Source of the DNA: Paracoccaceae bacterium
GTDB lineage: Bacteria; Pseudomonadota; Alphaproteobacteria; Rhodobacterales; Rhodobacteraceae
Length of the DNA stretch: 64,000 nt
Direction of reading: 5' to 3'
Assembly: GCA_012270125.1 (NCBI GenBank)
Contig: JAAXIY010000064.1
Span: 1 to 64,000, forward strand
The position numbers were made by a program, and so were the translations under genes. This document shows, in pieces, positions 1-64,000 of the stretch (within the stretch, counting starts at the first letter, position 1; each line of letters opens with the position of its first letter). The notes beneath the pieces are model-generated. The model was not told the origin of the DNA and searched no databases. It saw only the letters and a list, made by a program, of their open reading frames with translations.

Positions 1-890
1 TCAATTAGCCCAAATGAATTTTCTGCGGAAATAAGATCTAGCTGATTCCAATTCTCTGAAATTGGGAAATCAAATACCTGAAGCTCTGTCGTCTCATTAT
101 TACCAAGAAAGCCTCCAACTAAAGCTCTGCCAGCCCCATCAGGCCTGGTATGAACTTGGTTATCTATGTCGATTAGCCATGGACAGCTCTCTGGAAAGGG
201 CTTCTCTGGCCTGACTATCAACAACTCATGGTGTCTTGATGTGAAGGAATGCTCAGCTTTTGCGTATCTGCTAAACTGGCCCGCATGGGCGCCAGCGCAA
301 TTAATTATAATGTTTGCTTCAATCACACAATATGAAGACGTTATGAGGTATTTGTAATTATCCATTTCAGAAATAGTTTTTACTTCAAACGCTTCTCGCA
401 GTTTTCCCCCAAAATTATGAAAAACTGCAACTAGACCATCAATAACTTTTTGATGATTTAGATAGCCACCAATAGGACAGTAAACCCCATAATCTTGAAC
501 AAGCTGGCCTAAATATGACCACTTAGTTATAATTTGCCTCCTATTTAAAGCACTCAAATTTAGTAGGCCATTCGGATCACTACTGCATAACTCTTCAGAC
601 TTTTTACGGTTTGAAGTCAGGAAAAGATGTCCAGTTGTCTGATAATTGATGTCGACATTGAATTCGCTTTCGAAATTCTTCCAAAATAGTTCACTCAAGA
701 ATGACATGCTGATGTTTTCTTTGGTTCCATGTAGGTAGCGTATACCGCCACCAGTTCGCGTTGACTGCCCACAACCCGGACGATCTCTTTCCAGCAGGGT
801 TACTTTTTCGCCGCTGTTCAGAAGGTTATAAGCGCAAGACAGCCCAACTACGCCAGCACCTATTACCACAATATTTTCTATTGAAGTCAT
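1..890 (-). CDS. FAD-dependent oxidoreductase, DAO family (partial, C-terminus outside window)
   Basis: About 296 N-terminal residues are present and the frame stays open to the window edge. It starts MTSIENIVVIGAGVVGLSC, a Rossmann FAD-binding fingerprint (GxGxxG at about residues 11-16) followed by an acidic residue after the second strand (LLERD). An RTGGGIRY stretch fits the flavin-proximal region of the glycine/D-amino-acid oxidase (DAO) superfamily, which includes sarcosine oxidase beta subunits. These enzymes oxidise secondary or D-amino acids to imines in the cytoplasm. The substrate cannot be read from this fragment. The gene points away from the rest of the window, so it may belong to an operon to the left. 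It could equally be a sarcosine, dimethylglycine or D-amino acid oxidase; only the family is secure. Confidence 0.85.
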   Translation of the reverse strand, partial: MTSIENIVVIGAGVVGLSCAYNLLNSGEKVTLLERDRPGCGQSTRTGGGIRYLHGTKENISMSFLSELFWKNFESEFNVDINYQTTGHLFLTSNRKKSEELCSSDPNGLLNLSALNRRQIITKWSYLGQLVQDYGVYCPIGGYLNHQKVIDGLVAVFHNFGGKLREAFEVKTISEMDNYKYLITSSYCVIEANIIINCAGAHAGQFSRYAKAEHSFTSRHHELLIVRPEKPFPESCPWLIDIDNQVHTRPDGAGRALVGGFLGNNETTELQVFDFPISENWNQLDLISAENSFGLI

Positions 891-902
891 TAATAATACA
901 TT

Positions 903-927
903 AACCCGTAAAGCTGTGGGTTCCAAA
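903..927 (+). repeat. 25-bp direct repeat, copy A
   Basis: Begins AACCCGTAAAGC and ends GTGGGTTCCAAA. It matches copy B at 9403-9427 at 24 of 25 positions in the same orientation. The last 11 bases (TGGGTTCCAAA) are immediately repeated in tandem at 928-938. It contains a small dyad, AACCC...GGGTT. It lies between the FAD oxidoreductase start and the 1162 gene. It may be a recombination site, a dispersed repeat or a transcription signal; the sequence alone does not decide. Confidence 0.7.
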
Positions 928-1098
928 TGGGTTCCAAAAATTTGATTTTTCTCTAAAAATATGGTATACGATTTTGGCCAAAATTTATAGGCAAATAGGA
1001 TAAGGTATTAAAAATATAGCTTACTTATCAAAAAAATGCCTCATTCATTTTTAAGAATATAAAAACAATTTAAAACAAATGATTGAGTAGTTTCTAAG

Positions 1099-1135
1099 CG
1101 AGACAGTAACGCTGTCTTAAAAAGCCTCTGTCTCG
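1099..1135 (+). promoter_or_regulatory. Leader with two mutually exclusive hairpins
   Basis: CGAGACAG (1099-1106) can pair with CTGTC (1112-1116) in a small hairpin with loop TAACG, or with CTGTCTCG (1128-1135) as a perfect 8-bp outer stem. Both cannot form together. The element ends about 26 bases before the start of the 1162 gene, whose ribosome-binding site (AAAGGAG) follows directly. It may be an RNA leader structure or simply a terminator or operator dyad. The remainder of 891-1161 is AT-rich, with no gene that I can support. Confidence 0.45.
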
Positions 1136-1161
1136 TTCAACTTTTTACAAAGGAGAACGAA

Positions 1162-1353
1162 ATGCTTGTTCACAGTTTATATGAAAAAGTCGCCAATACG
1201 ATAAGCCAAGCAAACTTATCAAAACTCTCTAGAAGCCAAACTGATTGGTTGGAGGAAGAATTATCAAGACTATCAGCTGAAAAACAGGGCGACATAGATG
1301 AGATTGGGTATGATGAAATATTAAAAGCTTTCAATCGAGCTAAGTCTAGGTGA
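1162..1353 (+). CDS. Small hypothetical protein (63 aa)
   Basis: I do not recognise this protein. It is preceded by a strong ribosome-binding site (AAAGGAGAACGAA) at good spacing. The product is short, charged and probably all helical, with a lysine/arginine-rich C-terminus (FNRAKSR). It has no signal peptide or membrane segment and no cysteine. The next gene starts only 4 bases after its stop codon, so the two are probably cotranscribed. A helical small cytoplasmic protein is all that can be said; no function is assigned. Confidence 0.6.
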   Translation: MLVHSLYEKVANTISQANLSKLSRSQTDWLEEELSRLSAEKQGDIDEIGYDEILKAFNRAKSR

Positions 1354-1357
1354 AGCT

Positions 1358-1873
1358 ATGAGATATGCTCTGATTTTTTTGATTTTAACGGTCAATTTTG
1401 CACGTGCAGACGATGAAAATTTCACTCGAAAAGCTGCCAAGCACTACAATCTTACACCGTTGTCAGATTATTTACAGGATGCAAGCAGCAACATTCATGC
1501 TCTTCTTGAAGTTACTAAAAGGTGCTCTGCTTTGCTTGGAAGTTCTGCGTGGGCGCTGTCTCACCTTAATGGGTTATCTGATGATGATCCACAAATCTTA
1601 GATCTTGATACAATGTACGAAGATTTAAGACAATTTAGCTTTAGAGTTCATGTTCAGGCAATAAGAGGTGTAGAATTAAATCAAGACACCTACACAGAAA
1701 GTGTGATTGAGGTTGATCCTGATATTCATGATTACCAAACTCAGTATTTTGGTCGGCTACACCGAAATCACGATAAAGACGCCACATTAATTGAAAATGA
1801 TCCTCTTTTGCAGGATGAAACTTTTGCCTGTATCGGCACCCACGAGCAACTAAGAGAGGGAGGGTATTTTTAA
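1358..1873 (+). CDS. Predicted secreted protein of unknown function (171 aa)
   Basis: The N-terminus MRYALIFLILTVNFARADD has the basic, hydrophobic and A-x-A-like regions of a Sec signal peptide, with cleavage likely after ARA near residue 17. The mature part is acidic, about 150 residues, with two cysteines (in KRCSALL and FACIGTH) that could form a disulfide in the periplasm. I recognise no domain. It begins 4 bases after the 63-residue gene and so probably shares its transcript and leader. It ends 25 bp before the convergent ABC ATPase gene. Confidence 0.6.
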   Translation: MRYALIFLILTVNFARADDENFTRKAAKHYNLTPLSDYLQDASSNIHALLEVTKRCSALLGSSAWALSHLNGLSDDDPQILDLDTMYEDLRQFSFRVHVQAIRGVELNQDTYTESVIEVDPDIHDYQTQYFGRLHRNHDKDATLIENDPLLQDETFACIGTHEQLREGGYF

Positions 1874-1898
1874 AATGAACAAAATAACTTAGTCCACA

Positions 1899-2894
1899 CT
1901 ATGCACTAAGCTTATGTAAGTCTGTTTTGTTCCACTTACATTTTACATTTTGTCCTATCTTGAGCTCATTTTTATAAAAATCTCTATCAGGTAAGTTTGC
2001 TTTTAGGGTAAATTGTTCGAGGTTAGAAACAGTTATGTTCACACTGTTTCCAAGAAACTCGATGTCTTTCACAGTATATGTAGATTTACTCTTTTTTTGC
2101 CCTTTTTCCAATTCAGATATTGTTAGCCTGTCTGTACGTAAAGAATAGGTGTAGTCATCGAATTCTAGTATATTATGCCCCCCGACGAAATCAGCTACGA
2201 ATACATTAACAGGTTTGTTGAACAAATTAATTGGGGATGCGAATTGTTCAATTCGACCTTCATTCATAACAACGCCGACGGTTGCAAGCGCAAGTGCCTC
2301 ATCTTGGGAATGTGTAACATGAATAAAAGTAATCCCTAAGTCGCGTTGCATTTGCTTTAATTCTGCTCGCATATCTATTCGCAAAGCTGGATCCAAGGCT
2401 GACAAAGGTTCATCCAACAATAAAATTTTTGGTTTTGTGATGAGAGCTCTCGCCAATGCTACTCTCTGCTTTTGTCCACCCGAAAGTTGGTCTGGAAGCC
2501 GTGTATCATAACCCTGCATTCTAACTAATTCGATAAATTTTGATGCTTTATCGTAACGTTCCGATTTTGATACGCCTTTAATCTTAAGAGCAAATGCAAC
2601 ATTATCCAAAACAGAAAGATGTGGAAATAGAGCGTAATTTTGAAACATCATTGATGTTCCACGATTTGCTGGGGTCAAATCATTAAGCCTCTTATTTCCC
2701 AATAATATATCGCCACCAGAAATTTCTTCATGACCAGCTATCATTCGAAGTAATGATGTTTTTCCACAACCGGAGGGTCCAAGCAGACAGCAATATTCTT
2801 TTGCTTCGATTTTTAGGCTTATTCCCTTTACAGCTTCCGTTTTGCCGTAAAATTTTTGAACGCCTACAAACTCCAAGTCCTGATCTACATCCAT
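1899..2894 (-). CDS. ABC transporter ATP-binding protein, PotA-like
   Basis: 331 residues, the length of PotA/UgpC-type importer ATPases. Walker A GPSGCGKT is at residues 39-46, the ABC signature LSGGQ at 137-141 and Walker B ILLLDEP at 157-163. An H-loop (THSQDEAL) follows, then a C-terminal regulatory beta domain (about 235-331). This cytoplasmic subunit powers uptake. Its partners are transcribed divergently: binding protein at 3149 and permeases at 4493 and 5385. The separation of ATPase from permeases by a shared 254-bp control region is slightly unusual. The family handles polyamines, opines, phosphonates and other small solutes; the neighbouring ureide enzymes suggest a ureide substrate, which is inference. 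Confidence 0.9.
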   Translation of the reverse strand: MDVDQDLEFVGVQKFYGKTEAVKGISLKIEAKEYCCLLGPSGCGKTSLLRMIAGHEEISGGDILLGNKRLNDLTPANRGTSMMFQNYALFPHLSVLDNVAFALKIKGVSKSERYDKASKFIELVRMQGYDTRLPDQLSGGQKQRVALARALITKPKILLLDEPLSALDPALRIDMRAELKQMQRDLGITFIHVTHSQDEALALATVGVVMNEGRIEQFASPINLFNKPVNVFVADFVGGHNILEFDDYTYSLRTDRLTISELEKGQKKSKSTYTVKDIEFLGNSVNITVSNLEQFTLKANLPDRDFYKNELKIGQNVKCKWNKTDLHKLSA

Positions 2895-3148
2895 TTGAAA
2901 GTTATCCCCATAGTTGAGCTGTTTCGGTAAATCGAAGATATATTTCCATCAAGTACCGAAACGGATTTTTGGAATAAAATGTGAAATTTTTGTATAAATT
3001 ATGAGCAAAATAACTTTTGCATCCCATTTTTTGTGCAAAATTTGGCATTTTAGGGGGAAATTTAATCATGATGAATTGTTCACTTTTCCTTTTTTAATCT
3101 AGTAACCGCTGAATGCTGGTGGACGGATAATTGAAAGGATAAATTTCT
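2895..3148. promoter_or_regulatory. Divergent promoter region with three inverted-repeat arms
   Basis: This 254-bp AT-rich region separates the divergent ATPase and binding-protein genes and must hold both promoters. Seen directly: a 9-bp inverted repeat GTTTCGGTA (2921-2929) / TACCGAAAC (2954-2962); a palindrome GCAAAATAACTTTTGC (3005-3020); and a third arm TGCAAAA (3034-3040) that also pairs with TTTTGCA at 3015-3021. These are good operator candidates. No regulator gene is adjacent. Confidence 0.45.
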
Positions 3149-4414
3149 ATGAGTACAAAATTTTCACGCAGAAATGCTCTTAAAATGGGATTAGGAGCGG
3201 GCTTGGGTGCAACTACGGCGTTGTACGCTCCAGCAGTTTTATCGTCCGACGCGCCTGTCATTCGATATCTTGGAACTGCCGTGAACATGGGTGACGAGAT
3301 TGAGAAAAAACTTTTTGAAGATACAGGAATTAAAGTTCAGTATATTTCGAAAACGACTGACGAAGTTACAAAAAGTGTTTTAACGCAACCAAACAGTTTC
3401 GATATTGTCGATAGCGAGTATTTTAGTCTTCCTAAACTTGTTCCGTCAGGAAATATTCTGGGTATGGATACAACCAGAATTAAAGAATGGGACAATGTTA
3501 CATCCATATTCACAAAAGGCATCACACCAGGTGGCAAAAAAGTAGGTTTACAAGGAACAGCGCCATCTAAGGTAATGTATCTGACTGGTGCGACATCTGG
3601 CGAATTTGCAGATGATGCTACTCAATATGCGACTTTAATACCTACCGTATACAATGCCGACACGCTCGGAATCAGACCAGACCTTATAGACGGTCCTATC
3701 ACTTCCTGGGCAGATTTGATGCGCCCAGAATTTAAAGGAAAAGCGGCTACGTTAAACATTCCATCCATTGGAATTATGGATGCTGCAATGGTTGTAGAAG
3801 CAATGGGTGAATACACGTATCCTGATAAAGGTAATATGACAAAGGCAGAAATTGATCTTACGATGAAAATTTTTACTGAGGCTAAAAAGGCAGGCCACTT
3901 CAGAGCATTTTGGTCAGACTTTAACGAAAGTGTGAACCTCATGGCCTCTGGTGAAGTTGTAATTCAATCAATGTGGTCACCTGCCATTACAGCTGTTAAG
4001 GCCCAAGGAAAGCCATGCATTTATCAACCACTGAAGGAAGGATATCGCGCTTGGGCGGCTGGATTTGCATTGCCAAAAACTACAAAAGGCAAACAAGCTG
4101 ACGTTGTTTATGAATTCATTAATTGGTATTTAAGCGGATGGGTTGGTGCTTATCTTAACAGACAGGGATATTATTCTGCTGTCCTATCAACAGCGAAAGA
4201 ATATATGTCTGAAAATGAGTGGGGCTTTTGGATGGAAGGCAAGCCTGCTACGGAGGATATTCTTAGCCCAAGCGGTGCAAAGCTTGGTTCTGTCGGTGAA
4301 GTTCGTGATGGTGGTTCGTACGAAGATCGTATGGGTGGCGTCGCATGTTGGAACGCAACCATGGATGAGAACAAGTATATGGTTCGAAAATGGAATGAAA
4401 TGGTAGCGGCCTAA
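3149..4414 (+). CDS. ABC transporter substrate-binding protein, PotD-like, Tat-exported
   Basis: 421 residues starting MSTKFSRRNALKMGLGAG. The SRRNALK twin-arginine motif followed by a weakly hydrophobic stretch ending in APAVLSSDAP suggests Tat export to the periplasm. The mature protein resembles the spermidine/putrescine-binding (PotD, extracellular solute-binding type 1/8) family. A GAAAGGA ribosome-binding site precedes the ATG. Two permease genes and two ureide-type enzymes follow on the same strand, so it probably delivers allantoin or a related ureide. Polyamine or opine transport cannot be excluded from the sequence. A stem-loop just downstream probably raises its transcript level over the permeases. 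Confidence 0.88.
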   Translation: MSTKFSRRNALKMGLGAGLGATTALYAPAVLSSDAPVIRYLGTAVNMGDEIEKKLFEDTGIKVQYISKTTDEVTKSVLTQPNSFDIVDSEYFSLPKLVPSGNILGMDTTRIKEWDNVTSIFTKGITPGGKKVGLQGTAPSKVMYLTGATSGEFADDATQYATLIPTVYNADTLGIRPDLIDGPITSWADLMRPEFKGKAATLNIPSIGIMDAAMVVEAMGEYTYPDKGNMTKAEIDLTMKIFTEAKKAGHFRAFWSDFNESVNLMASGEVVIQSMWSPAITAVKAQGKPCIYQPLKEGYRAWAAGFALPKTTKGKQADVVYEFINWYLSGWVGAYLNRQGYYSAVLSTAKEYMSENEWGFWMEGKPATEDILSPSGAKLGSVGEVRDGGSYEDRMGGVACWNATMDENKYMVRKWNEMVAA

Positions 4415-4433
4415 TTTAAAACTTTAAAGAAGG

Positions 4434-4465
4434 GGCTGGTGTCTAGTGCTTAGCATCAGCCTTTT
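4434..4465 (+). terminator. Intra-operon stem-loop after the binding-protein gene
   Basis: GGCTGGTG (4434-4441) pairs with CATCAGCC (4454-4461), an 8-bp stem with one G-T pair, followed by TTTT. It lies between the binding protein and the first permease. It probably acts as a partial terminator or mRNA stabiliser, as is common for importers that need excess binding protein. Confidence 0.6.
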
Positions 4466-4492
4466 CACTTCTAAAAACTGTGGACTAAAATT

Positions 4493-5383
4493 TTGGTTGA
4501 ATATCTACAAGAGAAATTTAAGCCCAAACTTTATTGGCTGGCGTTCCCGTTTGCGCTAGTTTTTTTTATTTTTTTCATTATTCCTCTGTTTCTCACCTTT
4601 ATTGTCAGCTTTTGGGATTACAACGATTATTCAATTATCCCAGATTTAATTTTTGATAATTATATTTACATTTTTGAAGGATGCTTTCGTTTCAATGCAG
4701 AGCTATGCATGACCTTCAAAACATATCTCTCAACACTTTATTTTTGTTTTATTACCTGGTTGGTCACTTTAGTTCTTGGGTTTTTTATCGCATATTTTTT
4801 GGCTTTTTATGTCACTTCAACGCAAATTCAGATTGCACTATTTTTAATTTGCACGATCCCATTTTGGACATCAAACGTTATAAGAATGGTGTCTTGGATT
4901 CCTTTGCTTGGTAGGCACGGTTTAGTCAACGATGCCTTAATCCAAATTGGTTTAATCAAAGAGCCGGTCGAGTGGTTTTTATACTCAGAATTTTCGGTCA
5001 TACTCGCGCTGGTCCACCTCTATACATTGTTTATGATCGTCCCGATTTTTAATTCAATGATGCGTATTGATAAGAGCATTATAGAAGGAGCCTATGATTC
5101 TGGCGCAAACGAAATACAAATCTTATCAAATATTATAATACCTTTGTGTAAACCTGGTATCGTAATAGGCTCTATTTTCGTAATAACGGTTGTTATGGGA
5201 GACTTTATTACTATCGGGATTATGGGAGGGCAACAGCTTGCTTCAATTGGTAAAGTCATAAATACTGAAATGAATTACCTTCAATTGCCGGGCGCAGCTG
5301 CGAATTCTGTCATACTTCTTTTAGTAACAATTATTTTAATTATCATTATGACTAGGTTCATAGATATACGAAAGGAGTTGTAG
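4493..5383 (+). CDS. ABC transporter permease, PotB-like
   Basis: 296 residues with about six hydrophobic membrane segments, the first at residues 16-40. The EAA loop that docks on the ATPase is visible as EGAYDSGANEIQILSNIIIP (around 198-217). It belongs to the binding-protein-dependent inner-membrane permease family. The likely start is TTG at 4493, since no ATG suits the N-terminus; the ribosome-binding site is weak, so the start is uncertain. The stop is one base before the next permease's ATG, so the two are translationally linked. The two proteins would form the heterodimeric channel with the PotA-like ATPase. Confidence 0.85.
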   Translation: MVEYLQEKFKPKLYWLAFPFALVFFIFFIIPLFLTFIVSFWDYNDYSIIPDLIFDNYIYIFEGCFRFNAELCMTFKTYLSTLYFCFITWLVTLVLGFFIAYFLAFYVTSTQIQIALFLICTIPFWTSNVIRMVSWIPLLGRHGLVNDALIQIGLIKEPVEWFLYSEFSVILALVHLYTLFMIVPIFNSMMRIDKSIIEGAYDSGANEIQILSNIIIPLCKPGIVIGSIFVITVVMGDFITIGIMGGQQLASIGKVINTEMNYLQLPGAAANSVILLLVTIILIIIMTRFIDIRKEL

Positions 5384-5384
5384 G

Positions 5385-6266
5385 ATGCACCGAACTGGGT
5401 CACGTGGATTTTATTTCTTTTTAATAATTTTTACTCTTTTTGTTATTTTTTTGTATGGTCCGATGTTTTCTATAATTTTGCTTAGTTTTCAAGGACCAGA
5501 GGGTGGCCTCACTTTCCCAATGAATGGAGTATCCTTTCATTGGTTTGGGGAATTATGGAGAGGCGCCGGCGTTGTCGATATAGGTTCGGCATTCAGACGC
5601 TCTTTGGTTTTGGGCTTCGTTGTTATGATTTTAACCGTAACTTTATCTGTGGCTGCCGGTCTGGCATTTAGGAAAAAGTTTAAAGGATCAGAGCTTTTAT
5701 TTTTGACAACAATTGCCAGTCTAATTGTGCCATCTATTGTATTGTCTTTGGGTGTTGCACTTGAATTTAGGTTGTTAGATGAGACAGTAAAATGGTTTGG
5801 TGAAGCTTTTGGAATAGAGAAAATTAATTATGAGTTTCAGACGACCCTGGGCATGTTCACTAGTGGAATGGGTACTCAACTTACTTGGACGCTTCCATTT
5901 GGGCTTTTAATAATGTTTGCGGTTTTTAATCGCTTTGATAAATCATATGAAGAAGCTGCTCAAGATTTGGGAGCAAGCCAATGGCAAACATTAAAAGAAG
6001 TAGTGCTTCCAATAATTGCACCAAGCATTGTTGGTATTGGTCTTTTTGGATTTACTTTATCTTATGACGAGCTTGCCAGGTCCTCTCAGGTAATGGGTGC
6101 GACTAACACACTTCCTTTAGAGCTACGCGGATTAACCACCACGGTTACTACCCCGATAATATATGCCTTAGGAACCCTCACTACTCTTTTTTCATTTTTG
6201 GTGATTGGTATCTTTTTCCTAAGTGCATGGTTGCTTTCAAGTGCAAGGTCAAAATCAGAAAGTTAG
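5385..6266 (+). CDS. ABC transporter permease, PotC-like
   Basis: 293 residues, about six transmembrane segments, with the EAA loop as EEAAQDLGASQWQTLKEVVLP (around 188-208). This is the second half of the importer channel. An AAAGGAG ribosome-binding site lies within the end of the preceding gene. The racemase gene follows after a 26-base gap, so transporter and enzymes very probably share one transcript. Codon and base use match the AT-rich neighbours. Confidence 0.87.
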   Translation: MHRTGSRGFYFFLIIFTLFVIFLYGPMFSIILLSFQGPEGGLTFPMNGVSFHWFGELWRGAGVVDIGSAFRRSLVLGFVVMILTVTLSVAAGLAFRKKFKGSELLFLTTIASLIVPSIVLSLGVALEFRLLDETVKWFGEAFGIEKINYEFQTTLGMFTSGMGTQLTWTLPFGLLIMFAVFNRFDKSYEEAAQDLGASQWQTLKEVVLPIIAPSIVGIGLFGFTLSYDELARSSQVMGATNTLPLELRGLTTTVTTPIIYALGTLTTLFSFLVIGIFFLSAWLLSSARSKSES

Positions 6267-6292
6267 CGCATGAACAGTATAAACGGCAAGCA

Positions 6293-6928
6293 ATGAAGGT
6301 AATTCTAATAAATCCTAATAGCACGGAAGCTATGACATTAAGTTCAGTTGAAACAGCTCAAAAGACTGCTCCTGAAATAAATTTTGAGGGATGGACTTCA
6401 TTTGATGGCCCGCCTTCTATTCAGGGAGAAGAAGATGGGAACTATGCTACTCAACCTTTGCTGGAATTGGTAAAAAAAGCAAATAAGCAGAAACCTTCTG
6501 CAATAATTATTGGTTGTTTTGACGATACAGGTCTTGAGCAAGCGCGAGAAATTTCTTTGTGTCCAGTCTTGGGTATTGGTGAGTCAAGTTTTCTGCTTTC
6601 TTATTTGTTTTCAGGTAAGACTGCGGTCATTACAACTGTTCATGAGGCTGTTCCAATTATAAAGAAAAATATTAAAAATGCTGGCTACAGCACTCTCATA
6701 AGTGAGGTGATAGCGGCAGATGTTGAAGTTTTAGACCTGGAGTTTAGTCCTGCCCAGTCAGCTGTAAAATTTGCACAGGCCTCCAAGGCTTTAGACGGAA
6801 GCACACAAAATATAATTTTGGGATGTGCTGGGGCGGTAAAAATAAAAGATGAGTTTGAAACTATTACTGGTTACAAATCCTTTGATGGTGTAACAAGCGC
6901 AGCCAAGCTTTGTCGCGCCCTGCTGTAG
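6293..6928 (+). CDS. Asp/Glu/hydantoin racemase family protein (probable allantoin/hydantoin racemase)
   Basis: 211 residues from the ATG at 6293, whose N-terminus MKVILINPNSTEAM is the typical opening of hydantoin and allantoin racemases; the same frame extends 22 codons upstream but overlaps the permease gene and looks non-native. The two catalytic cysteines of this two-base racemase fold are present: C75 in GCFDDTGL and C178 in LGCAGA. The GCFDD-type motif is characteristic of hydantoin/allantoin racemases rather than glutamate racemase. With the ureidoglycine aminohydrolase next door the likely job is interconversion of allantoin enantiomers so that both can be degraded. A maleate isomerase-like activity is less likely. 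Confidence 0.82.
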   Translation: MKVILINPNSTEAMTLSSVETAQKTAPEINFEGWTSFDGPPSIQGEEDGNYATQPLLELVKKANKQKPSAIIIGCFDDTGLEQAREISLCPVLGIGESSFLLSYLFSGKTAVITTVHEAVPIIKKNIKNAGYSTLISEVIAADVEVLDLEFSPAQSAVKFAQASKALDGSTQNIILGCAGAVKIKDEFETITGYKSFDGVTSAAKLCRALL

Positions 6929-6975
6929 AGTTTTCAGTTATTAAACACGTAAATGATTAATTGGAAAAAAATCAT

Positions 6976-7797
6976 ATGAAAAAAAATAATTATTTTTCTC
7001 CAGTGGGTGGGCTCCCACAGCAGTCAAAATTACTTACTGATAGAGCAGTATTTAAAAGTTCTTATGCTGTAATTCCCCGTGGTTGTTTTACGGATATAGT
7101 TACTAGTACGCTTCCTCTTTGGAAAAATATGAGGATGTGGATTGTTGCACGGCCAATGACAGGTTTTGCTGAAACATTTAGTCAGTATGTGGTACAGCTA
7201 GAACCAAACGGAGGAAGCGAAAATCCAGAATCTAATTCGGATGTTCAGTCAGTACTTTTTTTGACGTCTGGTTCAGCTGAATTAAAAGTTAATAGTGAAA
7301 GACATATTTTAAAAAGTGGTAGTTACGTCTATATACCTGCTGGTTCTGAATGGAGTATCTGGAGTAATTCAAATGAAATAACCAATTTTCATTGGATACG
7401 CAAAGTATATAAAGATGTAAAAGGTGTAGAACGTCCGATAGCATTCGTAAAAAATGAAACTGAATGCGAAGATGTCGAAATGCCTAATTCTAATAGTACT
7501 TGGTTCACTAAGCGTTTTGTTGATGCCAATGATGTTCGTCATGACATGCATGTTAATATTGTGACTTTTCAGCCAGGCGGTGTAATTCCTTTTGCAGAAA
7601 CACATGTGATGGAGCATGGGATATTTATTCTTGAAGGAAAAGCTGTATATCACCTTAATCAAGATTGGGTTGAGGTGGAGGCGGGAGATTTTTTATGGCT
7701 TCGAGCTTTTTGCCCTCAGGCCTGTTATGCTGGAGGACCAGGGCCATTCAGATATTTGCTCTACAAGGATGTAAATAGGCATGTGCCTTTTTTATAA
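6976..7797 (+). CDS. allE: (S)-ureidoglycine aminohydrolase (bicupin)
   Basis: 273 residues, the size of E. coli AllE and plant UGlyAH, with two cupin domains (about 60-145 and 190-265). The C-terminal cupin carries the metal site: E208, H210, H214 and Q248, in ETHVMEH and PQAC. The ending LLYKDVNRHVPF is very close to the AllE C-terminus. The enzyme releases ammonia from (S)-ureidoglycine to give (S)-ureidoglycolate, late in purine/allantoin breakdown. I chose ATG 6976; TTG 6961 would add five residues. It is the last gene of the transporter-racemase operon. Allantoinase and allantoate amidohydrolase are not in the window, so the pathway must be completed elsewhere. Confidence 0.85.
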   Translation: MKKNNYFSPVGGLPQQSKLLTDRAVFKSSYAVIPRGCFTDIVTSTLPLWKNMRMWIVARPMTGFAETFSQYVVQLEPNGGSENPESNSDVQSVLFLTSGSAELKVNSERHILKSGSYVYIPAGSEWSIWSNSNEITNFHWIRKVYKDVKGVERPIAFVKNETECEDVEMPNSNSTWFTKRFVDANDVRHDMHVNIVTFQPGGVIPFAETHVMEHGIFILEGKAVYHLNQDWVEVEAGDFLWLRAFCPQACYAGGPGPFRYLLYKDVNRHVPFL

Positions 7798-7934
7798 TCT
7801 GCATCTAAGCATGCTGATTAATAGCGGTTGTAGCTATCGATAAGTCCCAATGACAGAAATAACAAACTCCCCTTTATCAGGCGTAGGGGGAGGTCGTTAA
7901 AAAACTAGAAGGACAGAGTGGTAAGATACTGCTC

Positions 7935-8282
7935 TTACAATTTATCGGATTTGAGTAACTTTCTTAAATCAGAATTCCCACCTATAAGCTTTTGATCAAT
8001 AAATATCATCGGAAACGTAGGCCAACCTGACCACATCTTTAGAGCTAAACGCTTTCTCCACCCATTAGTGTAGCTACCATATTCTAAGTACTTAAATTTT
8101 TTCCCAGCTTTTCTAAAGTTTCGTTTAGCTTGCCAGACAGCATCATTCCATCTCATCCCTACGATTACAATTTGATTTTCTTCAATAGCTTCCTCAACTT
8201 CATTGATTACTTCTTTATGGTATTCCAAAACTTGCTTTGAGATGTTTGGGTGTAGGTTTTTTTGTGAAAAAATTTTGCGCAT
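7935..8282 (-). CDS. Glutaredoxin-like protein lacking all cysteines
   Basis: 115 residues. The C-terminal half has the glutaredoxin signature: the cis-proline region GWPTFPMIFI and the glutathione-binding GGNSDL. Where the active-site CPYC or CGFS should sit, the sequence reads VGMRWNDAVW. The whole protein contains no cysteine, so thiol-disulfide exchange and Fe-S cluster ligation by cysteine are impossible. It probably keeps the thioredoxin fold for binding glutathione or a protein partner. The N-terminal 30 residues are helical and charged. It is transcribed alone, divergently from the 8340 permease. The family call is secure from the cis-Pro/GG motifs; the role is unknown. Confidence 0.75.
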   Translation of the reverse strand: MRKIFSQKNLHPNISKQVLEYHKEVINEVEEAIEENQIVIVGMRWNDAVWQAKRNFRKAGKKFKYLEYGSYTNGWRKRLALKMWSGWPTFPMIFIDQKLIGGNSDLRKLLKSDKL

Positions 8283-8339
8283 TGTGTAATTCCATAGTAG
8301 TTTTGTTTTATAGACTTAAGCTGAAGATAAATAATAGAA

Positions 8340-9362
8340 ATGACTGATCTAACCAATTTTCAAAAATCATATAAATCGATTGATAAAGCTTTTGCTACTT
8401 TGATTTTGATTTTTGTTTTTCTTTCTATTTGGGATCTGGACGTGTTCACAGACACGTTATCATTCATGCTGAAAGCATTACTGGGTACTGCTCCGTTCAT
8501 TCTCTTTGCAGTGCTCGCGGTTGCTTATTTAAAAGCTACAGGTGCTGAAAATTTATTATCAAATGCCTTCTCAGGGCCGCAGTTTAGAATGATCATTTTT
8601 GCAGCTTTCTTGGGTGGTTTATCACCTTTCTGTTCGTGTGAGGTTATTCCGTTTATAGCGGCACTTCTAGCTATTGGAGCACCATTGAGTGCCGTGATGG
8701 CGTTTTGGCTATCCTCACCTTTGATGGACCCTGCCATGTTTTTAATTACAAGCGGCACGCTTGGTTGGGATTTCGCTATCGGTAAAACTATATTTGCAGT
8801 GGGTATTGGAATATTGGGTGGGGGATTAACCATGTTGTTTTATAAGACCCCAGTTTTTACAGACCCACTTAAAGAAAAGCCACAAATTGGTGGCTGTTGT
8901 GGTATTAAAGAACCTTTCCAAGGCGAGCCAGTTTGGTATTTTTGGCAAAAGGCTGACCGTGTAGAGATATTTAAGCTTACTGGATATGAAAACGCGATCT
9001 TTCTCCTAAAATGGTTAGCTCTTGCCTATACGATAGAGGCGCTCGTGATCAAGTATCTGCCCGCAGATTTGATAGTTACCTTGGTAGGTGGGCAGAGCTT
9101 TTTTACCATTTTTAGTGCGGCTATTTTTGGTGCCCCAGCATATTTAAACGGTTATGCAGCTGTTCCCCTTGTTGATGCGCTTTTAAATCAGGGTATGAGC
9201 AAAGGAGCATCTATGAGTTTTATGATTGCGGGCGGTATCAGCTCTATCCCTGCTGCTATTGCAGTTTGGGCGTTAGTTAAGTCAAAGGTATTTGCTGCCT
9301 ATATTTTGTTAGGCATATTTGGCGCTACGCTTTCTGGAGTAATTTGGCAATTTGTGGCCTAG
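8340..9362 (+). CDS. ArsP/YraQ-family permease
   Basis: 340 residues with about eight to ten hydrophobic segments in two halves. The family's cysteine motif is seen as SPFCSCEVIP (C98, C100). A cytoplasmic loop carries GGCCG near residue 183, a possible metal or metalloid site. The permease family (PF03773, DUF318) includes ArsP, which exports trivalent organoarsenicals, and YraQ proteins of unknown substrate. The CxC and CC pairs favour a soft-metal or metalloid substrate. No ArsR or other ars gene is adjacent, so the substrate is open. It starts 57 bp from the divergent glutaredoxin-like gene, and the two may be functionally linked. Confidence 0.8.
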   Translation: MTDLTNFQKSYKSIDKAFATLILIFVFLSIWDLDVFTDTLSFMLKALLGTAPFILFAVLAVAYLKATGAENLLSNAFSGPQFRMIIFAAFLGGLSPFCSCEVIPFIAALLAIGAPLSAVMAFWLSSPLMDPAMFLITSGTLGWDFAIGKTIFAVGIGILGGGLTMLFYKTPVFTDPLKEKPQIGGCCGIKEPFQGEPVWYFWQKADRVEIFKLTGYENAIFLLKWLALAYTIEALVIKYLPADLIVTLVGGQSFFTIFSAAIFGAPAYLNGYAAVPLVDALLNQGMSKGASMSFMIAGGISSIPAAIAVWALVKSKVFAAYILLGIFGATLSGVIWQFVA

Positions 9363-9402
9363 TTCAAAAATAAAATCAATGAATTAGCAGAAATACTGTA
9401 TA

Positions 9403-9427
9403 AACCCGTAAAGCCGTGGGTTCCAAA
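9403..9427 (+). repeat. 25-bp direct repeat, copy B
   Basis: Same orientation as copy A at 903-927 and identical at 24 of 25 bases; the one difference is C instead of T in AAAGCCGTGGG. It lies 40 bp after the ArsP-like stop codon and about 80 bp before the end of the convergent deacetylase gene. It lacks the extra tandem half-copy seen at copy A. Together the copies flank 8.5 kb of accessory genes. Confidence 0.7.
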
Positions 9428-9509
9428 ATAGAGGATCACATTTGCAATTTGCGTGCGTCTGTGCCCAACTTGCTTATTTTATTGAACCTTTTTAAGGCGT
9501 AGGTGAAGC

Positions 9510-10532
9510 CTAGATACCTCCAAACCCATTCATAAAGCTTGTCAAATTATGCCCGAGTTCTTCTGATAGGTAACCGCCTTCTTGAATAAACAAAGCAGGG
9601 CACCTTAGGCTGGCAATAGCAGCGCCAATTTGCGCAAAACCATCGGTAGTAATAGCTAGACCTTTTAAGGGGTCTTTTTCATAAGCATCTAGACCAAGAG
9701 CCACAACGACCACATCAGCGCCAAATGTGGAAACGGCTGTAAGTGCAGTTTGCAGAGCATCTAGATATTCTTCATTACCCGTTCCTCGAGTCAGAGGAAT
9801 ATTTAAGTTGTAACCGTTTCCAGCATCTTTCCCACGCTCGTGCGCTTGTCCCCAGAAGAATGGATAAAATCTTTTAGTGTCTGCATGCAAAGAAATAGTA
9901 AATATCTCATTCGTCTCGTAGAAAATACCTTGAGTTCCATTTCCATGGTGAACGTCTACGTCCAAAATTGCGACACGATTGCCATAAGAGGATAAATGTT
10001 GCGCGGCTATAGCTGAATTATTCAGGAAACAGAAACCACCGGCTAAGTCTGAAAAAGCATGATGCCCAGGAGGTCGGGATAATGCATAGGCACAATCATT
10101 ACCTTTTTTTATAAGTTCCGCAGCGCTAATGGCAGTTTGCGCAGACCAATAAACTGAACCCCAAGTATCGCCATTTATGGGACAAGCTGTATCTGCTTGG
10201 TGGTACCCTGCCTGCCCAACGGCAGATTTGGGATAGTTATCTGATCGGGCCTTAGGGTGTATGTTAGGAATAACCTCTGGTCCACTGTTTTCAAGACGAC
10301 TCCAACGAGAATAAATAGTTTGTAAGAATGTCAAATACTGGGGAGAATGGATTGCTGCAATTGGGCCCATTCCGTAATCTTCTGGAGAAGTAAAACTCGC
10401 ACCTGCTGCAATAGCACCTGATTGAAGGACTTCAATTCTGCGTGGCTGCTCTGGGTTTGGTAAAACTTTACCTGTGGCCATGAAGTGTTGTGGGTTATGC
10501 TTGGCCTGGCGTGGGTCAACAATTGCTTTCAT
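9510..10532 (-). CDS. Histone-deacetylase-family amidohydrolase (acetylpolyamine amidohydrolase-like)
   Basis: 340 residues, matching bacterial acetylpolyamine amidohydrolases. The catalytic histidine pair is in RPPGHHAF (H157, H158). The zinc ligands are D193 and H195 in DVDVHHGNGT and D282 in LGLDAYEKDP. The transition-state tyrosine is Y321 in GGYLSEE. All residues needed for zinc deacetylase chemistry are present. The likely reaction is deacetylation of N-acetylpolyamines or a similar acyl amine in the cytoplasm. The insert around 70-130 resembles the extended loop that narrows the active site in polyamine deacetylases. It appears monocistronic. Other HDAC-family substrates, such as acetoin-utilisation proteins or organic amides, remain possible. 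Confidence 0.85.
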   Translation of the reverse strand: MKAIVDPRQAKHNPQHFMATGKVLPNPEQPRRIEVLQSGAIAAGASFTSPEDYGMGPIAAIHSPQYLTFLQTIYSRWSRLENSGPEVIPNIHPKARSDNYPKSAVGQAGYHQADTACPINGDTWGSVYWSAQTAISAAELIKKGNDCAYALSRPPGHHAFSDLAGGFCFLNNSAIAAQHLSSYGNRVAILDVDVHHGNGTQGIFYETNEIFTISLHADTKRFYPFFWGQAHERGKDAGNGYNLNIPLTRGTGNEEYLDALQTALTAVSTFGADVVVVALGLDAYEKDPLKGLAITTDGFAQIGAAIASLRCPALFIQEGGYLSEELGHNLTSFMNGFGGI

Positions 10533-10617
10533 GCCCTAACTCCGTTTTGGAAGACGTAATTGAAATCATTAATAGATCGGCAACCTCGTTTGCAATATAG
10601 CTTCACATTTTTTAACA

Positions 10618-10965
10618 TTAGCAAATCATACAATGATCAATTAATATTCTATTGTCACGCTGAACAAAAATGGCCTGATTAACAAGTTCATCCTCCGAAA
10701 GCGATATATATTGCTTCCACACAACCGCTACAGAGTTTTCACGTTTAAATAGAGCGATAAATTTTCTCTCTCTGAAATAAGATCTTGGGCTTTGTGAAAG
10801 TTGTTGTGCAAGATTTTCTGGGGTTACAATTCTCTTCATTCTATCAGTGAAATCTTTAACATGCTTGGCATGATTGTTCTCATTTGATCCTGCCAAACAG
10901 TTATCCATAAGTGCTTCAACTATGCTTAATATTTGATCCTCTTCCATTTTGATCAAACTATTCAT
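10618..10965 (-). CDS. Hypothetical protein (115 aa)
   Basis: I do not recognise the family with confidence. The protein is acidic at the N-terminus (MEEDQILSIVEALMDNCL), then basic, ending in alternating hydrophobic strands (VAVVWKQYISL, QAIFVQRDNRILIDHCMIC). The helix-then-sheet order is reminiscent of small SnoaL/NTF2-like alpha+beta proteins, but this is only an impression. It has no signal peptide or membrane segment. The start could be ATG 10965 or ATG 10947. It stands alone between the deacetylase and the GFA-family gene, all on the minus strand with gaps near 85 bp. Confidence 0.5.
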   Translation of the reverse strand: MNSLIKMEEDQILSIVEALMDNCLAGSNENNHAKHVKDFTDRMKRIVTPENLAQQLSQSPRSYFRERKFIALFKRENSVAVVWKQYISLSEDELVNQAIFVQRDNRILIDHCMIC

Positions 10966-11046
10966 TTTAATACCTAACCTTTCCTTGTGGGTGAATACCA
11001 GCTAACCCAAATTGCTGAAGTTAAGCTTCTTGTTTGCAGCCGACAT

Positions 11047-11445
11047 TTATTGTGGGGCAGAAGTTTCGAACTTTGGCAAATCATTGTTAATAGAGATCCA
11101 TCTTAATCTTTCGCCAAAGTAGCAATGTAAACTAGGCTTATAATCTGGTGACCCATCAAGAGATGCTGCATAAAGATGAACCTGTTCTTTCCAACGGGTA
11201 CTTACAAAGCTCATTTGTGTCCCACACGTTCCACAAAACCCTCGGGTTCCATGTTCAGAAGATTTATAATAGTTGAGATTGCCTGTCCAAGTGACGGTGT
11301 CCTCTTTAAAGCTAACCCAAGCAACAACTGGAGCTGAGCAAGCCCTTCGACAGGTCTCGCAATGACAAAGGGCGGTCCATAATGGTGATGCATTGGTCTT
11401 GAATTTTATAGCCCCGCATAGACATCGACCAGAATATTTTTGCAT
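11047..11445 (-). CDS. GFA (glutathione-dependent formaldehyde-activating)/CENP-V family zinc protein
   Basis: 132 residues with the full cysteine set of the GFA fold: CLCGAIKF near residues 8-15, CHCETCRRACSAP near 27-39, and GFCGTCGTQMSF around 70-81. These cysteines bind structural and putative catalytic zinc. Named after glutathione-dependent formaldehyde-activating enzyme, most members have no proven substrate and that original activity is disputed. It is a soluble cytoplasmic protein. It lies 53 bp downstream of the beta-propeller gene end on the same strand and may be cotranscribed. Family assignment is strong; function is open. Confidence 0.85.
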   Translation of the reverse strand: MQKYSGRCLCGAIKFKTNASPLWTALCHCETCRRACSAPVVAWVSFKEDTVTWTGNLNYYKSSEHGTRGFCGTCGTQMSFVSTRWKEQVHLYAASLDGSPDYKPSLHCYFGERLRWISINNDLPKFETSAPQ

Positions 11446-11498
11446 TTGACCCCTCTCTTACTGCCTAGGTTCCCAATAACTGTAATGAATCAAGTAAC

Positions 11499-12440
11499 TC
11501 AAATTTTTAAAAATAGTTTTACAATTCCAATGCTAGTTTCTCCACCACCTGTATAGACCATGTAAACTACATCATTTTGTTCAAATAAAAAAGGATCACG
11601 AAGGGCATGTTCTTGTTTTGCAAGTCCTCCGATAGAGGAAGTTGATATTGGTAAATTTGCGCCCTCCCAATCAAATTTAGGCCTTAATATCACTTGTGCT
11701 TTAGTTGCATGCCATTCTTGCCAAGGGTGTGACATATCAATGGTGGAGTATAATATCTGTTCGGGAGCATCGCCAATACGTGTCCACACTATGTGTAATT
11801 TATCACCCCGAACCAAAACACCAGCATGGCGATGGCCTTGATTGCCAAAAGACCAAGGCCCCATTTCAAATATACCTGATGAATTTTTCTTTAGGATTTG
11901 GCCGCCCCAGCCCAGGGCGTATTTGTTGTGTTTATATTGAAAGAGCCTGAGATAAGTTTGATTGATGCGCTTTGACCGAACCCGCCAAGTTAGTCCATCA
12001 TTTGATACTGCGCATAAACTTCTTTGTTCTCCGTCATGGTCCAAGCCGTGAAAAAACATTTCTAAAGATTTATCTAATTCGTTAATATGCACATCGGGTG
12101 AAGCTATATGCGGATAAAGACCATCCACGCCTTTTTCCATTGCCCATTTAGGTTGTTTTACATTGGGTCTCTCGTGGGTAAATGGGGTTTCTTTCAGGTC
12201 AAGAACTCCCCCTTTATAGATGTTCCAAGGCCCTGTTAGATTATTTGAAAATGCCATTCTAATATTTTGGCCAAAGTGATGTCCAAAATAAAGATAGTAG
12301 CGACCTAAGCAGTTGGGTAACCATTTAGGCGTTTCAAGTAGAGAAGGACCATTTATATTGTTCCCAACTTCTTTAGTACCAGCCTGCAAAATTGGTTGGT
12401 CTAATAATCTTTGAGCTTTGGCAATTCCTTCAATATCCAC
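11499..12440 (-). CDS. Glycosidase-like five-bladed beta-propeller protein
   Basis: 313 residues rich in strands and aromatic residues, with propeller-like repeats such as GRYYLYFGHH, SLEMFFHG, YALGWGG and VVYMVYTGGG. The INGPSL and ALRDPF stretches resemble the sugar-site strands of GH43/GH32/GH117-like proteins found in marine bacteria. No signal peptide is visible, so it would be cytoplasmic. I cannot name the catalytic acid pair, so activity is uncertain. The probable start is GTG 12440, inside the last codons of the GC-rich dehydrogenase gene (11-bp overlap). Base composition drops sharply to AT-rich exactly here, so this gene belongs to the old chromosome and the island was joined at its 5' end. 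Its original promoter may have been lost. Confidence 0.65.
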   Translation of the reverse strand: MDIEGIAKAQRLLDQPILQAGTKEVGNNINGPSLLETPKWLPNCLGRYYLYFGHHFGQNIRMAFSNNLTGPWNIYKGGVLDLKETPFTHERPNVKQPKWAMEKGVDGLYPHIASPDVHINELDKSLEMFFHGLDHDGEQRSLCAVSNDGLTWRVRSKRINQTYLRLFQYKHNKYALGWGGQILKKNSSGIFEMGPWSFGNQGHRHAGVLVRGDKLHIVWTRIGDAPEQILYSTIDMSHPWQEWHATKAQVILRPKFDWEGANLPISTSSIGGLAKQEHALRDPFLFEQNDVVYMVYTGGGETSIGIVKLFLKI

Positions 12441-13398
12441 GTTCTGGGTCTACTATGTTCATGAGTCTCTCGCCTTGTATCCAGCGGTCTAAATTATCTA
12501 GGAAAAGCCGGAACGAGGCTTCTTCCCATTCCGCGTAGACCGACGAGCAATGCGGAGAGACGATGACGTTATCGAGTGCCCAGATCGGGCTGTCCAGTGG
12601 CAGGGGTTCGGTTTCGAAAACATCTAATGCCGCGCCCGCCACATGCCTGGCCTTAAGCGCGTTATATAGGTCAGACTGGTTCACCACACCACCACGGGAG
12701 ACATCGGCGAGAATTACACCGGGCTTCATCCGTGCGATTTCATCCGTGCCGATCAGGCCGCGTGTCACGGGGATGAGCGGCGTAGAGACTGCGATGAAAT
12801 CTGCACGCGGCAGCAGGTTGAGCAGGTCACTGGCCGCATGCACCTCGTCAACATAATCCATCGGTTGAGGTCGGGCCCGTGTTCCCACCACAGTCATATC
12901 AAAAGCCTTAGCTCGTTTCGCCACCGCCCTTCCGGTATGACCAAGACCGACGATCAAGAGCGTCTTTCCGGCAAGCGGGCTGAGAAGCCGAGAGTTCCAG
13001 ACCCGCGCACCCTTGTCCTGTTGCAGTCCAAGGATATCAAGCGTGAAATGTAAAAAGCCGCCGAAGATGTATTCCGCCATCATACCAGCGGCTACGCCTG
13101 CGGCATTGGTCACCGTCGTTTTTGTCTTATCCCATTGCCCGTAATGGTCAGTTCCCGCTCCGCCATTGGCAATCCAGCGTGGGCCATGGGAGCCAAAAAG
13201 TGCGTCGCGTGGAAAGCCCGGAGTGCCTGCAAATCGCACGGAATAGACCACTTCGGGGCGGTAGCTCTCGATTTGTATGGGAAGGGCGTCGTAGCTGTCG
13301 CATTCACGAAAATCCGCATGCGGATAGCGTGCCTGCAACAACTGAGCAAGGTGCACGGTATCACTATTGTGCAAGATAATGCGCGGGGTGTCAGGCAT
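12430..13398 (-). CDS. D-isomer-specific 2-hydroxyacid dehydrogenase
   Basis: 322 residues from ATG 13398, chosen because a GGAGG ribosome-binding site sits 7 bases upstream; a longer frame from 13425 lacks one. The NAD(P) Rossmann motif is GLGHTG (151-156). The catalytic triad of the family is present: R235 in DVSRGGV, E264 in ETEPLP and H283 in SPHCSS. It interconverts a 2-oxo acid and a D-2-hydroxy acid. The overall look is closest to GhrA-type glyoxylate/hydroxypyruvate reductases. Its start overlaps the end of the MmgE/PrpD gene by 8 bp. In this operon it could reduce the 2-oxo acid made by the aminotransferase, or oxidise a hydroxyacid; the direction is inference. Confidence 0.85.
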   Translation of the reverse strand: MPDTPRIILHNSDTVHLAQLLQARYPHADFRECDSYDALPIQIESYRPEVVYSVRFAGTPGFPRDALFGSHGPRWIANGGAGTDHYGQWDKTKTTVTNAAGVAAGMMAEYIFGGFLHFTLDILGLQQDKGARVWNSRLLSPLAGKTLLIVGLGHTGRAVAKRAKAFDMTVVGTRARPQPMDYVDEVHAASDLLNLLPRADFIAVSTPLIPVTRGLIGTDEIARMKPGVILADVSRGGVVNQSDLYNALKARHVAGAALDVFETEPLPLDSPIWALDNVIVSPHCSSVYAEWEEASFRLFLDNLDRWIQGERLMNIVDPERGY

Positions 13399-14737
13399 GT
13401 ATTTCCTCCATTGGCACGCGAACAAGTCGCGCTAGTTCCTCGAATTTTACTTCCGGCTGCATAAGCTGTTCGCGCAATTCCCAAATGGTCCGTCGGCGTG
13501 CCTTGGAGAGTGCCGCGGCCATGATGTGAAACTTTGCTTCGACCTCATGCATATCCATCGGCGCCTCGGGTCCGCCGCGTGCGTTCATTTCTCCCGATGC
13601 CAGCCTCCTGCCGTCTTTCAACTCTACTGTCACATCCGACCAGCGGCCCTCGGGGAAGCGCTCGGAATGCCTAGCGGCTTCGTGCACTGAAATGCGAGGA
13701 AGCAAAGCTGAAACTTGCGGCTCGGTTAGCCCCGTACCAGTGATCTCATTGGGTCCGATCCGGCCGTGCACGAGCATCACGGCAAGAGCGAATGGCAAGG
13801 AATACTGGGCCTGAGACGTGGTCGCGGGCATTCCCGGAAAAAGCGCAGCAGACTCGGCGAAAGTGTTCACAGTGATACTAGTAACGTCGTCTGCGTGAAA
13901 CCTGTGCGCGCGCATCAACTCGGATAAAGCATCAAGCGCTGCATGCGCCCAGCGGCAGATTGGATAAGGCTTGATATAGTTCTGTTCGATCGTCCAGACC
14001 TCACCCAGATCGCCCCAGAACTGCGCCGCATCCTCGTTCTCCACGGTTATGGCAGGGGCGCCGGTGAACCCGTTCATCGCCATGAGCGCGGCCATTGATC
14101 CGATTAGAGCCCCCATGCCTGAACCGTCGTGCAGCATAGTCGGGTTGGCAATCTCGCGCATCATCTGGCTCCGGGGGCCGTGATATTCGGCAATACCAAA
14201 AGCCTGACGAAGCTGATCGGGATTTGCGCTCCTAAGGCGGCACCCGATTGCTGCAACGCCTAAGGCATTCCATGCCCCTGAGGTATGGTAGTCGCTGACA
14301 GAAGCGTGTAGCGCAAAGGCAGCTCGTGCCGCGATCTCGTAGGCCACGACCAGCGCTCTTAGGGCGTCGCGCGCCATTAGTTCTGGCTGATTTTCGGCAA
14401 AGGCGAACAATGCGGGCACCACAGCACAGCCGATATGGCCCTTGGTTTGGTTGAGCCCATCGTGCGCGTCAAGGTTGTCAATTTGAGTGGCCGCGGCAAA
14501 GGCTGCACCCGGGACCGAAGCGCGTCTGCCATCGAACATCATGGAGGCTGCGTGTTCGGGCGCACCGGCGCCGTGAAAGACAAAAGCGTGATCACGCGCA
14601 ATACGACCGGCTGCAAGGCCAGTGGCTCCCGCTGCCACACCTACCGTATCGATTAGAAGCGTCGCGGCCATATCTAGCGCACTTTGCGGAATATCCCGCC
14701 CAGACAGAGTGAATTCGGCAATCCGGTCAAATCTCAT
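13391..14737 (-). CDS. MmgE/PrpD family protein
   Basis: 448 residues, the usual length of the MmgE/PrpD superfamily (2-methylcitrate dehydratase, cis-aconitate decarboxylase, iminodisuccinate epimerase). Characteristic segments are LLIDTVGVAAGA near 27-38, the glycine/histidine-rich DAHDGLNQTKGHIGCAVVPA near 91-110, and YIKPYPICRWAHAALDAL around 254-271, which carries the conserved PxC-H patch of the active site. The fold performs cofactor-free lyase or epimerase chemistry on di- and tricarboxylates. The absence of prpB/prpC nearby argues against methylcitrate. A role as epimerase or dehydratase on a product of the hydantoinase is plausible but unproven. It overlaps its neighbours by 4 and 8 bp. 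Confidence 0.82.
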   Translation of the reverse strand: MRFDRIAEFTLSGRDIPQSALDMAATLLIDTVGVAAGATGLAAGRIARDHAFVFHGAGAPEHAASMMFDGRRASVPGAAFAAATQIDNLDAHDGLNQTKGHIGCAVVPALFAFAENQPELMARDALRALVVAYEIAARAAFALHASVSDYHTSGAWNALGVAAIGCRLRSANPDQLRQAFGIAEYHGPRSQMMREIANPTMLHDGSGMGALIGSMAALMAMNGFTGAPAITVENEDAAQFWGDLGEVWTIEQNYIKPYPICRWAHAALDALSELMRAHRFHADDVTSITVNTFAESAALFPGMPATTSQAQYSLPFALAVMLVHGRIGPNEITGTGLTEPQVSALLPRISVHEAARHSERFPEGRWSDVTVELKDGRRLASGEMNARGGPEAPMDMHEVEAKFHIMAAALSKARRRTIWELREQLMQPEVKFEELARLVRVPMEEIHA

Positions 14738-15477
14738 AGCCGAGCCCTTTCCAGAAGCTGTCCGAACCCTGTCATGGGTTCCCCGATACCGGCCAGTTGC
14801 ATAGCCTGAAACATCATAGCCTGATTTGAGCTGATAACTGGCTTGCCTACTGCCTGCTCAAGCCGCGCAATGGTCTCGATGCTGCGCATGTCTGTGCAGG
14901 ACAGGACAAGCGCCTCAGCTTCAGTATGATCGGCGGCAAGGCCCAGATCATACACGGCCTGCGGGTTCAGTTCGCCCTGTCCGTAATTATCCAGCGCTTC
15001 GCCCACCTCGGAGCGAGCCACTGTTTCGACGCCAACTTCTGCCAGGAAATCGATGGCCATGTTATTGATCGCGGATACATAGGGCGAGGCAAAGCCAATA
15101 CGCTTTACTCCGATGAACTCAAGTGCATGTACCAGTGCGCCCGCTGCGGTGACCGTCTTCGCTTCTATGCCAGCCCTGATCCGCTCGGCGAGCGCTCGGT
15201 CAAAGTCTAATCCGTGGGTAAGCGTCGCCGATGTGCACCCATATAAGATCACATCCGGGCGCACACCCTGAAGCAGGAACAGAGGCTCAGCAAGATCAGC
15301 CGCGCCCAGCCCGTGCATCTGGTTGGCATCGGGTATTTCATCCTGATCATAGCCACCCATGCGGGCGAAATGTAAAGATACACCGTCGGGTCGCAAGAGG
15401 ACCATGTCAGGTTCAAGGTTGGTGTTAGTGAAGGGTACTAGAATGCCGAAACGCCTCCGTCCACGTGATTTTGTCAT
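14734..15477 (-). CDS. Maleate cis-trans isomerase-like (Asp/Glu racemase superfamily)
   Basis: 247 residues. The pseudo-symmetric racemase fold is marked by its two nucleophilic cysteines, C81 in LYGCTSATL and C194 in LSCTDMRS. The N-terminal GILVPFTNTNLEPD and the GCTSAT motif are typical of maleate isomerase and arylmalonate decarboxylase relatives, not hydantoin racemase. Members isomerise, racemise or decarboxylate small dicarboxylates. It overlaps both flanking genes by 4 bp (ATGA). With HyuAB upstream, a hydantoin or N-carbamoyl substrate racemisation is possible, but the motif points to a dicarboxylate such as maleate or an arylmalonate. Confidence 0.78.
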   Translation of the reverse strand: MTKSRGRRRFGILVPFTNTNLEPDMVLLRPDGVSLHFARMGGYDQDEIPDANQMHGLGAADLAEPLFLLQGVRPDVILYGCTSATLTHGLDFDRALAERIRAGIEAKTVTAAGALVHALEFIGVKRIGFASPYVSAINNMAIDFLAEVGVETVARSEVGEALDNYGQGELNPQAVYDLGLAADHTEAEALVLSCTDMRSIETIARLEQAVGKPVISSNQAMMFQAMQLAGIGEPMTGFGQLLERARL

Positions 15478-16556
15478 GCCTTTCCTCCTTTAGCCCTATG
15501 TTCCAAAAGACTTGCTGCAAGATCTAGATCTTCCGCTGTCCCAACTGTAACACGCAGGCAGTCAGGCAGCCCGGCAACGCTTTGTGCACGCGCAACCACG
15601 CCTTCAGCGCGCAGGATCGCGTCCGCCTGTTGAGCCGCCTGGGCATCGTAAAAACGGATCAGTGCGAAATTAGTAAAGCTTTCAGCTATATAAAAGCCTA
15701 CTTTGCGCAAGCGGTTCGAAAAACCGTCACGCAGGCCGGCGGTGATTGCGCAGGTCTCGCGCATATAGGCCTGGTCAGACAGAGCTGTTGCAGCAGCAGT
15801 CTGCCCGGCAACAGAGACGTTGTTTGGGTTCATGACCTTACGAACCTCACTGGCGATGTTCTCAGGGAATAGACCCCAGCCCACCCGTATTCCGGCCAAG
15901 CCATAGGCCTTAGAAAATGTACGCAGGATCACCGTGTCGCCCCGACTGACTAGATCGAATAGGGGCTCACCCAGATGGTCGGCGAACTCACCATAGGCTT
16001 CGTCGATGACAAGCAGGATATCCCCACGCAACCCTTTACGCAGGCGGTCAAGCTCAGCACGTGGGATGCGGGTGCCGGTAGGGTTGCCGGGATTTGCGAC
16101 GAAGACGATGCGGGTATCCGGCTGGACCGCAGCAAGCAGAGTATCGACTGAAGCGGTCACGCCGACCTCGGGCGCGGTATCGTAACGCGCTCGCGCCAAA
16201 CCCGCGGCGGTTCTGAAAAACGGGTAGGCATGGGCGGGTGCAAGAACCGCGCTTTTCTCATCGCAATAAGTTAGCGTTAGGCAGGCAATTAACTCCATCG
16301 AGCCGTTGCCGCAGAGAATGCCCGAGGCTGGGATGCCATGCAGCGCGGCCAGTGCGTTGCGCAACTCAGTCCATTCCGGATCGGGGTAGAGATGCGCGTT
16401 TGTCATGGCGCTTACCAAGACGTCGCTCACCTGTGGGCTTGGTCGGCGCAGGCTTTCATTTTGCGACAGCGATATGACGCGCTTGCCCGCCGGTGCATTC
16501 AGTTCAGCGAGCGCATAAGGCGACATTGCCGCCACATGAGGGGTAGGTCTGATCAT
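15474..16556 (-). CDS. HisC-like class I/II aminotransferase
   Basis: 360 residues, the size of histidinol-phosphate aminotransferase. PLP-binding features: SLSQNES near 29-35, CGNGSMELI at 82-90, ANPGNPTGT at 154-162, IDEAYGEF at 184-191, and the Schiff-base lysine K216 in TFSKAYGLAG. R224 follows in GIRVGW. HisC-like enzymes outside his operons often act on aromatic or other amino acids. No other histidine gene is nearby, so a catabolic role is more likely, making a 2-oxo acid for the operon's hydroxyacid dehydrogenase. It overlaps the HyuB gene and the next gene by 4 bp each. Confidence 0.85.
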   Translation of the reverse strand: MIRPTPHVAAMSPYALAELNAPAGKRVISLSQNESLRRPSPQVSDVLVSAMTNAHLYPDPEWTELRNALAALHGIPASGILCGNGSMELIACLTLTYCDEKSAVLAPAHAYPFFRTAAGLARARYDTAPEVGVTASVDTLLAAVQPDTRIVFVANPGNPTGTRIPRAELDRLRKGLRGDILLVIDEAYGEFADHLGEPLFDLVSRGDTVILRTFSKAYGLAGIRVGWGLFPENIASEVRKVMNPNNVSVAGQTAAATALSDQAYMRETCAITAGLRDGFSNRLRKVGFYIAESFTNFALIRFYDAQAAQQADAILRAEGVVARAQSVAGLPDCLRVTVGTAEDLDLAASLLEHRAKGGKA

Positions 16557-18202
16557 GGCTCAACTCCATAGATTTCGCGGGCTGCCTTTGGGCCGATTAA
16601 CCCTTCCCGAAGGTCGCGTCGGACGTCCTCGCGGCTTCGCTCTTTTGGTAGACCAAAGCCTGCACCGCCCGGGGTTTCAAAGACTAGTGTTTCTCCGGCT
16701 TTTACGCGGACCTCTCCTTTGCCTGGCAGATCGGCCCCGTCATTTCCGATGCGAATACGCCCCGCCGCCCCGTAGCCTCCGCCATACCGGCCGCGCGCTG
16801 GGTTCAAAACCCTTTCGACCGAAAGGAATAGCATGAAGTCCTCATCTTTCGAGGAGCGCATCTCGATATACTGCCCTAACCCACCGCGCTGTCGCCCAGC
16901 GCCGCCGCTGTCGGGTTTGAGCTCGCGCCGCGTAATCAGGACCGGTGCCACCGCTTCGGTGGGTTCCACCTGTGAACCCCAGACACCGGACGGGAACGCC
17001 GTAGCCGAAAGCCCGTCCAGACCGGGCCGCGCACCGGTGCCGCCGGAAAACACCAGTTCCAACGCGAATAGTTCATCCCCCCGCGACACCGCTTCAGGCA
17101 CATGGCGCAGAGGCAGGTCGTACATGCAGGAAGCGCCTTCGGCAGGAACCTTGTTGGGCAGAACTTGCGCAAGACAACCATAGACCAAATCGGGCGTCAT
17201 CTGCCCCAGCGTATGGCGCATGGCCACCGGCGCTGGGGGCTGAGCGTTCAGGATGCAATCTTTTGGACCGGTGACGTGGAAAGGGGCAAGCGAACCCGTA
17301 TTATTTGGAATATCCGGTCCTATGATACAGCGAAGAGCAAATACTGAATAGGCGGTGGCATAGTTCAAGGGCACATTGATGCCTTTGTTCGACAGACCCG
17401 AGGTGCCGTCGAAATCCAGCGTTATATTATCCTCGGCAATCGTCAGGGCAGCATGCAGGTCTATTTCCTGCTCATAGCCGTCGACTGTTAACACATTGTG
17501 CCATGTCCCCTTTGGCAGCTCTGCAATGGCTTCGACAGTGCCGAGATAGGAGGTGTTGATGATATACTCGGCCAAATCGTCTAGATGGGTGATGCCAAAT
17601 TCTTCCATCATACCCGCAAGCCGTTTTGCTCCGGTTTCGCAGCAGGCGATTAACGCATAGATATCGCCTTCATTAGCAATGGGTTCACGTGAGTTGGCCT
17701 TGATGATCTCCATCAGAAGCGTGTTCAGTGCACCCGCGTCCACCAGCTTACAGGGGGGGATTAGCAGACCTTCGTCATAGATATCTGCGCCTTCGGGGCC
17801 CATGCCCAACCCGCCTAGATCAACCAGATGGGAGGTGCAGGAGGTAAAGCCGACCACTTGATCCTTGTGAAATACCGGCATCATTATAAGGAAGTCGTTC
17901 AGATGGCCCGAGGCGATCCACGGATCTTTGGTCATGTAGATGTCGCCCGGTTTCATTTCTTGAAGCTTGAAGTGCCCACATAGAGTTTTCACCGCCTCGG
18001 CCATGGTGTTGATATGTCCAGGCGTGCCGGTCACGGCCTGCGCCAGCATCCGGCCCTGAAGGTCGAAAATACCTGCCGAGATATCCCCACACTCGCGCAC
18101 GATTGGGGAAAAGGCGGCGCGTATCAGCGCTTGACCCTGTTCCTCGACCACGGCCAGAAGCCGATTCCACATGACCTGTAATCGTGTGTCTGTCATTTTC
18201 AT
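16553..18202 (-). CDS. hyuB: Hydantoinase B/oxoprolinase family subunit
   Basis: 549 residues from ATG 18202, which overlaps the hyuA stop as ATGA and is preceded by a purine-rich GGGAGGGGGGAG. ATG 18196 (MTDTRL) is an alternative. The frame runs 63 codons further upstream inside hyuA, but that part is arginine-rich shadow sequence. The N-terminus (RLLAVVEEQGQALIRAAFSP), VRECGDISAGIFD and the C-terminal glycine-rich GRYGGGYGAAG segments are standard for HyuB. With HyuA it forms an ATP-dependent N-methylhydantoinase, 5-oxoprolinase or acetone-carboxylase-type complex. Ring opening of a hydantoin or lactam is the likely first step of this operon. The exact substrate cannot be read. Confidence 0.87.
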   Translation of the reverse strand: MKMTDTRLQVMWNRLLAVVEEQGQALIRAAFSPIVRECGDISAGIFDLQGRMLAQAVTGTPGHINTMAEAVKTLCGHFKLQEMKPGDIYMTKDPWIASGHLNDFLIMMPVFHKDQVVGFTSCTSHLVDLGGLGMGPEGADIYDEGLLIPPCKLVDAGALNTLLMEIIKANSREPIANEGDIYALIACCETGAKRLAGMMEEFGITHLDDLAEYIINTSYLGTVEAIAELPKGTWHNVLTVDGYEQEIDLHAALTIAEDNITLDFDGTSGLSNKGINVPLNYATAYSVFALRCIIGPDIPNNTGSLAPFHVTGPKDCILNAQPPAPVAMRHTLGQMTPDLVYGCLAQVLPNKVPAEGASCMYDLPLRHVPEAVSRGDELFALELVFSGGTGARPGLDGLSATAFPSGVWGSQVEPTEAVAPVLITRRELKPDSGGAGRQRGGLGQYIEMRSSKDEDFMLFLSVERVLNPARGRYGGGYGAAGRIRIGNDGADLPGKGEVRVKAGETLVFETPGGAGFGLPKERSREDVRRDLREGLIGPKAAREIYGVEP

Positions 18203-20298
18203 TCTCCCCCCTCCCAGTTGCGGTTGAGCCAGATATTGCCGCCACCATCCACATTGGCTGAGAAATCGGCGCTGACAAGGGTGGTGGTCTGCGGCTCGAT
18301 GATCAGGGCGGGGCCTGAAAGGTGATCGCCCGGGTGCAGCGAAGCCCGGTCGTGTACCTCTGCCTCGCGCCAAGCGCCGGTGACATCGCACAAAATGGAG
18401 CGGTACCTGTTGGGACTTGCTCGCTGTCTTGTGGAAGGTTCGGGATAGTGCTCAAGGGCGCGTGGTTCAGAGGAAACCTCAAGCGACCAGTTTAGAATTT
18501 CGATAGTCATGCCTGGCACTGCGCGGCTGAATTGGTGGCTGTATTCTCTCTCAAAGGTCCGCCGTAGCGCGGGGATGTCATCCTGCTCCAGCGCACGGTC
18601 TGGTAGCAATATTTCGATTTCGTGACCTTGCCCGTGATAGCGCATGAAAGCCTGCCTCCGCTGAGTTAGCGCGTCCTCGGGTGCACCTGCCCGTACAACT
18701 GAAATAGCCTCATCTCTCATCTCATCAAAAAAGGTGTTGAGCCCGTCGAGCTCAAGGTCCTCGAGCCGGGCATAGCGCGAGCGGATGATTTCGAACGAGA
18801 CCGGCGCGAACAGGAACCCCACCGCCGAACCGACCCCGGGATCGCGTGGGATCAGGATACGGTCGACTTGTGAGCGCCGCGCCACCCGGGTTGCGTGCAG
18901 AGGTCCATTGCCGCCAAAGGCGATCATCAGGCGCGCCCCCAGATCCTTACCAGATTCCACGGCATGCATCCGGCCCGCGTTTGCCATGTTCTCGTCTACG
19001 ATCTCGCTGATCCCACGCCCAGCCTGTGCCGCATCAAGCCCCAAAGTCTGTCCGACACCTTGTTCAAGCGCCACTTGCGCTGCCTCCATGTCAATCGCCA
19101 GCCGCCCCTCGGCAAAGCAGCCGGGCTCTATCAATCCTTGCATAACGTCGGCATCGGTCACGGTGGGCTCTGTGCCTCCCTTTGCAAAAGCTGCGGGTCC
19201 TGGTTCCGAGCCTGCGCTTTCCGGTCCGACCTGCAAACGGCCCAGCCGATCCACATGCGCGATGGAGCCGCCACCGGCACCGATCTCGATCATTTCGATC
19301 ACAGGGATGCGCACCGGCATGCCCGACCCCTTAATGAACCGTGCTGCCCGTGCGATTTCAAACTTGCGTGCGCTTTGCGGTCGAAAATGGTCGATCAGGC
19401 ACAGTTTTGCTGTGGTTCCGCCCATATCGAAACTGAGCACCTCACGCTCGCTGGTTTCGGCGGCGATGCGTGCAGCCAGAATAGCTCCACCGGCAGGGCC
19501 CGATTCTACCAGTCGGATTGGCAAACGTGCGGCGGTTTCCATCGTAGTCATGCCGCCACTAGCGGTCATCATCAAAATTGGGCAGGTCAGCCCCTCATCG
19601 TTGAAGCGGGCTTGAAAACCTGCCAGATAGCTGGCCATTTGTGGTTGGATATAAGCGTTGGCGATGGTGGTCGAAAGCCGGTCGAACTCGCGCGCCTCTG
19701 GGCTGACCTCATGCGATAGCGAAATCACTAGATCGGGCATCCGCGCTTGCAGAAGATCCCGGAGCCTAAGCTCATGCACTGGATTGGCATAGGCATGCAT
19801 CAGGCAGATCGCCACCGCCTCTGCACCGCTGGCCGTTAGTTCCTCAACCAGCCGGGCAAGCGATACCTCTTCAAGCGGTTCCAGTTCCCGCCCACGTGCA
19901 TCCATGCGCCCACCAATAGTAAAGGCGCTTGAGCGCGGTACGATCAGATCTGGTTTGACTAGGTTGATGTCATATTGGCTATAGCGCCGCTCATAGGCAA
20001 TTTCGAGGATGTCGCGAAACCCCTTAGTCGTGACGGTTGCTACAACGGCGCCCCGCCGCTCGATCAGCGCATTGGTGGCCAGCGTCGTTCCGTGGATGAA
20101 GCCGTCGATCTGCGACCATTCCACTCCAGCTTCGGCCAGCACCCGTCTTGCGCCATCAATAGCCCCATGCGCAGGGTTATTTGGGGTTGTAGGTGTCTTG
20201 GTGGTAGCTAGGATATGACTCTGCCGATTGACCAAAACCGTATCAGTGAAAGTTCCGCCGATATCGACAGCAAGGCGAAGTCTTTTTCTGATGCTCAT
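18199..20298 (-). CDS. hyuA: Hydantoinase A/5-oxoprolinase family ATPase subunit
   Basis: 699 residues, normal for HyuA. The ASKHA-type phosphate-binding motif LAVDIGGTFTDTVL lies at residues 8-21. A second nucleotide motif, LSFDMGGTTAKLCLID, is near the middle, followed by VESGPAGG-like and IGAGGGSIAH segments diagnostic of the family. It provides ATP-dependent activation of the amide for cleavage with HyuB. This is the first gene of the GC-rich operon; transcription should start in the AT-rich spacer just upstream (20299-20609). GC-rich codons differ sharply from the nitroreductase gene next door. Confidence 0.9.
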   Translation of the reverse strand: MSIRKRLRLAVDIGGTFTDTVLVNRQSHILATTKTPTTPNNPAHGAIDGARRVLAEAGVEWSQIDGFIHGTTLATNALIERRGAVVATVTTKGFRDILEIAYERRYSQYDINLVKPDLIVPRSSAFTIGGRMDARGRELEPLEEVSLARLVEELTASGAEAVAICLMHAYANPVHELRLRDLLQARMPDLVISLSHEVSPEAREFDRLSTTIANAYIQPQMASYLAGFQARFNDEGLTCPILMMTASGGMTTMETAARLPIRLVESGPAGGAILAARIAAETSEREVLSFDMGGTTAKLCLIDHFRPQSARKFEIARAARFIKGSGMPVRIPVIEMIEIGAGGGSIAHVDRLGRLQVGPESAGSEPGPAAFAKGGTEPTVTDADVMQGLIEPGCFAEGRLAIDMEAAQVALEQGVGQTLGLDAAQAGRGISEIVDENMANAGRMHAVESGKDLGARLMIAFGGNGPLHATRVARRSQVDRILIPRDPGVGSAVGFLFAPVSFEIIRSRYARLEDLELDGLNTFFDEMRDEAISVVRAGAPEDALTQRRQAFMRYHGQGHEIEILLPDRALEQDDIPALRRTFEREYSHQFSRAVPGMTIEILNWSLEVSSEPRALEHYPEPSTRQRASPNRYRSILCDVTGAWREAEVHDRASLHPGDHLSGPALIIEPQTTTLVSADFSANVDGGGNIWLNRNWEGGE

Positions 20299-20609
20299 GG
20301 GAAATCAACCAAAATGAGAAGAGGTGATGCAAATCCGAATACTCGGAACGAATAGTGCCTAAACGGCTAAAAATTCTTTTTAAATTATACGACGAGATCG
20401 CATCCAGTCGCTCGGCGCCCTAAATTTATCCTTAAACCTTGAACTTGCATTCTGCCGCTCTCGTTCTCCATGCTATCAAAAATGTTAAGTGAGCTGTTGG
20501 TCGGTTGTCAATAAAAATACACTGTTTTGAAAATGAGCTGCACACCAGGTACAGCTAACTCTTAATCAGTGGGTCACAGGTTCAAATCCTATAAGGCTTA
20601 TAATTTAAG
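20299..20609. other. Intergenic spacer, island upstream edge
   Basis: These 311 bases separate the hyuA start from the end of the nitroreductase gene. They contain the composition switch from GC-rich to AT-rich, presumably the promoter of the island operon, and tRNA-like sequence near the right end. I see no open reading frame worth calling and no strong terminator. Confidence 0.6.
20536..20600 (+). pseudogene. Degenerate tRNA-Lys(CTT)-like remnant
   Basis: The segment matches the 3' half of a tRNA-Lys: anticodon loop CTCTTAA with anticodon CTT, variable region GGGTC and a T-arm reading ACAGGTTCAAATCCTAT. Each stem is damaged: an A-C mismatch in the anticodon stem, a C-A mismatch in the T stem, no clean D stem, and no acceptor partner for AAGGCTT; CCA is absent. 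It is therefore not a working tRNA. Partial tRNA copies at an island edge are typical of tyrosine-recombinase integration, which fits the adjacent GC-rich block. Confidence 0.65.
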
Positions 20610-21182
20610 TCACTCCCAGGTAACAATTTCTGCCAGATTTGGGCGAGGTCTCTCAGCTGGAGTTACTGTTTCTGTTCCAAAATAAATGATCCCTGCAACA
20701 CGTTCATTTGTATCAAGACCGAAAGTTTCTGATACAAAATTTCTGTCATGAGATAACCAACCAGTGAGCCAGTTTGCACCCCAACCTGCTGCAAGTCCAG
20801 CATTGACAAGGCTAAGGCACACAGCGCCAGCAGAATATGTTTGCTCAATCTCAGGTATCTTTTCAGAAGGCTTTTGTACCTCGATAACAAGAACGCCTAA
20901 TTCGCCATCTTCAAATTGCTTTAAGGCTTTTGCCGTGACCGCCTCTTCGCAGTTAATTGACTCACAGTACTTTTTTGCGGCACTAGCAATTTTTTCTAAT
21001 GTAGGCTTTTCCAGAATTTTAAGCCTCCATGGCTCCAATTTACCATGATCAGGGACGCGAGTTCCTGCTTCTAAGATTTCGATTAGTTGATCTCTTGATG
21101 GAGCCGGTTTGGTTAAGGTTTTGGCAGGTCTAGATCGGCGGGTGCGTAAAAAATCTAAAGCTGCTTCGTTTCTTAAAGTCAT
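20610..21182 (-). CDS. Nitroreductase family protein
   Basis: 190 residues, close to the YdjA-like nitroreductases. FMN-binding features are RTRRSRPAKTL near the N-terminus, AGTRVPDHGKLEPWRLKIL (FMN and NADH contact loop) around 38-56, and GWGANWLTGW near residue 134; the C-terminal YFGTETVTPAERPRPNL closes the FMN site. The enzyme would use NAD(P)H to reduce nitro compounds, quinones or an unknown physiological substrate in the cytoplasm. Composition is AT-rich, so it belongs to the host side of the island border. Confidence 0.88.
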   Translation of the reverse strand: MTLRNEAALDFLRTRRSRPAKTLTKPAPSRDQLIEILEAGTRVPDHGKLEPWRLKILEKPTLEKIASAAKKYCESINCEEAVTAKALKQFEDGELGVLVIEVQKPSEKIPEIEQTYSAGAVCLSLVNAGLAAGWGANWLTGWLSHDRNFVSETFGLDTNERVAGIIYFGTETVTPAERPRPNLAEIVTWE

Positions 21183-21239
21183 TTAATGTTTCCAGAAAAT
21201 TTTGCTGAGGTCGATTTTAACAACAATTTATGTTTGATC

Positions 21240-22208
21240 TCAAGATGCCAGCTCATTCGTAATTCTTACCAGTTCTGATGATATACCAGGTTCCGACATA
21301 GCATGTCCTGCTTGAGGTACTAATTTAATTTTGGCTTTTGGCCATGTCTCAAATAATTTAAATGCACTTGTTGGGGGACAAATCATATCAAATCGTCCTT
21401 GCACAATGTGACCGGGAATGTCTGCTATCTTATCCATGTTTTTCAAAATGGCATCTTTGTCTTCTAAAAAGCCATTGTTTATAAAGTAGTGATTTTCAAG
21501 ACGAGCAAAGGTTCGTGCATAGTCTGCAGGTGCGCGGGCAGATATGCCGTCAGAAGCAATTGAGGCAAGGGCATTTTCCCATGCTGACCAATGCTGACCA
21601 AATTCCATTTCTTGTCTGATATTACCTGAAAAAAGACGTGTGTTATATGCCTTTATAAGGTCTGATTGTTCATCTGTGGGAATTGGATCTTTAAATTTTT
21701 TCCAAAGATCAGGCCAAAAAAGACCAGCGCCCCCGCCGTAGAACCAGTCTAATTCTGGTTTTGTCATTAAAAAAACACCACGGAGTAGGAGGTTATTAAC
21801 TCGTTTGGGAAACTTTTGAGCATATAGGAGCGCTAAAGTGGCTCCCCAACTTCCTCCAAATACAATCCAATCAGTAACATCAAAATTGTCTCTGATCATT
21901 TCTATATCATTCACAAGATGCCAGGTTGTATTGTTTTTGATTGAAGCTTGTGGTTTAGAGCGTCCACATCCACGTTGATCAAAGAGAATGATATGATATT
22001 TGCTTGGGTCGAAATACCTTCTCATTACAGGGCTACATCCACCCCCAGGTCCACCATGCAAAACAATTACAGGTTTCCCATTTGGATTGCCGCATCTTTC
22101 CACGTAAATTTCATGGCCATCGCCAGTATCCAACATCACACTTTCGAAGGGATCGATTGATGGGAATAGAAATTGTGCTGCGCGTTTTTGACCAGAGAAT
22201 TTATCCAT
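21240..22208 (-). CDS. pip: Proline iminopeptidase
   Basis: 322 residues from ATG 22208, the usual length. An upstream extension of the frame to 22361 overlaps the ubiG region and is not used. The alpha/beta-hydrolase features of peptidase family S33 are clear: [10 protein letters not shown] oxyanion loop, DQRGCGRS, the nucleophile elbow [10 protein letters not shown], and QAGHAM with the catalytic histidine near the C-terminus. It removes N-terminal proline from peptides in the cytoplasm. It is divergent from ubiG with only 49 bp between starts. Confidence 0.93.
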
Positions 22209-22257
22209 ATTTAGACTATATGGTATTTTACTACCAAATGACCAGACGGAGTGTCCG

Positions 22258-23010
22258 ATGAAAGCTGCTATCGATACAATAGATCCCAAAGAAGTTGCCA
22301 AGTTTGAAGCCATGGCTGATGAGTGGTGGGATCCTAATGGTAAATTCAAACCCCTGCACATGCTTAATCCATGTAGGCTTGATTATATCATAAGTCAGAT
22401 AGCTTTAGAATTTGATCGGGATCTAAAAAGCAAGAAGCCTTTTAAAGGCCTTGAGATATTAGATATTGGTTGTGGGGGAGGGCTCCTTTGTGAGCCCATG
22501 GCTCGCTTGGGTGCTAATGTTGTAGGAGTTGATGCTGCTGCGCGCAATATACCAGTAGCTGAAGCGCATGCAAAGCGGTCTAATCTTTCAATTGATTACA
22601 GAGTTGGGACGGCAGAAGAGTTGGTTGAGAGTGGCAAGAAATTTGACGTCGTTCTTAACATGGAGGTTGTTGAACATGTTGCTGACCCGCTTTCTTATTT
22701 AACAGCCTGTAGGCAACTTTTGGTAAAAGGTGGATTAATGGTTTGTTCCACAATTAATCGAAACCCTAAAAGTTTTGCTATGGCGATAGTTGGTGCTGAA
22801 TATGTAATGCGTTGGCTTCCAAAAGGAACTCATGAATGGTCGAAATTCATCAAACCTAATGAGCTTTATCAATTAATCTCTGAATCTGGCCTCACGCCTG
22901 TTGATAAAAAAGGGTTTGTTTTTAATCCTATAAAATGGTCTTGGTCTTTATCTGATAGAGACCTTAGCGTAAATTATGTAACTGCTAGTGTTAATAACAG
23001 CGAAAATTAA
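22258..23010 (+). CDS. ubiG: Ubiquinone biosynthesis O-methyltransferase
   Basis: 250 residues. The SAM-binding motif I is [10 protein letters not shown], followed by VVGVDAA and a [11 protein letters not shown] motif typical of UbiG. The N-terminal [19 protein letters not shown] is a family hallmark. It performs the two O-methylations in ubiquinone synthesis at the membrane surface. The bc1 complex encoded a few kilobases away uses the product. It ends 12 bp before the convergent petR stop. Confidence 0.95.
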
Positions 23011-23022
23011 TTGGTTTTTCAC

Positions 23023-23718
23023 TTAATCAAAAAGAAGCATATAACCGGCACCTCTGACGGTTTGTAGGTATCTTGGTTGCCCAGGGTTTACTTCTATTTT
23101 TCTCCGTAATCTTGTTATTTGAACATCAATTGCTCGATCTTGTGCTGAGCTGACGTCCCTTCCTAAAGATGTGACTAAGTCGACACGTGATATAGGTTCA
23201 CCTAAAGCTGAGGTGAAAATTTTCATAAGTTGGCTTTCAGTTGTCGTCAAACGTATTTGGTTTTCGCCTTCCCAAAGTTCGTTGCGTGCAACATCATATT
23301 TCAAATGGCCTAAACTCAAAGTCTTTGGCATCATCTGATCTTCTTTTAAATCTGGCATTCTGCGTAAGATTGCATTTATGCGCAGTAATAACTCTTTGGG
23401 CTCAAAGGGCTTTGGAAGATAATCATCCGCACCAGCCTCTAGACCTTTGATCCTATCTTCTGTTTCCCCACGCGCTGTTAGCAACAAAATTGGTGTATTA
23501 TTTTGCAAAGTCCGAAGCTCGGCAGTAAATGAAATACCGTCTTGCCCAGGCATCATTACGTCGAGGATAATTAAATCAAATTCTATTGCAGACAAAAGAG
23601 TGCGAGCTTGTTCGGCATCTTCAGCAGTCGATACTAAATAATCGCTTTGGACAAGGAATTGCTGCAAAAGAGAACGTATCCGTTCATCATCATCCACAAT
23701 TAAAAGGTGTGGATCCAT
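23023..23718 (-). CDS. petR: Response regulator PetR (OmpR/PhoB type)
   Basis: 231 residues: receiver domain with acidic pocket D9-D11, phosphoacceptor D53 in LDVMMPG and K103 in LPKPF, then a winged-helix DNA-binding domain from about 130. In Rhodobacter, petR and petP form an operon upstream of the bc1 genes and are needed for expression of the complex; the same pairing occurs here, one base apart, with petABC 2 kb away. No partner sensor kinase is adjacent. Assignment rests on family plus this conserved neighbourhood. Confidence 0.9.
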   Translation of the reverse strand: MDPHLLIVDDDERIRSLLQQFLVQSDYLVSTAEDAEQARTLLSAIEFDLIILDVMMPGQDGISFTAELRTLQNNTPILLLTARGETEDRIKGLEAGADDYLPKPFEPKELLLRINAILRRMPDLKEDQMMPKTLSLGHLKYDVARNELWEGENQIRLTTTESQLMKIFTSALGEPISRVDLVTSLGRDVSSAQDRAIDVQITRLRRKIEVNPGQPRYLQTVRGAGYMLLFD

Positions 23719-23719
23719 G

Positions 23720-24223
23720 TTAATGACCCTCTTCTCTTAACTTTGAGTAAATTCTATTTAATTCAGGGTCCATCATAGCTTCTAAAACAGTTTTGAAGCC
23801 AGAAACAGCGTTAGGCCCGGCATTTTTAAAAGCTTTTCTCATTCGATTACTTTGGGCTGCGGATAAACGTTCTTGTAATTGAAGTCCTTGACTGGTTAGG
23901 TAGAGGTGTCTTTCTCTTTTGTCTTGGACGCCAATTTTCACTTCAACAAGTGTATCATTCACTAAAGTTCGCAGAACTCTATTCAATGACTGTTTTGTCA
24001 CTCCCAATATGTTCAATAAGTTGTTCACAGTTGTCCCTGGTGATCCGTTTATAAAATGTATTGCACGATGATGGGCTCGCCCATATCCGTATTCTTCTAA
24101 AATTCTATCTGGGTCAGCAGTAAAGCCTCGATATGCAAAAAACATGGCTTCAATACCTTGCCTTAATTGATTGTCAGTGAGGTACAGAAGTGACTCGCCA
24201 GTGATGTTACTTGAGTTGCTCAT
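23720..24223 (-). CDS. petP: MarR family regulator PetP
   Basis: 167 residues with a MarR winged-helix core: GSPGTTVNNLLNILGVTKQ as recognition helix region (about 59-77) and KIGVQDKRERHLYLTS as wing (about 95-110). It starts upstream of petR, whose ATG lies just after the petP stop. In Rhodobacter, PetP is required with PetR for bc1 expression. A perfect inverted repeat 25 bp upstream of its start is a likely self-binding site. The ligand, if any, is unknown. Confidence 0.88.
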   Translation of the reverse strand: MSNSSNITGESLLYLTDNQLRQGIEAMFFAYRGFTADPDRILEEYGYGRAHHRAIHFINGSPGTTVNNLLNILGVTKQSLNRVLRTLVNDTLVEVKIGVQDKRERHLYLTSQGLQLQERLSAAQSNRMRKAFKNAGPNAVSGFKTVLEAMMDPELNRIYSKLREEGH

Positions 24224-24247
24224 TTCGTTTCTCCAAAGTCACTTTAT

Positions 24248-24264
24248 AATAAGTCAGTCTTATT
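24248..24264. promoter_or_regulatory. Candidate PetP (MarR-type) operator
   Basis: Perfect inverted repeat AATAAG (24248-24253), spacer TCAGT, CTTATT (24259-24264). The 17-bp length and position between the divergent petP and ilvE starts fit a MarR-family operator. A TTGACA-like element at 24263-24268 overlaps its edge, pointing toward ilvE. The binding protein is inferred. Confidence 0.5.
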
Positions 24265-24374
24265 GACATTGTAAGTATCAAATGCTAGCCAATCTGACAT
24301 TTTGCGAAATTTTATGTCCGTTTCGGTCTTAATTTTGTAATATTTGAAAACTGTGTGTGTTGAAAGGATGTACT

Positions 24375-25244
24375 ATGTCAGGCGGCTATGATGATCGAGA
24401 TGGCAAAATTTGGTTTGATGGAAACTTTGTCGATTGGCGAGATGCCAACGTTCACGTACTGACCCATGCTATGCATTATGCAAGCTCTGTGTTTGAGGGC
24501 GAACGCGCGTATAATGGTAAAATTTTTAAAAGTGTGGAACATTCGGAAAGATTTAAGAAGTCAGCCAATTTGATTGATTTCGAAATTCCATACACTGTTG
24601 AAGAAATAGAAAATGCAAAATATCAGGCACTAGAAAAAAATGGCCTCTCAGATGCTTATGTTAGAGCTTTTGCTTGGCGCGGTGCAGGTGAGGATATGGG
24701 TGTGGCATCGTCACGAAACCCGGTTAGGGTTGCTGTGGCAGTTTGGTCGTGGGGAAATTACTACGGCGACGCAAAATTTAAAGGGGCCAAACTAGACATA
24801 GCAAAGTGGAGAAGACCAGATCCAGCAACGGCGCCATCACAAGCAAAAGCTGCTGGTCTTTATATGATTGCGACGATGTCCAAACATGCAGCTGAGGACA
24901 AAGGCTGTTCAGATGCTATGATGTTTGATTATCGTGGCTATGTTGCAGAGGCAACAGGAGCAAATATGTTTTTCGTAAAAGACGGTGAAGTTCACACCCC
25001 TAAACCGGACGCTTTTTTAAATGGAATTACTCGTCAAACGGTGATTGATCTTTTGAAAAAGAAAGGCATCTCAGTAATTGAAAGGCATATAATGCCTGAT
25101 GAATTGGAAGGTTTTGAGCAATGTTGGCTTACAGGAACTGCAGCCGAGGTAACACCTGTTGGTCAAATTGGTGATTATACTTTTGAAGTAGGAGCGCTGA
25201 CCAAAGAGATATCTGAAAGTTATGATAAATTGGTTAGATCGTGA
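24375..25244 (+). CDS. ilvE: Branched-chain amino acid aminotransferase
   Basis: 289 residues from ATG 24375, preceded by GAAAGGA. It is a fold-type IV PLP enzyme: the catalytic lysine is K158 in SQAKAAGLY, and the phosphate-binding EATGANMFFV and GITRQTVI stretches follow. It transfers the amino group between glutamate and the oxo acids of leucine, isoleucine and valine. Its place between petPR and petABC is a conserved chromosomal neighbourhood rather than a functional link. A threonine deaminase (ilvA) is also in the window at 43.2 kb. Confidence 0.92.
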   Translation: MSGGYDDRDGKIWFDGNFVDWRDANVHVLTHAMHYASSVFEGERAYNGKIFKSVEHSERFKKSANLIDFEIPYTVEEIENAKYQALEKNGLSDAYVRAFAWRGAGEDMGVASSRNPVRVAVAVWSWGNYYGDAKFKGAKLDIAKWRRPDPATAPSQAKAAGLYMIATMSKHAAEDKGCSDAMMFDYRGYVAEATGANMFFVKDGEVHTPKPDAFLNGITRQTVIDLLKKKGISVIERHIMPDELEGFEQCWLTGTAAEVTPVGQIGDYTFEVGALTKEISESYDKLVRS

Positions 25245-25253
25245 GAGTTACTT

Positions 25254-25910
25254 TTAAAAGTTGTAACTGACGCCCACGTTAACTGCATTTGTTAGCAGAG
25301 TGGTGCTTAAACTTCCGCCATTTCTTAATGAAACTTTATTGTCTGATGCAGTGAACTGATATTCAGTAAATACTGAAAAGTTATCATTCAATTTTCGTGA
25401 TAAGCCCAAAGCTGCTCGCATAGCAGGACCTGTATATTGATATTCAAATGTATGGATACCGCCAGTTGGTAGTGCATCTACATGTGGGAAAGCTATTCCT
25501 AACCCAAAAAGAGAATAGCTACTAAAATTGCCCATCTTCCATCTCTTATTGATATTTAATGTTATAATATTGTGACCATCTGTAAACTCTAGTCGGTCAA
25601 ATCCTGCACTTTGTAACGCGCTGCTGGGTGCATAAGCTTTTGCGTGGGTAAATTCTGCTCCATAGTTTAATTTATTTGAATTCCAAAATGTCGCTCTTAC
25701 GCCATAGTAAATTGGTGCATCAAAAGACTTACCTTTCCAGCCAACCAATTCGCTATATTGGGCTCCATTAGAATCTGGTTTACCAGTTATGCGGCTGTGT
25801 GGTGATGATTGAATGCCTCCGTAAACGCTTATTTCTATAGAATCTGCGTAGGACAGCTTTGTGGTAAAAACATTTAAAATAAAAAGAAATAAGCAACAAA
25901 AACGGATCAT
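25254..25910 (-). CDS. Outer-membrane beta-barrel protein, possibly lipid A oxidase-like
   Basis: 218 residues with a Sec signal peptide ending near YADS (residues 22-24) and alternating amphipathic strands ending VNVGVSYNF, whose C-terminal phenylalanine is the sorting signal for BAM insertion. About eight strands are expected. The opening EISVYGGIQSSPHSRITG resembles proteins annotated as lipid A oxidase (LpxQ-like) in alphaproteobacteria, which convert the proximal glucosamine of lipid A to aminogluconate. That enzymatic call is tentative. The localisation is secure. Confidence 0.7.
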   Translation of the reverse strand: MIRFCCLFLFILNVFTTKLSYADSIEISVYGGIQSSPHSRITGKPDSNGAQYSELVGWKGKSFDAPIYYGVRATFWNSNKLNYGAEFTHAKAYAPSSALQSAGFDRLEFTDGHNIITLNINKRWKMGNFSSYSLFGLGIAFPHVDALPTGGIHTFEYQYTGPAMRAALGLSRKLNDNFSVFTEYQFTASDNKVSLRNGGSLSTTLLTNAVNVGVSYNF

Positions 25911-26135
25911 AGCGATAAGCTTACCAGACTATTTATTGAGATCAAACTTATTAGACCCTAAGTCAAACATCTAATAACCGCGACACATTAACGCTTAATG
26001 CAATAAATTGAGCATTAAATTGACAGAGATCTGGACTAACTTTGTCCTTAGAGCTAAATAACCCCCCATAATTAAGAATCTCAGTAAAATAACTGCAAAT
26101 TATTAGTTTTATTGAAAAAGTGTTGGAGCTTTGTT

Positions 26136-26696
26136 GTGGCAAATATTGAAGAAGATGAAGGTACTCGCAGAGACTTTTTATTTTATGCAACGGGTGGGGC
26201 GGCTGCTGTAGGAACTGGAGCTGCGGTTTGGCCTCTTATCAATCAGATGAACCCATCTGCTGATGTTAAAGCCTTAGCATCTATAAGAGTAGATGTATCT
26301 GAAGTCGAACCAGGTACTCAATTGACCGTTAAGTGGCTTGGTAAACCCGTATTTATTCGCCGTCGAACTGAAGCGGAGATAGACGAAGCCAAAAATGTTA
26401 ATCTTGATGAACTGCTAGATAACATGGCTCGTAACGACAATATTCCAGAGGCTTCTGCAGATGATACAAATAGAAGCTTGGATGAAAGTGGCGAATGGTT
26501 GGTGATGATGGGTGTGTGTACGCACTTGGGTTGCGTTCCATTAGGTGATGGGGCCGGCGAATTCAACGGATGGTTTTGCCCATGTCATGGTTCCCACTAC
26601 GATACTTCGGGTAGAATACGTAAAGGTCCAGCACCAGAAAATTTAGCAGTACCTCCAGCAGTTTTTGTAGACGATACGACGATAAAGTTAGGATAA
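26136..26696 (+). CDS. petA: Cytochrome bc1 Rieske iron-sulfur subunit
   Basis: 186 residues from GTG 26136, chosen because GGAG lies at correct spacing and the resulting N-terminus ([14 protein letters not shown]) matches Rhodobacter Rieske proteins; an upstream ATG at 26112 adds eight unlikely residues. [11 protein letters not shown] is a twin-arginine signal anchor. The 2Fe-2S ligands are C128 and H130 in CTHLGC and C148 and H151 in CPCHGSH, with C133 and C150 as the disulfide pair. It transfers electrons from ubiquinol to cytochrome c1. First gene of petABC. Confidence 0.97.
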
Positions 26697-26708
26697 GGAT
26701 TTAGGGCA

Positions 26709-28034
26709 ATGGCAGGAATTCCCCACGACCACTACGAACCAGGATCAAAAGGCGAAAAATGGCTCCACAGTAGGCTACCTATTGTTGGTCTGCTTTACGA
26801 TACTATCATGTTACCAACTCCAAAAAATTTGAACTGGATGTGGATTTGGGGAGCTGTGCTTACATTTTGCCTTGCTCTGCAAATTATAACGGGCATTGTT
26901 CTTGCGATGCATTATACCCCTCACGTTGATGAAGCGTTTGCTAGCGTGGAACATATCATGAGAAATGTTAACGGTGGTCATATGCTTCGCTATCTTCATG
27001 CTAACGGAGCATCGCTGTTTTTTATAGCGGTTTATGCGCACATTTTTAGGGGCTTATATTATGGATCATACAAAGCACCTAGAGAGGTAACCTGGATAAT
27101 TGGAATGCTAATCTATCTTTTGATGATGGCGACAGCATTTATGGGCTATGTATTACCTTGGGGACAAATGTCTTTTTGGGGTGCAACTGTTATTACTGGA
27201 TTGTTCGGAGCCATTCCCTTCATTGGAGATGCACTTCAAACCCTTTTACTGGGTGGTCCAGCTGTTGATAATGCAACTTTGAACCGCTTCTTTAGCCTGC
27301 ATTATTTGTTTCCTTTTCTTATCGCAGGATTGGTGATTGTCCATATTTGGGCTTTCCATACCACTGGGAATAACAATCCGACAGGTGTTGAAGTTCGCCG
27401 AGGTTCGAAGGAAGAAGCTGAAAAAGACACAGTGCCTTTTTGGCCCTATTATATCATCAAAGATGTGTTTGCATTGTCAGTGATAATGGTTGTGTTTTTC
27501 GCCATCGTTGGTTTTATGCCAAATTATCTTGGTCACCCAGATAACTATATTGAGGCTAATCCCCTAGCAACTCCAGCTCACATTGTTCCCGAATGGTACT
27601 TTCTACCGTTCTATGCAATCTTACGAGCTTTTACCGCTGACGTTTGGGTGGTACAGATTGTAAGCTTTTTAACTGGCGGAATCATCGATGCTAAGTTTTT
27701 TGGTGTTCTAGCAATGTTTGGTGCGATCTTGGTTATGGCAGTAGCTCCATGGCTTGACACTTCGTCGGTACGGTCTGCTCGATATAGGCCAATGCTAAAA
27801 CTTTGGTTTGCAATATTAGTATTAGACTTCTTTCTTCTCATGTGGCTAGGAGCAATGCCTGCTGAGGAACCATATGCATCTCTGTCATTGATCGCATCAA
27901 CGTACTGGTTTGCTTATTTTCTTGTTATTCTTCCTTTGCTGGGTGTTTTAGAAAAGCCAACTGCACAACCCGAAACTATTGAAGATGATTTTAATAACAA
28001 AAATGGCAAGTCTATAGAAATGCCAGCCGAATAG
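26709..28034 (+). CDS. petB: Cytochrome b subunit of the bc1 complex
   Basis: 441 residues, full length for an alphaproteobacterial cytochrome b with eight transmembrane helices. Heme-ligand histidines sit in helix B ([24 protein letters not shown]) and helix D ([24 protein letters not shown]). The quinol-oxidation PEWY motif is in [10 protein letters not shown]. It houses hemes bL and bH and the Qo and Qi sites. It begins 12 bp after petA and ends 9 bp before petC. Confidence 0.98.
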
Positions 28035-28043
28035 GTCAAAAAC

Positions 28044-28844
28044 ATGAATATATTTTCTCTTATCAAATCTCTTGCTAAAATCACCGCTACTTTTGTTTTA
28101 GTTGCTAACTCAGCTTTTGCTGCGGGTGGTGGAGATGCTTACATCAAAGATTTTGATTTTTCCTTTGAAGGTCCCCTAGGGTCCTATGACCAAAACCAAC
28201 TTCAAAGAGGTCTGAAAGTTTACACTGAAATATGTTCAGCATGCCATGGCTTGAAATATGTTCCAATCCGTACGCTGGGAGATGAAGGTGGTTTGGGTTA
28301 TTCGGAAGATCAGGTTCGCGCTTATGCTGAGAACTATGAGATCTTTGATCCAGAACTCGATGATTACCGACCTGCAAAACCGACAGATCACTTCCCTGAA
28401 GTTGTTGATGCTGGTGCTCCTGACTTGTCTCTAATGGCGAAGGCTAGGGCTGGATTTCATGGTCCAATGGGTACGGGTATCAACCAATTAGTAAAAGGAA
28501 TGGGTGGTGCAGAGTACATAGCGTCGTTACTGGCTGGCTATACTGGAGAAGAAAAAGAAGAGTTTGGTACTGTGTTTTACGAAAACACCGCTTATCCTGG
28601 TCGTTGGATTGCGATGGCCCCTCCATTGTATGGTGAGGACGTGGATTATGATGATGGTCATTCAAACGATTTGAAACACGAAGCTATGGACGTTGCTGCC
28701 TTTTTAACATGGGCAGCTGAGCCAAAGATGATGGCTAGGAAACATGTTGGTTTTAGAGCAGTACTGTTTCTAATTTTACTTTCCGCTTTGTTATATGCCA
28801 CCAACAAAACGTTATGGGCGCCAATCAAAAAAAGAGCTGCTTAA
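28044..28844 (+). CDS. petC: Cytochrome c1 of the bc1 complex
   Basis: 266 residues. A Sec signal peptide ends at SAFAAGG (about residue 27). The covalent heme motif is C64-SA-C67-H68. RWIAMAPPL contains the likely methionine axial ligand. A C-terminal membrane anchor ([14 protein letters not shown]) precedes a basic tail. It passes electrons to a soluble or membrane cytochrome c in the periplasm. Last gene of petABC, followed by a small AT-rich hairpin. Confidence 0.97.
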
Positions 28845-28847
28845 ACC

Positions 28848-28870
28848 TTTATTTGGTCTAAATAAAAATA
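28848..28870 (+). terminator. Weak hairpin after petC
   Basis: TTTATTT (28848-28854) pairs perfectly with AAATAAA (28860-28866) over loop GGTCT. The stem is only A-T pairs and no T-run follows on this strand, so terminator function is uncertain. Confidence 0.3.
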
Positions 28871-28879
28871 ACTAAGCAA

Positions 28880-29368
28880 TCAATCGTTGTCGGACAGTCC
28901 AGCCCCTGCGCCACTTAACCTACTTTCATCAGTTGCAGGGGCGTAAGTTTTGTAGGCGTATTTATTTAATGTTTTGAATTGTTTCTCACTCAAGCAAGCT
29001 CGAAACGAGGGTGTTTGCTTATACCCATCGATTATAAGCTCTTCGCCAGTCCATTCATAATTATTAACCTGCACTTTCTTTTCAGGTCTCACGTAGACTA
29101 AAGCGGCTAAGTCAAAAATATTACTCAGTTTATTGCTACTGGGCTGATCTATTTTCTTACAGTAGTCTATCCAAAATCTTTTATCGTGTAAGTGTTCAAT
29201 CCAAGTATCGAGTTCATTAACACCAAAAGACATAAACCACGCACCGCAAGCTGCAGCGTCTTCAGCAACGCCCCATGATAGACCTGAGCCTACAGCAGCC
29301 TTATTAAGGAGAGCTTCATATTCATTTAGAGAGAGTTCGATCTCTTCACTCAAGGTGCCCAAATCCAA
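28880..29368 (-). CDS. DUF3726-like protein
   Basis: 162 residues. The segment LSLNEYEALLNKAAVGSGLSWGVAEDAAACGAWF resembles the N-terminal part of DUF3726 proteins, an uncharacterised family I associate with alphaproteobacteria. There is no signal peptide or membrane segment. Its first 19 bases overlap the end of the 544-residue gene, so the two are translationally coupled and probably work together. No function is assigned. Confidence 0.55.
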   Translation of the reverse strand: MDLGTLSEEIELSLNEYEALLNKAAVGSGLSWGVAEDAAACGAWFMSFGVNELDTWIEHLHDKRFWIDYCKKIDQPSSNKLSNIFDLAALVYVRPEKKVQVNNYEWTGEELIIDGYKQTPSFRACLSEKQFKTLNKYAYKTYAPATDESRLSGAGAGLSDND

Positions 29369-30984
29369 TCTTCTGGGTCACTTCCCGACGATAATTCGTC
29401 TGGAAATGGTGCACCTTTAAACATATTAATTCTGACCCATCGGTCTGAGCGAGGATCAAAATGGCAAGCACCAAAAAACGATAGCTTTGCTCTTAACATA
29501 TCAATTGGCAACATTGAGCTATCAATAGTGTTATCTCTTATTTCTGAAAATGGTAATTCACCACAAGTAAGGCAGCGGCGTATTATATGCCTATGTTCTG
29601 GGTATACCGCTAAAAAACTTGCTAGAGGGGTTTCAGGTTCAAGTTCGCAAAGATTTGCATATGCACGTGCCACATCTCGTCCTGGCTGAAGAGCCTGTTC
29701 GTATTCGTTTAACTCTGGCATCTCAAACCGCTCACCAAGACGTGGCTCTAATTTTTCTTCTGAAGTGTACCACGCTCTTGCATTACAACTTGGGTCTGAC
29801 CAATCAATCTCTAAGGCCCAGCTATAATATGCCTCGATAGTCGACTTTACACTTTCAACTGTCATGTCGCCATTTATCGGGAATAGTTTTGCCTCATCAC
29901 AAGACATCTGATCGCCAAAGTTATCTATTAGGTGCCCATAAGGCTCAAGTACTAAAGAATTCAACATTTCTTGACCTTCGATACTTAACTCTTTTTCCGA
30001 CCAATCGCATAAAGTTTTCCATGGAAACTTAATATGGAAGTTGAAGCCTTCTAACTTATCTTCTAGTTTTTCTATATCCTTTTCTAGGACGAGGTTTTTT
30101 TTAACTTGTACGGGGTGCTCAGATTGCCAAGCTTTTAAATGTGGCTTTAATCTCGTTACGAGTTCTTTAAATTTTGAAATTTCAGTCTGAGTAGCATCTT
30201 CAACATTTTTTACTGTTGCGATGGCATTTTCTTTAGCTTCAAACCAATTATGAATTAACCTAGGATGATTGATTAAAAATGGAGCCATCCCAAGACCAGT
30301 AGAGTTACCGACCCCAAAAGAACGTCTTATAGAGCTATCAAGTTTTACCGCTGTCTCTGGGTTTTTCATTACTGCTAAGTGTTCGATTAAATCCATCACA
30401 AATGTGCGGATTAAATAAACAGTCATCATTTCTAGTTGGAAAGGGGAGTTTGCTTCTTCTCGTTTTTCTACAACTCGACGGTCGGCTGAACCAAACTTTC
30501 CAGATCCATATACTGCAGTTGTACGCATTAAATACCCAACATCCCTTATTCGATCTAAGTCGGGCTGCTTACCTTCTGCAAGACAGTTCAAAACATAATC
30601 CCACAATCTAACAGATCGGTTTGCGCGTGATAGGCATAATTCATTTTGTGTTAGGCGACCTTCTTCTTGATAAGGCACATGTTGACTCAGTCTGTTTATA
30701 TCATCAATTGAAGGCTTTCCATCGTAGAGGGTAAATGTAGCGTCCCAAGCAGAAGCTATGACACGGTCGCTCCGCATTTCGTCAGGTAAATCATGCGCAA
30801 AGCATACTAGAGTGTAATCACGTGATGGAGTGCTCAGCCTGTATAGTGCTCTTCCTACACCACGGGCGTTTATTTCAAATAGATCTCTATTAAACTTCCA
30901 GTTTTGTTTGGAAACTCTTCTTAGAAATTGTCTTAAGAAAGAAAGCCTTGATTGATGCATTGAGCCCATACGATCCAACCGCAT
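29350..30984 (-). CDS. Conserved hypothetical protein (544 aa)
   Basis: I do not recognise a characterised domain. The protein is soluble and helical-rich. Recognisable features are an arginine-rich start (MHQSRLSFLRQFLRRV), a strand-rich region LVCFAHDLP, YLMRTTAVYGSGKFG near 176-190, and CRAR-like charged helices in the centre (KLEDKLEGFNFH). A CLTCGELPF pair of cysteines near residue 470 might bind a metal. The start is uncertain: ATG 30984, or internal ATGs giving MGSMHQ. It is followed by the overlapping DUF3726-like gene and faces away from the acyl-ligase/thiolase genes. Confidence 0.7.
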   Translation of the reverse strand: MRLDRMGSMHQSRLSFLRQFLRRVSKQNWKFNRDLFEINARGVGRALYRLSTPSRDYTLVCFAHDLPDEMRSDRVIASAWDATFTLYDGKPSIDDINRLSQHVPYQEEGRLTQNELCLSRANRSVRLWDYVLNCLAEGKQPDLDRIRDVGYLMRTTAVYGSGKFGSADRRVVEKREEANSPFQLEMMTVYLIRTFVMDLIEHLAVMKNPETAVKLDSSIRRSFGVGNSTGLGMAPFLINHPRLIHNWFEAKENAIATVKNVEDATQTEISKFKELVTRLKPHLKAWQSEHPVQVKKNLVLEKDIEKLEDKLEGFNFHIKFPWKTLCDWSEKELSIEGQEMLNSLVLEPYGHLIDNFGDQMSCDEAKLFPINGDMTVESVKSTIEAYYSWALEIDWSDPSCNARAWYTSEEKLEPRLGERFEMPELNEYEQALQPGRDVARAYANLCELEPETPLASFLAVYPEHRHIIRRCLTCGELPFSEIRDNTIDSSMLPIDMLRAKLSFFGACHFDPRSDRWVRINMFKGAPFPDELSSGSDPEDWIWAP

Positions 30985-31197
30985 AACTTTTTCTGCAGAT
31001 CTTTTAAGATTAGAAATGTCAACGATGCGATTAATCGGTCTGGCTCCCTTAAAATAAAATTGTCAGAATTTAAGAATATACAGTGTTTTTTGATTTTCCA
31101 AGTTCAGTTGTTACTATAGTTACGTCAAAAATAAGAAATCTCAACGCTATAGGCACATATTTTTCAGAGAATATAGGCCTTAATCACAGTAAAAGTC

Positions 31198-32385
31198 TTG
31201 GTGGTGAAATTGGCAAGTTTATTCAAGTGGCATACCGAGGCACATTACTCGAGCCTTCAATTGAAGCCTAGCAATTTCGCAAATGCTTTAGCTAAAAATT
31301 TACCAATAGCGAGATTCATTAAAGAACATGTCAAAGGAAATTGCCCAATCATATTGGACTCTGAGAAAGTTGAAACCAACAAAAGTGATGACATAGGCGT
31401 TTTCAGAACAAAAACTGGTGGAACATCAAAAGAACCTAAGGAGGTTCTAAGAACTGCCCAAAGCTGGGTAAACTCATTTGAAGTTATAAATGCATTCCAC
31501 AAAGGGAAAGAAAACTATGTTATATTTGGAAATCTGACACACTCATTAGCATTATATGGAATACTTGAAGCTTTGTACTTAGGACATAACGTGCACCACG
31601 TTCAGCAACTAAGATCTAAAGATGAAATAAAAGCTTTGGTTCAGTTCAAGCCAACTTTTGTTTACATCACGCCTACACAAATTCGATTTATATCTTCTCA
31701 TTTTATAATTCTACCTGATGTTTCGAATGTATTCATTGGGGGAGGGCGTTTGAATTCGCAAACTAGAGAAATGGCAGAAAAAATTTTTCCAAATGCGGTT
31801 CTAAATTTATTTTATGGATCAAGTGAAACTAGTTTCATAACAGTTTCAGATAACGCTACACCTATTGGGTCAGTGGGTAAGGCCTTCCCAAATGTTAACA
31901 TAAAAATAGAACAAAATGGGCCATATAAAAACCGTATATGGGTAAAATCTGATTACCTATTTCTGAAATATGCTCAAGGATCCAACAAAAATTTAATTTG
32001 GTGGGATGATTGGTTAACTATAAATGAGTATGGAACGATAAATACAGACGGGTATTTATTTTTAATCAGTGAAGGCTCCCAACGAATTACTATTGCTGAT
32101 AAAACGTTAGAAACCTACGAAATCGAAGATAAACTCAAAACAGTTGAAAAAGTAATAGATGCAGCAGTTTGGACAGTAGAAAATCAACTGAGCGATTACC
32201 GAATTGTAGCCGCAGTAGCAACAAAAGGTGACGTCCATTCTGAACTACTCTATGGTATCCTCAAAGAATTTAATCCAGTATTTAAGCCGAAGAAAATTCA
32301 TAAGGTTAATTTAAACGACTGGCCTTTGCTCGCTTCAGGAAAGACAGATTTAAGAAGTTTGAAAAGTCGATTTCATGACCAGTAA
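31198..32385 (+). CDS. AMP-forming acyl-CoA ligase-like protein (ANL superfamily, short)
   Basis: About 391-395 residues, shorter than usual acyl-CoA ligases (500-550). The adenylation P-loop is TKTGGTSKEPKEV (around 72-84), the central motif is LFYGSSETSFI, and WWDDWLTINEYGTI replaces the YRTGD-like hinge. The C-terminal lysine is in LLASGKTDLRSL, close to the end. It would activate a carboxylic acid as acyl-AMP and pass it to CoA. The start codon is unclear: TTG 31198, GTG 31201/31204 or TTG 31210. It overlaps the thiolase gene by 11 bp. The pair next to bioY mirrors Bacillus yhfT-yhfS-yhfU, suggesting a link to biotin or pimelate supply. Confidence 0.72.
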   Translation: MVVKLASLFKWHTEAHYSSLQLKPSNFANALAKNLPIARFIKEHVKGNCPIILDSEKVETNKSDDIGVFRTKTGGTSKEPKEVLRTAQSWVNSFEVINAFHKGKENYVIFGNLTHSLALYGILEALYLGHNVHHVQQLRSKDEIKALVQFKPTFVYITPTQIRFISSHFIILPDVSNVFIGGGRLNSQTREMAEKIFPNAVLNLFYGSSETSFITVSDNATPIGSVGKAFPNVNIKIEQNGPYKNRIWVKSDYLFLKYAQGSNKNLIWWDDWLTINEYGTINTDGYLFLISEGSQRITIADKTLETYEIEDKLKTVEKVIDAAVWTVENQLSDYRIVAAVATKGDVHSELLYGILKEFNPVFKPKKIHKVNLNDWPLLASGKTDLRSLKSRFHDQ

Positions 32386-33490
32386 ACAGGTTTTTATAAT
32401 TGCAGGCAAGCGGAGTGCAGTAGCTCCACGTTTAGGAGCATTCAAATCACTGACCTATTATGAATTAGCAGCTCAGGTAGTTGGAGATGTTTTAAAAGAA
32501 GCAAAAATAGATAAGTCCGCAGTTGATGAACTTATAGTTTCAAATGCGTTAGGTGCTGGTGGAAATCCTGCTCGTATGGTTAGCTTAGAAGCAAAATTAA
32601 GTCTCTCAGTGGGTGGAGTATCAATTGATCGGCAATGTTGCGGTGGATTAGATGCAATAAGTATTGGTGCTGATCTCATAAAAAATGGTCATGCGGAAAT
32701 TGTGGTTGCTGGAGGCGTGGAAAGTTACTCAAAGCGCCCGGTAAGATTACATCCTGAAAACTCTGATCAACCACTAGTCCAATATGATAGGCCAGCTTTC
32801 GCCCCCGCTGGTTTCAATGATCCTGACTTAGCTGAAGCCACGGCAAACCTCGCTAAAAAGTTTGGGATCAGTAAAAAAGAGCAGGACGAATGGAGTATTA
32901 ATAGCCATTTGAAAGCACTTAAATCCCAAAACATTCTCAGATCTGAAATAACGCCAATCTTAAATCAAAAAAATGACTTATTTACTCGAAAACTAAATCA
33001 AAAAATTTGTGACCGAGCCCCTGTATTATCAGATACAATTACCCACGCCAACAGTGCAATTGAGGCTGATGCCGCTGCCTTTCTTGTTTTAGTATCAGAG
33101 CGGTTTTTAAAAAATAAAATTCAAAAAGGAGCCGAGGTTTTAGGATATGCAAAAAGTGGGGTCCTTCCTGAAGAAACTCCCTTGGCGCCAATTGGGGCAA
33201 TAAAAAAACTTTTAGATCAAACAGGAATAACTTTATCAAAAGTAACTTTTATAGAACTTATGGAGGCTTATGCAGCACAAGCTATATTATGTACGCGTGA
33301 ATGTAATCTTGATTTGAACAAAATTAATATAAGGGGAGGAGCTCTTTCTCGAGGTCATCCAATCGGTGCGTCAGGTACTATATTAGCAGTTCGTTTGTTT
33401 AATGAAGTTATAAATGTACCTGGAACTCTTGGAGTTGCGTCAATAGCTGCAGCTGGTGGTATTGGTTCAGCCATGATGTTAAAGTCTTAA
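32375..33490 (+). CDS. Divergent thiolase-like protein
   Basis: 371 residues of the thiolase fold. The acyl-accepting cysteine is in IDRQCCGGLDAI near residue 89, and the catalytic histidine is in ALSRGHPIGASG. Two other thiolase positions are changed: the usual NEAFA motif reads MEAYA, and the C-terminal C-x-G active-site cysteine region reads AAAGGIGSA with no cysteine. Loss of the second cysteine should abolish ordinary degradative thiolysis or proton shuttling, so a modified reaction is likely. It overlaps the acyl-ligase gene by 11 bp and meets bioY tail to tail (4-bp overlap). Confidence 0.8.
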   Translation: MTSKQVFIIAGKRSAVAPRLGAFKSLTYYELAAQVVGDVLKEAKIDKSAVDELIVSNALGAGGNPARMVSLEAKLSLSVGGVSIDRQCCGGLDAISIGADLIKNGHAEIVVAGGVESYSKRPVRLHPENSDQPLVQYDRPAFAPAGFNDPDLAEATANLAKKFGISKKEQDEWSINSHLKALKSQNILRSEITPILNQKNDLFTRKLNQKICDRAPVLSDTITHANSAIEADAAAFLVLVSERFLKNKIQKGAEVLGYAKSGVLPEETPLAPIGAIKKLLDQTGITLSKVTFIELMEAYAAQAILCTRECNLDLNKINIRGGALSRGHPIGASGTILAVRLFNEVINVPGTLGVASIAAAGGIGSAMMLKS

Positions 33491-34032
33491 TGTCTGGCTA
33501 TTATACTTTCGGGGCGCGCTTTAAATATCGCACTAGTAACGATTGTTGCAAGTGTCACCTTTAAAATATCGCCAGGAAGATAGACAGAAACAGCTACGAT
33601 TGCTGCGTTTAGTGACATCCCAGCATTAATCATCATTCCAATAAGGCCGGGAATATACAGTACGACTATGCCTCCCACTATGGAAGAAAGGGCGACAGAA
33701 ATTTGTATATCTACAGATTTAGTTTTTTCCATAAGCCAGCCAGTGATATACGCTGCAAGGGGAAACCCTACTATAAAACCTGCAGATGCCCCGGCGAGCA
33801 GGCCAATCCCACCTCTTCCACCAGCTAATAACGGTAAACCGACTAATGTTAAAAGAATAAATAATAATGCTGCTAAACCGCCTTTTTTTGAACCTAGAAT
33901 GGTTCCACAAAGCATCACACCTAAACTTTGTGCGGTTATGGGTACTCCGGAAGCCAAGGGGAAAGCAGGTACCAATCCAAGTACAGCGATCAAAGCGGCA
34001 AATAAGGCAACTAGAACACTTGTTTTTTCCAT
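33487..34032 (-). CDS. bioY: Biotin ECF transporter S component
   Basis: 181 residues, about six membrane helices. The N-terminal LGLVPAFPLASGVPITAQSLGVMLCG and the glycine-rich loop LLAGGRGGIGLLAGASAGFIVGFP are BioY hallmarks that bind biotin. With BioN and BioM it forms a high-affinity ECF importer; alone BioY can also transport. Its ATG overlaps the bioN stop by one base. This is the third gene of bioM-bioN-bioY. The presence of an importer implies biotin scavenging; no biotin synthesis genes are seen here. Confidence 0.93.
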   Translation of the reverse strand: MEKTSVLVALFAALIAVLGLVPAFPLASGVPITAQSLGVMLCGTILGSKKGGLAALLFILLTLVGLPLLAGGRGGIGLLAGASAGFIVGFPLAAYITGWLMEKTKSVDIQISVALSSIVGGIVVLYIPGLIGMMINAGMSLNAAIVAVSVYLPGDILKVTLATIVTSAIFKARPESIIARH

Positions 34033-34646
34033 TAATCGTCTCGCTTCTTTATTCCACCTCTAGCGCGAAGAGCTTCTGACACATGATCGGCGTCATCTAA
34101 AATTGATATCGCTAGAGGTACTGAAATTCTCCAAAAACCTCGTTTAGTCGATCTGGCTGATTGCGCAAGCATTAAATTCCTAGCTCTTTGATAAAGTATT
34201 GGGATTGACCTAACAAAAAGGCCTATCGTTATAGATACGGCATGTGGGTTTGCCCCAAATACTTTAAGACTAGATGAATATCTTTGAATTACTAAAATTA
34301 TATCATGCACTTTGCTCGTCATTAAAAAAAGGTTTGCGAGTAAAAATGCGGAAATAAGACGAAAAATAAGGGTTATACCTTTATCTAAATGATCTAAATA
34401 GAAATGCCATAGAGCCAGAACGACCACAAAAGGAATAGTAATTTTTAGCTGGTAAAATCCTGCCCAAAGAAATTTTAGCCCTCCTACAAAAAAATAGATT
34501 AGCAGGAGCACCAAAAATATACTGAACATTATAATTGGACTCGTTATAAAAAATAAAGTTGCGGCGATAGAGCAGGTAAAGATTATCTTTTTATGAACAG
34601 ACACTTCATCTAATTTTGTGCTGTGAGATGAAATATTATGGAACAT
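34032..34646 (-). CDS. bioN: ECF transporter transmembrane (T) component
   Basis: 204 residues with four to five hydrophobic helices and the coupling-helix motif SARSTKRGFWRI, followed near the C-terminus by EALRARG, matching the two Ala-Arg-Gly-like signatures of ECF T components. It couples BioY to the ATPase BioM. It overlaps its neighbours by one base on each side, so the operon is translated as a unit. Confidence 0.88.
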   Translation of the reverse strand: MFHNISSHSTKLDEVSVHKKIIFTCSIAATLFFITSPIIMFSIFLVLLLIYFFVGGLKFLWAGFYQLKITIPFVVVLALWHFYLDHLDKGITLIFRLISAFLLANLFLMTSKVHDIILVIQRYSSSLKVFGANPHAVSITIGLFVRSIPILYQRARNLMLAQSARSTKRGFWRISVPLAISILDDADHVSEALRARGGIKKRDD

Positions 34647-35368
34647 TAAATATTCTTTTCACGGTATTTATACATGGCATCTTGATATTTTTTTATAACA
34701 CCTCTTGGTGTGCCATCAGCTTGAACACCGCCTTCATCTATCCAGATTAATCTTTCATAGTTTTCAAATGTTTCTGGAACATGGGAAACAAGAACGACTG
34801 TTTGATTTAAAGGCCTTAGGTATTCTTCCAATTTGCGCTGTGTTGGTATGTCAATGCCAGTAAATGGTTCATCTAATAGTAAGACCTTTGGTTCCATTAA
34901 CAAAACTGATAGCAAACAAACCAAGTGTTTCTGCCCTTGAGATAAGGTCGAAATGGATCGATCGAACCACTCAAGTTTATTATATTCTTTTAAACAAGCG
35001 TTTACTTTGAAGTCAGCTTCATTTTTGCTTAGACCTAGTTGGGTTAAACCAAATCGAAGTTCTTCGCCAACAGTTGGGAAAATGATTTGATGATCCGAGT
35101 TTTGAAAAACAATGCCAACCTTTTTAATCGCTTCTTTTCTGTCTTTTGCAACTTCGACCCCATCTATAAAAATTTTTCCATTATTTAGTTTTTGTAAGCC
35201 AGCCATAGCGCGTAAAAGTGTTGTTTTGCCCGAACCGTTACGACCTATAAACCCAACCCTTTTCTCGCTAATAGAGAGACTTAAATTTTCTAATATTTTC
35301 TCCTCCCCATTAAAAACAGAGGCTGAGTGAATTTCAATTTCTGCTGAATTATTTGGGGTAATTTCCAT
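34646..35368 (-). CDS. bioM: ECF transporter ATPase
   Basis: 240 residues. Walker A is GRNGSGKT (42-49), the signature is LSQGQKHLV, a variant of LSGGQ, and Walker B is VLLLDEPFTGID. VVLVSHVPE contains the H-loop. This single-ATPase subunit powers biotin uptake. First gene of bioMNY. No obvious BioR palindrome is present immediately upstream. Confidence 0.9.
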   Translation of the reverse strand: MEITPNNSAEIEIHSASVFNGEEKILENLSLSISEKRVGFIGRNGSGKTTLLRAMAGLQKLNNGKIFIDGVEVAKDRKEAIKKVGIVFQNSDHQIIFPTVGEELRFGLTQLGLSKNEADFKVNACLKEYNKLEWFDRSISTLSQGQKHLVCLLSVLLMEPKVLLLDEPFTGIDIPTQRKLEEYLRPLNQTVVLVSHVPETFENYERLIWIDEGGVQADGTPRGVIKKYQDAMYKYREKNI

Positions 35369-35442
35369 TTGTCCATCTTCTTAGAGTGGAAAACAAAACA
35401 TCTATTAAGTTTTAATGCTTCTATTAAACAGAATTCGAAGTT

Positions 35443-36033
35443 TTAGATAATAAGAACCTGTGTGCCAACTTCTGTCATTTCGAATAATTCTGCAATATGC
35501 TGGTTGTAAAGACCAATACATCCGTTTGATGATCGGCGCCCTATTTTTCTTGTGTCATGGGTGCCATGAATTCGGAAATATGTCCAACTCAGATATAGAG
35601 CGTGTGTTCCCAAGGGGTTTTCAGGTCCTGGGCCTATGAAATCAGGCCACTCTGGATTTCTTATTTTCATAGCAGGAGTGGGTCTCCAGCTTGGGCCTTC
35701 AACTTTTTTGGTTACTTTGGTTCTACCAGTTTTAATTAAGTCATCAGACATCGGAACTGACGATGGAAATAAACGATAAATTTGTTCGTCTGATGACCAG
35801 AAGTGCAATGCCCTAGAAGAAATATCAACTAAAATGGCACCTCTTTTGAGTGTTTTAAAATATGGTTTCCAATTTAAGGCTCTAAAACTAGAGACATTGT
35901 GTCTTATGTTTTCTGAAATTTCTTTTTCTATTTCTGTTGTGTTGTCTTGGTTTACATTTGATAGAGCAAGGCTTGGAGCACACAAGGATGCGCCTGAGAC
36001 TCTCAAAAAATTACGGCGATTAATTTTTATCAT
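35443..36033 (-). CDS. L,D-transpeptidase (YkuD domain), Tat-like signal
   Basis: 196 residues. NRRNFLRVSGASLCAP at the N-terminus looks like a twin-arginine signal; the mature part is a YkuD domain with catalytic HGT...RRSSNGCIGL (histidine and cysteine near 155 and 172). These enzymes make 3-3 peptidoglycan crosslinks or attach proteins to peptidoglycan in the periplasm. Tat export is unusual for the family, which normally uses Sec. A second L,D-transpeptidase lies 0.6 kb away. Confidence 0.88.
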   Translation of the reverse strand: MIKINRRNFLRVSGASLCAPSLALSNVNQDNTTEIEKEISENIRHNVSSFRALNWKPYFKTLKRGAILVDISSRALHFWSSDEQIYRLFPSSVPMSDDLIKTGRTKVTKKVEGPSWRPTPAMKIRNPEWPDFIGPGPENPLGTHALYLSWTYFRIHGTHDTRKIGRRSSNGCIGLYNQHIAELFEMTEVGTQVLII

Positions 36034-36137
36034 AGAAAAACCTTAATTGTGTTCTTAGTATTTTAATGCAAGAAAGTTGTAGGCTCAATTGGAAATATTG
36101 GGTTGGCTAGATAAAAAAAGCATAGGTGCGGGACGTT

Positions 36138-36650
36138 ATGCTAAAGTTTATGATTTCGATTTTAATATCAGCCTTTTTATTAGGCTGTGCTCCTCAAGAA
36201 ATACAAATGGCATCGGATGGAAAACCAGTGCCTAAAATTTATGATATGCGCGCTCAATCAACGGCCCAAATACAGTTCCGGATGCTTGATGCTGTAAATG
36301 TTTTAAGGTCTAGCCGGTCTTTACCAAGTTTGCAGTTGAATGCTAGGCTAAATGCAGCGGCAGCAACGCATTCTCGTGATATGTCAGTTCAAAACCGTCC
36401 TTGGCACTTTGGATCTGATGGGTCCTCGCCATTAGACAGAGCTAGGCGTCTGAGCTATGCTGGAGATTTTCTAGGGGAAGTAATTTCTGAAACATTTGAG
36501 AATGAATTAGATACTCTATCTGCTTGGATGGAAAATAAAAACACAAGAGCGGTAATTTTAGATCCAAACGCACTTGATTTAGGTTTCTCTTGGTATCAGG
36601 AGCCAAGTGGAAAAATTTGGTGGACCCTGGTTGTAGGGGGGCAAGCTTAG
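36138..36650 (+). CDS. CAP/SCP-domain lipoprotein
   Basis: 170 residues from ATG 36138 (GTG 36126 is possible). The N-terminus MLKFMISILISAFLLGCAP has a lipobox (LLGC), so it should be lipid-anchored in the envelope. The CAP (SCP/PR-1) core is marked by LNAAAATHSRDMSVQNRPWHFGSDG with its histidine and by the C-terminal WWTLVVG strand. CAP proteins in bacteria have unclear roles; location between two peptidoglycan crosslinking enzymes hints at a cell-envelope function. Confidence 0.8.
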   Translation: MLKFMISILISAFLLGCAPQEIQMASDGKPVPKIYDMRAQSTAQIQFRMLDAVNVLRSSRSLPSLQLNARLNAAAATHSRDMSVQNRPWHFGSDGSSPLDRARRLSYAGDFLGEVISETFENELDTLSAWMENKNTRAVILDPNALDLGFSWYQEPSGKIWWTLVVGGQA

Positions 36651-36654
36651 GTGT

Positions 36655-37152
36655 TCACGGTAGAATAAAAATGGGCGTTCCAATATCGATAGCGCTATAA
36701 ATTTCATCCATTTCATGGTTGCGTATCGCTATGCAACCAAACGTCCAATCGCGTTTCCACCATTTTGGTGACTTATCTCGGCCATGAATAAATATGTCAC
36801 CACCAGGTGATTTTCCTAGCCTTGCAGCTTCCCTTTTGTCGGTTTCATTAGGGTAAGAAATTCCCAAAGATAAATAGTACTGACTATTTGGGTTCTTACG
36901 GTCTATGTAATATTTACCCTCTGGTGTTTTCCCATCACCTTCAAATTTTTTGTCGCCTTTGGGTGAAAAACCCAATCCAATGCGATATCTGCGTAGTACC
37001 TTTTCTCCACTAAAAAGATACATTTTTCGGTCTGATTTTTTGACTACAATAGAAGTAATTGGCTCTTTGATTGCAGCTGTACTGTTTGCCCAAGAGGAAA
37101 CAGCACTTAAAAAAGAAAAGATAACTGTAATCAGGATTAATTTTATTTTCAT
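36655..37152 (-). CDS. L,D-transpeptidase (YkuD/ErfK type)
   Basis: 165 residues with a Sec signal peptide ending WANS (about residue 23). The catalytic motif is IHGRDKSP followed by DWTFGCIAIRN (histidine near 123, cysteine near 142). The GDGKTPEGKYYID strand is typical of the small periplasmic YafK-like group, some of which are amidases rather than transpeptidases. It is convergent with the CAP gene, ending 4 bp apart. It therefore sits in a small envelope-biogenesis cluster. Confidence 0.87.
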   Translation of the reverse strand: MKIKLILITVIFSFLSAVSSWANSTAAIKEPITSIVVKKSDRKMYLFSGEKVLRRYRIGLGFSPKGDKKFEGDGKTPEGKYYIDRKNPNSQYYLSLGISYPNETDKREAARLGKSPGGDIFIHGRDKSPKWWKRDWTFGCIAIRNHEMDEIYSAIDIGTPIFILP

Positions 37153-37263
37153 TTGTATTTTGACTGCTCTTTTTCTTCTTTATTAGCTTAAGATTTTAAT
37201 GTTCAGCAACAGAATTCTTGATAAAATTTGTTAAAGGTGCAAGCTGATGCTCAAAGTTTTCAT

Positions 37264-39093
37264 TTATCGCGATTTCAAAAACCCACCAGATTGGTGATGC
37301 CAGAGCTCAGAATACAAGCCGCCCCTTGATAAAAGAGACTCGTGGTCTCCATCCTCTACGATTTCACCTTTATCCAGAACAAGTATTCGATCCATCTGTG
37401 CAATTGTTGACAACCTATGAGCGATGGCAATTACAGTCTTTCCCTTCATCATATTTTTCAAAGTATCTTGAATTTGGGTTTCGATTTCACTGTCTAGAGC
37501 GCTGGTAGCTTCATCTAAAAGTAGAATAGGGGCATTCTTTAGAATTACTCGAGCTAATGTTATTCGTTGGCGTTGCCCCCCAGACAATTTAATTCCGCGT
37601 TCTCCAACTTGAGCATCGTATCCTTTTCGTCCATATTCATCCTGCAGATTTAAAATAAAATCATGGGCGTGTGCCTTTTTTGCTGCTGCAATGATTTCAT
37701 GTTCGGTAGCATTTGACTTTCCATAGCAGATATTTTCGCGAATGGATCGGTGGAGTAGACTACTATCTTGTTGAACCACTCCAATGTTCTTATGAAGACT
37801 ATCTTGGGTAACACGAGCGATATCTTGACCATCTATATGAATTTCCCCAGCTTCTACGTCATAGAATCGCAGAATTAACTTCAATAAAGTAGATTTGCCA
37901 GCTCCAGATCGTCCGACTAATCCAACCTTCTCATTTTCTCTAAAAGTGACGTTTAATTTATTCAAACCTCCCGATTTGAGGCCATAATGATGGCTTAAAC
38001 TTTTTACTTCGATTTGAGCTTTTGTAATTTCCAAAATATTAGCATTTTCGTGATCTCTTAGTTTGATTGGATCAGCCAAAGTACCCATTCCCTCTTGAAT
38101 GACTCCAAGTTCTCTAAAAAATGAAGATATTGCCCACATAATCCAACCCGTCATAGCATTTAAACGAATTGCTAAGGCTGATGCAGCTGCGATAGTTCCT
38201 GCTGTAGCTTCGCCGATATACCAAAGAAAAATTGAAACTCCGATCAAACTAATAGTTAATAAACCGTTCAGAATATTTAGACCAAAGTCCATTATTGTAT
38301 ATAAACGCATCTCCTTGGCAAAAGTTTGACGAGTTTGTTCGATGGCTGCCTTTGCACTATCTAATTCTTGGTTTTGATACGCAAATAATTTTACCGAGTG
38401 AATATTGGTATAAGTATCAACAATTTGACCATTTAGATTAGATCTAGCATCTGAAGATGCTTTGGATGCTGGGCTAATATTCCGGACGACCCAAACTATT
38501 AAACAAAGGTATAATAAAAACCAAACTGCCATGGGAAGCATAAGTCGAAAATCTACGCTGTTAAGTAAAATTAGCCCTCCAAAAACATAAGCTAGTGAAT
38601 ATCCCAGAGCGTCAAATACTTGGAATACGACTTCTCCTGCCGATCTTGGAGTTTGCATGACCCTGTTAGCAATCCTTCCAGCAAAATCATTCTCAAACCA
38701 ACCAATTGATTGTCGCAAGACATGTTTGTGAGCTCGCCACCTAAAAAGGGTGGCGACGTTAACCATTAAGGTATTATTAATTAATAATACATCTAGGGCA
38801 AAAATAAGTGGACGGACTACAAGAACAAAAACTATTGCCCATATAAAAAAATTAGAATGGTTTTCAAAAACATCGCTGGGATCACCGCTTACAATATCAA
38901 TAATCCAGCCCAATAAATAAATAAGATAAATTTCGCTTGCAGCAGCTAATGTGGCAACAACACCAGTTATAGCAAATACACCTACAAAAGGCTTTGTATA
39001 ATCCATCAAAAATGAACGAATAGTATTTGGTGGATTGTATAGCTCTTTGTATTTGGAAAATGGGTCAACTAAATTTTCGAAAAAACGGAACAT
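37264..39093 (-). CDS. ABC exporter (fused membrane and ATPase domains, MsbA type)
   Basis: 609 residues: six-helix transmembrane domain (about 30-340) followed by a nucleotide-binding domain with Walker A GRSGAGKS, signature LSGGQRQR, Walker B ILLLDEATSALD and H-loop AHRLSTI. It works as a homodimer, or as a heterodimer with a paralog not seen here. Substrates in this family include lipids, peptides and drugs; none can be inferred. It appears monocistronic, with a 44-bp gap to the upstream CCA gene. Confidence 0.9.
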   Translation of the reverse strand: MFRFFENLVDPFSKYKELYNPPNTIRSFLMDYTKPFVGVFAITGVVATLAAASEIYLIYLLGWIIDIVSGDPSDVFENHSNFFIWAIVFVLVVRPLIFALDVLLINNTLMVNVATLFRWRAHKHVLRQSIGWFENDFAGRIANRVMQTPRSAGEVVFQVFDALGYSLAYVFGGLILLNSVDFRLMLPMAVWFLLYLCLIVWVVRNISPASKASSDARSNLNGQIVDTYTNIHSVKLFAYQNQELDSAKAAIEQTRQTFAKEMRLYTIMDFGLNILNGLLTISLIGVSIFLWYIGEATAGTIAAASALAIRLNAMTGWIMWAISSFFRELGVIQEGMGTLADPIKLRDHENANILEITKAQIEVKSLSHHYGLKSGGLNKLNVTFRENEKVGLVGRSGAGKSTLLKLILRFYDVEAGEIHIDGQDIARVTQDSLHKNIGVVQQDSSLLHRSIRENICYGKSNATEHEIIAAAKKAHAHDFILNLQDEYGRKGYDAQVGERGIKLSGGQRQRITLARVILKNAPILLLDEATSALDSEIETQIQDTLKNMMKGKTVIAIAHRLSTIAQMDRILVLDKGEIVEDGDHESLLSRGGLYSELWHHQSGGFLKSR

Positions 39094-39136
39094 TATTTCA
39101 TATCTTTTGGATCTTAATTGACGAATTATTTTTCAA

Positions 39137-40291
39137 TCATGTGATAGTTGATAATAACTCTTGTTTATTTAGCGTAAAATCAGATTCAATCCATTTTTGT
39201 TCTAAAAGTTTAAGCATTTTTCCTAATTTGGGCCCGGAAAAATATTCTGCTAAGTCCGAAGATTTAATTGGGAATTCTACTGCGGATCCTAGTTTTATTT
39301 GACTGAGTATATCTTTGCTGAACTCTGTGCCCTGTAGGCTCGCCCTCACAAGAATGATATCTAACGCTAGTTTCTCGCTATAGCGATAAGACAACTCGGC
39401 AGCGCCTTTCGGGCCCTCAGCTTCGTCTCTTAAAATTTTATGAGTGTTGGCTGTTTTGTTTGAAAATCTTAAGTGTAATTTCAAATTGTCTTCTGTATAA
39501 GCCGCAAGTCGTCTAGTAGCGCAAGGGGAGATTTCATGTCTGTTTTCGATGTCTTGTAAGGTAGCAAGACAATTGAAGTAATAGGTGTGAAAAACTTTAG
39601 AAATGATATTTGTTTGTTCCATTAGTAAAATAGAAAAAATGAGATTAGGGGCGGCAAATAATTTAAAGATTTCATCACTTTTCCTTTCTGCTGATATTGT
39701 GTCCAACCCATCCCGTAAGTCGCTCAGTGCTGAAATTTCTATCTCAAGAAACTTTTTGTTTGTACTGAATAATGCGGCAAAGCGAAAAAATCTTAAAATA
39801 CGTAAATAGTCCTCTTTTATTCTTTCATAAGGATCTCCAATGAAGGTTATCCGCTTTTCTTCTATGTCGGTGAGCCCGCCCAGAGGATCTAAAATTGTCC
39901 CATCTTGCTCACAATATATAGCGTTTATGCTGAAATCGCGTCTTTTTGCATCTTCTGTGAGAGATTTCGAAAACTTTACTTTAGCTTTTCGTCCATCGGT
40001 TTCAATGTCCTCTCGAAAAGTGGTAATTTCGTAGCTCTGTTGATCAGCTACTACTGTGACTGTTCCATGATCGATGCCCGTCGGGATAGCTTTTAGCCCC
40101 GCCTTTTTCATAATTTCCAAAACTTTTTTCGGGTGAGCACTAGTAGCTATGTCAACATCAGTTGTCTTAAGGTTAAATAGAGTATCCCTCACACAACCAC
40201 CTACAAAGTAAGCTTCATGCCCATCGGAGATTAATATTTCCATAATCGACTGAGTAGACGGTTTTCTTAGCCAGTTAGCAGATATTTTCAT
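39137..40291 (-). CDS. cca: CCA tRNA nucleotidyltransferase/poly(A) polymerase family
   Basis: 384 residues from ATG 40291, which overlaps the Nudix stop by 4 bp; the frame extends upstream but that overlaps the Nudix gene. The nucleotidyltransferase head has GGCVRDTLF and the metal-binding DVDIATS. The middle has RRDFSINAI and YLRILRFFRF, typical of class II enzymes. It adds or repairs the CCA end of tRNAs. It is the last gene of a Hsp33-Nudix-Cca operon, as in other Rhodobacterales. Confidence 0.92.
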   Translation of the reverse strand: MKISANWLRKPSTQSIMEILISDGHEAYFVGGCVRDTLFNLKTTDVDIATSAHPKKVLEIMKKAGLKAIPTGIDHGTVTVVADQQSYEITTFREDIETDGRKAKVKFSKSLTEDAKRRDFSINAIYCEQDGTILDPLGGLTDIEEKRITFIGDPYERIKEDYLRILRFFRFAALFSTNKKFLEIEISALSDLRDGLDTISAERKSDEIFKLFAAPNLIFSILLMEQTNIISKVFHTYYFNCLATLQDIENRHEISPCATRRLAAYTEDNLKLHLRFSNKTANTHKILRDEAEGPKGAAELSYRYSEKLALDIILVRASLQGTEFSKDILSQIKLGSAVEFPIKSSDLAEYFSGPKLGKMLKLLEQKWIESDFTLNKQELLSTIT

Positions 40292-40896
40292 TGGCTTAAT
40301 GCTCTTGATAAATTTAGCAAGATTCTGGCAGTCGCTCCCCAAATATAATAGGGACCATATGGAACTACGTAGTAACTTCTTTGCGATCCATTCCATTTTC
40401 TTGTCTTAATTGAGAAGTTTTTTTCATTTAAAATGTACTCGTACGGCACTGTAAAAATTTCATCTACTTCACCTTGCCTTAGTGTTTCACTGAAAGGTTG
40501 ATTAATCAGACCTAAATAAGGCGTTATGACAAAACCGGTTGCGGTTCTGTGTGATGGAAGAGATGCAATTATCTCTACATTTTTTGGATTTAAACCGACT
40601 TCTTCTTGTGTTTCTCGAAGGGCAGTTTCTATTGGACTGCTGTCGATTTGATCTTTTTTACCTCCTGGAAATGCTATCTGTCCTGGATGGTTTTTAAGAC
40701 TGTTCGATCTTTTTGTTAGTAATATTTCAAGATCTTTTTTAAAAGTCAAAATTGGAATTAACACACTTGCTTCAAGAAAATTGAATTTTTGATCTAAGTT
40801 CATATCTGGATTTAAATCAAAATCGGAAGAGCAAGAGCCATATTTTACAAGATTAGACTTAATATTCGTTATGTGGCGGCTTTTATGATTTTCCAT
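40288..40896 (-). CDS. Nudix hydrolase, CoA pyrophosphatase-like
   Basis: About 202 residues from ATG 40896 (ATG 40917 adds seven). The Nudix box is seen as FPGGKKDQ...ALRETQEEVGL, with a preceding LLTKRSNSLKNHPGQIAFPGG segment that is the CoA-pyrophosphatase (NUDT7/YeaB) signature. It would hydrolyse CoA derivatives to phosphopantetheine and 3',5'-ADP. It overlaps hslO upstream by 14 bp and cca downstream by 4 bp. Confidence 0.87.
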   Translation of the reverse strand: MENHKSRHITNIKSNLVKYGSCSSDFDLNPDMNLDQKFNFLEASVLIPILTFKKDLEILLTKRSNSLKNHPGQIAFPGGKKDQIDSSPIETALRETQEEVGLNPKNVEIIASLPSHRTATGFVITPYLGLINQPFSETLRQGEVDEIFTVPYEYILNEKNFSIKTRKWNGSQRSYYVVPYGPYYIWGATARILLNLSRALSQ

Positions 40897-41872
40897 TTTT
40901 GTTTGCCTGAAATCCAACTGTTTCCGGGCTTAAATCATAATGCGCTCCACAAAATTGGCAATCTGCGGTTACTCGTCCTTCAGGCGTCGTCATTTTTTCT
41001 ATATCTTTGGCTGAATAGATAGATAAGGATTGCCGAACGCGTTCTTCACTACAGGTACAACCAAATTCTACTTTTTGTGGTTCAAAAGCTCTTGGAGACT
41101 CTTCATGAAACAATCGCACTAGTAAGTTTTTTGGCCCAACAACTGGCCCTGTCAACTCAATTTCTTCAACGGTATCAAGTAAGATGTTAGCGCGGTTCCA
41201 ATTATCATTATCGTCTCCGGTTAATAAGTCTGAAGCTACCATTAACCCATCTTCTCCTGATCCACCATCGCCAGAAACCTCTATTGAGGACTTGGGCATG
41301 TGTTGAATCATGATTCCACCTGCACGCCAATGCTCTTTACGATCCTTCTCCGTTGACTTCCCAAAACTGAGTTTAAATCGAGTCGGGAGTTGTTCTGATT
41401 GAGCAAAGTAAGCTTCAGCACAAGCAGCTAAAGATCCACCAGATAGTGGCGTTATACCTTTGTAAGGTTTCATGCCTTCACCTTGATCGATTAGGATAGC
41501 AAAGTAACCTTCACCCAGCTGCTCAAAATAAGGCCCATTGCTCAGACGACTTTCATCAAAACTTGCATAAGCCCTTATTTTTGCCGGCTCGCCTTTTTTA
41601 GATGGGCCGTAGTAATCCGTTGCTATCATCCGAACGGCACCTTTTGATTGTATTTGCAAAGATAGTTTCCATCGCAGCTTTATGCTTTCCCCGATTATTG
41701 CTGTTAATAATGCCATTTCCGCTACTAAAGCTTCCACAGTATCAGGATAATTATGTTGCTTAAGAACTCCATTTAGAACGCCATCGAGGCGTGCTACTCG
41801 GCCGCGTATGTCAGATTTATCAAGTTGAAATGGCAGTACCGTATCATCCCAATTTATAGCTGACGAATTCAT
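40883..41872 (-). CDS. hslO: Redox-regulated chaperone Hsp33
   Basis: 329 residues. The C-terminal redox switch has the four zinc cysteines CTC (in FGCTCSEE) and CQFC (in ADCQFCGAHY). The N-terminal domain matches Hsp33, including GESIKLRWKLSLQIQSKG. Under oxidation the zinc is released and the protein becomes an ATP-independent holdase. First gene of a three-gene operon with Nudix and cca. Confidence 0.95.
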   Translation of the reverse strand: MNSSAINWDDTVLPFQLDKSDIRGRVARLDGVLNGVLKQHNYPDTVEALVAEMALLTAIIGESIKLRWKLSLQIQSKGAVRMIATDYYGPSKKGEPAKIRAYASFDESRLSNGPYFEQLGEGYFAILIDQGEGMKPYKGITPLSGGSLAACAEAYFAQSEQLPTRFKLSFGKSTEKDRKEHWRAGGIMIQHMPKSSIEVSGDGGSGEDGLMVASDLLTGDDNDNWNRANILLDTVEEIELTGPVVGPKNLLVRLFHEESPRAFEPQKVEFGCTCSEERVRQSLSIYSAKDIEKMTTPEGRVTADCQFCGAHYDLSPETVGFQANKNGKS

Positions 41873-41953
41873 GGTATTCTTTCTTTATTACACTAGCGAC
41901 ACGCATACCCTGTCTATATAGTAGCTACAAGATAAGTTGAGTGAGAAAATAAC

Positions 41954-42397
41954 ATGCGGCGTTTTGGAAATGTCCCCAATTTAGAAAAAAAATATGTTAG
42001 AAGACCAGGTGTTTACGCTATTTTGACACGAGGTGATCAAATTTTATTAACCTATCAGGAGGAACCTGACTTTGAGTTTCAGTTGCCAGGTGGTGGGGTA
42101 GATAAGGGAGAAAATCCCATCCAGGCTTTGCACCGTGAGGTCTTGGAGGAGACGGGATGGTTAATATCAAAGCCAAGATTTTTGGGTGTTTACAAACGCT
42201 TTGTGTATATGCCTGAGTACAGCATGTATGCTGAAAAGGTCTGCAAAATATATCATGCTATTCCGTCGTTAAAAACAAGTCATACACTAGAAAAGGGGCA
42301 TTCGGCTCATATTATGCATTCCCATCTTGCAACTCGCTTTCTTTTTGGAGGTGATTTGCATTTTTTAGAGAGTTACCTTGAAAATAATTTAAATTAG
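41954..42397 (+). CDS. Nudix hydrolase (MutT-like)
   Basis: 147 residues. The Nudix box GGGVDKGENPIQALHREVLEETGW is complete (glycine, both catalytic glutamates and the REVLEET core). The N-terminal RPGVYAILTRGDQILLTYQ matches small Nudix proteins acting on nucleoside or sugar diphosphates. It is monocistronic, divergent from hslO, and meets the SDR gene tail to tail with a 9-bp overlap. Substrate unknown. Confidence 0.88.
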   Translation: MRRFGNVPNLEKKYVRRPGVYAILTRGDQILLTYQEEPDFEFQLPGGGVDKGENPIQALHREVLEETGWLISKPRFLGVYKRFVYMPEYSMYAEKVCKIYHAIPSLKTSHTLEKGHSAHIMHSHLATRFLFGGDLHFLESYLENNLN

Positions 42398-43201
42398 ATG
42401 GAGAATATCTGTTGGTTTCGCCGAGCCGCGTTGAGCTATAGACTTCTTTTTCAGCTTTCGCATTCCGTTTAGCCATCGTTCATAATCTGAAACTTTATTT
42501 ATTAAATACTTTTTAACAGCCGGATGTGGTAAGATTAAAAACTCTTCACGAGCCATAGATTCAATGACTTTTTCCGCCACTGTATCTGGGGTTAATAATC
42601 CGTCTATATCTTTAGCTTCTGATGGGTCATTAAAGCCTAATAAATTACTTGCTACGTACTGCGGACATATGACAGAAGACCTTATCCCATCATCGCCATG
42701 AGATATGGATATGCCCTCTGAAAAACTTATTGCAGCAGCTTTGCTAGCACTGTAGGGAGCATCCCCTATTTGGTAAAGTAACCCAGCGGCCGAAGCTGTA
42801 TTCACAAGATAACCATATTTACGTTTCAACATACCTGGCAACAATCTTCTTGCAGCAAAGACATGTTGCATTACGTGCAACCGCCAGCTTAATTCCCAGT
42901 TTGTATTTGAGGCAGATGCAACGTGGCTTGGGTCAACAAAAATCATTCCGGCGTTTGAAATGAAACAATCAACTTGGCCAAATTTTTCTTCAGCAAAAGT
43001 TATAAAATCGTTGATTTCCTGTTCAATTGTCACATCACAAACATAACCAAAAACTCCGATACGGTCAGCTATATCTGGGGTTTGTCTATCTTTATCTGCG
43101 ATGATGACATTTGCACCTATGGAGCAAAACTTTTTTGATAAAGAAAGACCAATACCTTGGGCACCCCCAGTAATCAAAATAGTTTGATCCTTGAAGTTCA
43201 T
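42389..43201 (-). CDS. Short-chain dehydrogenase/reductase
   Basis: 270 residues. Cofactor motif TGGAQGIGLS near residues 11-20, ISNAGM in place of NNAG, and catalytic YSASK. An acidic residue (IIADKD) after the second strand favours NAD(H). Its ATG overlaps the ilvA stop by one base (TAATG), so it is expressed with threonine deaminase, but no pathway link is clear. Substrate unknown. Confidence 0.87.
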   Translation of the reverse strand: MNFKDQTILITGGAQGIGLSLSKKFCSIGANVIIADKDRQTPDIADRIGVFGYVCDVTIEQEINDFITFAEEKFGQVDCFISNAGMIFVDPSHVASASNTNWELSWRLHVMQHVFAARRLLPGMLKRKYGYLVNTASAAGLLYQIGDAPYSASKAAAISFSEGISISHGDDGIRSSVICPQYVASNLLGFNDPSEAKDIDGLLTPDTVAEKVIESMAREEFLILPHPAVKKYLINKVSDYERWLNGMRKLKKKSIAQRGSAKPTDILHLI

Positions 43202-44442
43202 TATATCACAAATTGAGCTAGCGTTTCATCATTTGTAATGTCTGAATAAGTTATACCTGCTTCAGATAGTTTTTTAAAAAAATCATCAAAATGATTGGGG
43301 TCTTTGGTTTCAATGCCAATTAGTATTGATCCGAAATTTCGGGCTGATTTTTTCAGATACTCAAATCTTGTGATGTCATCATCGGGGCCTAAAAAGTTCA
43401 AAAATTCTTTTAGAGCGCCCGGTCTTTGTGGCATTCTTAGAATTAAATATTTTTTAACACCCTTAAAACGCTGTGATCGCTCTTTGACCTCTGGTAATCG
43501 CTCAAAATCAAAATTCCCACCTGTCGTAATACAGACAACAGATCTGCCGCTTATTGATTGTCCTAAATCTTGTAATGCGTCTATTGAAAGAGCGCCGGCT
43601 GGTTCAAGAACAATTCCCTCTACATTTAGCATTTCTAACATCGTTATACATACTCTATCTTCTGGGGCTCTCAACACATTGGCTAAGCCAATCGATTTAA
43701 GAGTTTCGAAAGGCTTATTTCCAATTTGCCCAACAGCAGCACCATCTGCAAAGGTGTCAACTTTATCTAGGGGTACTGGTCTCCCAGCAATCAATGCAGC
43801 CCAAAGTGATGCTCCACCAAGAGGTTCAATTAATGAATATTGGGAATTATTTTCAAAATATTTAAGAACACCAGCTGAAAGCCCTCCACCACCAACAGGC
43901 ATAACAATATGATCAGGACAAAAACCTAGCTGGGCCTCTATTTCAACTGCAACTGAAGCTTGTCCCTCAATAACATCGAAATCGTCAAATGGTGATAAAA
44001 AATGCCCATCGTTTTTTTTGCAATAATCTTGTGCTGCCTTTAAACAATCATCAAAATAATCTCCGACCAACTCAATTTGGATTGAGTCACCTCCAAAAAT
44101 CTCTGTCTTCTGAATTTTTTGCTTTGGAGTAGTTACCGGCATAAAAATAGTACCCTTTACGCCAAAATGCTTGCACATATAGGCAACACCCTGCGCATGG
44201 TTTCCAGCACTAGCTGCAACAAAAAGTTTGTTTTTTTGTTGCTTCCGCATCGAATTGAATGCACCTCGTAATTTATAAGAACGTACGGGGCTTAAATCTT
44301 CACGTTTTAGCCAGATATCAGCACCATAAATTGCAGAGAGGTGCTCATTTTTTTGAAGAGGGGTCCGCTCAAAGACCCCACGCATCGATTTTTCGGCGTC
44401 TCTTGCCGCTTCTTTGAAGTGTTCCATATCACAGCTTTGCAT
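43201..44442 (-). CDS. ilvA: Threonine ammonia-lyase (threonine deaminase)
   Basis: 413 residues from ATG 44442; ATG 44427 (MEHFKEAA) is also possible. The PLP lysine is in SYKLRGAFNSM, and GGGGLSAGVLK is the phosphate-binding loop. A single C-terminal ACT-like regulatory region (LRMPQRPGALKEFLNFL onward) fits the shorter allosteric form. It makes 2-oxobutanoate from threonine, the first step to isoleucine. It is cotranscribed with an SDR gene. Confidence 0.93.
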   Translation of the reverse strand: MQSCDMEHFKEAARDAEKSMRGVFERTPLQKNEHLSAIYGADIWLKREDLSPVRSYKLRGAFNSMRKQQKNKLFVAASAGNHAQGVAYMCKHFGVKGTIFMPVTTPKQKIQKTEIFGGDSIQIELVGDYFDDCLKAAQDYCKKNDGHFLSPFDDFDVIEGQASVAVEIEAQLGFCPDHIVMPVGGGGLSAGVLKYFENNSQYSLIEPLGGASLWAALIAGRPVPLDKVDTFADGAAVGQIGNKPFETLKSIGLANVLRAPEDRVCITMLEMLNVEGIVLEPAGALSIDALQDLGQSISGRSVVCITTGGNFDFERLPEVKERSQRFKGVKKYLILRMPQRPGALKEFLNFLGPDDDITRFEYLKKSARNFGSILIGIETKDPNHFDDFFKKLSEAGITYSDITNDETLAQFVI

Positions 44443-44579
44443 CAAGTTTCATTATCTTACAAGCGTTCAAAAGATTTAAGTGGCCAAGGTTTATCTAGTT
44501 TAAATACAAAACATGTGTGCTTGCCCATTATGATAAAAACCGTTATCGCGCTGTTCTTAAAGGTATAAGGTGTCTAATA

Positions 44580-45809
44580 ATGTCCAAACCCAAAAAAGTT
44601 GTGTTAGCCTATTCAGGTGGCCTGGATACATCTATTATCCTAAAATGGCTGCAAAGTGAGTATGGGTGTGAGGTTGTTACTTTTACTGCCGATCTGGGTC
44701 AGGGAGAAGAGCTAGAGCCCGCAAGAAAGAAAGCTGAACTTCTTGGAATCAAGCCTCAAAATATTTTTATAGAAGATGTTCGCGAAGAATTTGTAAAAGA
44801 TTTTGTTTTTCCGATGTTTCGTGCCAATGCTGTGTATGAGGGGCAATATCTCTTAGGAACTTCCATTGCGAGGCCATTGATATCCAAGAGATTAGTGGAG
44901 ATTGCTGCCGAAACTGGTGCAGATGCAATCGCACACGGCGCAACCGGAAAAGGCAATGACCAAGTTAGATTCGAATTATCGGCCTATGCCTTGGATCCAA
45001 ACATAAAAGTAATTGCTCCTTGGCGAGAATGGGATTTGACTAGTCGAACAAAATTACTCGCTTTTGCAGAGGAAAACCAAATACCAATTGCAAAAGACAA
45101 GAGAGGCGAAGCCCCTTTTTCTGTTGATGCAAATTTACTTCATACTTCTTCTGAGGGCAAAGTTCTTGAAGACCCTTCAGAAATGGCACCTGAGTATGTT
45201 TTCCAACGTACGATTAACCCAGAAGATGCACCGGAGCAGGCCGAGATAATTGAGGTGGAATTTGAAAAGGGTGATCCCGTAGCAATTAATGGCAATAATA
45301 TGTCGCCTGCCGGAATTCTAACATCTTTGAACGAATATGGAAACAAACATGGTATCGGACGATTAGATTTTGTAGAGAACAGGTTTGTTGGCATGAAATC
45401 GCGTGGAATATATGAAACTCCTGGCGGAGAGATATTACTGGAGGCTCATCGGGGGATTGAGCAAATAACTTTGGATAGTGGAGCGGGACATTTAAAGGAT
45501 AGCCTTATGCCTAAATACGCAGAATTGATTTATAATGGATTTTGGTATTCTCCCGAGCGCGAGATGCTTCAGGCCGCAATAGACAGCTCACAGGAATTTG
45601 TGTCCGGTATGGTCCGTTTAAAACTTTTCAAGGGTTCTGTCCGCACAATTGGAAGGCAGTCAGATGCGTCCCTTTATTCTGAGGCTCATGTTACTTTTGA
45701 AGATGATGCGGGAGCTTATGATCAAAAAGATGCTGCGGGGTTCATTCAACTGAATGCACTTAGACTAAAGTTATTAGCGGCTCGAAATGCTCGTCTGAAA
45801 AATGATTAA
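44580..45809 (+). CDS. argG: Argininosuccinate synthase
   Basis: 409 residues from ATG 44580; the frame runs upstream to 44517 but [18 protein letters not shown] is the normal N-terminus. The ATP PP-loop motif is AYSGGLDTS, and [13 protein letters not shown] and [11 protein letters not shown] are family signatures. It joins citrulline and aspartate in arginine synthesis. It is transcribed alone and converges on rlmN, with 10 bp between. Confidence 0.97.
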
Positions 45810-45819
45810 TTTTCTGTGC

Positions 45820-47001
45820 TCAGGTATAGGGCACTGCATCTTTTTTAGATTTTCGTTTTTTCTCTGATGCAGATTTAAGTTGACCGCAAGCAGCCATGAT
45901 GTCCTCGCCTCTTGGTGTTCTAATCGGACTGGCGTAGCCTGCTTTATATATTATATCTGCAAACGATTTAATTTGTTTCCAGTCTGAACGTTCAAACGGT
46001 GATCCTGGCCATTCATTGAAAGGGATTAGATTAATTTTGGCTGGAATTCCTTTAATTAATTGTACTAATCGACGAGCGTCTTCATCAGAGTCATTAACAC
46101 CTTTCAGCATGACATATTCGAATGTTATTCGCTCGGAATTGGATACTTTGGGATAAGATTTGAGAGTTTCCAGCAGCTGCGCAATATTCCATTTTTTATT
46201 TATTGGTACAAGCTTATTTCGAATTTCATCGGTAGTTGCATGAAAAGAGATTGCTAATTGACATCCAATTTCTTCTGCTGTTTTTGAAATTTCTGGCACA
46301 ACACCAGAGGTCGAAAGCGTAATTCGTCTTCTTGATAAAGAAATACCCTCTGGATCCATTGTGATTTTCATAGCATCACGAACATTTTCGAAATTATAAA
46401 GAGGTTCCCCCATACCCATCAGTACTACATTTGAAAGCAGCCGGGTTTCATTTTTTGGCAAACCTTGTATTGGCCACTCACCTAAATCATCTCGTGCTAC
46501 CAATATTTGGCCCACAATTTCACTAGAAGATAAATTTCTAACCAGTCTTTGAGTTCCAGTATGGCAAAAAGAACATGTTAGTGTGCACCCGACTTGCGAA
46601 CTTATGCAAAGTGTCCCTCTATTTTCTTCTGGGATGTAAACGGTCTCTATCTCATGCCCACCATTGATCCGCATTAAGTATTTGCGTGTTCCATCCTCTG
46701 AAACATTTTTTGTGATTATTTCTGGGACTGATATTTGAAAACTCTTTTTTAGGTTCTCTCGATAAGGTTTCGCGAGATTGGTCATTTGATCAAAATCGCG
46801 GACACCTTTTTCGTAAATCCACTGCCATATTTGACTTACACGCATATTTGCCTGTTTTTCTGGGGTGCCGTTTTCTATTAAAACTTCTCTTAAATCTACG
46901 CGCGTTAGACCAACTAAATTGGTGGGCCCGTTGGGAGATTTCCTCGGCACAGTTACAAAATTGTGTGTTAGTGCCTTTGATGTTTGTGTTGCTTCAGTCA
47001 A
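45820..47001 (-). CDS. rlmN: Dual-specificity RNA methyltransferase RlmN
   Basis: 393 residues if translation starts at TTG 47001, which is preceded by GAGGAATATT; ATG 47034 gives 404 residues but has no ribosome-binding site. The radical-SAM cluster motif is [11 protein letters not shown] (CxxxCxxC), and the mechanistic C-terminal cysteine is in MAACGQLKS. It methylates C2 of adenosine 2503 in 23S rRNA and position 37 of certain tRNAs. The [16 protein letters not shown] segment is typical of rhodobacterial RlmN. Confidence 0.94.
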
Positions 47002-47068
47002 AATATTCCTCAGGTCAAATTTTGCCCTACCCATTGAGGTATCAGCTTATGCCGTTCAGCAAATAAAG

Positions 47069-47608
47069 CTACTTACAGCGTTTTTCAGCATCTGCAACTG
47101 CAGCAGTAAAGCCCAGCAAAGAGAACGTATCCTGTGTTTGTGTCCCGCGGGATGATTTTGCGGTCAAAATAGCTTTGGCGCCTTTTTTCATTGCTTTGAT
47201 GATCGTAGCATCATCTTCATCGGAACGAGCCCAAGCCCATTCACCTTCAGTGAAAAGAGCAAAGTTAGTACCATCTACATTAAGGTTTACATTTGATCCT
47301 TCAGCAAAAGGATATCCGCCAGTGAATGTTAATTGACCGTTAACTTTGCTTTCTGGTCTGAAGTTTACGAAAAGCAGAATATCTCCCCTTTTTACTTTTA
47401 CAATACGTCCATCTCGCGTGTTGATTGTTTTTTTTGGTTTAGAAACGCTCCAGCATTCTTTAGGATTATCTTCCACAAAAATAGCCCAATCTGTCTTATC
47501 AGCAACTTTGTTACTACTTGTTTCTTGTGCATAGGCATATGTTGAGAAAGTTATGCCAATTAGGGCGATAATTGATTTTACTGATACTAATGGTTTCAAA
47601 ATTTTCAT
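47069..47608 (-). CDS. Invasion-associated locus B (IalB) family periplasmic protein
   Basis: 179 residues from ATG 47608, preceded by AGGAGCAGG. The signal peptide ends at AYAQE. The IalB features are TDWAIFVEDNPKECWSVSKP, a pair of conserved cysteines (CWS and the C-terminal KRCK), and FNLLGFTAAVADA-like end. IalB proteins are periplasmic or surface proteins of unclear function, common in alphaproteobacteria; the name comes from Bartonella and does not imply virulence here. Confidence 0.87.
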   Translation of the reverse strand: MKILKPLVSVKSIIALIGITFSTYAYAQETSSNKVADKTDWAIFVEDNPKECWSVSKPKKTINTRDGRIVKVKRGDILLFVNFRPESKVNGQLTFTGGYPFAEGSNVNLNVDGTNFALFTEGEWAWARSDEDDATIIKAMKKGAKAILTAKSSRGTQTQDTFSLLGFTAAVADAEKRCK

Positions 47609-47772
47609 ATATACCTGCTCCTTTATCATCAAAACCAATCCTTATATAGATTTTTTCTTTATTAAGTCATACCCGTATAAACAGTATATTTGATTGACAG
47701 AACTTTAGCCTAAAATATGCTTCAGTTTAAACCCCTGAGAAAGTTAAATTATAAATAAAAGGTAAAAATTTT

Positions 47773-48771
47773 ATGAAAACACAAATTATGTGTGAGATAT
47801 GGCGAGGTTCATATTTGGAGTCTGTTCATTCTGGTACTGCAGTAATTTGTGATAAAAATGGTGAAATAAGCCATCAATGGGGTGATCCAAGTGCACTAAT
47901 TTTACCTCGAAGTTCTGCAAAGATGTTGCAAGCTCTCCCTTTGATAATCTCAGGTGCGGAGGAAAAATTTAGCATTGGAGAAGATTTATTAGCCCTCGCC
48001 TGTGCTTCGCATAATGCGGCGGAAATCCATATATCAAGAGTTCTTGGTTGGCTTTCCCATCTTGAGTTGGATGAAAGTGATCTGCGATGTGGTCCTCAGC
48101 CGCCAAAAGACCCCCATATAAAAAATCAGATGCGTAAAAAAGGACAATCACCTTGTCAAATTCATAATAATTGTTCTGGGAAACATGCCGGCTTTCTATC
48201 TGTAGCGCGCCACTTGAATGCTGGACCAGAATACACAGATCCCAACCATCCCGTTCAGCTCATGGTTATGGATGTATTCCAGGAATTAACTCAAAATAAA
48301 GTTGATGGGATTGTCATAGATGGTTGCTCAGCTCCTAATCCTGCAATGCCTTTATCTTCACTTGCTCAGAGCATGGCTTGGTTTTCAACCGCACATAATC
48401 GAAATGATCGTCTTAGCAAAGCGGCCCTAAAGTTAAGAAATGCTATGGTAAATTATCCGGAATTAGTTGCTGGTGAAGGTCGAGCTTGCACAAGCTTAAT
48501 GAAAGCATGTGATAAAAAGGCAATTCTAAAAACTGGGGCAGAAGGTGTTTTTGTAGCAATTTTACCAGAGTTGGAAAAAGGAATTGCACTGAAAGTTGCT
48601 GATGGTGGAACTAGAGCCTCTGAATGTGCCATTGCTTCGCTACTTATACAATTAGGTGTTCTTAGTCCTAATCATCCAACGGCATTAGCTTATACAAATT
48701 CGCCAATATTGAACTGGCGAAAAATAGAAACTGGTGTAATGAAAGCGAGTAAGTCGTTTTCAATATGTTAG
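47773..48771 (+). CDS. Asparaginase (thermolabile Rhizobium type)
   Basis: 332 residues of the R. etli-type asparaginase II family (PF06089), unrelated to the E. coli enzymes. Conserved blocks are [14 protein letters not shown] near 43-56, [22 protein letters not shown] and [13 protein letters not shown]. It hydrolyses asparagine to aspartate and ammonia, likely in the cytoplasm as no signal peptide is seen. The pseudouridine synthase gene starts 7 bases before its stop. Confidence 0.9.
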
Positions 48772-49307
48772 TGTTGTTTAATAAGCCATTTCATGTCCTT
48801 TCCCAATTTAGTGATAAGGAAGGCATTGCTGATGAAAGGGAAAACCTATCACATTTTATTGATATAAAAGATGTTTACCCAGCAGGTAGATTGGATTTGG
48901 ACAGTGAGGGATTAATGATCTTGACTGATAACGGGAAGTTGCAGTCAAGGATATCTTCTCCTAAATTTAAGATTGAAAAAACTTACCTTGTCCAGGTTGA
49001 AGGTGTTCCAACAGATTTCAATTTGGATCCCATAAGAAAAGGTCTTGAATTGAAGGATGGCGTTACAAGGCCAGCAAAAGCAAGGTTAATAAATGAACCA
49101 AAATGGCTCTGGAATAGAGAACCGCCTATCAGAGTACGCAAATCTATTCCTGAAAGTTGGCTTGAATTAAAAATAAAAGAAGGAAAAAATAGGCAGATTA
49201 GACGCATGACCGCAAAAATTGGGTTTCCAACGCTTCGGCTTATCCGCACTTCAATTGGTGAATGGAAATTGGGTAATTTGAAACCTGGCGACTATCGTGT
49301 GTTATGA
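48765..49307 (+). CDS. 23S rRNA/tRNA pseudouridine synthase, RluE/RsuA family
   Basis: 180 residues, the compact RluE size without the S4 domain. The catalytic aspartate is in [15 protein letters not shown], and [10 protein letters not shown] and [10 protein letters not shown] are family motifs. It converts a uridine in rRNA to pseudouridine. It overlaps the asparaginase gene by 7 bp. RluE (U2457 of 23S rRNA) is the closest named type, but the exact site is not provable here. Confidence 0.88.
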
Positions 49308-49336
49308 ATAAAAATTTATTTTGGTAGAGCTTTAAA

Positions 49337-50689
49337 CTATATTGATGAAAACCCATAATCTAACGCATCCAAAATCTGATCTATCTCGGCTTCAGATATT
49401 ACGAGAGGCGGAGACATTAAGATATTGTTCAGCCCTAGTCGAACCATAGCTCCAGCTTCGTAGGTTTTCTGATGCAGTTTTTTCATTGTATCCATGTCCA
49501 TAGGAGTTTTTTTATTCGGATCACTGACTACTTCGATAGCGGCCATCAGACCCTGACCTCCTCTGACATCTCCTATCACGTCAAATTTCTTTTTAAGTTT
49601 CTGTATGCCTTCATAAAGTTGTTTACCACGGACACCGGCATTATCTTTCGTGCTAATTCTTTGAGTTTCTGATAAACAAGCACAAACAGCTGCCGCACCT
49701 ACAGGATGAGCAGAATAGGTATAACCATGGAAAATACCCGCTTCAGAACTTGCAGAGTTTTCAAAAACACTTGCCACTTTTCCACTCATTAGAGCAGCGC
49801 CCACAGGGAAATAACCTGATGTAATACCTTTAGCCATGCTCATCATATCTGGTTTTACATTCCAGTGTCTTGCACCTGACCAAGAGCCAGTTCTGCCGAA
49901 ACCAGTTATGACTTCATCCGAAATCATTAATATACCGTTCCTGTCACAAACTTCTTGCATAAGGCCCATAAAAGATGCGTCTGGAACAATGACGCCACCT
50001 GCTCCTTGAATAGGTTCCATAATGAAAGCGGCAATTGTGTTTTTATCTTGGAAAGCAATTTCGTCCTCGAAGGCTTGTACAATATTAAGAGCTAATTTTT
50101 TGGGATCAGTTTCATTAAATGGATTTCGATAGGTATATGGGCTTGGAAGGTGAAAACATCCTGGTAATAAAGGTTCGTATGCAATTCTGAACCGATTATT
50201 ACCATTTACAGAGGCACCCCCAAAATGCGTTCCATGGTATCCTTTTTTTAAAGATATGAACTTTGTCCGAGTGGGTTCTCCTCGTAGCCTATGATACTGA
50301 CGAGCCAACCTTAGACATGTTTCAACTGAGTCTGATCCTCCCGATGTGAAAAAAACTCGCTCCATTCCATCAGCCTTAAACATCTCAGTGACCATGTAAG
50401 ATGCTTCGATGGCAGCTGGGTTTGTTGTTCCTGCAAAACCAGAATAATAGGGTAGATGGTAGAGTTGTTCAGATATGGCTTCTTTAATTGCATCATTTGA
50501 GTAGCCCAAATTAACACACCAAAGCCCTCCAACTGCATCGACGGTTGTATGTCCATCTATATCGCTAATCTGCGATCCATCGGCTTTAGTAATTACCTTA
50601 GGTGGGTTATTAATTGAGTCACCCGGCGCTCCCATTGGATGCCACAAGTGTTTTGCATTATTTTCCGTAATGAAATTGTTGTCGCGCAT
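49337..50689 (-). CDS. Class III omega-aminotransferase
   Basis: 450 residues from ATG 50689, preceded by GGGGGAAG. The fold-type I class III features are TSGGSDSVETCLRLARQYH, GYHGTHFGG, ISDEVITGFGRTG and the PLP lysine in SMAKGITSGYFP. Family members transfer amino groups from beta-alanine, taurine, putrescine or similar omega-amines to pyruvate or 2-oxoglutarate. It is monocistronic. The substrate is not determined by sequence; a taurine or beta-alanine role would fit marine metabolism. Confidence 0.9.
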   Translation of the reverse strand: MRDNNFITENNAKHLWHPMGAPGDSINNPPKVITKADGSQISDIDGHTTVDAVGGLWCVNLGYSNDAIKEAISEQLYHLPYYSGFAGTTNPAAIEASYMVTEMFKADGMERVFFTSGGSDSVETCLRLARQYHRLRGEPTRTKFISLKKGYHGTHFGGASVNGNNRFRIAYEPLLPGCFHLPSPYTYRNPFNETDPKKLALNIVQAFEDEIAFQDKNTIAAFIMEPIQGAGGVIVPDASFMGLMQEVCDRNGILMISDEVITGFGRTGSWSGARHWNVKPDMMSMAKGITSGYFPVGAALMSGKVASVFENSASSEAGIFHGYTYSAHPVGAAAVCACLSETQRISTKDNAGVRGKQLYEGIQKLKKKFDVIGDVRGGQGLMAAIEVVSDPNKKTPMDMDTMKKLHQKTYEAGAMVRLGLNNILMSPPLVISEAEIDQILDALDYGFSSI

Positions 50690-50807
50690 AACTTCCCCCA
50701 TTAATTAATTTTAAATTAGTGTTGTTTGAGTGAGCTGTCGATTAAATTTTTGTGTAAACTTATCGTTTTATGGACAATAATTGCTGGTGTGTGTAAGCGA
50801 ATAATTG

Positions 50808-51284
50808 ATGAGTAAAACTAAAGCAGATCCAAATTATAAAGTAATTGCTGAAAATAGGCGTGCGCGATTTGACTATGCCATAGAAAATGATCTGGAGTGT
50901 GGTGTCGTCCTCTTTGGATCTGAAGTTAAGTCAATGCGCAATGGTGGTTCAAACATTGCAGAAAGTTATGCCCAAATTGAAAATGGAGAGCTTTGGTTGG
51001 TTAATTCATATGTAGCACCTTATGAACAAGCAAAAAATTGGGGCCATCAAGAGCGGCGAAAGAGGAAATTGCTGGCGAACAAAAAAGAGCTGTCTAGGTT
51101 GTGGAATGAAACCCAACGCAAAGGAATGACGCTGGTACCTTTAGTCATGTATTTCAATCATACTGGGAAAGTGAAAATTAAGATAGGGATAGCCAAAGGC
51201 AAAAAAATTCATGATAAACGAGCCGATGAAGCAAAACGAGATTGGGGACGACAAAAACAAAGGCTCCTGCGTCAATCTGAGTAA
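50808..51284 (+). CDS. smpB: SsrA-binding protein
   Basis: 158 residues from ATG 50808. Motifs are [36 protein letters not shown] and the basic C-terminal tail [17 protein letters not shown]. SmpB delivers tmRNA to stalled ribosomes. The gene stands alone; ssrA itself is not in the window. Confidence 0.96.
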
Positions 51285-51398
51285 TATGATAAGCTTGGAA
51301 GAAGTTTAGGAAATTTTAGTGTGATTAAAATATGTTGATGCTTGCCCTATTCATTATGAGACTGTAGTCAGCTGTAAAAAGTTAATGGAAAAATTTGA

Positions 51399-52253
51399 AT
51401 GGAAAATGATCCTAAGGTTTTAGTTTCAACTGATTGGCTTTCTAGTCGATTGTCGGATCCTGAAATTCGAATCTTGGATGCCACTTGGTACCTTCCTAAT
51501 GTTGATAGAGATGCAAAAGCTGAATATGATCAGTCGCATATTCCCAATGCTAGATTTTTCGATATCGACGATGTTTCCGATCATCGTTCAGATCTACCTC
51601 ATATGGTGCCACCAGTTGAAAAGTTTATGTCCAAAGTGAGAAAGCTTGGGGTTGGGGACGGGCACCAAATTGTAATTTATGACTCTCATGGTTTGTTTTC
51701 GGCGGCTCGAGTTAGGTGGCTATTTAAAGTCATGGGTCAAAACAACGTTGCTGTCCTTGATGGCGGACTTCCTAAATGGTTAAGGGAGGGTCGAACAGTT
51801 GATAGTTCCCCACCTTTGATAAGAGATAGACATATGTTCGTAAAGTACCACGATGAAATGGTCAAAGACGTTACCCAAGTTTCATCTGCTTCCAAACTTG
51901 GTGACTATGAAATTTTGGATGCACGTTCTGCGGGAAGGTTCAGAGGAGAAGAGCCCGAACCAAGGCCTGGTCTTCGAGCAGGGCACATTCCAGGTTCGAA
52001 AAACATTTTTTATGGTGATCTTCTAAACGAAGATGGAACCTTGAAATCTCAAGATGAATTGGTCGAGCATTTCAAAGCCAAAGCTGTAAACTTGGACAAA
52101 CCAGTGATTACTAGTTGTGGATCAGGTGTTACTGCAGCAATTATAAATCTTGCCCTGGATCGCATTGGGAAAACTGATCATGCGCTCTACGATGGGAGTT
52201 GGACTGAGTGGGGAATGTATCCAACTGTGCCAGTAGAAACGGGGGATAATTAA
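51399..52253 (+). CDS. sseA: 3-mercaptopyruvate/thiosulfate sulfurtransferase
   Basis: 284 residues with two rhodanese domains. The active-site loop CGSGVTA in the C-terminal domain is the mercaptopyruvate sulfurtransferase signature (thiosulfate enzymes have CRxGxT/R). The N-terminal domain lacks the cysteine, as normal. It moves sulfur to thiols or cyanide. Its stop codon overlaps the start of the aminotransferase gene (TAATG), and together they could degrade cysteine through mercaptopyruvate, since aspartate-type aminotransferases also transaminate cysteine. Confidence 0.92.
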   Translation: MENDPKVLVSTDWLSSRLSDPEIRILDATWYLPNVDRDAKAEYDQSHIPNARFFDIDDVSDHRSDLPHMVPPVEKFMSKVRKLGVGDGHQIVIYDSHGLFSAARVRWLFKVMGQNNVAVLDGGLPKWLREGRTVDSSPPLIRDRHMFVKYHDEMVKDVTQVSSASKLGDYEILDARSAGRFRGEEPEPRPGLRAGHIPGSKNIFYGDLLNEDGTLKSQDELVEHFKAKAVNLDKPVITSCGSGVTAAIINLALDRIGKTDHALYDGSWTEWGMYPTVPVETGDN

Positions 52254-53437
52254 TGTTCAATTCTTTACAACAACAGCCTGCGGATAAGATTCTTGCTCTA
52301 ATGCAAGTTTATAAAGAAGATCCTAGAGAGAATAAAATTGATCTTGGTGTCGGTGTTTATAAAGATGCTTCTGGTCAAACACCAATTATGCAATCAATTA
52401 AGCGAGCCGAACATATGTTGTGGGAGACACAGGATACAAAGTCCTATGTTGGTTTAACAGGTACTCCTGAATTTTCTGAAACGATGATTGACCTAGTTTT
52501 AGGTGATAAATTCGATAAAAATTTGACTGCTTCAGCGGCAACACCTGGTGGTACTGGTGCAGTACGACAGGCTTTTGAGTTGGGAAAATTGGCAAACCCT
52601 AATTTGCGAGTTTTTGTTTCAGATCCGACTTGGCCTAATCATTTATCAATTCTGAAGTATTTAGGAATTCCCGTTGAGCCTTACCGATATTTTGATGCGA
52701 AGACGCGAGCCGTTGACTTTTCATCTATGATGACTGATTTGGAAAACGCAAAAGAAGGTGATCTTATTTTGCTTCATGGTTGCTGTCATAACCCAACAGG
52801 TGCCAATCTTAAGGCGCCTGAGTGGGACGCTGTAATTGAGCTTTTGCTCAAATCAGGGGCAACACCAATGATTGATATTGCTTATCAAGGTTTTGGCGAC
52901 GGATTGGAAGAAGACGCTTCTGGAGTAAGAAAGCTTGTGAACAGCGTTCCAGAAACAATAATAGCGGCTAGCTGTTCAAAAAACTTTGGAATTTATCGCG
53001 AGCGTACGGGCCTTTTGATAGTAGTGTCTCATGATAAAGATGCCCGCGATTTAAATCAGTCGACGCTAGCTTTTCTAAATCGCCAAAACTTTTCATTTCC
53101 GCCAGACCATGGGGCAAGACTTGTCACAATGGTTTTATCTGACGAAGAACTTAAAAGAAGTTGGATGGAAGAGCTTGAGGCGGTTAGAACGTCAATGCTT
53201 TCCTTACGTACACAATTGGCAACCGAATTAGAAAAGTTATCTGGGTCAAATCGTTTTGGTTTTTTGGCTGATCACCGGGGCATGTTTTCAAGACTTGGGG
53301 CGTCACCTGAGCAAGTTAATGAATTAAGAGAAAATCATGCAGTTTATATGGTTGGAGATAGTCGTTTGAATATAGCCGGTCTGAATTCAAAAACAGTGCC
53401 GGTACTCGCAAAGGCGATTGTTGACTGCGGCATTTAG
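52253..53437 (+). CDS. Aspartate/aromatic amino acid aminotransferase
   Basis: 394 residues of the AspC/TyrB type. The PLP lysine is in ASCSKNFGIYRERTG, and LHGCCHNPTG and DIAYQGFGDGLEEDA are signature segments. It exchanges amino groups between aspartate or aromatic amino acids and 2-oxoglutarate. It is cotranscribed with sseA by TAATG overlap, suggesting a function in cysteine transamination as well. Convergent with the IclR gene, 3 bp apart. Confidence 0.93.
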   Translation: MFNSLQQQPADKILALMQVYKEDPRENKIDLGVGVYKDASGQTPIMQSIKRAEHMLWETQDTKSYVGLTGTPEFSETMIDLVLGDKFDKNLTASAATPGGTGAVRQAFELGKLANPNLRVFVSDPTWPNHLSILKYLGIPVEPYRYFDAKTRAVDFSSMMTDLENAKEGDLILLHGCCHNPTGANLKAPEWDAVIELLLKSGATPMIDIAYQGFGDGLEEDASGVRKLVNSVPETIIAASCSKNFGIYRERTGLLIVVSHDKDARDLNQSTLAFLNRQNFSFPPDHGARLVTMVLSDEELKRSWMEELEAVRTSMLSLRTQLATELEKLSGSNRFGFLADHRGMFSRLGASPEQVNELRENHAVYMVGDSRLNIAGLNSKTVPVLAKAIVDCGI

Positions 53438-53440
53438 ATT

Positions 53441-54208
53441 TTAATTTTCGCTAAATAGACTTTTAGCAAGTTCCTCAGCAGCTTGCGTTAGGATGTCTTT
53501 ACGAGCCAAAGCATTTTCTATCGAAATTCTTTGGGTGGGCCCGTGAAACGCAATTGCGGCAGCAAATCGTCCATGATAATCAGTGATGGGTACGGCGATT
53601 GCTACCATCCCATCCATAAATTCTTCCTGATCTAAAGCATAACCTTGTTTAGCAATTTGTTTGAGCTCTGATAATAAAGTATCTTCTCTTACATGGGTAC
53701 TTTTTGTATACGCTTTTAAGTCCATCGATGCTATCATCATCTTTCTCTTTTTGGGGCTTAAGCTGGCTAAAAAGCACTTGCCGCTAGCTGTACAATGGAA
53801 TGGTACGTTGGTTCCGATTGGTAGTTGAATTCTAAATGCCCAGTCAGTTTCAACTCGGTCTATATAGTTCATTCCAGACGCTTCTGGAACAACGAAGTTT
53901 ACTGTTTCTTTCACTTTGTTAGCAATATTCAGAAGAATCTGTCGACGTGCTATGTGATCGCGGGAATTGTATAATAAACCCATTCCTAAATCCCTTAATC
54001 GACGTGCAGCTTGATAGCGTTTCGTTCGTCCAACTCTTGTAAGAAAACCATTCTCTTCAAGAGTGCTACATAAACGATGTACGGTTTGTTTTGGTAATTG
54101 CAAAACGTCGTTAATTTCGGTGGCTGTCATTGCCTTATTACTTTTTCCCAGGATTTCTAAAATGAGCAGTGTCCTTAAGTTAGTTGGTATCCTTTCTTTG
54201 GTCGTCAT
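53441..54208 (-). CDS. IclR family transcriptional regulator
   Basis: 255 residues: N-terminal winged helix (KAMTATEINDVLQLPKQTVHRLCSTLEENGFLTRVG, about 24-58) and C-terminal IclR effector domain (LPIGTNVPFHCTASGKCFLASLS, GYALDQEEFMDGMVAIAVPI). It faces the GMC oxidoreductase gene across a 104-bp spacer, so it probably regulates the sulfonate/TRAP cluster that follows. The effector would be a small carboxylate or sulfonate. Confidence 0.9.
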   Translation of the reverse strand: MTTKERIPTNLRTLLILEILGKSNKAMTATEINDVLQLPKQTVHRLCSTLEENGFLTRVGRTKRYQAARRLRDLGMGLLYNSRDHIARRQILLNIANKVKETVNFVVPEASGMNYIDRVETDWAFRIQLPIGTNVPFHCTASGKCFLASLSPKKRKMMIASMDLKAYTKSTHVREDTLLSELKQIAKQGYALDQEEFMDGMVAIAVPITDYHGRFAAAIAFHGPTQRISIENALARKDILTQAAEELAKSLFSEN

Positions 54209-54312
54209 TTAATTCCTCAAATAAAACTGTTGCGTTCTCTTAAATTAACTGTAACGTAATATTTTGCAATAATCGAGAAAAAAAGTCTCATTTTTTGATA
54301 TTGGGTGGATTA

Positions 54313-55908
54313 ATGGAGTTTGATTACGTTGTTGTAGGCGCTGGATCTGCTGGCTGTGCAGTTGCAAACCGCTTGTCGCAATGTGGAAATTACCGCGTCG
54401 CTCTTATTGAGGCAGGGCCCGCAGATAGTAATCCATGGATACATGTGCCCGTTGGTTATTTTCGTACTATGGGTAATCCAAAATCTGATTGGCGTTATGA
54501 GACACAACCCGACAAGGGTATTGCTGGCAGATCTATACCCTGGCCAAGAGGCCGGGTCTTGGGTGGTTCGAGTTCAATTAATGGTCTTCTTTATGTCCGT
54601 GGACAACCTCAGGATTTTGATACTTGGTCTCAACTTGGTTGTACCGGTTGGTCTTGGGATGATGTTTTGCCTTATTTCAAGCGCTCAGAAAAATGGGATG
54701 GCGTTGATGAAAGTGGGCTCAGGGGAAAAGAGGGTCCTCTTTCTGTACAATCTTCCCGCCTAAATCGAGATATTGTGGACCATTGGGTCGATGCCGCCGT
54801 GGCGGCAGGTTATCGGCGTAATTACGATTATAATGGTGCTGACCAAGAAGGTGTGGGCCATTTTCAATTGACTATGAAAGGTGGCCGAAGATGTTCGGCT
54901 GCTGCTGCATATTTAACACCCTTCAAAAGTCGTAAAAATTTAAAAATTATTACAAACGCGCAGACGAAAAAAGTGAATATTGTAAATGGACGAGCCTCTT
55001 CTGTAGAAATCGATACAAAAAGTAATATAGATACAATTTCTGCCAAAAAGGAAATTATACTTAGTGCAGGTTCAATTGGCTCTCCACAAATCCTTATGCT
55101 TTCAGGAATCGGTTCCGGAGAGGAACTTCAAAATCTAGGAATAAGCGTTATTCGTGATTTGGGTGGCGTTGGTAAAAATTTGCAAGATCACTTGCAAGCT
55201 CGTCCAATTTTCAAGACAGATTTATCCACTATAAATACAGAAACGAGCAACTATGCTAAAAAAGCTTTAATTGGTCTTCAATACATACTGACACAGCGTG
55301 GCCCTATGACTATGGCTGCAAGTTTAGGCACAGGTTTTCTTAAAACTGAAGATCATTTGGAAACGCCAGATATTCAGTTTCATATCCAGCCGTTTAGTGC
55401 TGATATGCCATCTAAAGGCCCCCATAAATTTTCAGCATTTACTGCCTCAGTGCTTCAATTGAGACCAGAAAGCAAAGGTCATTTGACTTTAAAGTCTCCA
55501 AATTATTTAGACCATCCAGATATTCACCCGAATTATTTATCAACAGCCACAGACTGTAAAACAATCGTGAAAGGTGTGCAGATTGCTCGCAAAATCGCTG
55601 AGCATCAACCATTGAAGAAACATATTTTGGAGGAATATGCCCCAGGCTCAGACGTACCTTTAAGTGATGAAGAGGGCACTTTGGACTGGGTTCGACGGAC
55701 TGCTGTTACAATTTATCATCCCACTGGTACTTGTAAAATGGGGACGGATGAAATGTCGGTGGTTACTCCAAATTTAAAGGTGCGGGGTGTTGAAGGTTTA
55801 CGTGTCGCTGACGCTTCAATCATGCCTAGCATTACAAGCGGTAATACAAATGCTCCAGCCATAATGATTGGTGAAAAAGCAAGTGATTTAATTTTGAAGG
55901 AGGCTTAA
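54313..55908 (+). CDS. GMC oxidoreductase (choline dehydrogenase-like)
   Basis: 531 residues from ATG 54313, with GGTGG upstream. FAD motif VVGAGSAGCAV near 6-16, the GMC signature GRVLGGSSSINGLLYVRG near 83-100, a second signature AGSIGSPQILMLSGIG, and the catalytic histidine in IYHPTGTCKMG with NTNAPAIMIGE at the end. GMC enzymes oxidise primary or secondary alcohols. It sits between an IclR regulator and the TRAP binding protein of a DHPS cluster, so it may oxidise a hydroxyl on a sulfonated or related C3 alcohol. Choline is unlikely, as no betaine genes are nearby. Confidence 0.9.
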   Translation: MEFDYVVVGAGSAGCAVANRLSQCGNYRVALIEAGPADSNPWIHVPVGYFRTMGNPKSDWRYETQPDKGIAGRSIPWPRGRVLGGSSSINGLLYVRGQPQDFDTWSQLGCTGWSWDDVLPYFKRSEKWDGVDESGLRGKEGPLSVQSSRLNRDIVDHWVDAAVAAGYRRNYDYNGADQEGVGHFQLTMKGGRRCSAAAAYLTPFKSRKNLKIITNAQTKKVNIVNGRASSVEIDTKSNIDTISAKKEIILSAGSIGSPQILMLSGIGSGEELQNLGISVIRDLGGVGKNLQDHLQARPIFKTDLSTINTETSNYAKKALIGLQYILTQRGPMTMAASLGTGFLKTEDHLETPDIQFHIQPFSADMPSKGPHKFSAFTASVLQLRPESKGHLTLKSPNYLDHPDIHPNYLSTATDCKTIVKGVQIARKIAEHQPLKKHILEEYAPGSDVPLSDEEGTLDWVRRTAVTIYHPTGTCKMGTDEMSVVTPNLKVRGVEGLRVADASIMPSITSGNTNAPAIMIGEKASDLILKEA

Positions 55909-55933
55909 CAGCTAATGTCTTAATTAGAATAAG

Positions 55934-55953
55934 GATGCACTCAGCATCTTTAA
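55934..55953 (+). terminator. Short hairpin after the GMC gene
   Basis: GATGC (55934-55938) pairs with GCATC (55944-55948) over loop ACTCA, followed by TTTAAAT. The 5-bp stem is weak; it may only reduce read-through into the TRAP genes. Confidence 0.3.
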
Positions 55954-56026
55954 ATAAAGGTCAAGATAAGTCCCCGACTTGGCTGTTATTTTTGATTAGG
56001 GGGCGTTGAACTATGGGAGGAGATTC

Positions 56027-57121
56027 ATGTTCAATTTTAAAATTTTAACCGCGGGGGCTACGTCCCTTGCTCTCTTGGCGTCAGCAGCAATGTCTGAAAC
56101 CGTTATTCGTATTCAGTCGGTTCTTGGGAACTCTACTGATGAGGTGCGAATGGTTGAAGCTTTTGCAAAAGATGTTTTGGAACTAACTGGTGGCTCTGTA
56201 AAAATTGAAATTTTACCAGCTGGCGCAGTTGTTGGTCCACGTGATATCATGGACGCCGTTGATGCTGGTCTTGTAGAGGCTGGTTTTGCTTGGACGCATT
56301 ATTGGGGTGGTAAGCACCCTGCAGCAAACCTCTTTGGTGCGCCAATTGCGGGTGCTGGCGTTGGTTTAGACGCAATGGCATTTCTATCATGGTTTCAGTA
56401 CGGAGGCGGTAAAGAACTTTATGACCGTTTATGGGATGAAATGGGCGTTAACGTAAAAGGATTTATGTTGCAGCCAGTTGGACCAGAAGCTTTAGGCTGG
56501 TTCCCAGAGAAAATCGAATCTATGGATGATTTCCGTAAGCTACGATTCCGTGCCCCTCCAGGTATGGTTGGTGCCGCTTATAATGAAATTGGCGTTGCGG
56601 CTGTTGCTATGGGTGGTGGTGATATTTTGCCAGCGCTTGAAAAAGGCGCAATTGACGCTGCCGAGTGGTGCTGCCCTAAGCCAGACTCAGTTTTTGGTTT
56701 TCAAAAAGTGTTGAAGCATTACTATCTCCAAGGTCTACACCAAGTTGTTGTGAACGCTGACCTTTACATTAATGGAGATGTTTATGACAGCCTTTCAGCA
56801 ACTGAAAAGAAAGCTTTAGAAGTTGCAGCAAATGCTTCTCTGTCGAAGTCAATGTCTTATCGTATTTATGAAAATGGAAAATCACTGAAAGACTTAACAG
56901 AAAACCACGGTGTTATACTAGAAGATACACCTGCTGATTACTTTACAGAATATATGGCAGCAGCCAAAAAGCTTCTTGAAGAAGCTGCAGCAGACAATGA
57001 ATTCTTTGCTGAAGTATGGCAGTCACAAAAAGATTTTGCTGATATAGCTGTTCCTTTTTGGGCCGGTGCACAAGCATCGAATGCTGGTCTGGGTAAAGCA
57101 CACGCAGATACTCTAAAGTAG
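56027..57121 (+). CDS. TRAP transporter substrate-binding protein (DctP family, HpsK-like)
   Basis: 364 residues from ATG 56027, after GGGAGGAG. A Sec signal peptide ends at ASAAMSE. The DctP fold is evident: LGNSTDEVRMVEAFAKDVLELTGGSVKIEILPAG, LRFRAPPGMVG, and the arginine expected to bind a carboxylate or sulfonate in FRAPPG. It captures substrate in the periplasm. The gene is followed by a strong terminator-like stem-loop and then the fused permease. Its neighbours (HpsN, HpsO/P-like, SuyA) make 2,3-dihydroxypropane-1-sulfonate the likely ligand. Confidence 0.88.
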   Translation: MFNFKILTAGATSLALLASAAMSETVIRIQSVLGNSTDEVRMVEAFAKDVLELTGGSVKIEILPAGAVVGPRDIMDAVDAGLVEAGFAWTHYWGGKHPAANLFGAPIAGAGVGLDAMAFLSWFQYGGGKELYDRLWDEMGVNVKGFMLQPVGPEALGWFPEKIESMDDFRKLRFRAPPGMVGAAYNEIGVAAVAMGGGDILPALEKGAIDAAEWCCPKPDSVFGFQKVLKHYYLQGLHQVVVNADLYINGDVYDSLSATEKKALEVAANASLSKSMSYRIYENGKSLKDLTENHGVILEDTPADYFTEYMAAAKKLLEEAAADNEFFAEVWQSQKDFADIAVPFWAGAQASNAGLGKAHADTLK

Positions 57122-57136
57122 CATTTTGAAATTCTT

Positions 57137-57168
57137 CGTGGAGCCAAATGGCTCCACGATTTTTCTTT
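57137..57168 (+). terminator. Rho-independent-type stem-loop between TRAP genes
   Basis: CGTGGAGCC (57137-57145) pairs perfectly with GGCTCCACG (57150-57158) over loop AAAT, followed by ATTTTTCTTT. It should terminate most transcripts after the binding-protein gene, leaving reduced read-through into the permease and catabolic genes. Confidence 0.8.
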
Positions 57169-57249
57169 ATTGATAAAGTGCTTTAAGCTCTTTTTTTATA
57201 AAGAAAATCTTCCTTATAAGAGGAAGAATATCTAATGGGGAGATTGGAC

Positions 57250-59712
57250 ATGGCAGACGAACAGGTGCCAGAAGATTTGGAAATCGCTGATGAGCTGATT
57301 GCCGAGCGTCGAACAGAAAGACCTGGGGAAACACCTGTAGGCATGACGTCTTGGCAAAAACCAATAACTGCTTACATCGACCTCTTAAACGATTTTGCGG
57401 GTAAAGCTCTTTGCCTTCTAATGGTTCCTCTTATTGGTGTTGTTGTTTTTGAAGTCATTTCCAGAAACGCTTTTGGAATAATGGCTAGTTATGATTGGGA
57501 TGATACAGCTCGCGCTTTGGGTCTGGGTCCAACCTTATTTGCTTACGATATTAGTCGAATGATAGCGGGAGTTTTGTTTATGGGCGCCGCCGGTTACGGT
57601 TTAATGCGCGGTGTCCATATCCGCGCTGATTTTCTCTACCGCAATTGGAGTAATAAAACCCAAGCGACAGTCGATGCTGTTCTCTATATGGTTTTTTTCA
57701 TTCCCTCTATGCTGTTTTTTACCATTATCGCAGCACAGTATTGGGAACTTGCTTTCCGAACTGGAGAAACTGCGTTTGATAGCCCTTGGGAACCTATATT
57801 GTGGCCAGCGAGATTGGCTATGCCTGTCGGTGGATTGCTTCTTATGCTTCAAGGTTTCCCTGAGTTGTTCAGAGCATTTCATAAAATGGGAAAGCAAAGG
57901 GAAAGATATTTTGTAATGGCTCTTCCCTTCTACTTTATAGCTATTGTTTGGCTGGTGATGGCTGTTTTCCTTCCAGGCATTACTCCAGGTGGAGAAGCCT
58001 TCACTGATATTATGTCATCACGGCCGGGGCTCTCAAAGCCAACTATTGGTCTGATTATGTTGGCAGCAATGATTTTTGTAATATTTATTGGTTTTCCAAT
58101 ATCATTTACACTCATCTTCCTTGCTTTTGTTTTTGGTATTTGGGGGTCCAACTTCAAGCTTACTACTCTGCTTATGACTTTGAATACGAATTCGACAATG
58201 TTGAATGATCAATTGATGGCCGTACCCTTATTTATACTTATGGGAATTGTCATGGAGGCGGCAGGACTAATGGAAAGGCTTTTCGCCTCAATTCAAATGA
58301 TTATGGCGCGTGTCAGGGGGTCTCTTTACATTGCTGTTTTGATTGTCTCCACTATTTTTGCGGCAGCAACAGGTATTGTTGGTGCCTCCGTTACGCTTTT
58401 GGGGATTATGGCTGGCGCGACCATGACGCGCTCAGGATATAATGTTCAATTAGCTGCCGGTACAATCACCGCTGGAGGTACTTTAGGAATCCTTATTCCC
58501 CCATCAATTATGTTGATAGTCATGGGCCCAGTACTTGAGGTTTCAACGCTAGATTTGTTTCGTGGGGCGTTTATTCCCGGAGCCCTGTTAGCATCGCTTT
58601 ATTTGCTCTACACTTTGGGAAGATGTTGGCTTAATCCAGAGCTAGGTCCAGTACTGTCCGAAGAAGATCAGCCTAAAACTTCTGACTACTATGGAGCCGA
58701 AATCGCGTTAATTTCCTTAGGTGTGCTCACAATATGCCGTGTTTTTGGGTTGGGTATTGGCGGTGCTTTTGCTAGCTTTATTCCTTTTAGCGGCTTGATA
58801 GTTCTAGCTGTAACTATACTGATTGCCTTTCGAGCCTACCGAAATTTAAACATTCTTCGCTTTGCACTTCCATTAGCGGTTTTGTTTCATCTTTATTGTC
58901 TGATGGCAGCATGGGGTGACAGTATCCCTTGGGTTTCTCTTGTTTTATTTTTGTTTTCTATTTTTCTTACTGCCTTGAGTTTGGCTATTTACAGAAAAGA
59001 TGCTTCTGAAAGGTTTGAATTTTCAGATTTATGGGATGAATTTTTTGCAGGCTTAATGCCACCTACAATTCTGATTTCATTTGCTTTGGGCTCAATATTA
59101 CTTGGTTTTGCCACACCGGCAGAAGCGGCGGCTATGGGGGCTTTTGGAGCAATTCTTTTATCTTTGGGATATGGAAAATTTACAATTCCAGGCTTCTTTG
59201 ACAATTTAATTAAGTCTCTTGAGATAACAGTATTAATCATGTTTCTTGTGGCAGCATCAAACTTCTTTGGTGCGGAGTTTTCATCTTTGGGCACCCCTAA
59301 GATGATGACTGAGATGATGCTTCAGTTAGAATTATCTCCCTACTTGATTTTAATAATGGTAATGGCATTGATTTTTCTGCTTGGATGGCCGCTTGAATGG
59401 GTGCCAATTGTATTGATTGTTGTCCCAATACTACTACCGACTGTCGCTGCATTAGATGTACACGGCTTGAACCCTTATGACTTGATGGTTTGGTTTGGAA
59501 TTTTAGTAGCTGTCAATCTTCAGACAGCTTGGTTATCCCCACCGGTAGCTTTATCTGCCTACTTTTTGAAAGGTGTTGTCCCAAACTGGGACCTGAAAGA
59601 TATTTATTTTGGAATGATGCAATTTATGCTCATCCAACTGATAGGCTTGATACTTATTTTTATCTTTCCTCAAATTGTACTCTGGCTACCAAACCAAGTC
59701 TTTGGGCAGTAA
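57250..59712 (+). CDS. TRAP transporter fused permease (DctQ-DctM)
   Basis: 820 residues from ATG 57250 (GGGGAG upstream; ATG 57235 also possible). The N-terminal part is DctQ-like with four helices (about 35-200), linked to a DctM-like large permease (FPISFTLIFLAFVFGIWG, ITAGGTLGILIPPSIMLIVMG, FATPAEAAAMGAFGA). The DctM half carries an extra stretch of about 115 residues with about four hydrophobic helices (residues 478-592), so the protein is longer than normal fusions. It imports the TRAP ligand using a sodium gradient. Confidence 0.9.
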   Translation: MADEQVPEDLEIADELIAERRTERPGETPVGMTSWQKPITAYIDLLNDFAGKALCLLMVPLIGVVVFEVISRNAFGIMASYDWDDTARALGLGPTLFAYDISRMIAGVLFMGAAGYGLMRGVHIRADFLYRNWSNKTQATVDAVLYMVFFIPSMLFFTIIAAQYWELAFRTGETAFDSPWEPILWPARLAMPVGGLLLMLQGFPELFRAFHKMGKQRERYFVMALPFYFIAIVWLVMAVFLPGITPGGEAFTDIMSSRPGLSKPTIGLIMLAAMIFVIFIGFPISFTLIFLAFVFGIWGSNFKLTTLLMTLNTNSTMLNDQLMAVPLFILMGIVMEAAGLMERLFASIQMIMARVRGSLYIAVLIVSTIFAAATGIVGASVTLLGIMAGATMTRSGYNVQLAAGTITAGGTLGILIPPSIMLIVMGPVLEVSTLDLFRGAFIPGALLASLYLLYTLGRCWLNPELGPVLSEEDQPKTSDYYGAEIALISLGVLTICRVFGLGIGGAFASFIPFSGLIVLAVTILIAFRAYRNLNILRFALPLAVLFHLYCLMAAWGDSIPWVSLVLFLFSIFLTALSLAIYRKDASERFEFSDLWDEFFAGLMPPTILISFALGSILLGFATPAEAAAMGAFGAILLSLGYGKFTIPGFFDNLIKSLEITVLIMFLVAASNFFGAEFSSLGTPKMMTEMMLQLELSPYLILIMVMALIFLLGWPLEWVPIVLIVVPILLPTVAALDVHGLNPYDLMVWFGILVAVNLQTAWLSPPVALSAYFLKGVVPNWDLKDIYFGMMQFMLIQLIGLILIFIFPQIVLWLPNQVFGQ

Positions 59713-59716
59713 ACTT

Positions 59717-60769
59717 ATGTCTCAAAAAAGATCAGCAGTTTCCTATCTTAAATGGCCATTAATTGTCACATTTGTGGGCTTAGTCTTGTCAGCTTGGTTA
59801 GGTTGGGAAACTGAAAAAACCCTAAGCGCAGTTTTTTCATTTTTGCTAGTTGGAACGGTTTTAGCAGCACTGGAGATTGCTCTTTCTTTTGATAATGCAA
59901 TCGTGAACGCCAATAAACTAGTTGAGATGACACCTATATGGCGTCAAAGATTTTTAACTTGGGGTATACTGATAGCTGTATTTGGAATGCGCATAGTTTT
60001 TCCAGTCGCTATCGTTGCAACTTTTGCCTGGATAAATCCTTTTGCAGCAATGCATTTGGCGCTTTCAGATCCAGATGAGTATTCGCATATTATTCATCAG
60101 TCTCACAGTTCAATTGCAGCTTTTGGTGGAACATTTTTAATTATGGTTTCGCTCAAATTTTTCATAGATGAAGGAAAATCTGTTGATTGGATAGTTGGTT
60201 TAGAGAGAAATTTAAGAAAATGGGGTTCAATTAGAGGTTTTGAAATTGCCCTGGTCTTGTTGATTATTTCGTTCATGTCGCAAGTGGTTCATGAAAGTCA
60301 GCAGGCATCATTTCTTCTTTCAGCTATTTCTGGATTACTTATTTTTACTCTTGTTGATGGCCTAGGGAGTTTCCTTGATGATTACTCAAACAGTACTGCC
60401 AATATGGGGGCTCGCGGTGGACTTGGCGCATTTCTGTACTTGGAAGTTCTTGACGCGAGTTTTTCATTTGATGGTGTCATCGGAGCTTTTGCATTAACGA
60501 CAAACATTATTTTGATAGCGATAGGTCTTGGGATTGGTGCGATGTATGTTCGCGCAATGACTATTATGCTGGTTGAAAAAGGTACCCTTCAACAATTTAG
60601 ATACCTTGAGCATGGAGCTTTTTACTCAATCTTTGCTCTTTCCATAATTATGTTTGCCCAATCAATCATTGAGGTTCCTGAAACTATCACTGGAGCCATT
60701 GGAGCAGTAATTATTGGGTTATCCCTCTATTCATCCGTTCGATATAACAAAAAAGAGCAGACGCTCTAA
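59717..60769 (+). CDS. TerC/DUF475 family membrane protein
   Basis: 350 residues from ATG 59717, four bases after the TRAP stop. About eight to nine transmembrane helices. LEIALSFDNAIVNANKL and LDASFSFDGVIGAFAL are the two metal-binding aspartate motifs of the TerC/DUF475 family, whose members such as MeeY/MeeF export manganese or related divalent cations. Its tight position between TRAP permease and HpsN implies cotranscription. It may supply or balance a metal, or export an anion such as sulfite; the latter is speculation. Confidence 0.85.
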   Translation: MSQKRSAVSYLKWPLIVTFVGLVLSAWLGWETEKTLSAVFSFLLVGTVLAALEIALSFDNAIVNANKLVEMTPIWRQRFLTWGILIAVFGMRIVFPVAIVATFAWINPFAAMHLALSDPDEYSHIIHQSHSSIAAFGGTFLIMVSLKFFIDEGKSVDWIVGLERNLRKWGSIRGFEIALVLLIISFMSQVVHESQQASFLLSAISGLLIFTLVDGLGSFLDDYSNSTANMGARGGLGAFLYLEVLDASFSFDGVIGAFALTTNIILIAIGLGIGAMYVRAMTIMLVEKGTLQQFRYLEHGAFYSIFALSIIMFAQSIIEVPETITGAIGAVIIGLSLYSSVRYNKKEQTL

Positions 60770-60784
60770 ACAGGAGACACAAAT

Positions 60785-62092
60785 ATGTCACGAGTTTACC
60801 TAAAGAAGGCACAACTAACACCCAAATCAAATGCCTCAGAGGTTCATGAAACAGTAAAAAATATTCTTGCAGATATCGAGAGTGGTGGTGATGCAAAGGC
60901 TAAAGAATATGCGTCCAAATTCGATCAGTATCAAGGGAATATAATTTTAACGGATGATGAAATACAGGCGGCAAGTGACTTAGTACCAGAAAAGTTAAAA
61001 AACGATATCAAGTTTGCTCATGACAATGTGAAACGCTTTGCAGAACGGCAGAAGGAAACTTTAAAAAATACTGAAATTGAAATTCATCCTGGGTTTGTAA
61101 CTGGTCAAAAGGTTATTCCTGTTGATGCAGCTGGGTGTTATGTTCCTGGTGGTCGTTATAGTCATATTGCCAGTGCTATAATGACTGTAACAACCGCAAA
61201 AGTTGCTGGCTGTAAATTTATCACGGCGTGCTCACCTCCTAAGCCAAATGTTGGTGTTGCTCCGGCGATTATTTATGCCGCTCATATTTGCGGAGCCGAC
61301 AAAATAATGGCCATGGGGGGCGTTCAGGGAGTTGCCTCCATGACTTACGGTTTATTTGGGTTGCCGCAGGCAAATATTTTAGTTGGACCTGGCAATCAGT
61401 TTGTAGCTGAGGCAAAACGTATTCTGTTCGGTCGAGTTGGAATAGATATGATAGCTGGCCCCACTGATAGTTTGATTTTGGCAGATGAAACTGCTGATCC
61501 ATTTATTGTAGCTACAGATTTAGTGTCGCAAGCAGAACATGGCTATAATTCACCTGTCTGGTTGGTTACAGATAACGAAACGTTAGCGAATAATGTAATG
61601 AATTTGGTTCCAAAGTTGATTGATGATCTGCCAGAGACGAACCGTGAAAATGCAACTGCGGCCTGGAGGGATTATGCAGAGGTAATTGTTTGTGGGAACA
61701 GGGAGGAAATGGCTTCTTGTTCTGATGAATATGCACCTGAACATCTCACGGTGCAGGCTAATGATCTTGATTGGTGGCTTGAACGCTTAACATGTTATGG
61801 TTCATTATTTTTAGGAGAGGAAACAACTGTTTCTTATGGTGACAAGGCTGCGGGAACTAACCATGTTTTACCCACTTCAAGAGCTGCAAATTACACTGGT
61901 GGTTTGAGCGTCCACAAATATATGAAGATAGTGACGTATCAAAGAGCAACGAGAGAGGGATCAAAATCGATTGCTGAAGCTACAGCTAGAATTTCTCGGC
62001 TAGAGGGGATGGAGGGTCATGCGCGGGCTGCAGATGTGCGGTTAGCTAAATTTTTCCCTAATGAGGAGTTTGATTTAACTGCTAATGGATAG
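60785..62092 (+). CDS. hpsN: Sulfopropanediol 3-dehydrogenase HpsN (HisD-like)
   Basis: 435 residues, matching HpsN more than HisD in its ends (GGLSVHKYMKIVTYQ, RISRLEGMEGHARAADVR). The HisD-fold zinc ligands are conserved: Q249, H252, D353 and H412; E319 and H320 in YAPEHL form the catalytic base pair. AGPTDSLI replaces the HisD AGPSE phosphate/imidazole region. It oxidises (R)-2,3-dihydroxypropane-1-sulfonate at C3 through the aldehyde to (R)-sulfolactate with NAD. No other his genes are nearby, which supports the sulfonate call. Followed by HpsO- and HpsP-like genes. Confidence 0.88.
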   Translation: MSRVYLKKAQLTPKSNASEVHETVKNILADIESGGDAKAKEYASKFDQYQGNIILTDDEIQAASDLVPEKLKNDIKFAHDNVKRFAERQKETLKNTEIEIHPGFVTGQKVIPVDAAGCYVPGGRYSHIASAIMTVTTAKVAGCKFITACSPPKPNVGVAPAIIYAAHICGADKIMAMGGVQGVASMTYGLFGLPQANILVGPGNQFVAEAKRILFGRVGIDMIAGPTDSLILADETADPFIVATDLVSQAEHGYNSPVWLVTDNETLANNVMNLVPKLIDDLPETNRENATAAWRDYAEVIVCGNREEMASCSDEYAPEHLTVQANDLDWWLERLTCYGSLFLGEETTVSYGDKAAGTNHVLPTSRAANYTGGLSVHKYMKIVTYQRATREGSKSIAEATARISRLEGMEGHARAADVRLAKFFPNEEFDLTANG

Positions 62093-62846
62093 ATTTGAGT
62101 CATTATTTAACCTATCAGAAAAAGTTGCTGTTGTGACGGGTGCAAGTTCTGGGCTGGGTCGTCGCGCAGCCGAGGTGCTTGCGTTGGCTGGGGCTAAAGT
62201 TGTTGGTGTGGCTCGGCGAAAAGAGGCGTTGGAAAATTTAGCTTTGGAATTGGGAGAGAATTTTTCTTTCATATCTGCTGATATTTCTGATCGTAGTCTC
62301 TTGAGAGACTTGAGTGAAAAAATAAATAGCAAGTTTGGTCCACCGGATATTCTAGTTCATGCGGCTGGAGTTAATACTCGGCAAACAGCTGATGAAGTAA
62401 CTGATCTTGGATGGGATCAAACGATTTCATTAAATCTTTCAACACCATTTTTTTTATCCCAACTTCTTGTTCCTGAAATGAAAAAGAAAGGCTGGGGAAG
62501 AATTGTAAATTTTGCATCAGTACAAACCACTAGGGCATTTCCTGGTGGAATAGCATATGGTGCTTCAAAAGGTGCAATAGGACAGCTTACGAGAGCAATG
62601 GCCGAAGCTTGGTCTTCCGACGGCATTTGTGTGAATGCAATTGGTCCGGGGTTTTTTCCCACGGAATTAACTCAAGTAGTTTTTGAAGATGCAGAAAGAT
62701 CTAAAAGAAATGCTGATCAGACCTGTATTGGCAGAAATGGTGAGATGGAGGATCTAGATGGTCCTTTGCTTTTTCTTTGTTCTGAGGCTTCTAGTTATGT
62801 TACTGGCCAGGTTCTCATGGTTGATGGGGGTTTCACAGCAAAATGA
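62085..62846 (+). CDS. hpsO: SDR family dehydrogenase, HpsO-like
   Basis: 253 residues. Cofactor motif TGASSGLG (18-25), S145, Y158 and K162 catalytic triad (FASVQ, YGASK). It overlaps the hpsN stop by 8 bp and the next gene by 4 bp. In the described DHPS pathway HpsO and HpsP oxidise and re-reduce C2 so that (S)-DHPS becomes the (R) form for HpsN. Position and family match that role; assignment to O rather than P rests on order. Confidence 0.72.
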   Translation: MDRFESLFNLSEKVAVVTGASSGLGRRAAEVLALAGAKVVGVARRKEALENLALELGENFSFISADISDRSLLRDLSEKINSKFGPPDILVHAAGVNTRQTADEVTDLGWDQTISLNLSTPFFLSQLLVPEMKKKGWGRIVNFASVQTTRAFPGGIAYGASKGAIGQLTRAMAEAWSSDGICVNAIGPGFFPTELTQVVFEDAERSKRNADQTCIGRNGEMEDLDGPLLFLCSEASSYVTGQVLMVDGGFTAK

Positions 62847-63823
62847 AGGCACTTGTTTATGTCGGAGAGGAAAAATTAGATTTCCGTGAAGTCGCCGACC
62901 CAGTTGTAAAATCTGGCGAGCAACTAATAAAAGTTGATAGCGCCGGCATCTGTGGTTCTGATATGCATGCTTACCTTGGCCATGATGAGCGAAGGCCTGC
63001 TCCTTTGATATTAGGTCATGAAGCATCCGGCATTATTTTGGGTGGAGATCGCAATGGAGAGAGAGTTGCAATTAATCCGCTCGTGACTTGCATGAAGTGC
63101 CAAGCTTGTATTTCTGGACGTGAAAATATTTGTTCAAAACGTCAAATCATTTCAATGGCTCCACGCGAGGGCACTTTTGCAGAGATGGTATCAGTTCCTG
63201 AAGTTAATTTAGTAAATGTACCCTTAGATGTTCCTTTAGAAAAAGCTGCTTTAACTGAACCACTAGCTGTTAGCTGGCATGCTTCTAGGCTAGCACTTGA
63301 GGCTTTACATTCGAGTATGGATAGAAATGTTTTAATTATTGGTGGCGGTGCAATAGGTTTGGCGTCGGCCCTTGCCTTTAAAGCCATGGAAATTGAAAAC
63401 ATAGTAATTGTCGAACCTAATACTATTCGGAGAAAGTACCTTAATGACAACTGTAACGTAGTCGCTGTCGAAAAAGCTGATGAATTATTTTCGATTGTTG
63501 TCGATGCAGTTGGGTTTAAAAAAACCCGTGAGTTAGCATCTGAAAAAGTATCTCCAGGTGGAGTAATTACTCATATAGGATTAGGTGAAGACTTAGGTGG
63601 AATTGATGTCAGAAGAATTACTCTTCAAGAAGTCAGTTTTATTGGTACCTATACATATACAGCACAAGATTTCAAAGACACTGCTAAAGCGATTTTTGAT
63701 GGCCGTCTTGGTCCATTAGATTGGATCGAAAGAAGACCTCTTTCAGAAGGAAACAGAGCTTTTGGTGAGATAAGGGAGGGGAAAGTACCCTCTCCAAAAA
63801 TTGTACTTAGCCCAAATGATTAA
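62843..63823 (+). CDS. hpsP: Zinc-dependent alcohol dehydrogenase (MDR), HpsP-like
   Basis: 326 residues. Catalytic zinc ligands C37 and H59-E60 and the structural zinc cysteines C83, C86, C89 and C97 are all present. GGGAIG is the NAD(P) motif. It overlaps the SDR gene by 4 bp (ATGA). It is inferred to pair with the SDR in converting (S)-DHPS to (R)-DHPS via the 2-oxo intermediate. Other polyol or threonine-type dehydrogenase roles are possible by family alone. Confidence 0.75.
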   Translation: MKALVYVGEEKLDFREVADPVVKSGEQLIKVDSAGICGSDMHAYLGHDERRPAPLILGHEASGIILGGDRNGERVAINPLVTCMKCQACISGRENICSKRQIISMAPREGTFAEMVSVPEVNLVNVPLDVPLEKAALTEPLAVSWHASRLALEALHSSMDRNVLIIGGGAIGLASALAFKAMEIENIVIVEPNTIRRKYLNDNCNVVAVEKADELFSIVVDAVGFKKTRELASEKVSPGGVITHIGLGEDLGGIDVRRITLQEVSFIGTYTYTAQDFKDTAKAIFDGRLGPLDWIERRPLSEGNRAFGEIREGKVPSPKIVLSPND

Positions 63824-63841
63824 TAAAAATAGGAGAGAAAT

Positions 63842-64000
63842 ATGTCGAATATACCGCATCTTTTAGTTCACGATCACGAAGATAATGTTGGTGTTGTTGT
63901 GGTTGAAGGCCTAACGGCTGGAACTGAAATGTTTTGTTGTGTAACGCACGATAATTCAACTTTTACGCTGACTGCGGGTGCAGATGTACCAATTGGGCAT
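63842..64000 (+). CDS. suyA: (R)-sulfolactate sulfo-lyase alpha subunit SuyA (partial, C-terminus outside window)
   Basis: 53 residues before the window ends. The ATG at 63842 follows AGGAGAGAAAT. VHDHEDNVGVVVVEGLTAG and ADVPIGH match the N-terminal SAF-domain subunit of altronate-dehydratase/UxaA-type lyases, specifically SuyA-like proteins. With SuyB, presumably just beyond the edge, it splits (R)-sulfolactate into pyruvate and sulfite. It completes the DHPS pathway. A UxaA role is less likely given HpsN-O-P upstream. Confidence 0.78.
   Translation, partial: MSNIPHLLVHDHEDNVGVVVVEGLTAGTEMFCCVTHDNSTFTLTAGADVPIGH

Follow-up and report, generated by a model that had tools for sequence, protein, structure and literature searches.

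What does a block of six GC-rich genes do in an AT-rich marine genome, and how did it arrive there? The locus lies in 64,000 nucleotides of a Paracoccaceae bacterium contig (hereafter called the window). In our reading, which we hold to be rather probable, it is a laterally acquired catabolic operon that combines ATP-dependent opening of a cyclic amide, transamination, isomerization of the carbon skeleton, and D-hydroxy-acid chemistry.

Composition and insertion site of the operon

ORF calling places six intact, overlapping frames on the minus strand between window positions 20298 and 12430. Read 5' to 3', they encode HyuA, HyuB, a HisC-like protein, an EutA/AMDase-like protein (hereafter racemase-like), an MmgE/PrpD protein, and a D-2-hydroxyacid dehydrogenase (Table 1)—family assignments with which Pfam agrees. 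Consecutive genes overlap by 4, 4, 4, 4, and 8 bp, and the hyuB ATG at 18202 sits within a longer ORF starting at 18391. The block has a GC content of 55 to 61% compared with about 35 to 45% elsewhere in the window, and GC3 amounts to 59 to 62% in the six genes versus 25 to 34% in eight neighboring genes. Taken singly, the six genes range from 56 to 61% GC, while their surroundings lie at about 40% GC and 31% GC3. An earlier note on this DNA had described an acquired set with operon structure, with overlaps of 4 to 8 bp, GC-rich codon use unlike the rest of the window, and no transporter inside the operon; ORF coordinates, GC, and GC3 agree with this description, a transporter is indeed lacking among the six genes, and horizontal acquisition is supported by the alignments below. 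An Rfam search of positions 11400 to 20700 gave no matches.

The operon piece is recent foreign DNA. Over 8,109 bp (blastn, window 20523 to 12418), its sequence and that of Rhodobacteraceae bacterium SB2 (L009) are 86.8% identical at the nucleotide level, and no other of 15 genomes of the same genus carries the operon. A core 22-mer of tRNA-Lys has two copies in the genome, one in the remnant upstream of the operon and the other in the intact tRNA-Lys(TTT) on the border of contig C77. Between tRNA-Lys and the nitroreductase gene lies a region of 20 kb or more, which includes the operon. A tRNA 3' end duplicated at its edge, content that varies among relatives, and foreign composition characterize this region as a tRNA-associated genomic island—a foreign pathway that entered a small, AT-rich, streamlined marine genome (2.2 Mb) via a tRNA hotspot. 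No intact tRNA lies in the window, and no site-specific integrase was noticed among the ORFs of window positions 1 to 20600, where the contig starts at 1 and part of the region is unjoined.

At the other end, the insertion breakpoint truncates the donor's seventh gene, dapA, leaving just its first codons. The best match to the DapA-family gene in the host genome reaches 28% identity; the host is left without this gene, and the pathway may, therefore, be incomplete there. An ORF of native GC (11499–12440) now begins in frame with the start of the dapA remnant, and most of its homologues align from residue 8 or later. It was considered as a seventh partner and rejected: in other genomes, its homologues have different locations, with no operon genes nearby, and, hence, it is probably unrelated to the operon.

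The loss of dapA at the breakpoint and the incomplete amelioration of the piece in an AT-rich host would also fit an operon that is already decaying and functionless in this host. We consider this unlikely, as all six frames are intact and the core occurs without dapA in many relatives. Moreover, the six genes are under purifying selection, with dN/dS values of 0.085 to 0.19 versus the closest relative at about 0.4 to 0.5 synonymous substitutions per site—a divergence of which part may predate the transfer.

Table 1. The six genes and the borders of the acquired piece, in window coordinates
Feature	Position	Strand	Evidence
hyuA-like, ATP-binding (ASKHA) subunit, ATP-dependent lactamase/hydantoinase family, 699 aa	18199..20298	-	Pfam Hydantoinase_A 3.5e-72
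hyuB-like, metal-dependent ring-opening subunit (predicted), 549 aa	16553..18202	-	Pfam Hydantoinase_B 4.2e-142
HisC-like fold-type I PLP aminotransferase, 360 aa	15474..16556	-	Pfam Aminotran_1_2 1.9e-56
EutA/maleate isomerase/arylmalonate-decarboxylase-like, cofactor-independent isomerase or racemase (predicted), 247 aa	14734..15477	-	Pfam Amdase 2.1e-21
MmgE/PrpD-family hydratase/epimerase-like enzyme, 448 aa	13391..14737	-	Pfam MmgE_PrpD_N/C ~1e-31
D-2-hydroxyacid dehydrogenase; likely ATG start 13398, longer TTG start 13425, stop 12430	12430..13425	-	Pfam 2-Hacid_dh_C (PF02826) 3.1e-47
Upstream region, ~225 bp, acquired together with the operon; homologue in Rhodobacteraceae SB2	20299..20523	-	blastn alignment
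Decayed tRNA-Lys 3' end, attachment-site-like copy adjoining nitroreductase gene	20552..20603	+	sequence match
Donor dapA remnant, GTG start and first ~7-8 codons; breakpoint	12418..12440	-	blastn junction; window VDIEGIAKAQRLL vs DapA VAIEGMAKTERLT

Conservation across marine Roseobacters

Were the six genes a chance assembly, a possibility raised in the earlier note, they would be scattered independently in relatives. A search for their co-occurrence in order, as the same note had suggested, found the set conserved instead: HyuA, HyuB, HisC, and racemase keep their order in 76 of the 86 racemase-like loci examined, and all six genes stand in order in 27, with a DapA-family aldolase added in 10. 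Chance assembly is thereby dismissed. The gene-to-gene distance matrices are congruent (rho 0.60–0.87), and for any pair 0 of 499 permutations reached the observed value. The gene set recurs intact across marine Roseobacters, where it is widespread but patchy—the racemase marker is found in 24 of 249 genomes of the family, about one in ten. This defines a testable module of a fixed four-gene core and two or three regular partners, carried by plasmids and, in at least one case, by a tRNA island. Viral contigs encode no relative of the racemase-like protein. One genome of the same genus (L115) carries a racemase homologue (52%) and a PrpD homologue (41%) together without HyuAB, and these two enzymes may thus serve a step that is not tied to lactam opening.

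The surroundings of these copies also bear on the direction of the pathway. D-2-hydroxyacid dehydrogenases and PLP enzymes are found in biosynthesis and breakdown alike, and the missing transporter of the window copy would be compatible with the synthesis of a building block, a D-amino acid or a D-hydroxy acid, that goes into a secreted metabolite. However, the operon has no conserved ligase, NRPS, or exporter in its surroundings, whereas some relatives have dipeptide-type solute-binding proteins, M81/S15/M19 hydrolases, and LysR regulators, which are typical of uptake and breakdown. The relatives' copies are, in addition, carried on plasmids and islands, as is frequent for accessory catabolic genes. 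A biosynthetic role is, hence, highly improbable.

Predicted ring-opening subunits and their partner enzymes

HyuA carries the phosphate motifs DIGGTFTD and DMGGT, which align with caprolactamase CapA; at least 97% of 78 loci retain its D12 and D291, equivalent to D11 and D295 in the CapA ATP motifs. HyuB D40, H100, D103, and H125 correspond to the CapB metal site D41/H99/D102/H124, and at least 97% of 79 loci have these residues. With ASKHA motifs in subunit A and an Asp-His-Asp-His metal site in subunit B, the pair bears the sequence hallmarks of the ATP-dependent lactamase/hydantoinase/oxoprolinase family. In caprolactamase, mutations of CapA D11 and D295 and of CapB D41, H99, D101, and H124 impair or abolish activity (PMC8453981). 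Because HyuAB retains the ATP and metal residues required there, ATP-dependent opening of a cyclic amide is its likely function. The two-subunit architecture is likewise that of CapAB from Pseudomonas jessenii, whose caprolactam pathway also includes an aminotransferase acting after ring opening (PMC8453981, PMC6061476). HyuA and HyuB, at 443 and 182 bits, do not reach the caprolactamase equivalogs NF050156/NF050157 (cut-offs of 1000 each). The caprolactam route is not known to include a racemase-like, PrpD, or D-2-hydroxyacid dehydrogenase enzyme.

Both subunits also match those of acetophenone/acetone carboxylases, and the ATP and metal motifs are common to both enzyme types. HyuAB could then be an ATP-dependent carboxylase in an operon that assimilates a ketone. 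This is quite unlikely, as caprolactamase and N-methylhydantoinase score far better (HyuA 443 versus 238 bits, HyuB 182 versus 73), just two subunits are present here, and the adjoining transaminase suggests an amine product.

Among solved structures, N-methylhydantoinase (PDB 7HK5/9H03) is the best match of HyuA and HyuB (for HyuA 1.5e-108, with CapA at 8.5e-95). It is a single fused chain of 1288 aa, whereas the window operon bears two genes in another operon context, and no histidine of this chain aligns opposite the metal-site H125 of HyuB. This match, together with sarcosine-oxidase-like genes that adjoin the operon in some relatives, would be in line with degradation of N-methylhydantoin or creatinine, in which HyuAB leads to N-carbamoylsarcosine and on to sarcosine, oxidized by sarcosine oxidase. 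Yet, an N-carbamoylsarcosine amidohydrolase was not recognized among the neighboring genes examined, and such a route leaves the aminotransferase, the racemase-like protein, PrpD, the D-2-hydroxyacid dehydrogenase, and the aldolase without a role, though they are conserved with HyuAB; we regard it as very unlikely.

The HisC-like protein has K216 conserved across loci. A reading as the biosynthetic histidinol-phosphate transaminase is rejected, as the protein stays below the TIGR01141 hisC cut-off (246.7 versus 276.55 bits) and the host genome encodes a separate, 33% identical homologue (G000:C21). In the racemase-like protein, C81 and C194 are both conserved in at least 97% of the 86 loci, as is the case for the two cysteines of isomerases and racemases with the Asp/Glu racemase fold—a superfamily to which EutA, maleate isomerase, and arylmalonate decarboxylase belong. 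Its top PDB match is a putative maleate isomerase (3.9e-16), and the earlier note had called the protein maleate-isomerase-like; both catalytic cysteines are present, but every curated equivalog cut-off is missed, and the maleate isomerase label is not supported. The scores are too weak for a true maleate isomerase or arylmalonate decarboxylase (NF052327, 73 bits versus a cut-off of 225). An EutA of an ectoine cluster is rejected as well, since the EutA model TIGR02990 gives 110 bits versus a cut-off of 318 and, unlike in ectoine utilization, no eut/doe genes are found in the operon or among its conserved neighbors.

The MmgE/PrpD protein is assigned at the Pfam family level only, as it misses the 2-methylcitrate dehydratase equivalogs (~20 bits versus 575/950). 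Iminodisuccinate (IDS) epimerase (top match, 2.9e-17) and cis-aconitate decarboxylase share this family and supply the best PDB matches at weak similarity; the window protein has no lysine in the place of the one in the IDS epimerase motif TKPMH. The D-2-hydroxyacid dehydrogenase combines a Rossmann domain with the Arg-Glu-His triad R244/E273/H292, which at least 97% of 44 loci retain, and its top PDB match is an enzyme of the same name (3.3e-39). None of the six proteins passes a characterized-enzyme cut-off, and many genes named "hydantoinase", "histidinol-phosphate transaminase", or "Asp/Glu racemase" are probably misnamed.

Predicted pathway and its possible link to N-demethylation

We infer every reaction step from these families and residues. 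HyuAB would phosphorylate a cyclic amide of the lactam or hydantoin type using ATP, and the HyuB metal site would hydrolyze the phosphorylated ring to an amino acid. The freed amine might then be transaminated by the HisC-like enzyme, giving a 2-oxo acid (or aldehyde), while the two-cysteine EutA/maleate-isomerase-like and PrpD-family enzymes might isomerize, epimerize, or (de)hydrate the carbon skeleton. The D-2-hydroxyacid dehydrogenase would interconvert a D-2-hydroxy acid and a 2-oxo acid. The DapA-family aldolase of the donor lineage—lost in the host at the breakpoint—probably cleaves a 2-oxo-acid intermediate. A cyclic-amide hydrolase combined with transamination and hydroxy-acid chemistry had already been proposed in the earlier note; with the catalytic residues of HyuAB retained, it is the best reading. 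The particular substrates named there (hydantoin, succinimide, malonate) and the idea that the two isomerase-like enzymes take care of stereochemistry gain no support from these data. The tRNA-Lys integration site, the lost aldolase gene, and the N-demethylation enzymes linked to these genes in other Roseobacters go beyond that note. The note knew of no complete pathway with this set, and our search of the literature (on the set, homarine, MttB with hydantoinase, and N-methylpyrrolidone) likewise found no paper that assigns it to a substrate.

In several relatives, Roseobacter genes for methylated-amine breakdown (MttB-like, DMGDH, and heterotetrameric sarcosine oxidase) share operons or borders with the operon genes, whereas none of them lies within the window operon. 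In Ruegeria sp. SCSIO 43209, PrpD, SoxB, SoxD, SoxA, SoxG, the D-2-hydroxyacid dehydrogenase, and an MttB-like methyltransferase form an uninterrupted series on the same strand, with overlaps or gaps of a few bases between them, and SoxA bears a folate-binding GCV_T domain. MttB directly follows the racemase gene in L058 (gap of ~15 bp), and in L036, L038, and L039, ~270 bp separate hyuA from a DMGDH-like gene upstream of it. These shared operons and borders weakly point to a substrate that originates from a betaine or N-methylated amine found in marine algae or animals. Tentatively, the operon might belong to an undescribed aerobic pathway for the breakdown of a ring compound, either an N-methylated cyclic amide or a betaine derivative, through ATP-dependent ring opening, transamination, isomerization or hydration of the skeleton, and D-hydroxy-acid chemistry, with N-demethylation by MttB, DMGDH, and Sox-type enzymes. 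Known glycine betaine routes are not known to need HyuAB, HisC, or PrpD. Should the substrate prove to be an abundant methylated nitrogen compound of algae or invertebrates, the operon would supply a missing step in the turnover of marine dissolved organic nitrogen, and annotators would gain a label for many of the genes that now bear the three names given above.

An MttB, DMGDH, or Sox gene is present at 28 of the 86 loci, and one Ruegeria/Leisingera clade dominates these 28. As many loci lack such genes and Roseobacters carry many paralogues of them, the association could in part be background. The host genome (2.16 Mb) encodes five MttB genes and five full-length DMGDH-like genes. Farther afield, a betaine transporter lies near the PrpD homologue of Paracoccus, and a DMGDH-sized FAD oxidoreductase near that of Mesorhizobium.

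The operon and its distribution

The operon is real, conserved, and laterally moved, and brings together known enzyme families in a combination for which we found no assignment—the open-licence literature searched (gene set, homarine, N-methylpyrrolidone, and hydantoinases with demethylases) gave no joint one, which might exist elsewhere. All six frames are intact on the minus strand where the earlier note had placed them, with successive overlaps of 4, 4, 4, 4, and 8 bp. The proposed GC-rich block with its deviating codon use was likewise recovered, at 55–61% GC against about 40% around it and a GC3 of 59–62% against 25–34% in eight neighbouring genes. Pfam returns the expected families (Hydantoinase_A, Hydantoinase_B, Aminotran_1_2, Amdase/Asp_Glu_race, MmgE_PrpD, and 2-Hacid_dh_C), and 0 of the 6 proteins reach a characterised-equivalog cut-off in NCBIfam.

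The co-occurrence search suggested in the earlier note was run with a racemase alignment as bait. Of the 136 loci from a scan of 84,980 species genomes, 80 were retained; together with plasmid records and the window, they make up 86 loci mapped by tblastn. The core order HyuA-HyuB-HisC-racemase is present in 76 of the 86 and the exact six-gene order in 27—counts that are conditional on racemase presence, since the racemase is the bait. A DapA-family gene lies immediately 3' of the dehydrogenase gene in 10 of these 27. As expected for genes travelling together, inter-gene protein distances across loci are correlated (Spearman 0.60–0.87; 0 of 499 permutations as high). The arrangement is nevertheless variable, as the Ruegeria/Leisingera group carries PrpD and the dehydrogenase on the opposite strand. 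Across an even sampling of the family, a racemase match at E < 1e-60 turns up in 24 of 249 genomes.

Some single loci are unusual. A single fused ORF, about 1260 aa long, covers both HyuA and HyuB in L046 and L076 (an uncultured alphaproteobacterium and a bin labelled Chloroflexi). The Leisingera methylohalidivorans plasmid has no intact hyuA/hyuB annotated, and an overlong 2193-bp aminotransferase ORF precedes its racemase; the copy has apparently been disrupted or frameshifted, unless its gene table is incomplete. Contig DLYX01000320.1, from a bin labelled Deltaproteobacteria, has a copy of the operon that is about 88% identical at the nucleotide level and whose prpD is broken by an interruption of roughly 390 bp; the contig probably belongs to a Roseobacter and was mis-binned.

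Acquisition and the tRNA-Lys site

The closest relative, in Rhodobacteraceae bacterium SB2, aligns with window 20523–12418 at 86.8% identity, the alignment spanning 8,109 bp and containing four gaps. The six genes show dN/dS of 0.085–0.19 at dS of 0.41–0.52; hence, selection has maintained all six while the two copies diverged, although some of this divergence may be older than the transfer. In a comparison of 16 genomes from the genus, the host's alone carries the operon, most others being incomplete and absence thus uncertain for each.

In SB2, a seventh gene, dapA, has a GTG start overlapping the 3' end of the dehydrogenase gene. The host has lost dapA: the window retains only this start and about 7–8 codons, after which homology to SB2 stops, and an ORF of native composition begins in frame at the former start codon (VDIEGIAKAQRLL in the window, VAIEGMAKTERLT in DapA). 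The best DapA-family match in the host genome is only 28% identical. The ORF at the former dapA start has no match in Pfam or NCBIfam; a few Roseobacters and one haloarchaeal plasmid carry homologues (33–44%), and 4 of the 7 other genomes with a strong one carry the racemase gene, on other contigs.

A same-genus genome shows the order mtaB-dapF-tRNA-Lys-(about 2 kb)-nitroreductase, and on another host contig an intact tRNA-Lys(TTT) at the very start precedes dapF and mtaB. Other same-genus genomes carry differing DNA at this site, GC-richer in two cases. This variable DNA and the second, decayed tRNA-Lys copy in the window mark the site as a tRNA-Lys integration hotspot. Because the far end is not assembled, we infer the join between both host contigs, which would place at least 20.5 kb of the window's contig between the two copies. 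The whole stretch up to the decayed copy would then lie there, and its other genes may be part of the same variable region. No integrase was seen among the ORFs of window 1–20600, the contig beginning at window position 1. Apart from the HyuAB operon, the transporter and ureide genes resemble a cluster for using allantoin or ureides.

Features at the contig start (window coordinates)
Feature	Position	Remark
Genes possibly in the variable region: ABC transporter, hydantoin-racemase-like, (S)-ureidoglycine aminohydrolase, permease-like, deacetylase-like	1–20550	
Possible allantoin or ureide cluster, opening with putrescine/spermidine-type ABC transporter genes	1899–7797	Span of the whole cluster
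Hydantoin/allantoin-racemase-like gene	6227–6928	After ABC transporter genes
(S)-ureidoglycine aminohydrolase	6961–7797	After hydantoin/allantoin-racemase-like gene
Gene	8340–9362	Found in 1 of 12 same-genus genomes searched
ORF at former dapA start	11499–12440	
Decayed tRNA-Lys 3' end	about 20552–20603	Between operon and nitroreductase gene

Predicted chemistry and substrate

In caprolactamase, subunit B opens the ring and subunit A provides activation, and mutants show that CapA D11 and D295 and CapB D41, H99, D101, and H124 matter (PMC8453981). Their counterparts, HyuA D12 and D291 and HyuB D40, H100, D103, and H125, are kept in at least 97% of loci. Both racemase-like cysteines (C81, C194), the PLP lysine K216 of the HisC-like aminotransferase, and the Arg-Glu-His triad of the dehydrogenase (R244, E273, H292) are present as well. 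These conserved residues support a predicted ATP-dependent cyclic-amide opening, transamination, and 2-oxo/2-hydroxy-acid chemistry, in a presumed order; the operon is most likely catabolic.

Neighbouring genes give a moderate hint, rather than proof, that the substrate is N-methylated; Roseobacters carry many paralogues of N-demethylation families. Of the 86 loci, 28 have one or more demethylation genes within reach, most of these loci belonging to one clade. In Ruegeria sp. SCSIO 43209, PrpD and the dehydrogenase are encoded in a compact array, all on one strand, together with four subunits resembling those of sarcosine oxidase, the alpha one bearing a folate-binding domain, and one MttB-like methyltransferase. 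The MttB relative in L004 matches the structure of a glycine betaine methyltransferase. Elsewhere, MttB directly follows the racemase gene 3' (L058), a DMGDH-like gene lies just upstream of hyuA (L036, L038, L039), and PrpD homologues occur near a betaine transporter (Paracoccus) or a DMGDH-sized oxidoreductase (Mesorhizobium). Judged by its gene content, the host genome (2.16 Mb) appears strongly equipped for methylated amines, with five MttB-family and five full-length DMGDH-like genes.

The same-genus genome G003 bears a racemase homologue (51–52% identical) in a different setting. At its locus L115:5000–13500, racemase (52%) and PrpD (41%) homologues occur without HyuAB, accompanied by a hydrolase of the S15 type, a PhzF-like isomerase, a membrane-dipeptidase-like gene, and an ABC transporter of the betaine type. 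This set might represent an analogous pathway in which a different enzyme cleaves the amide.
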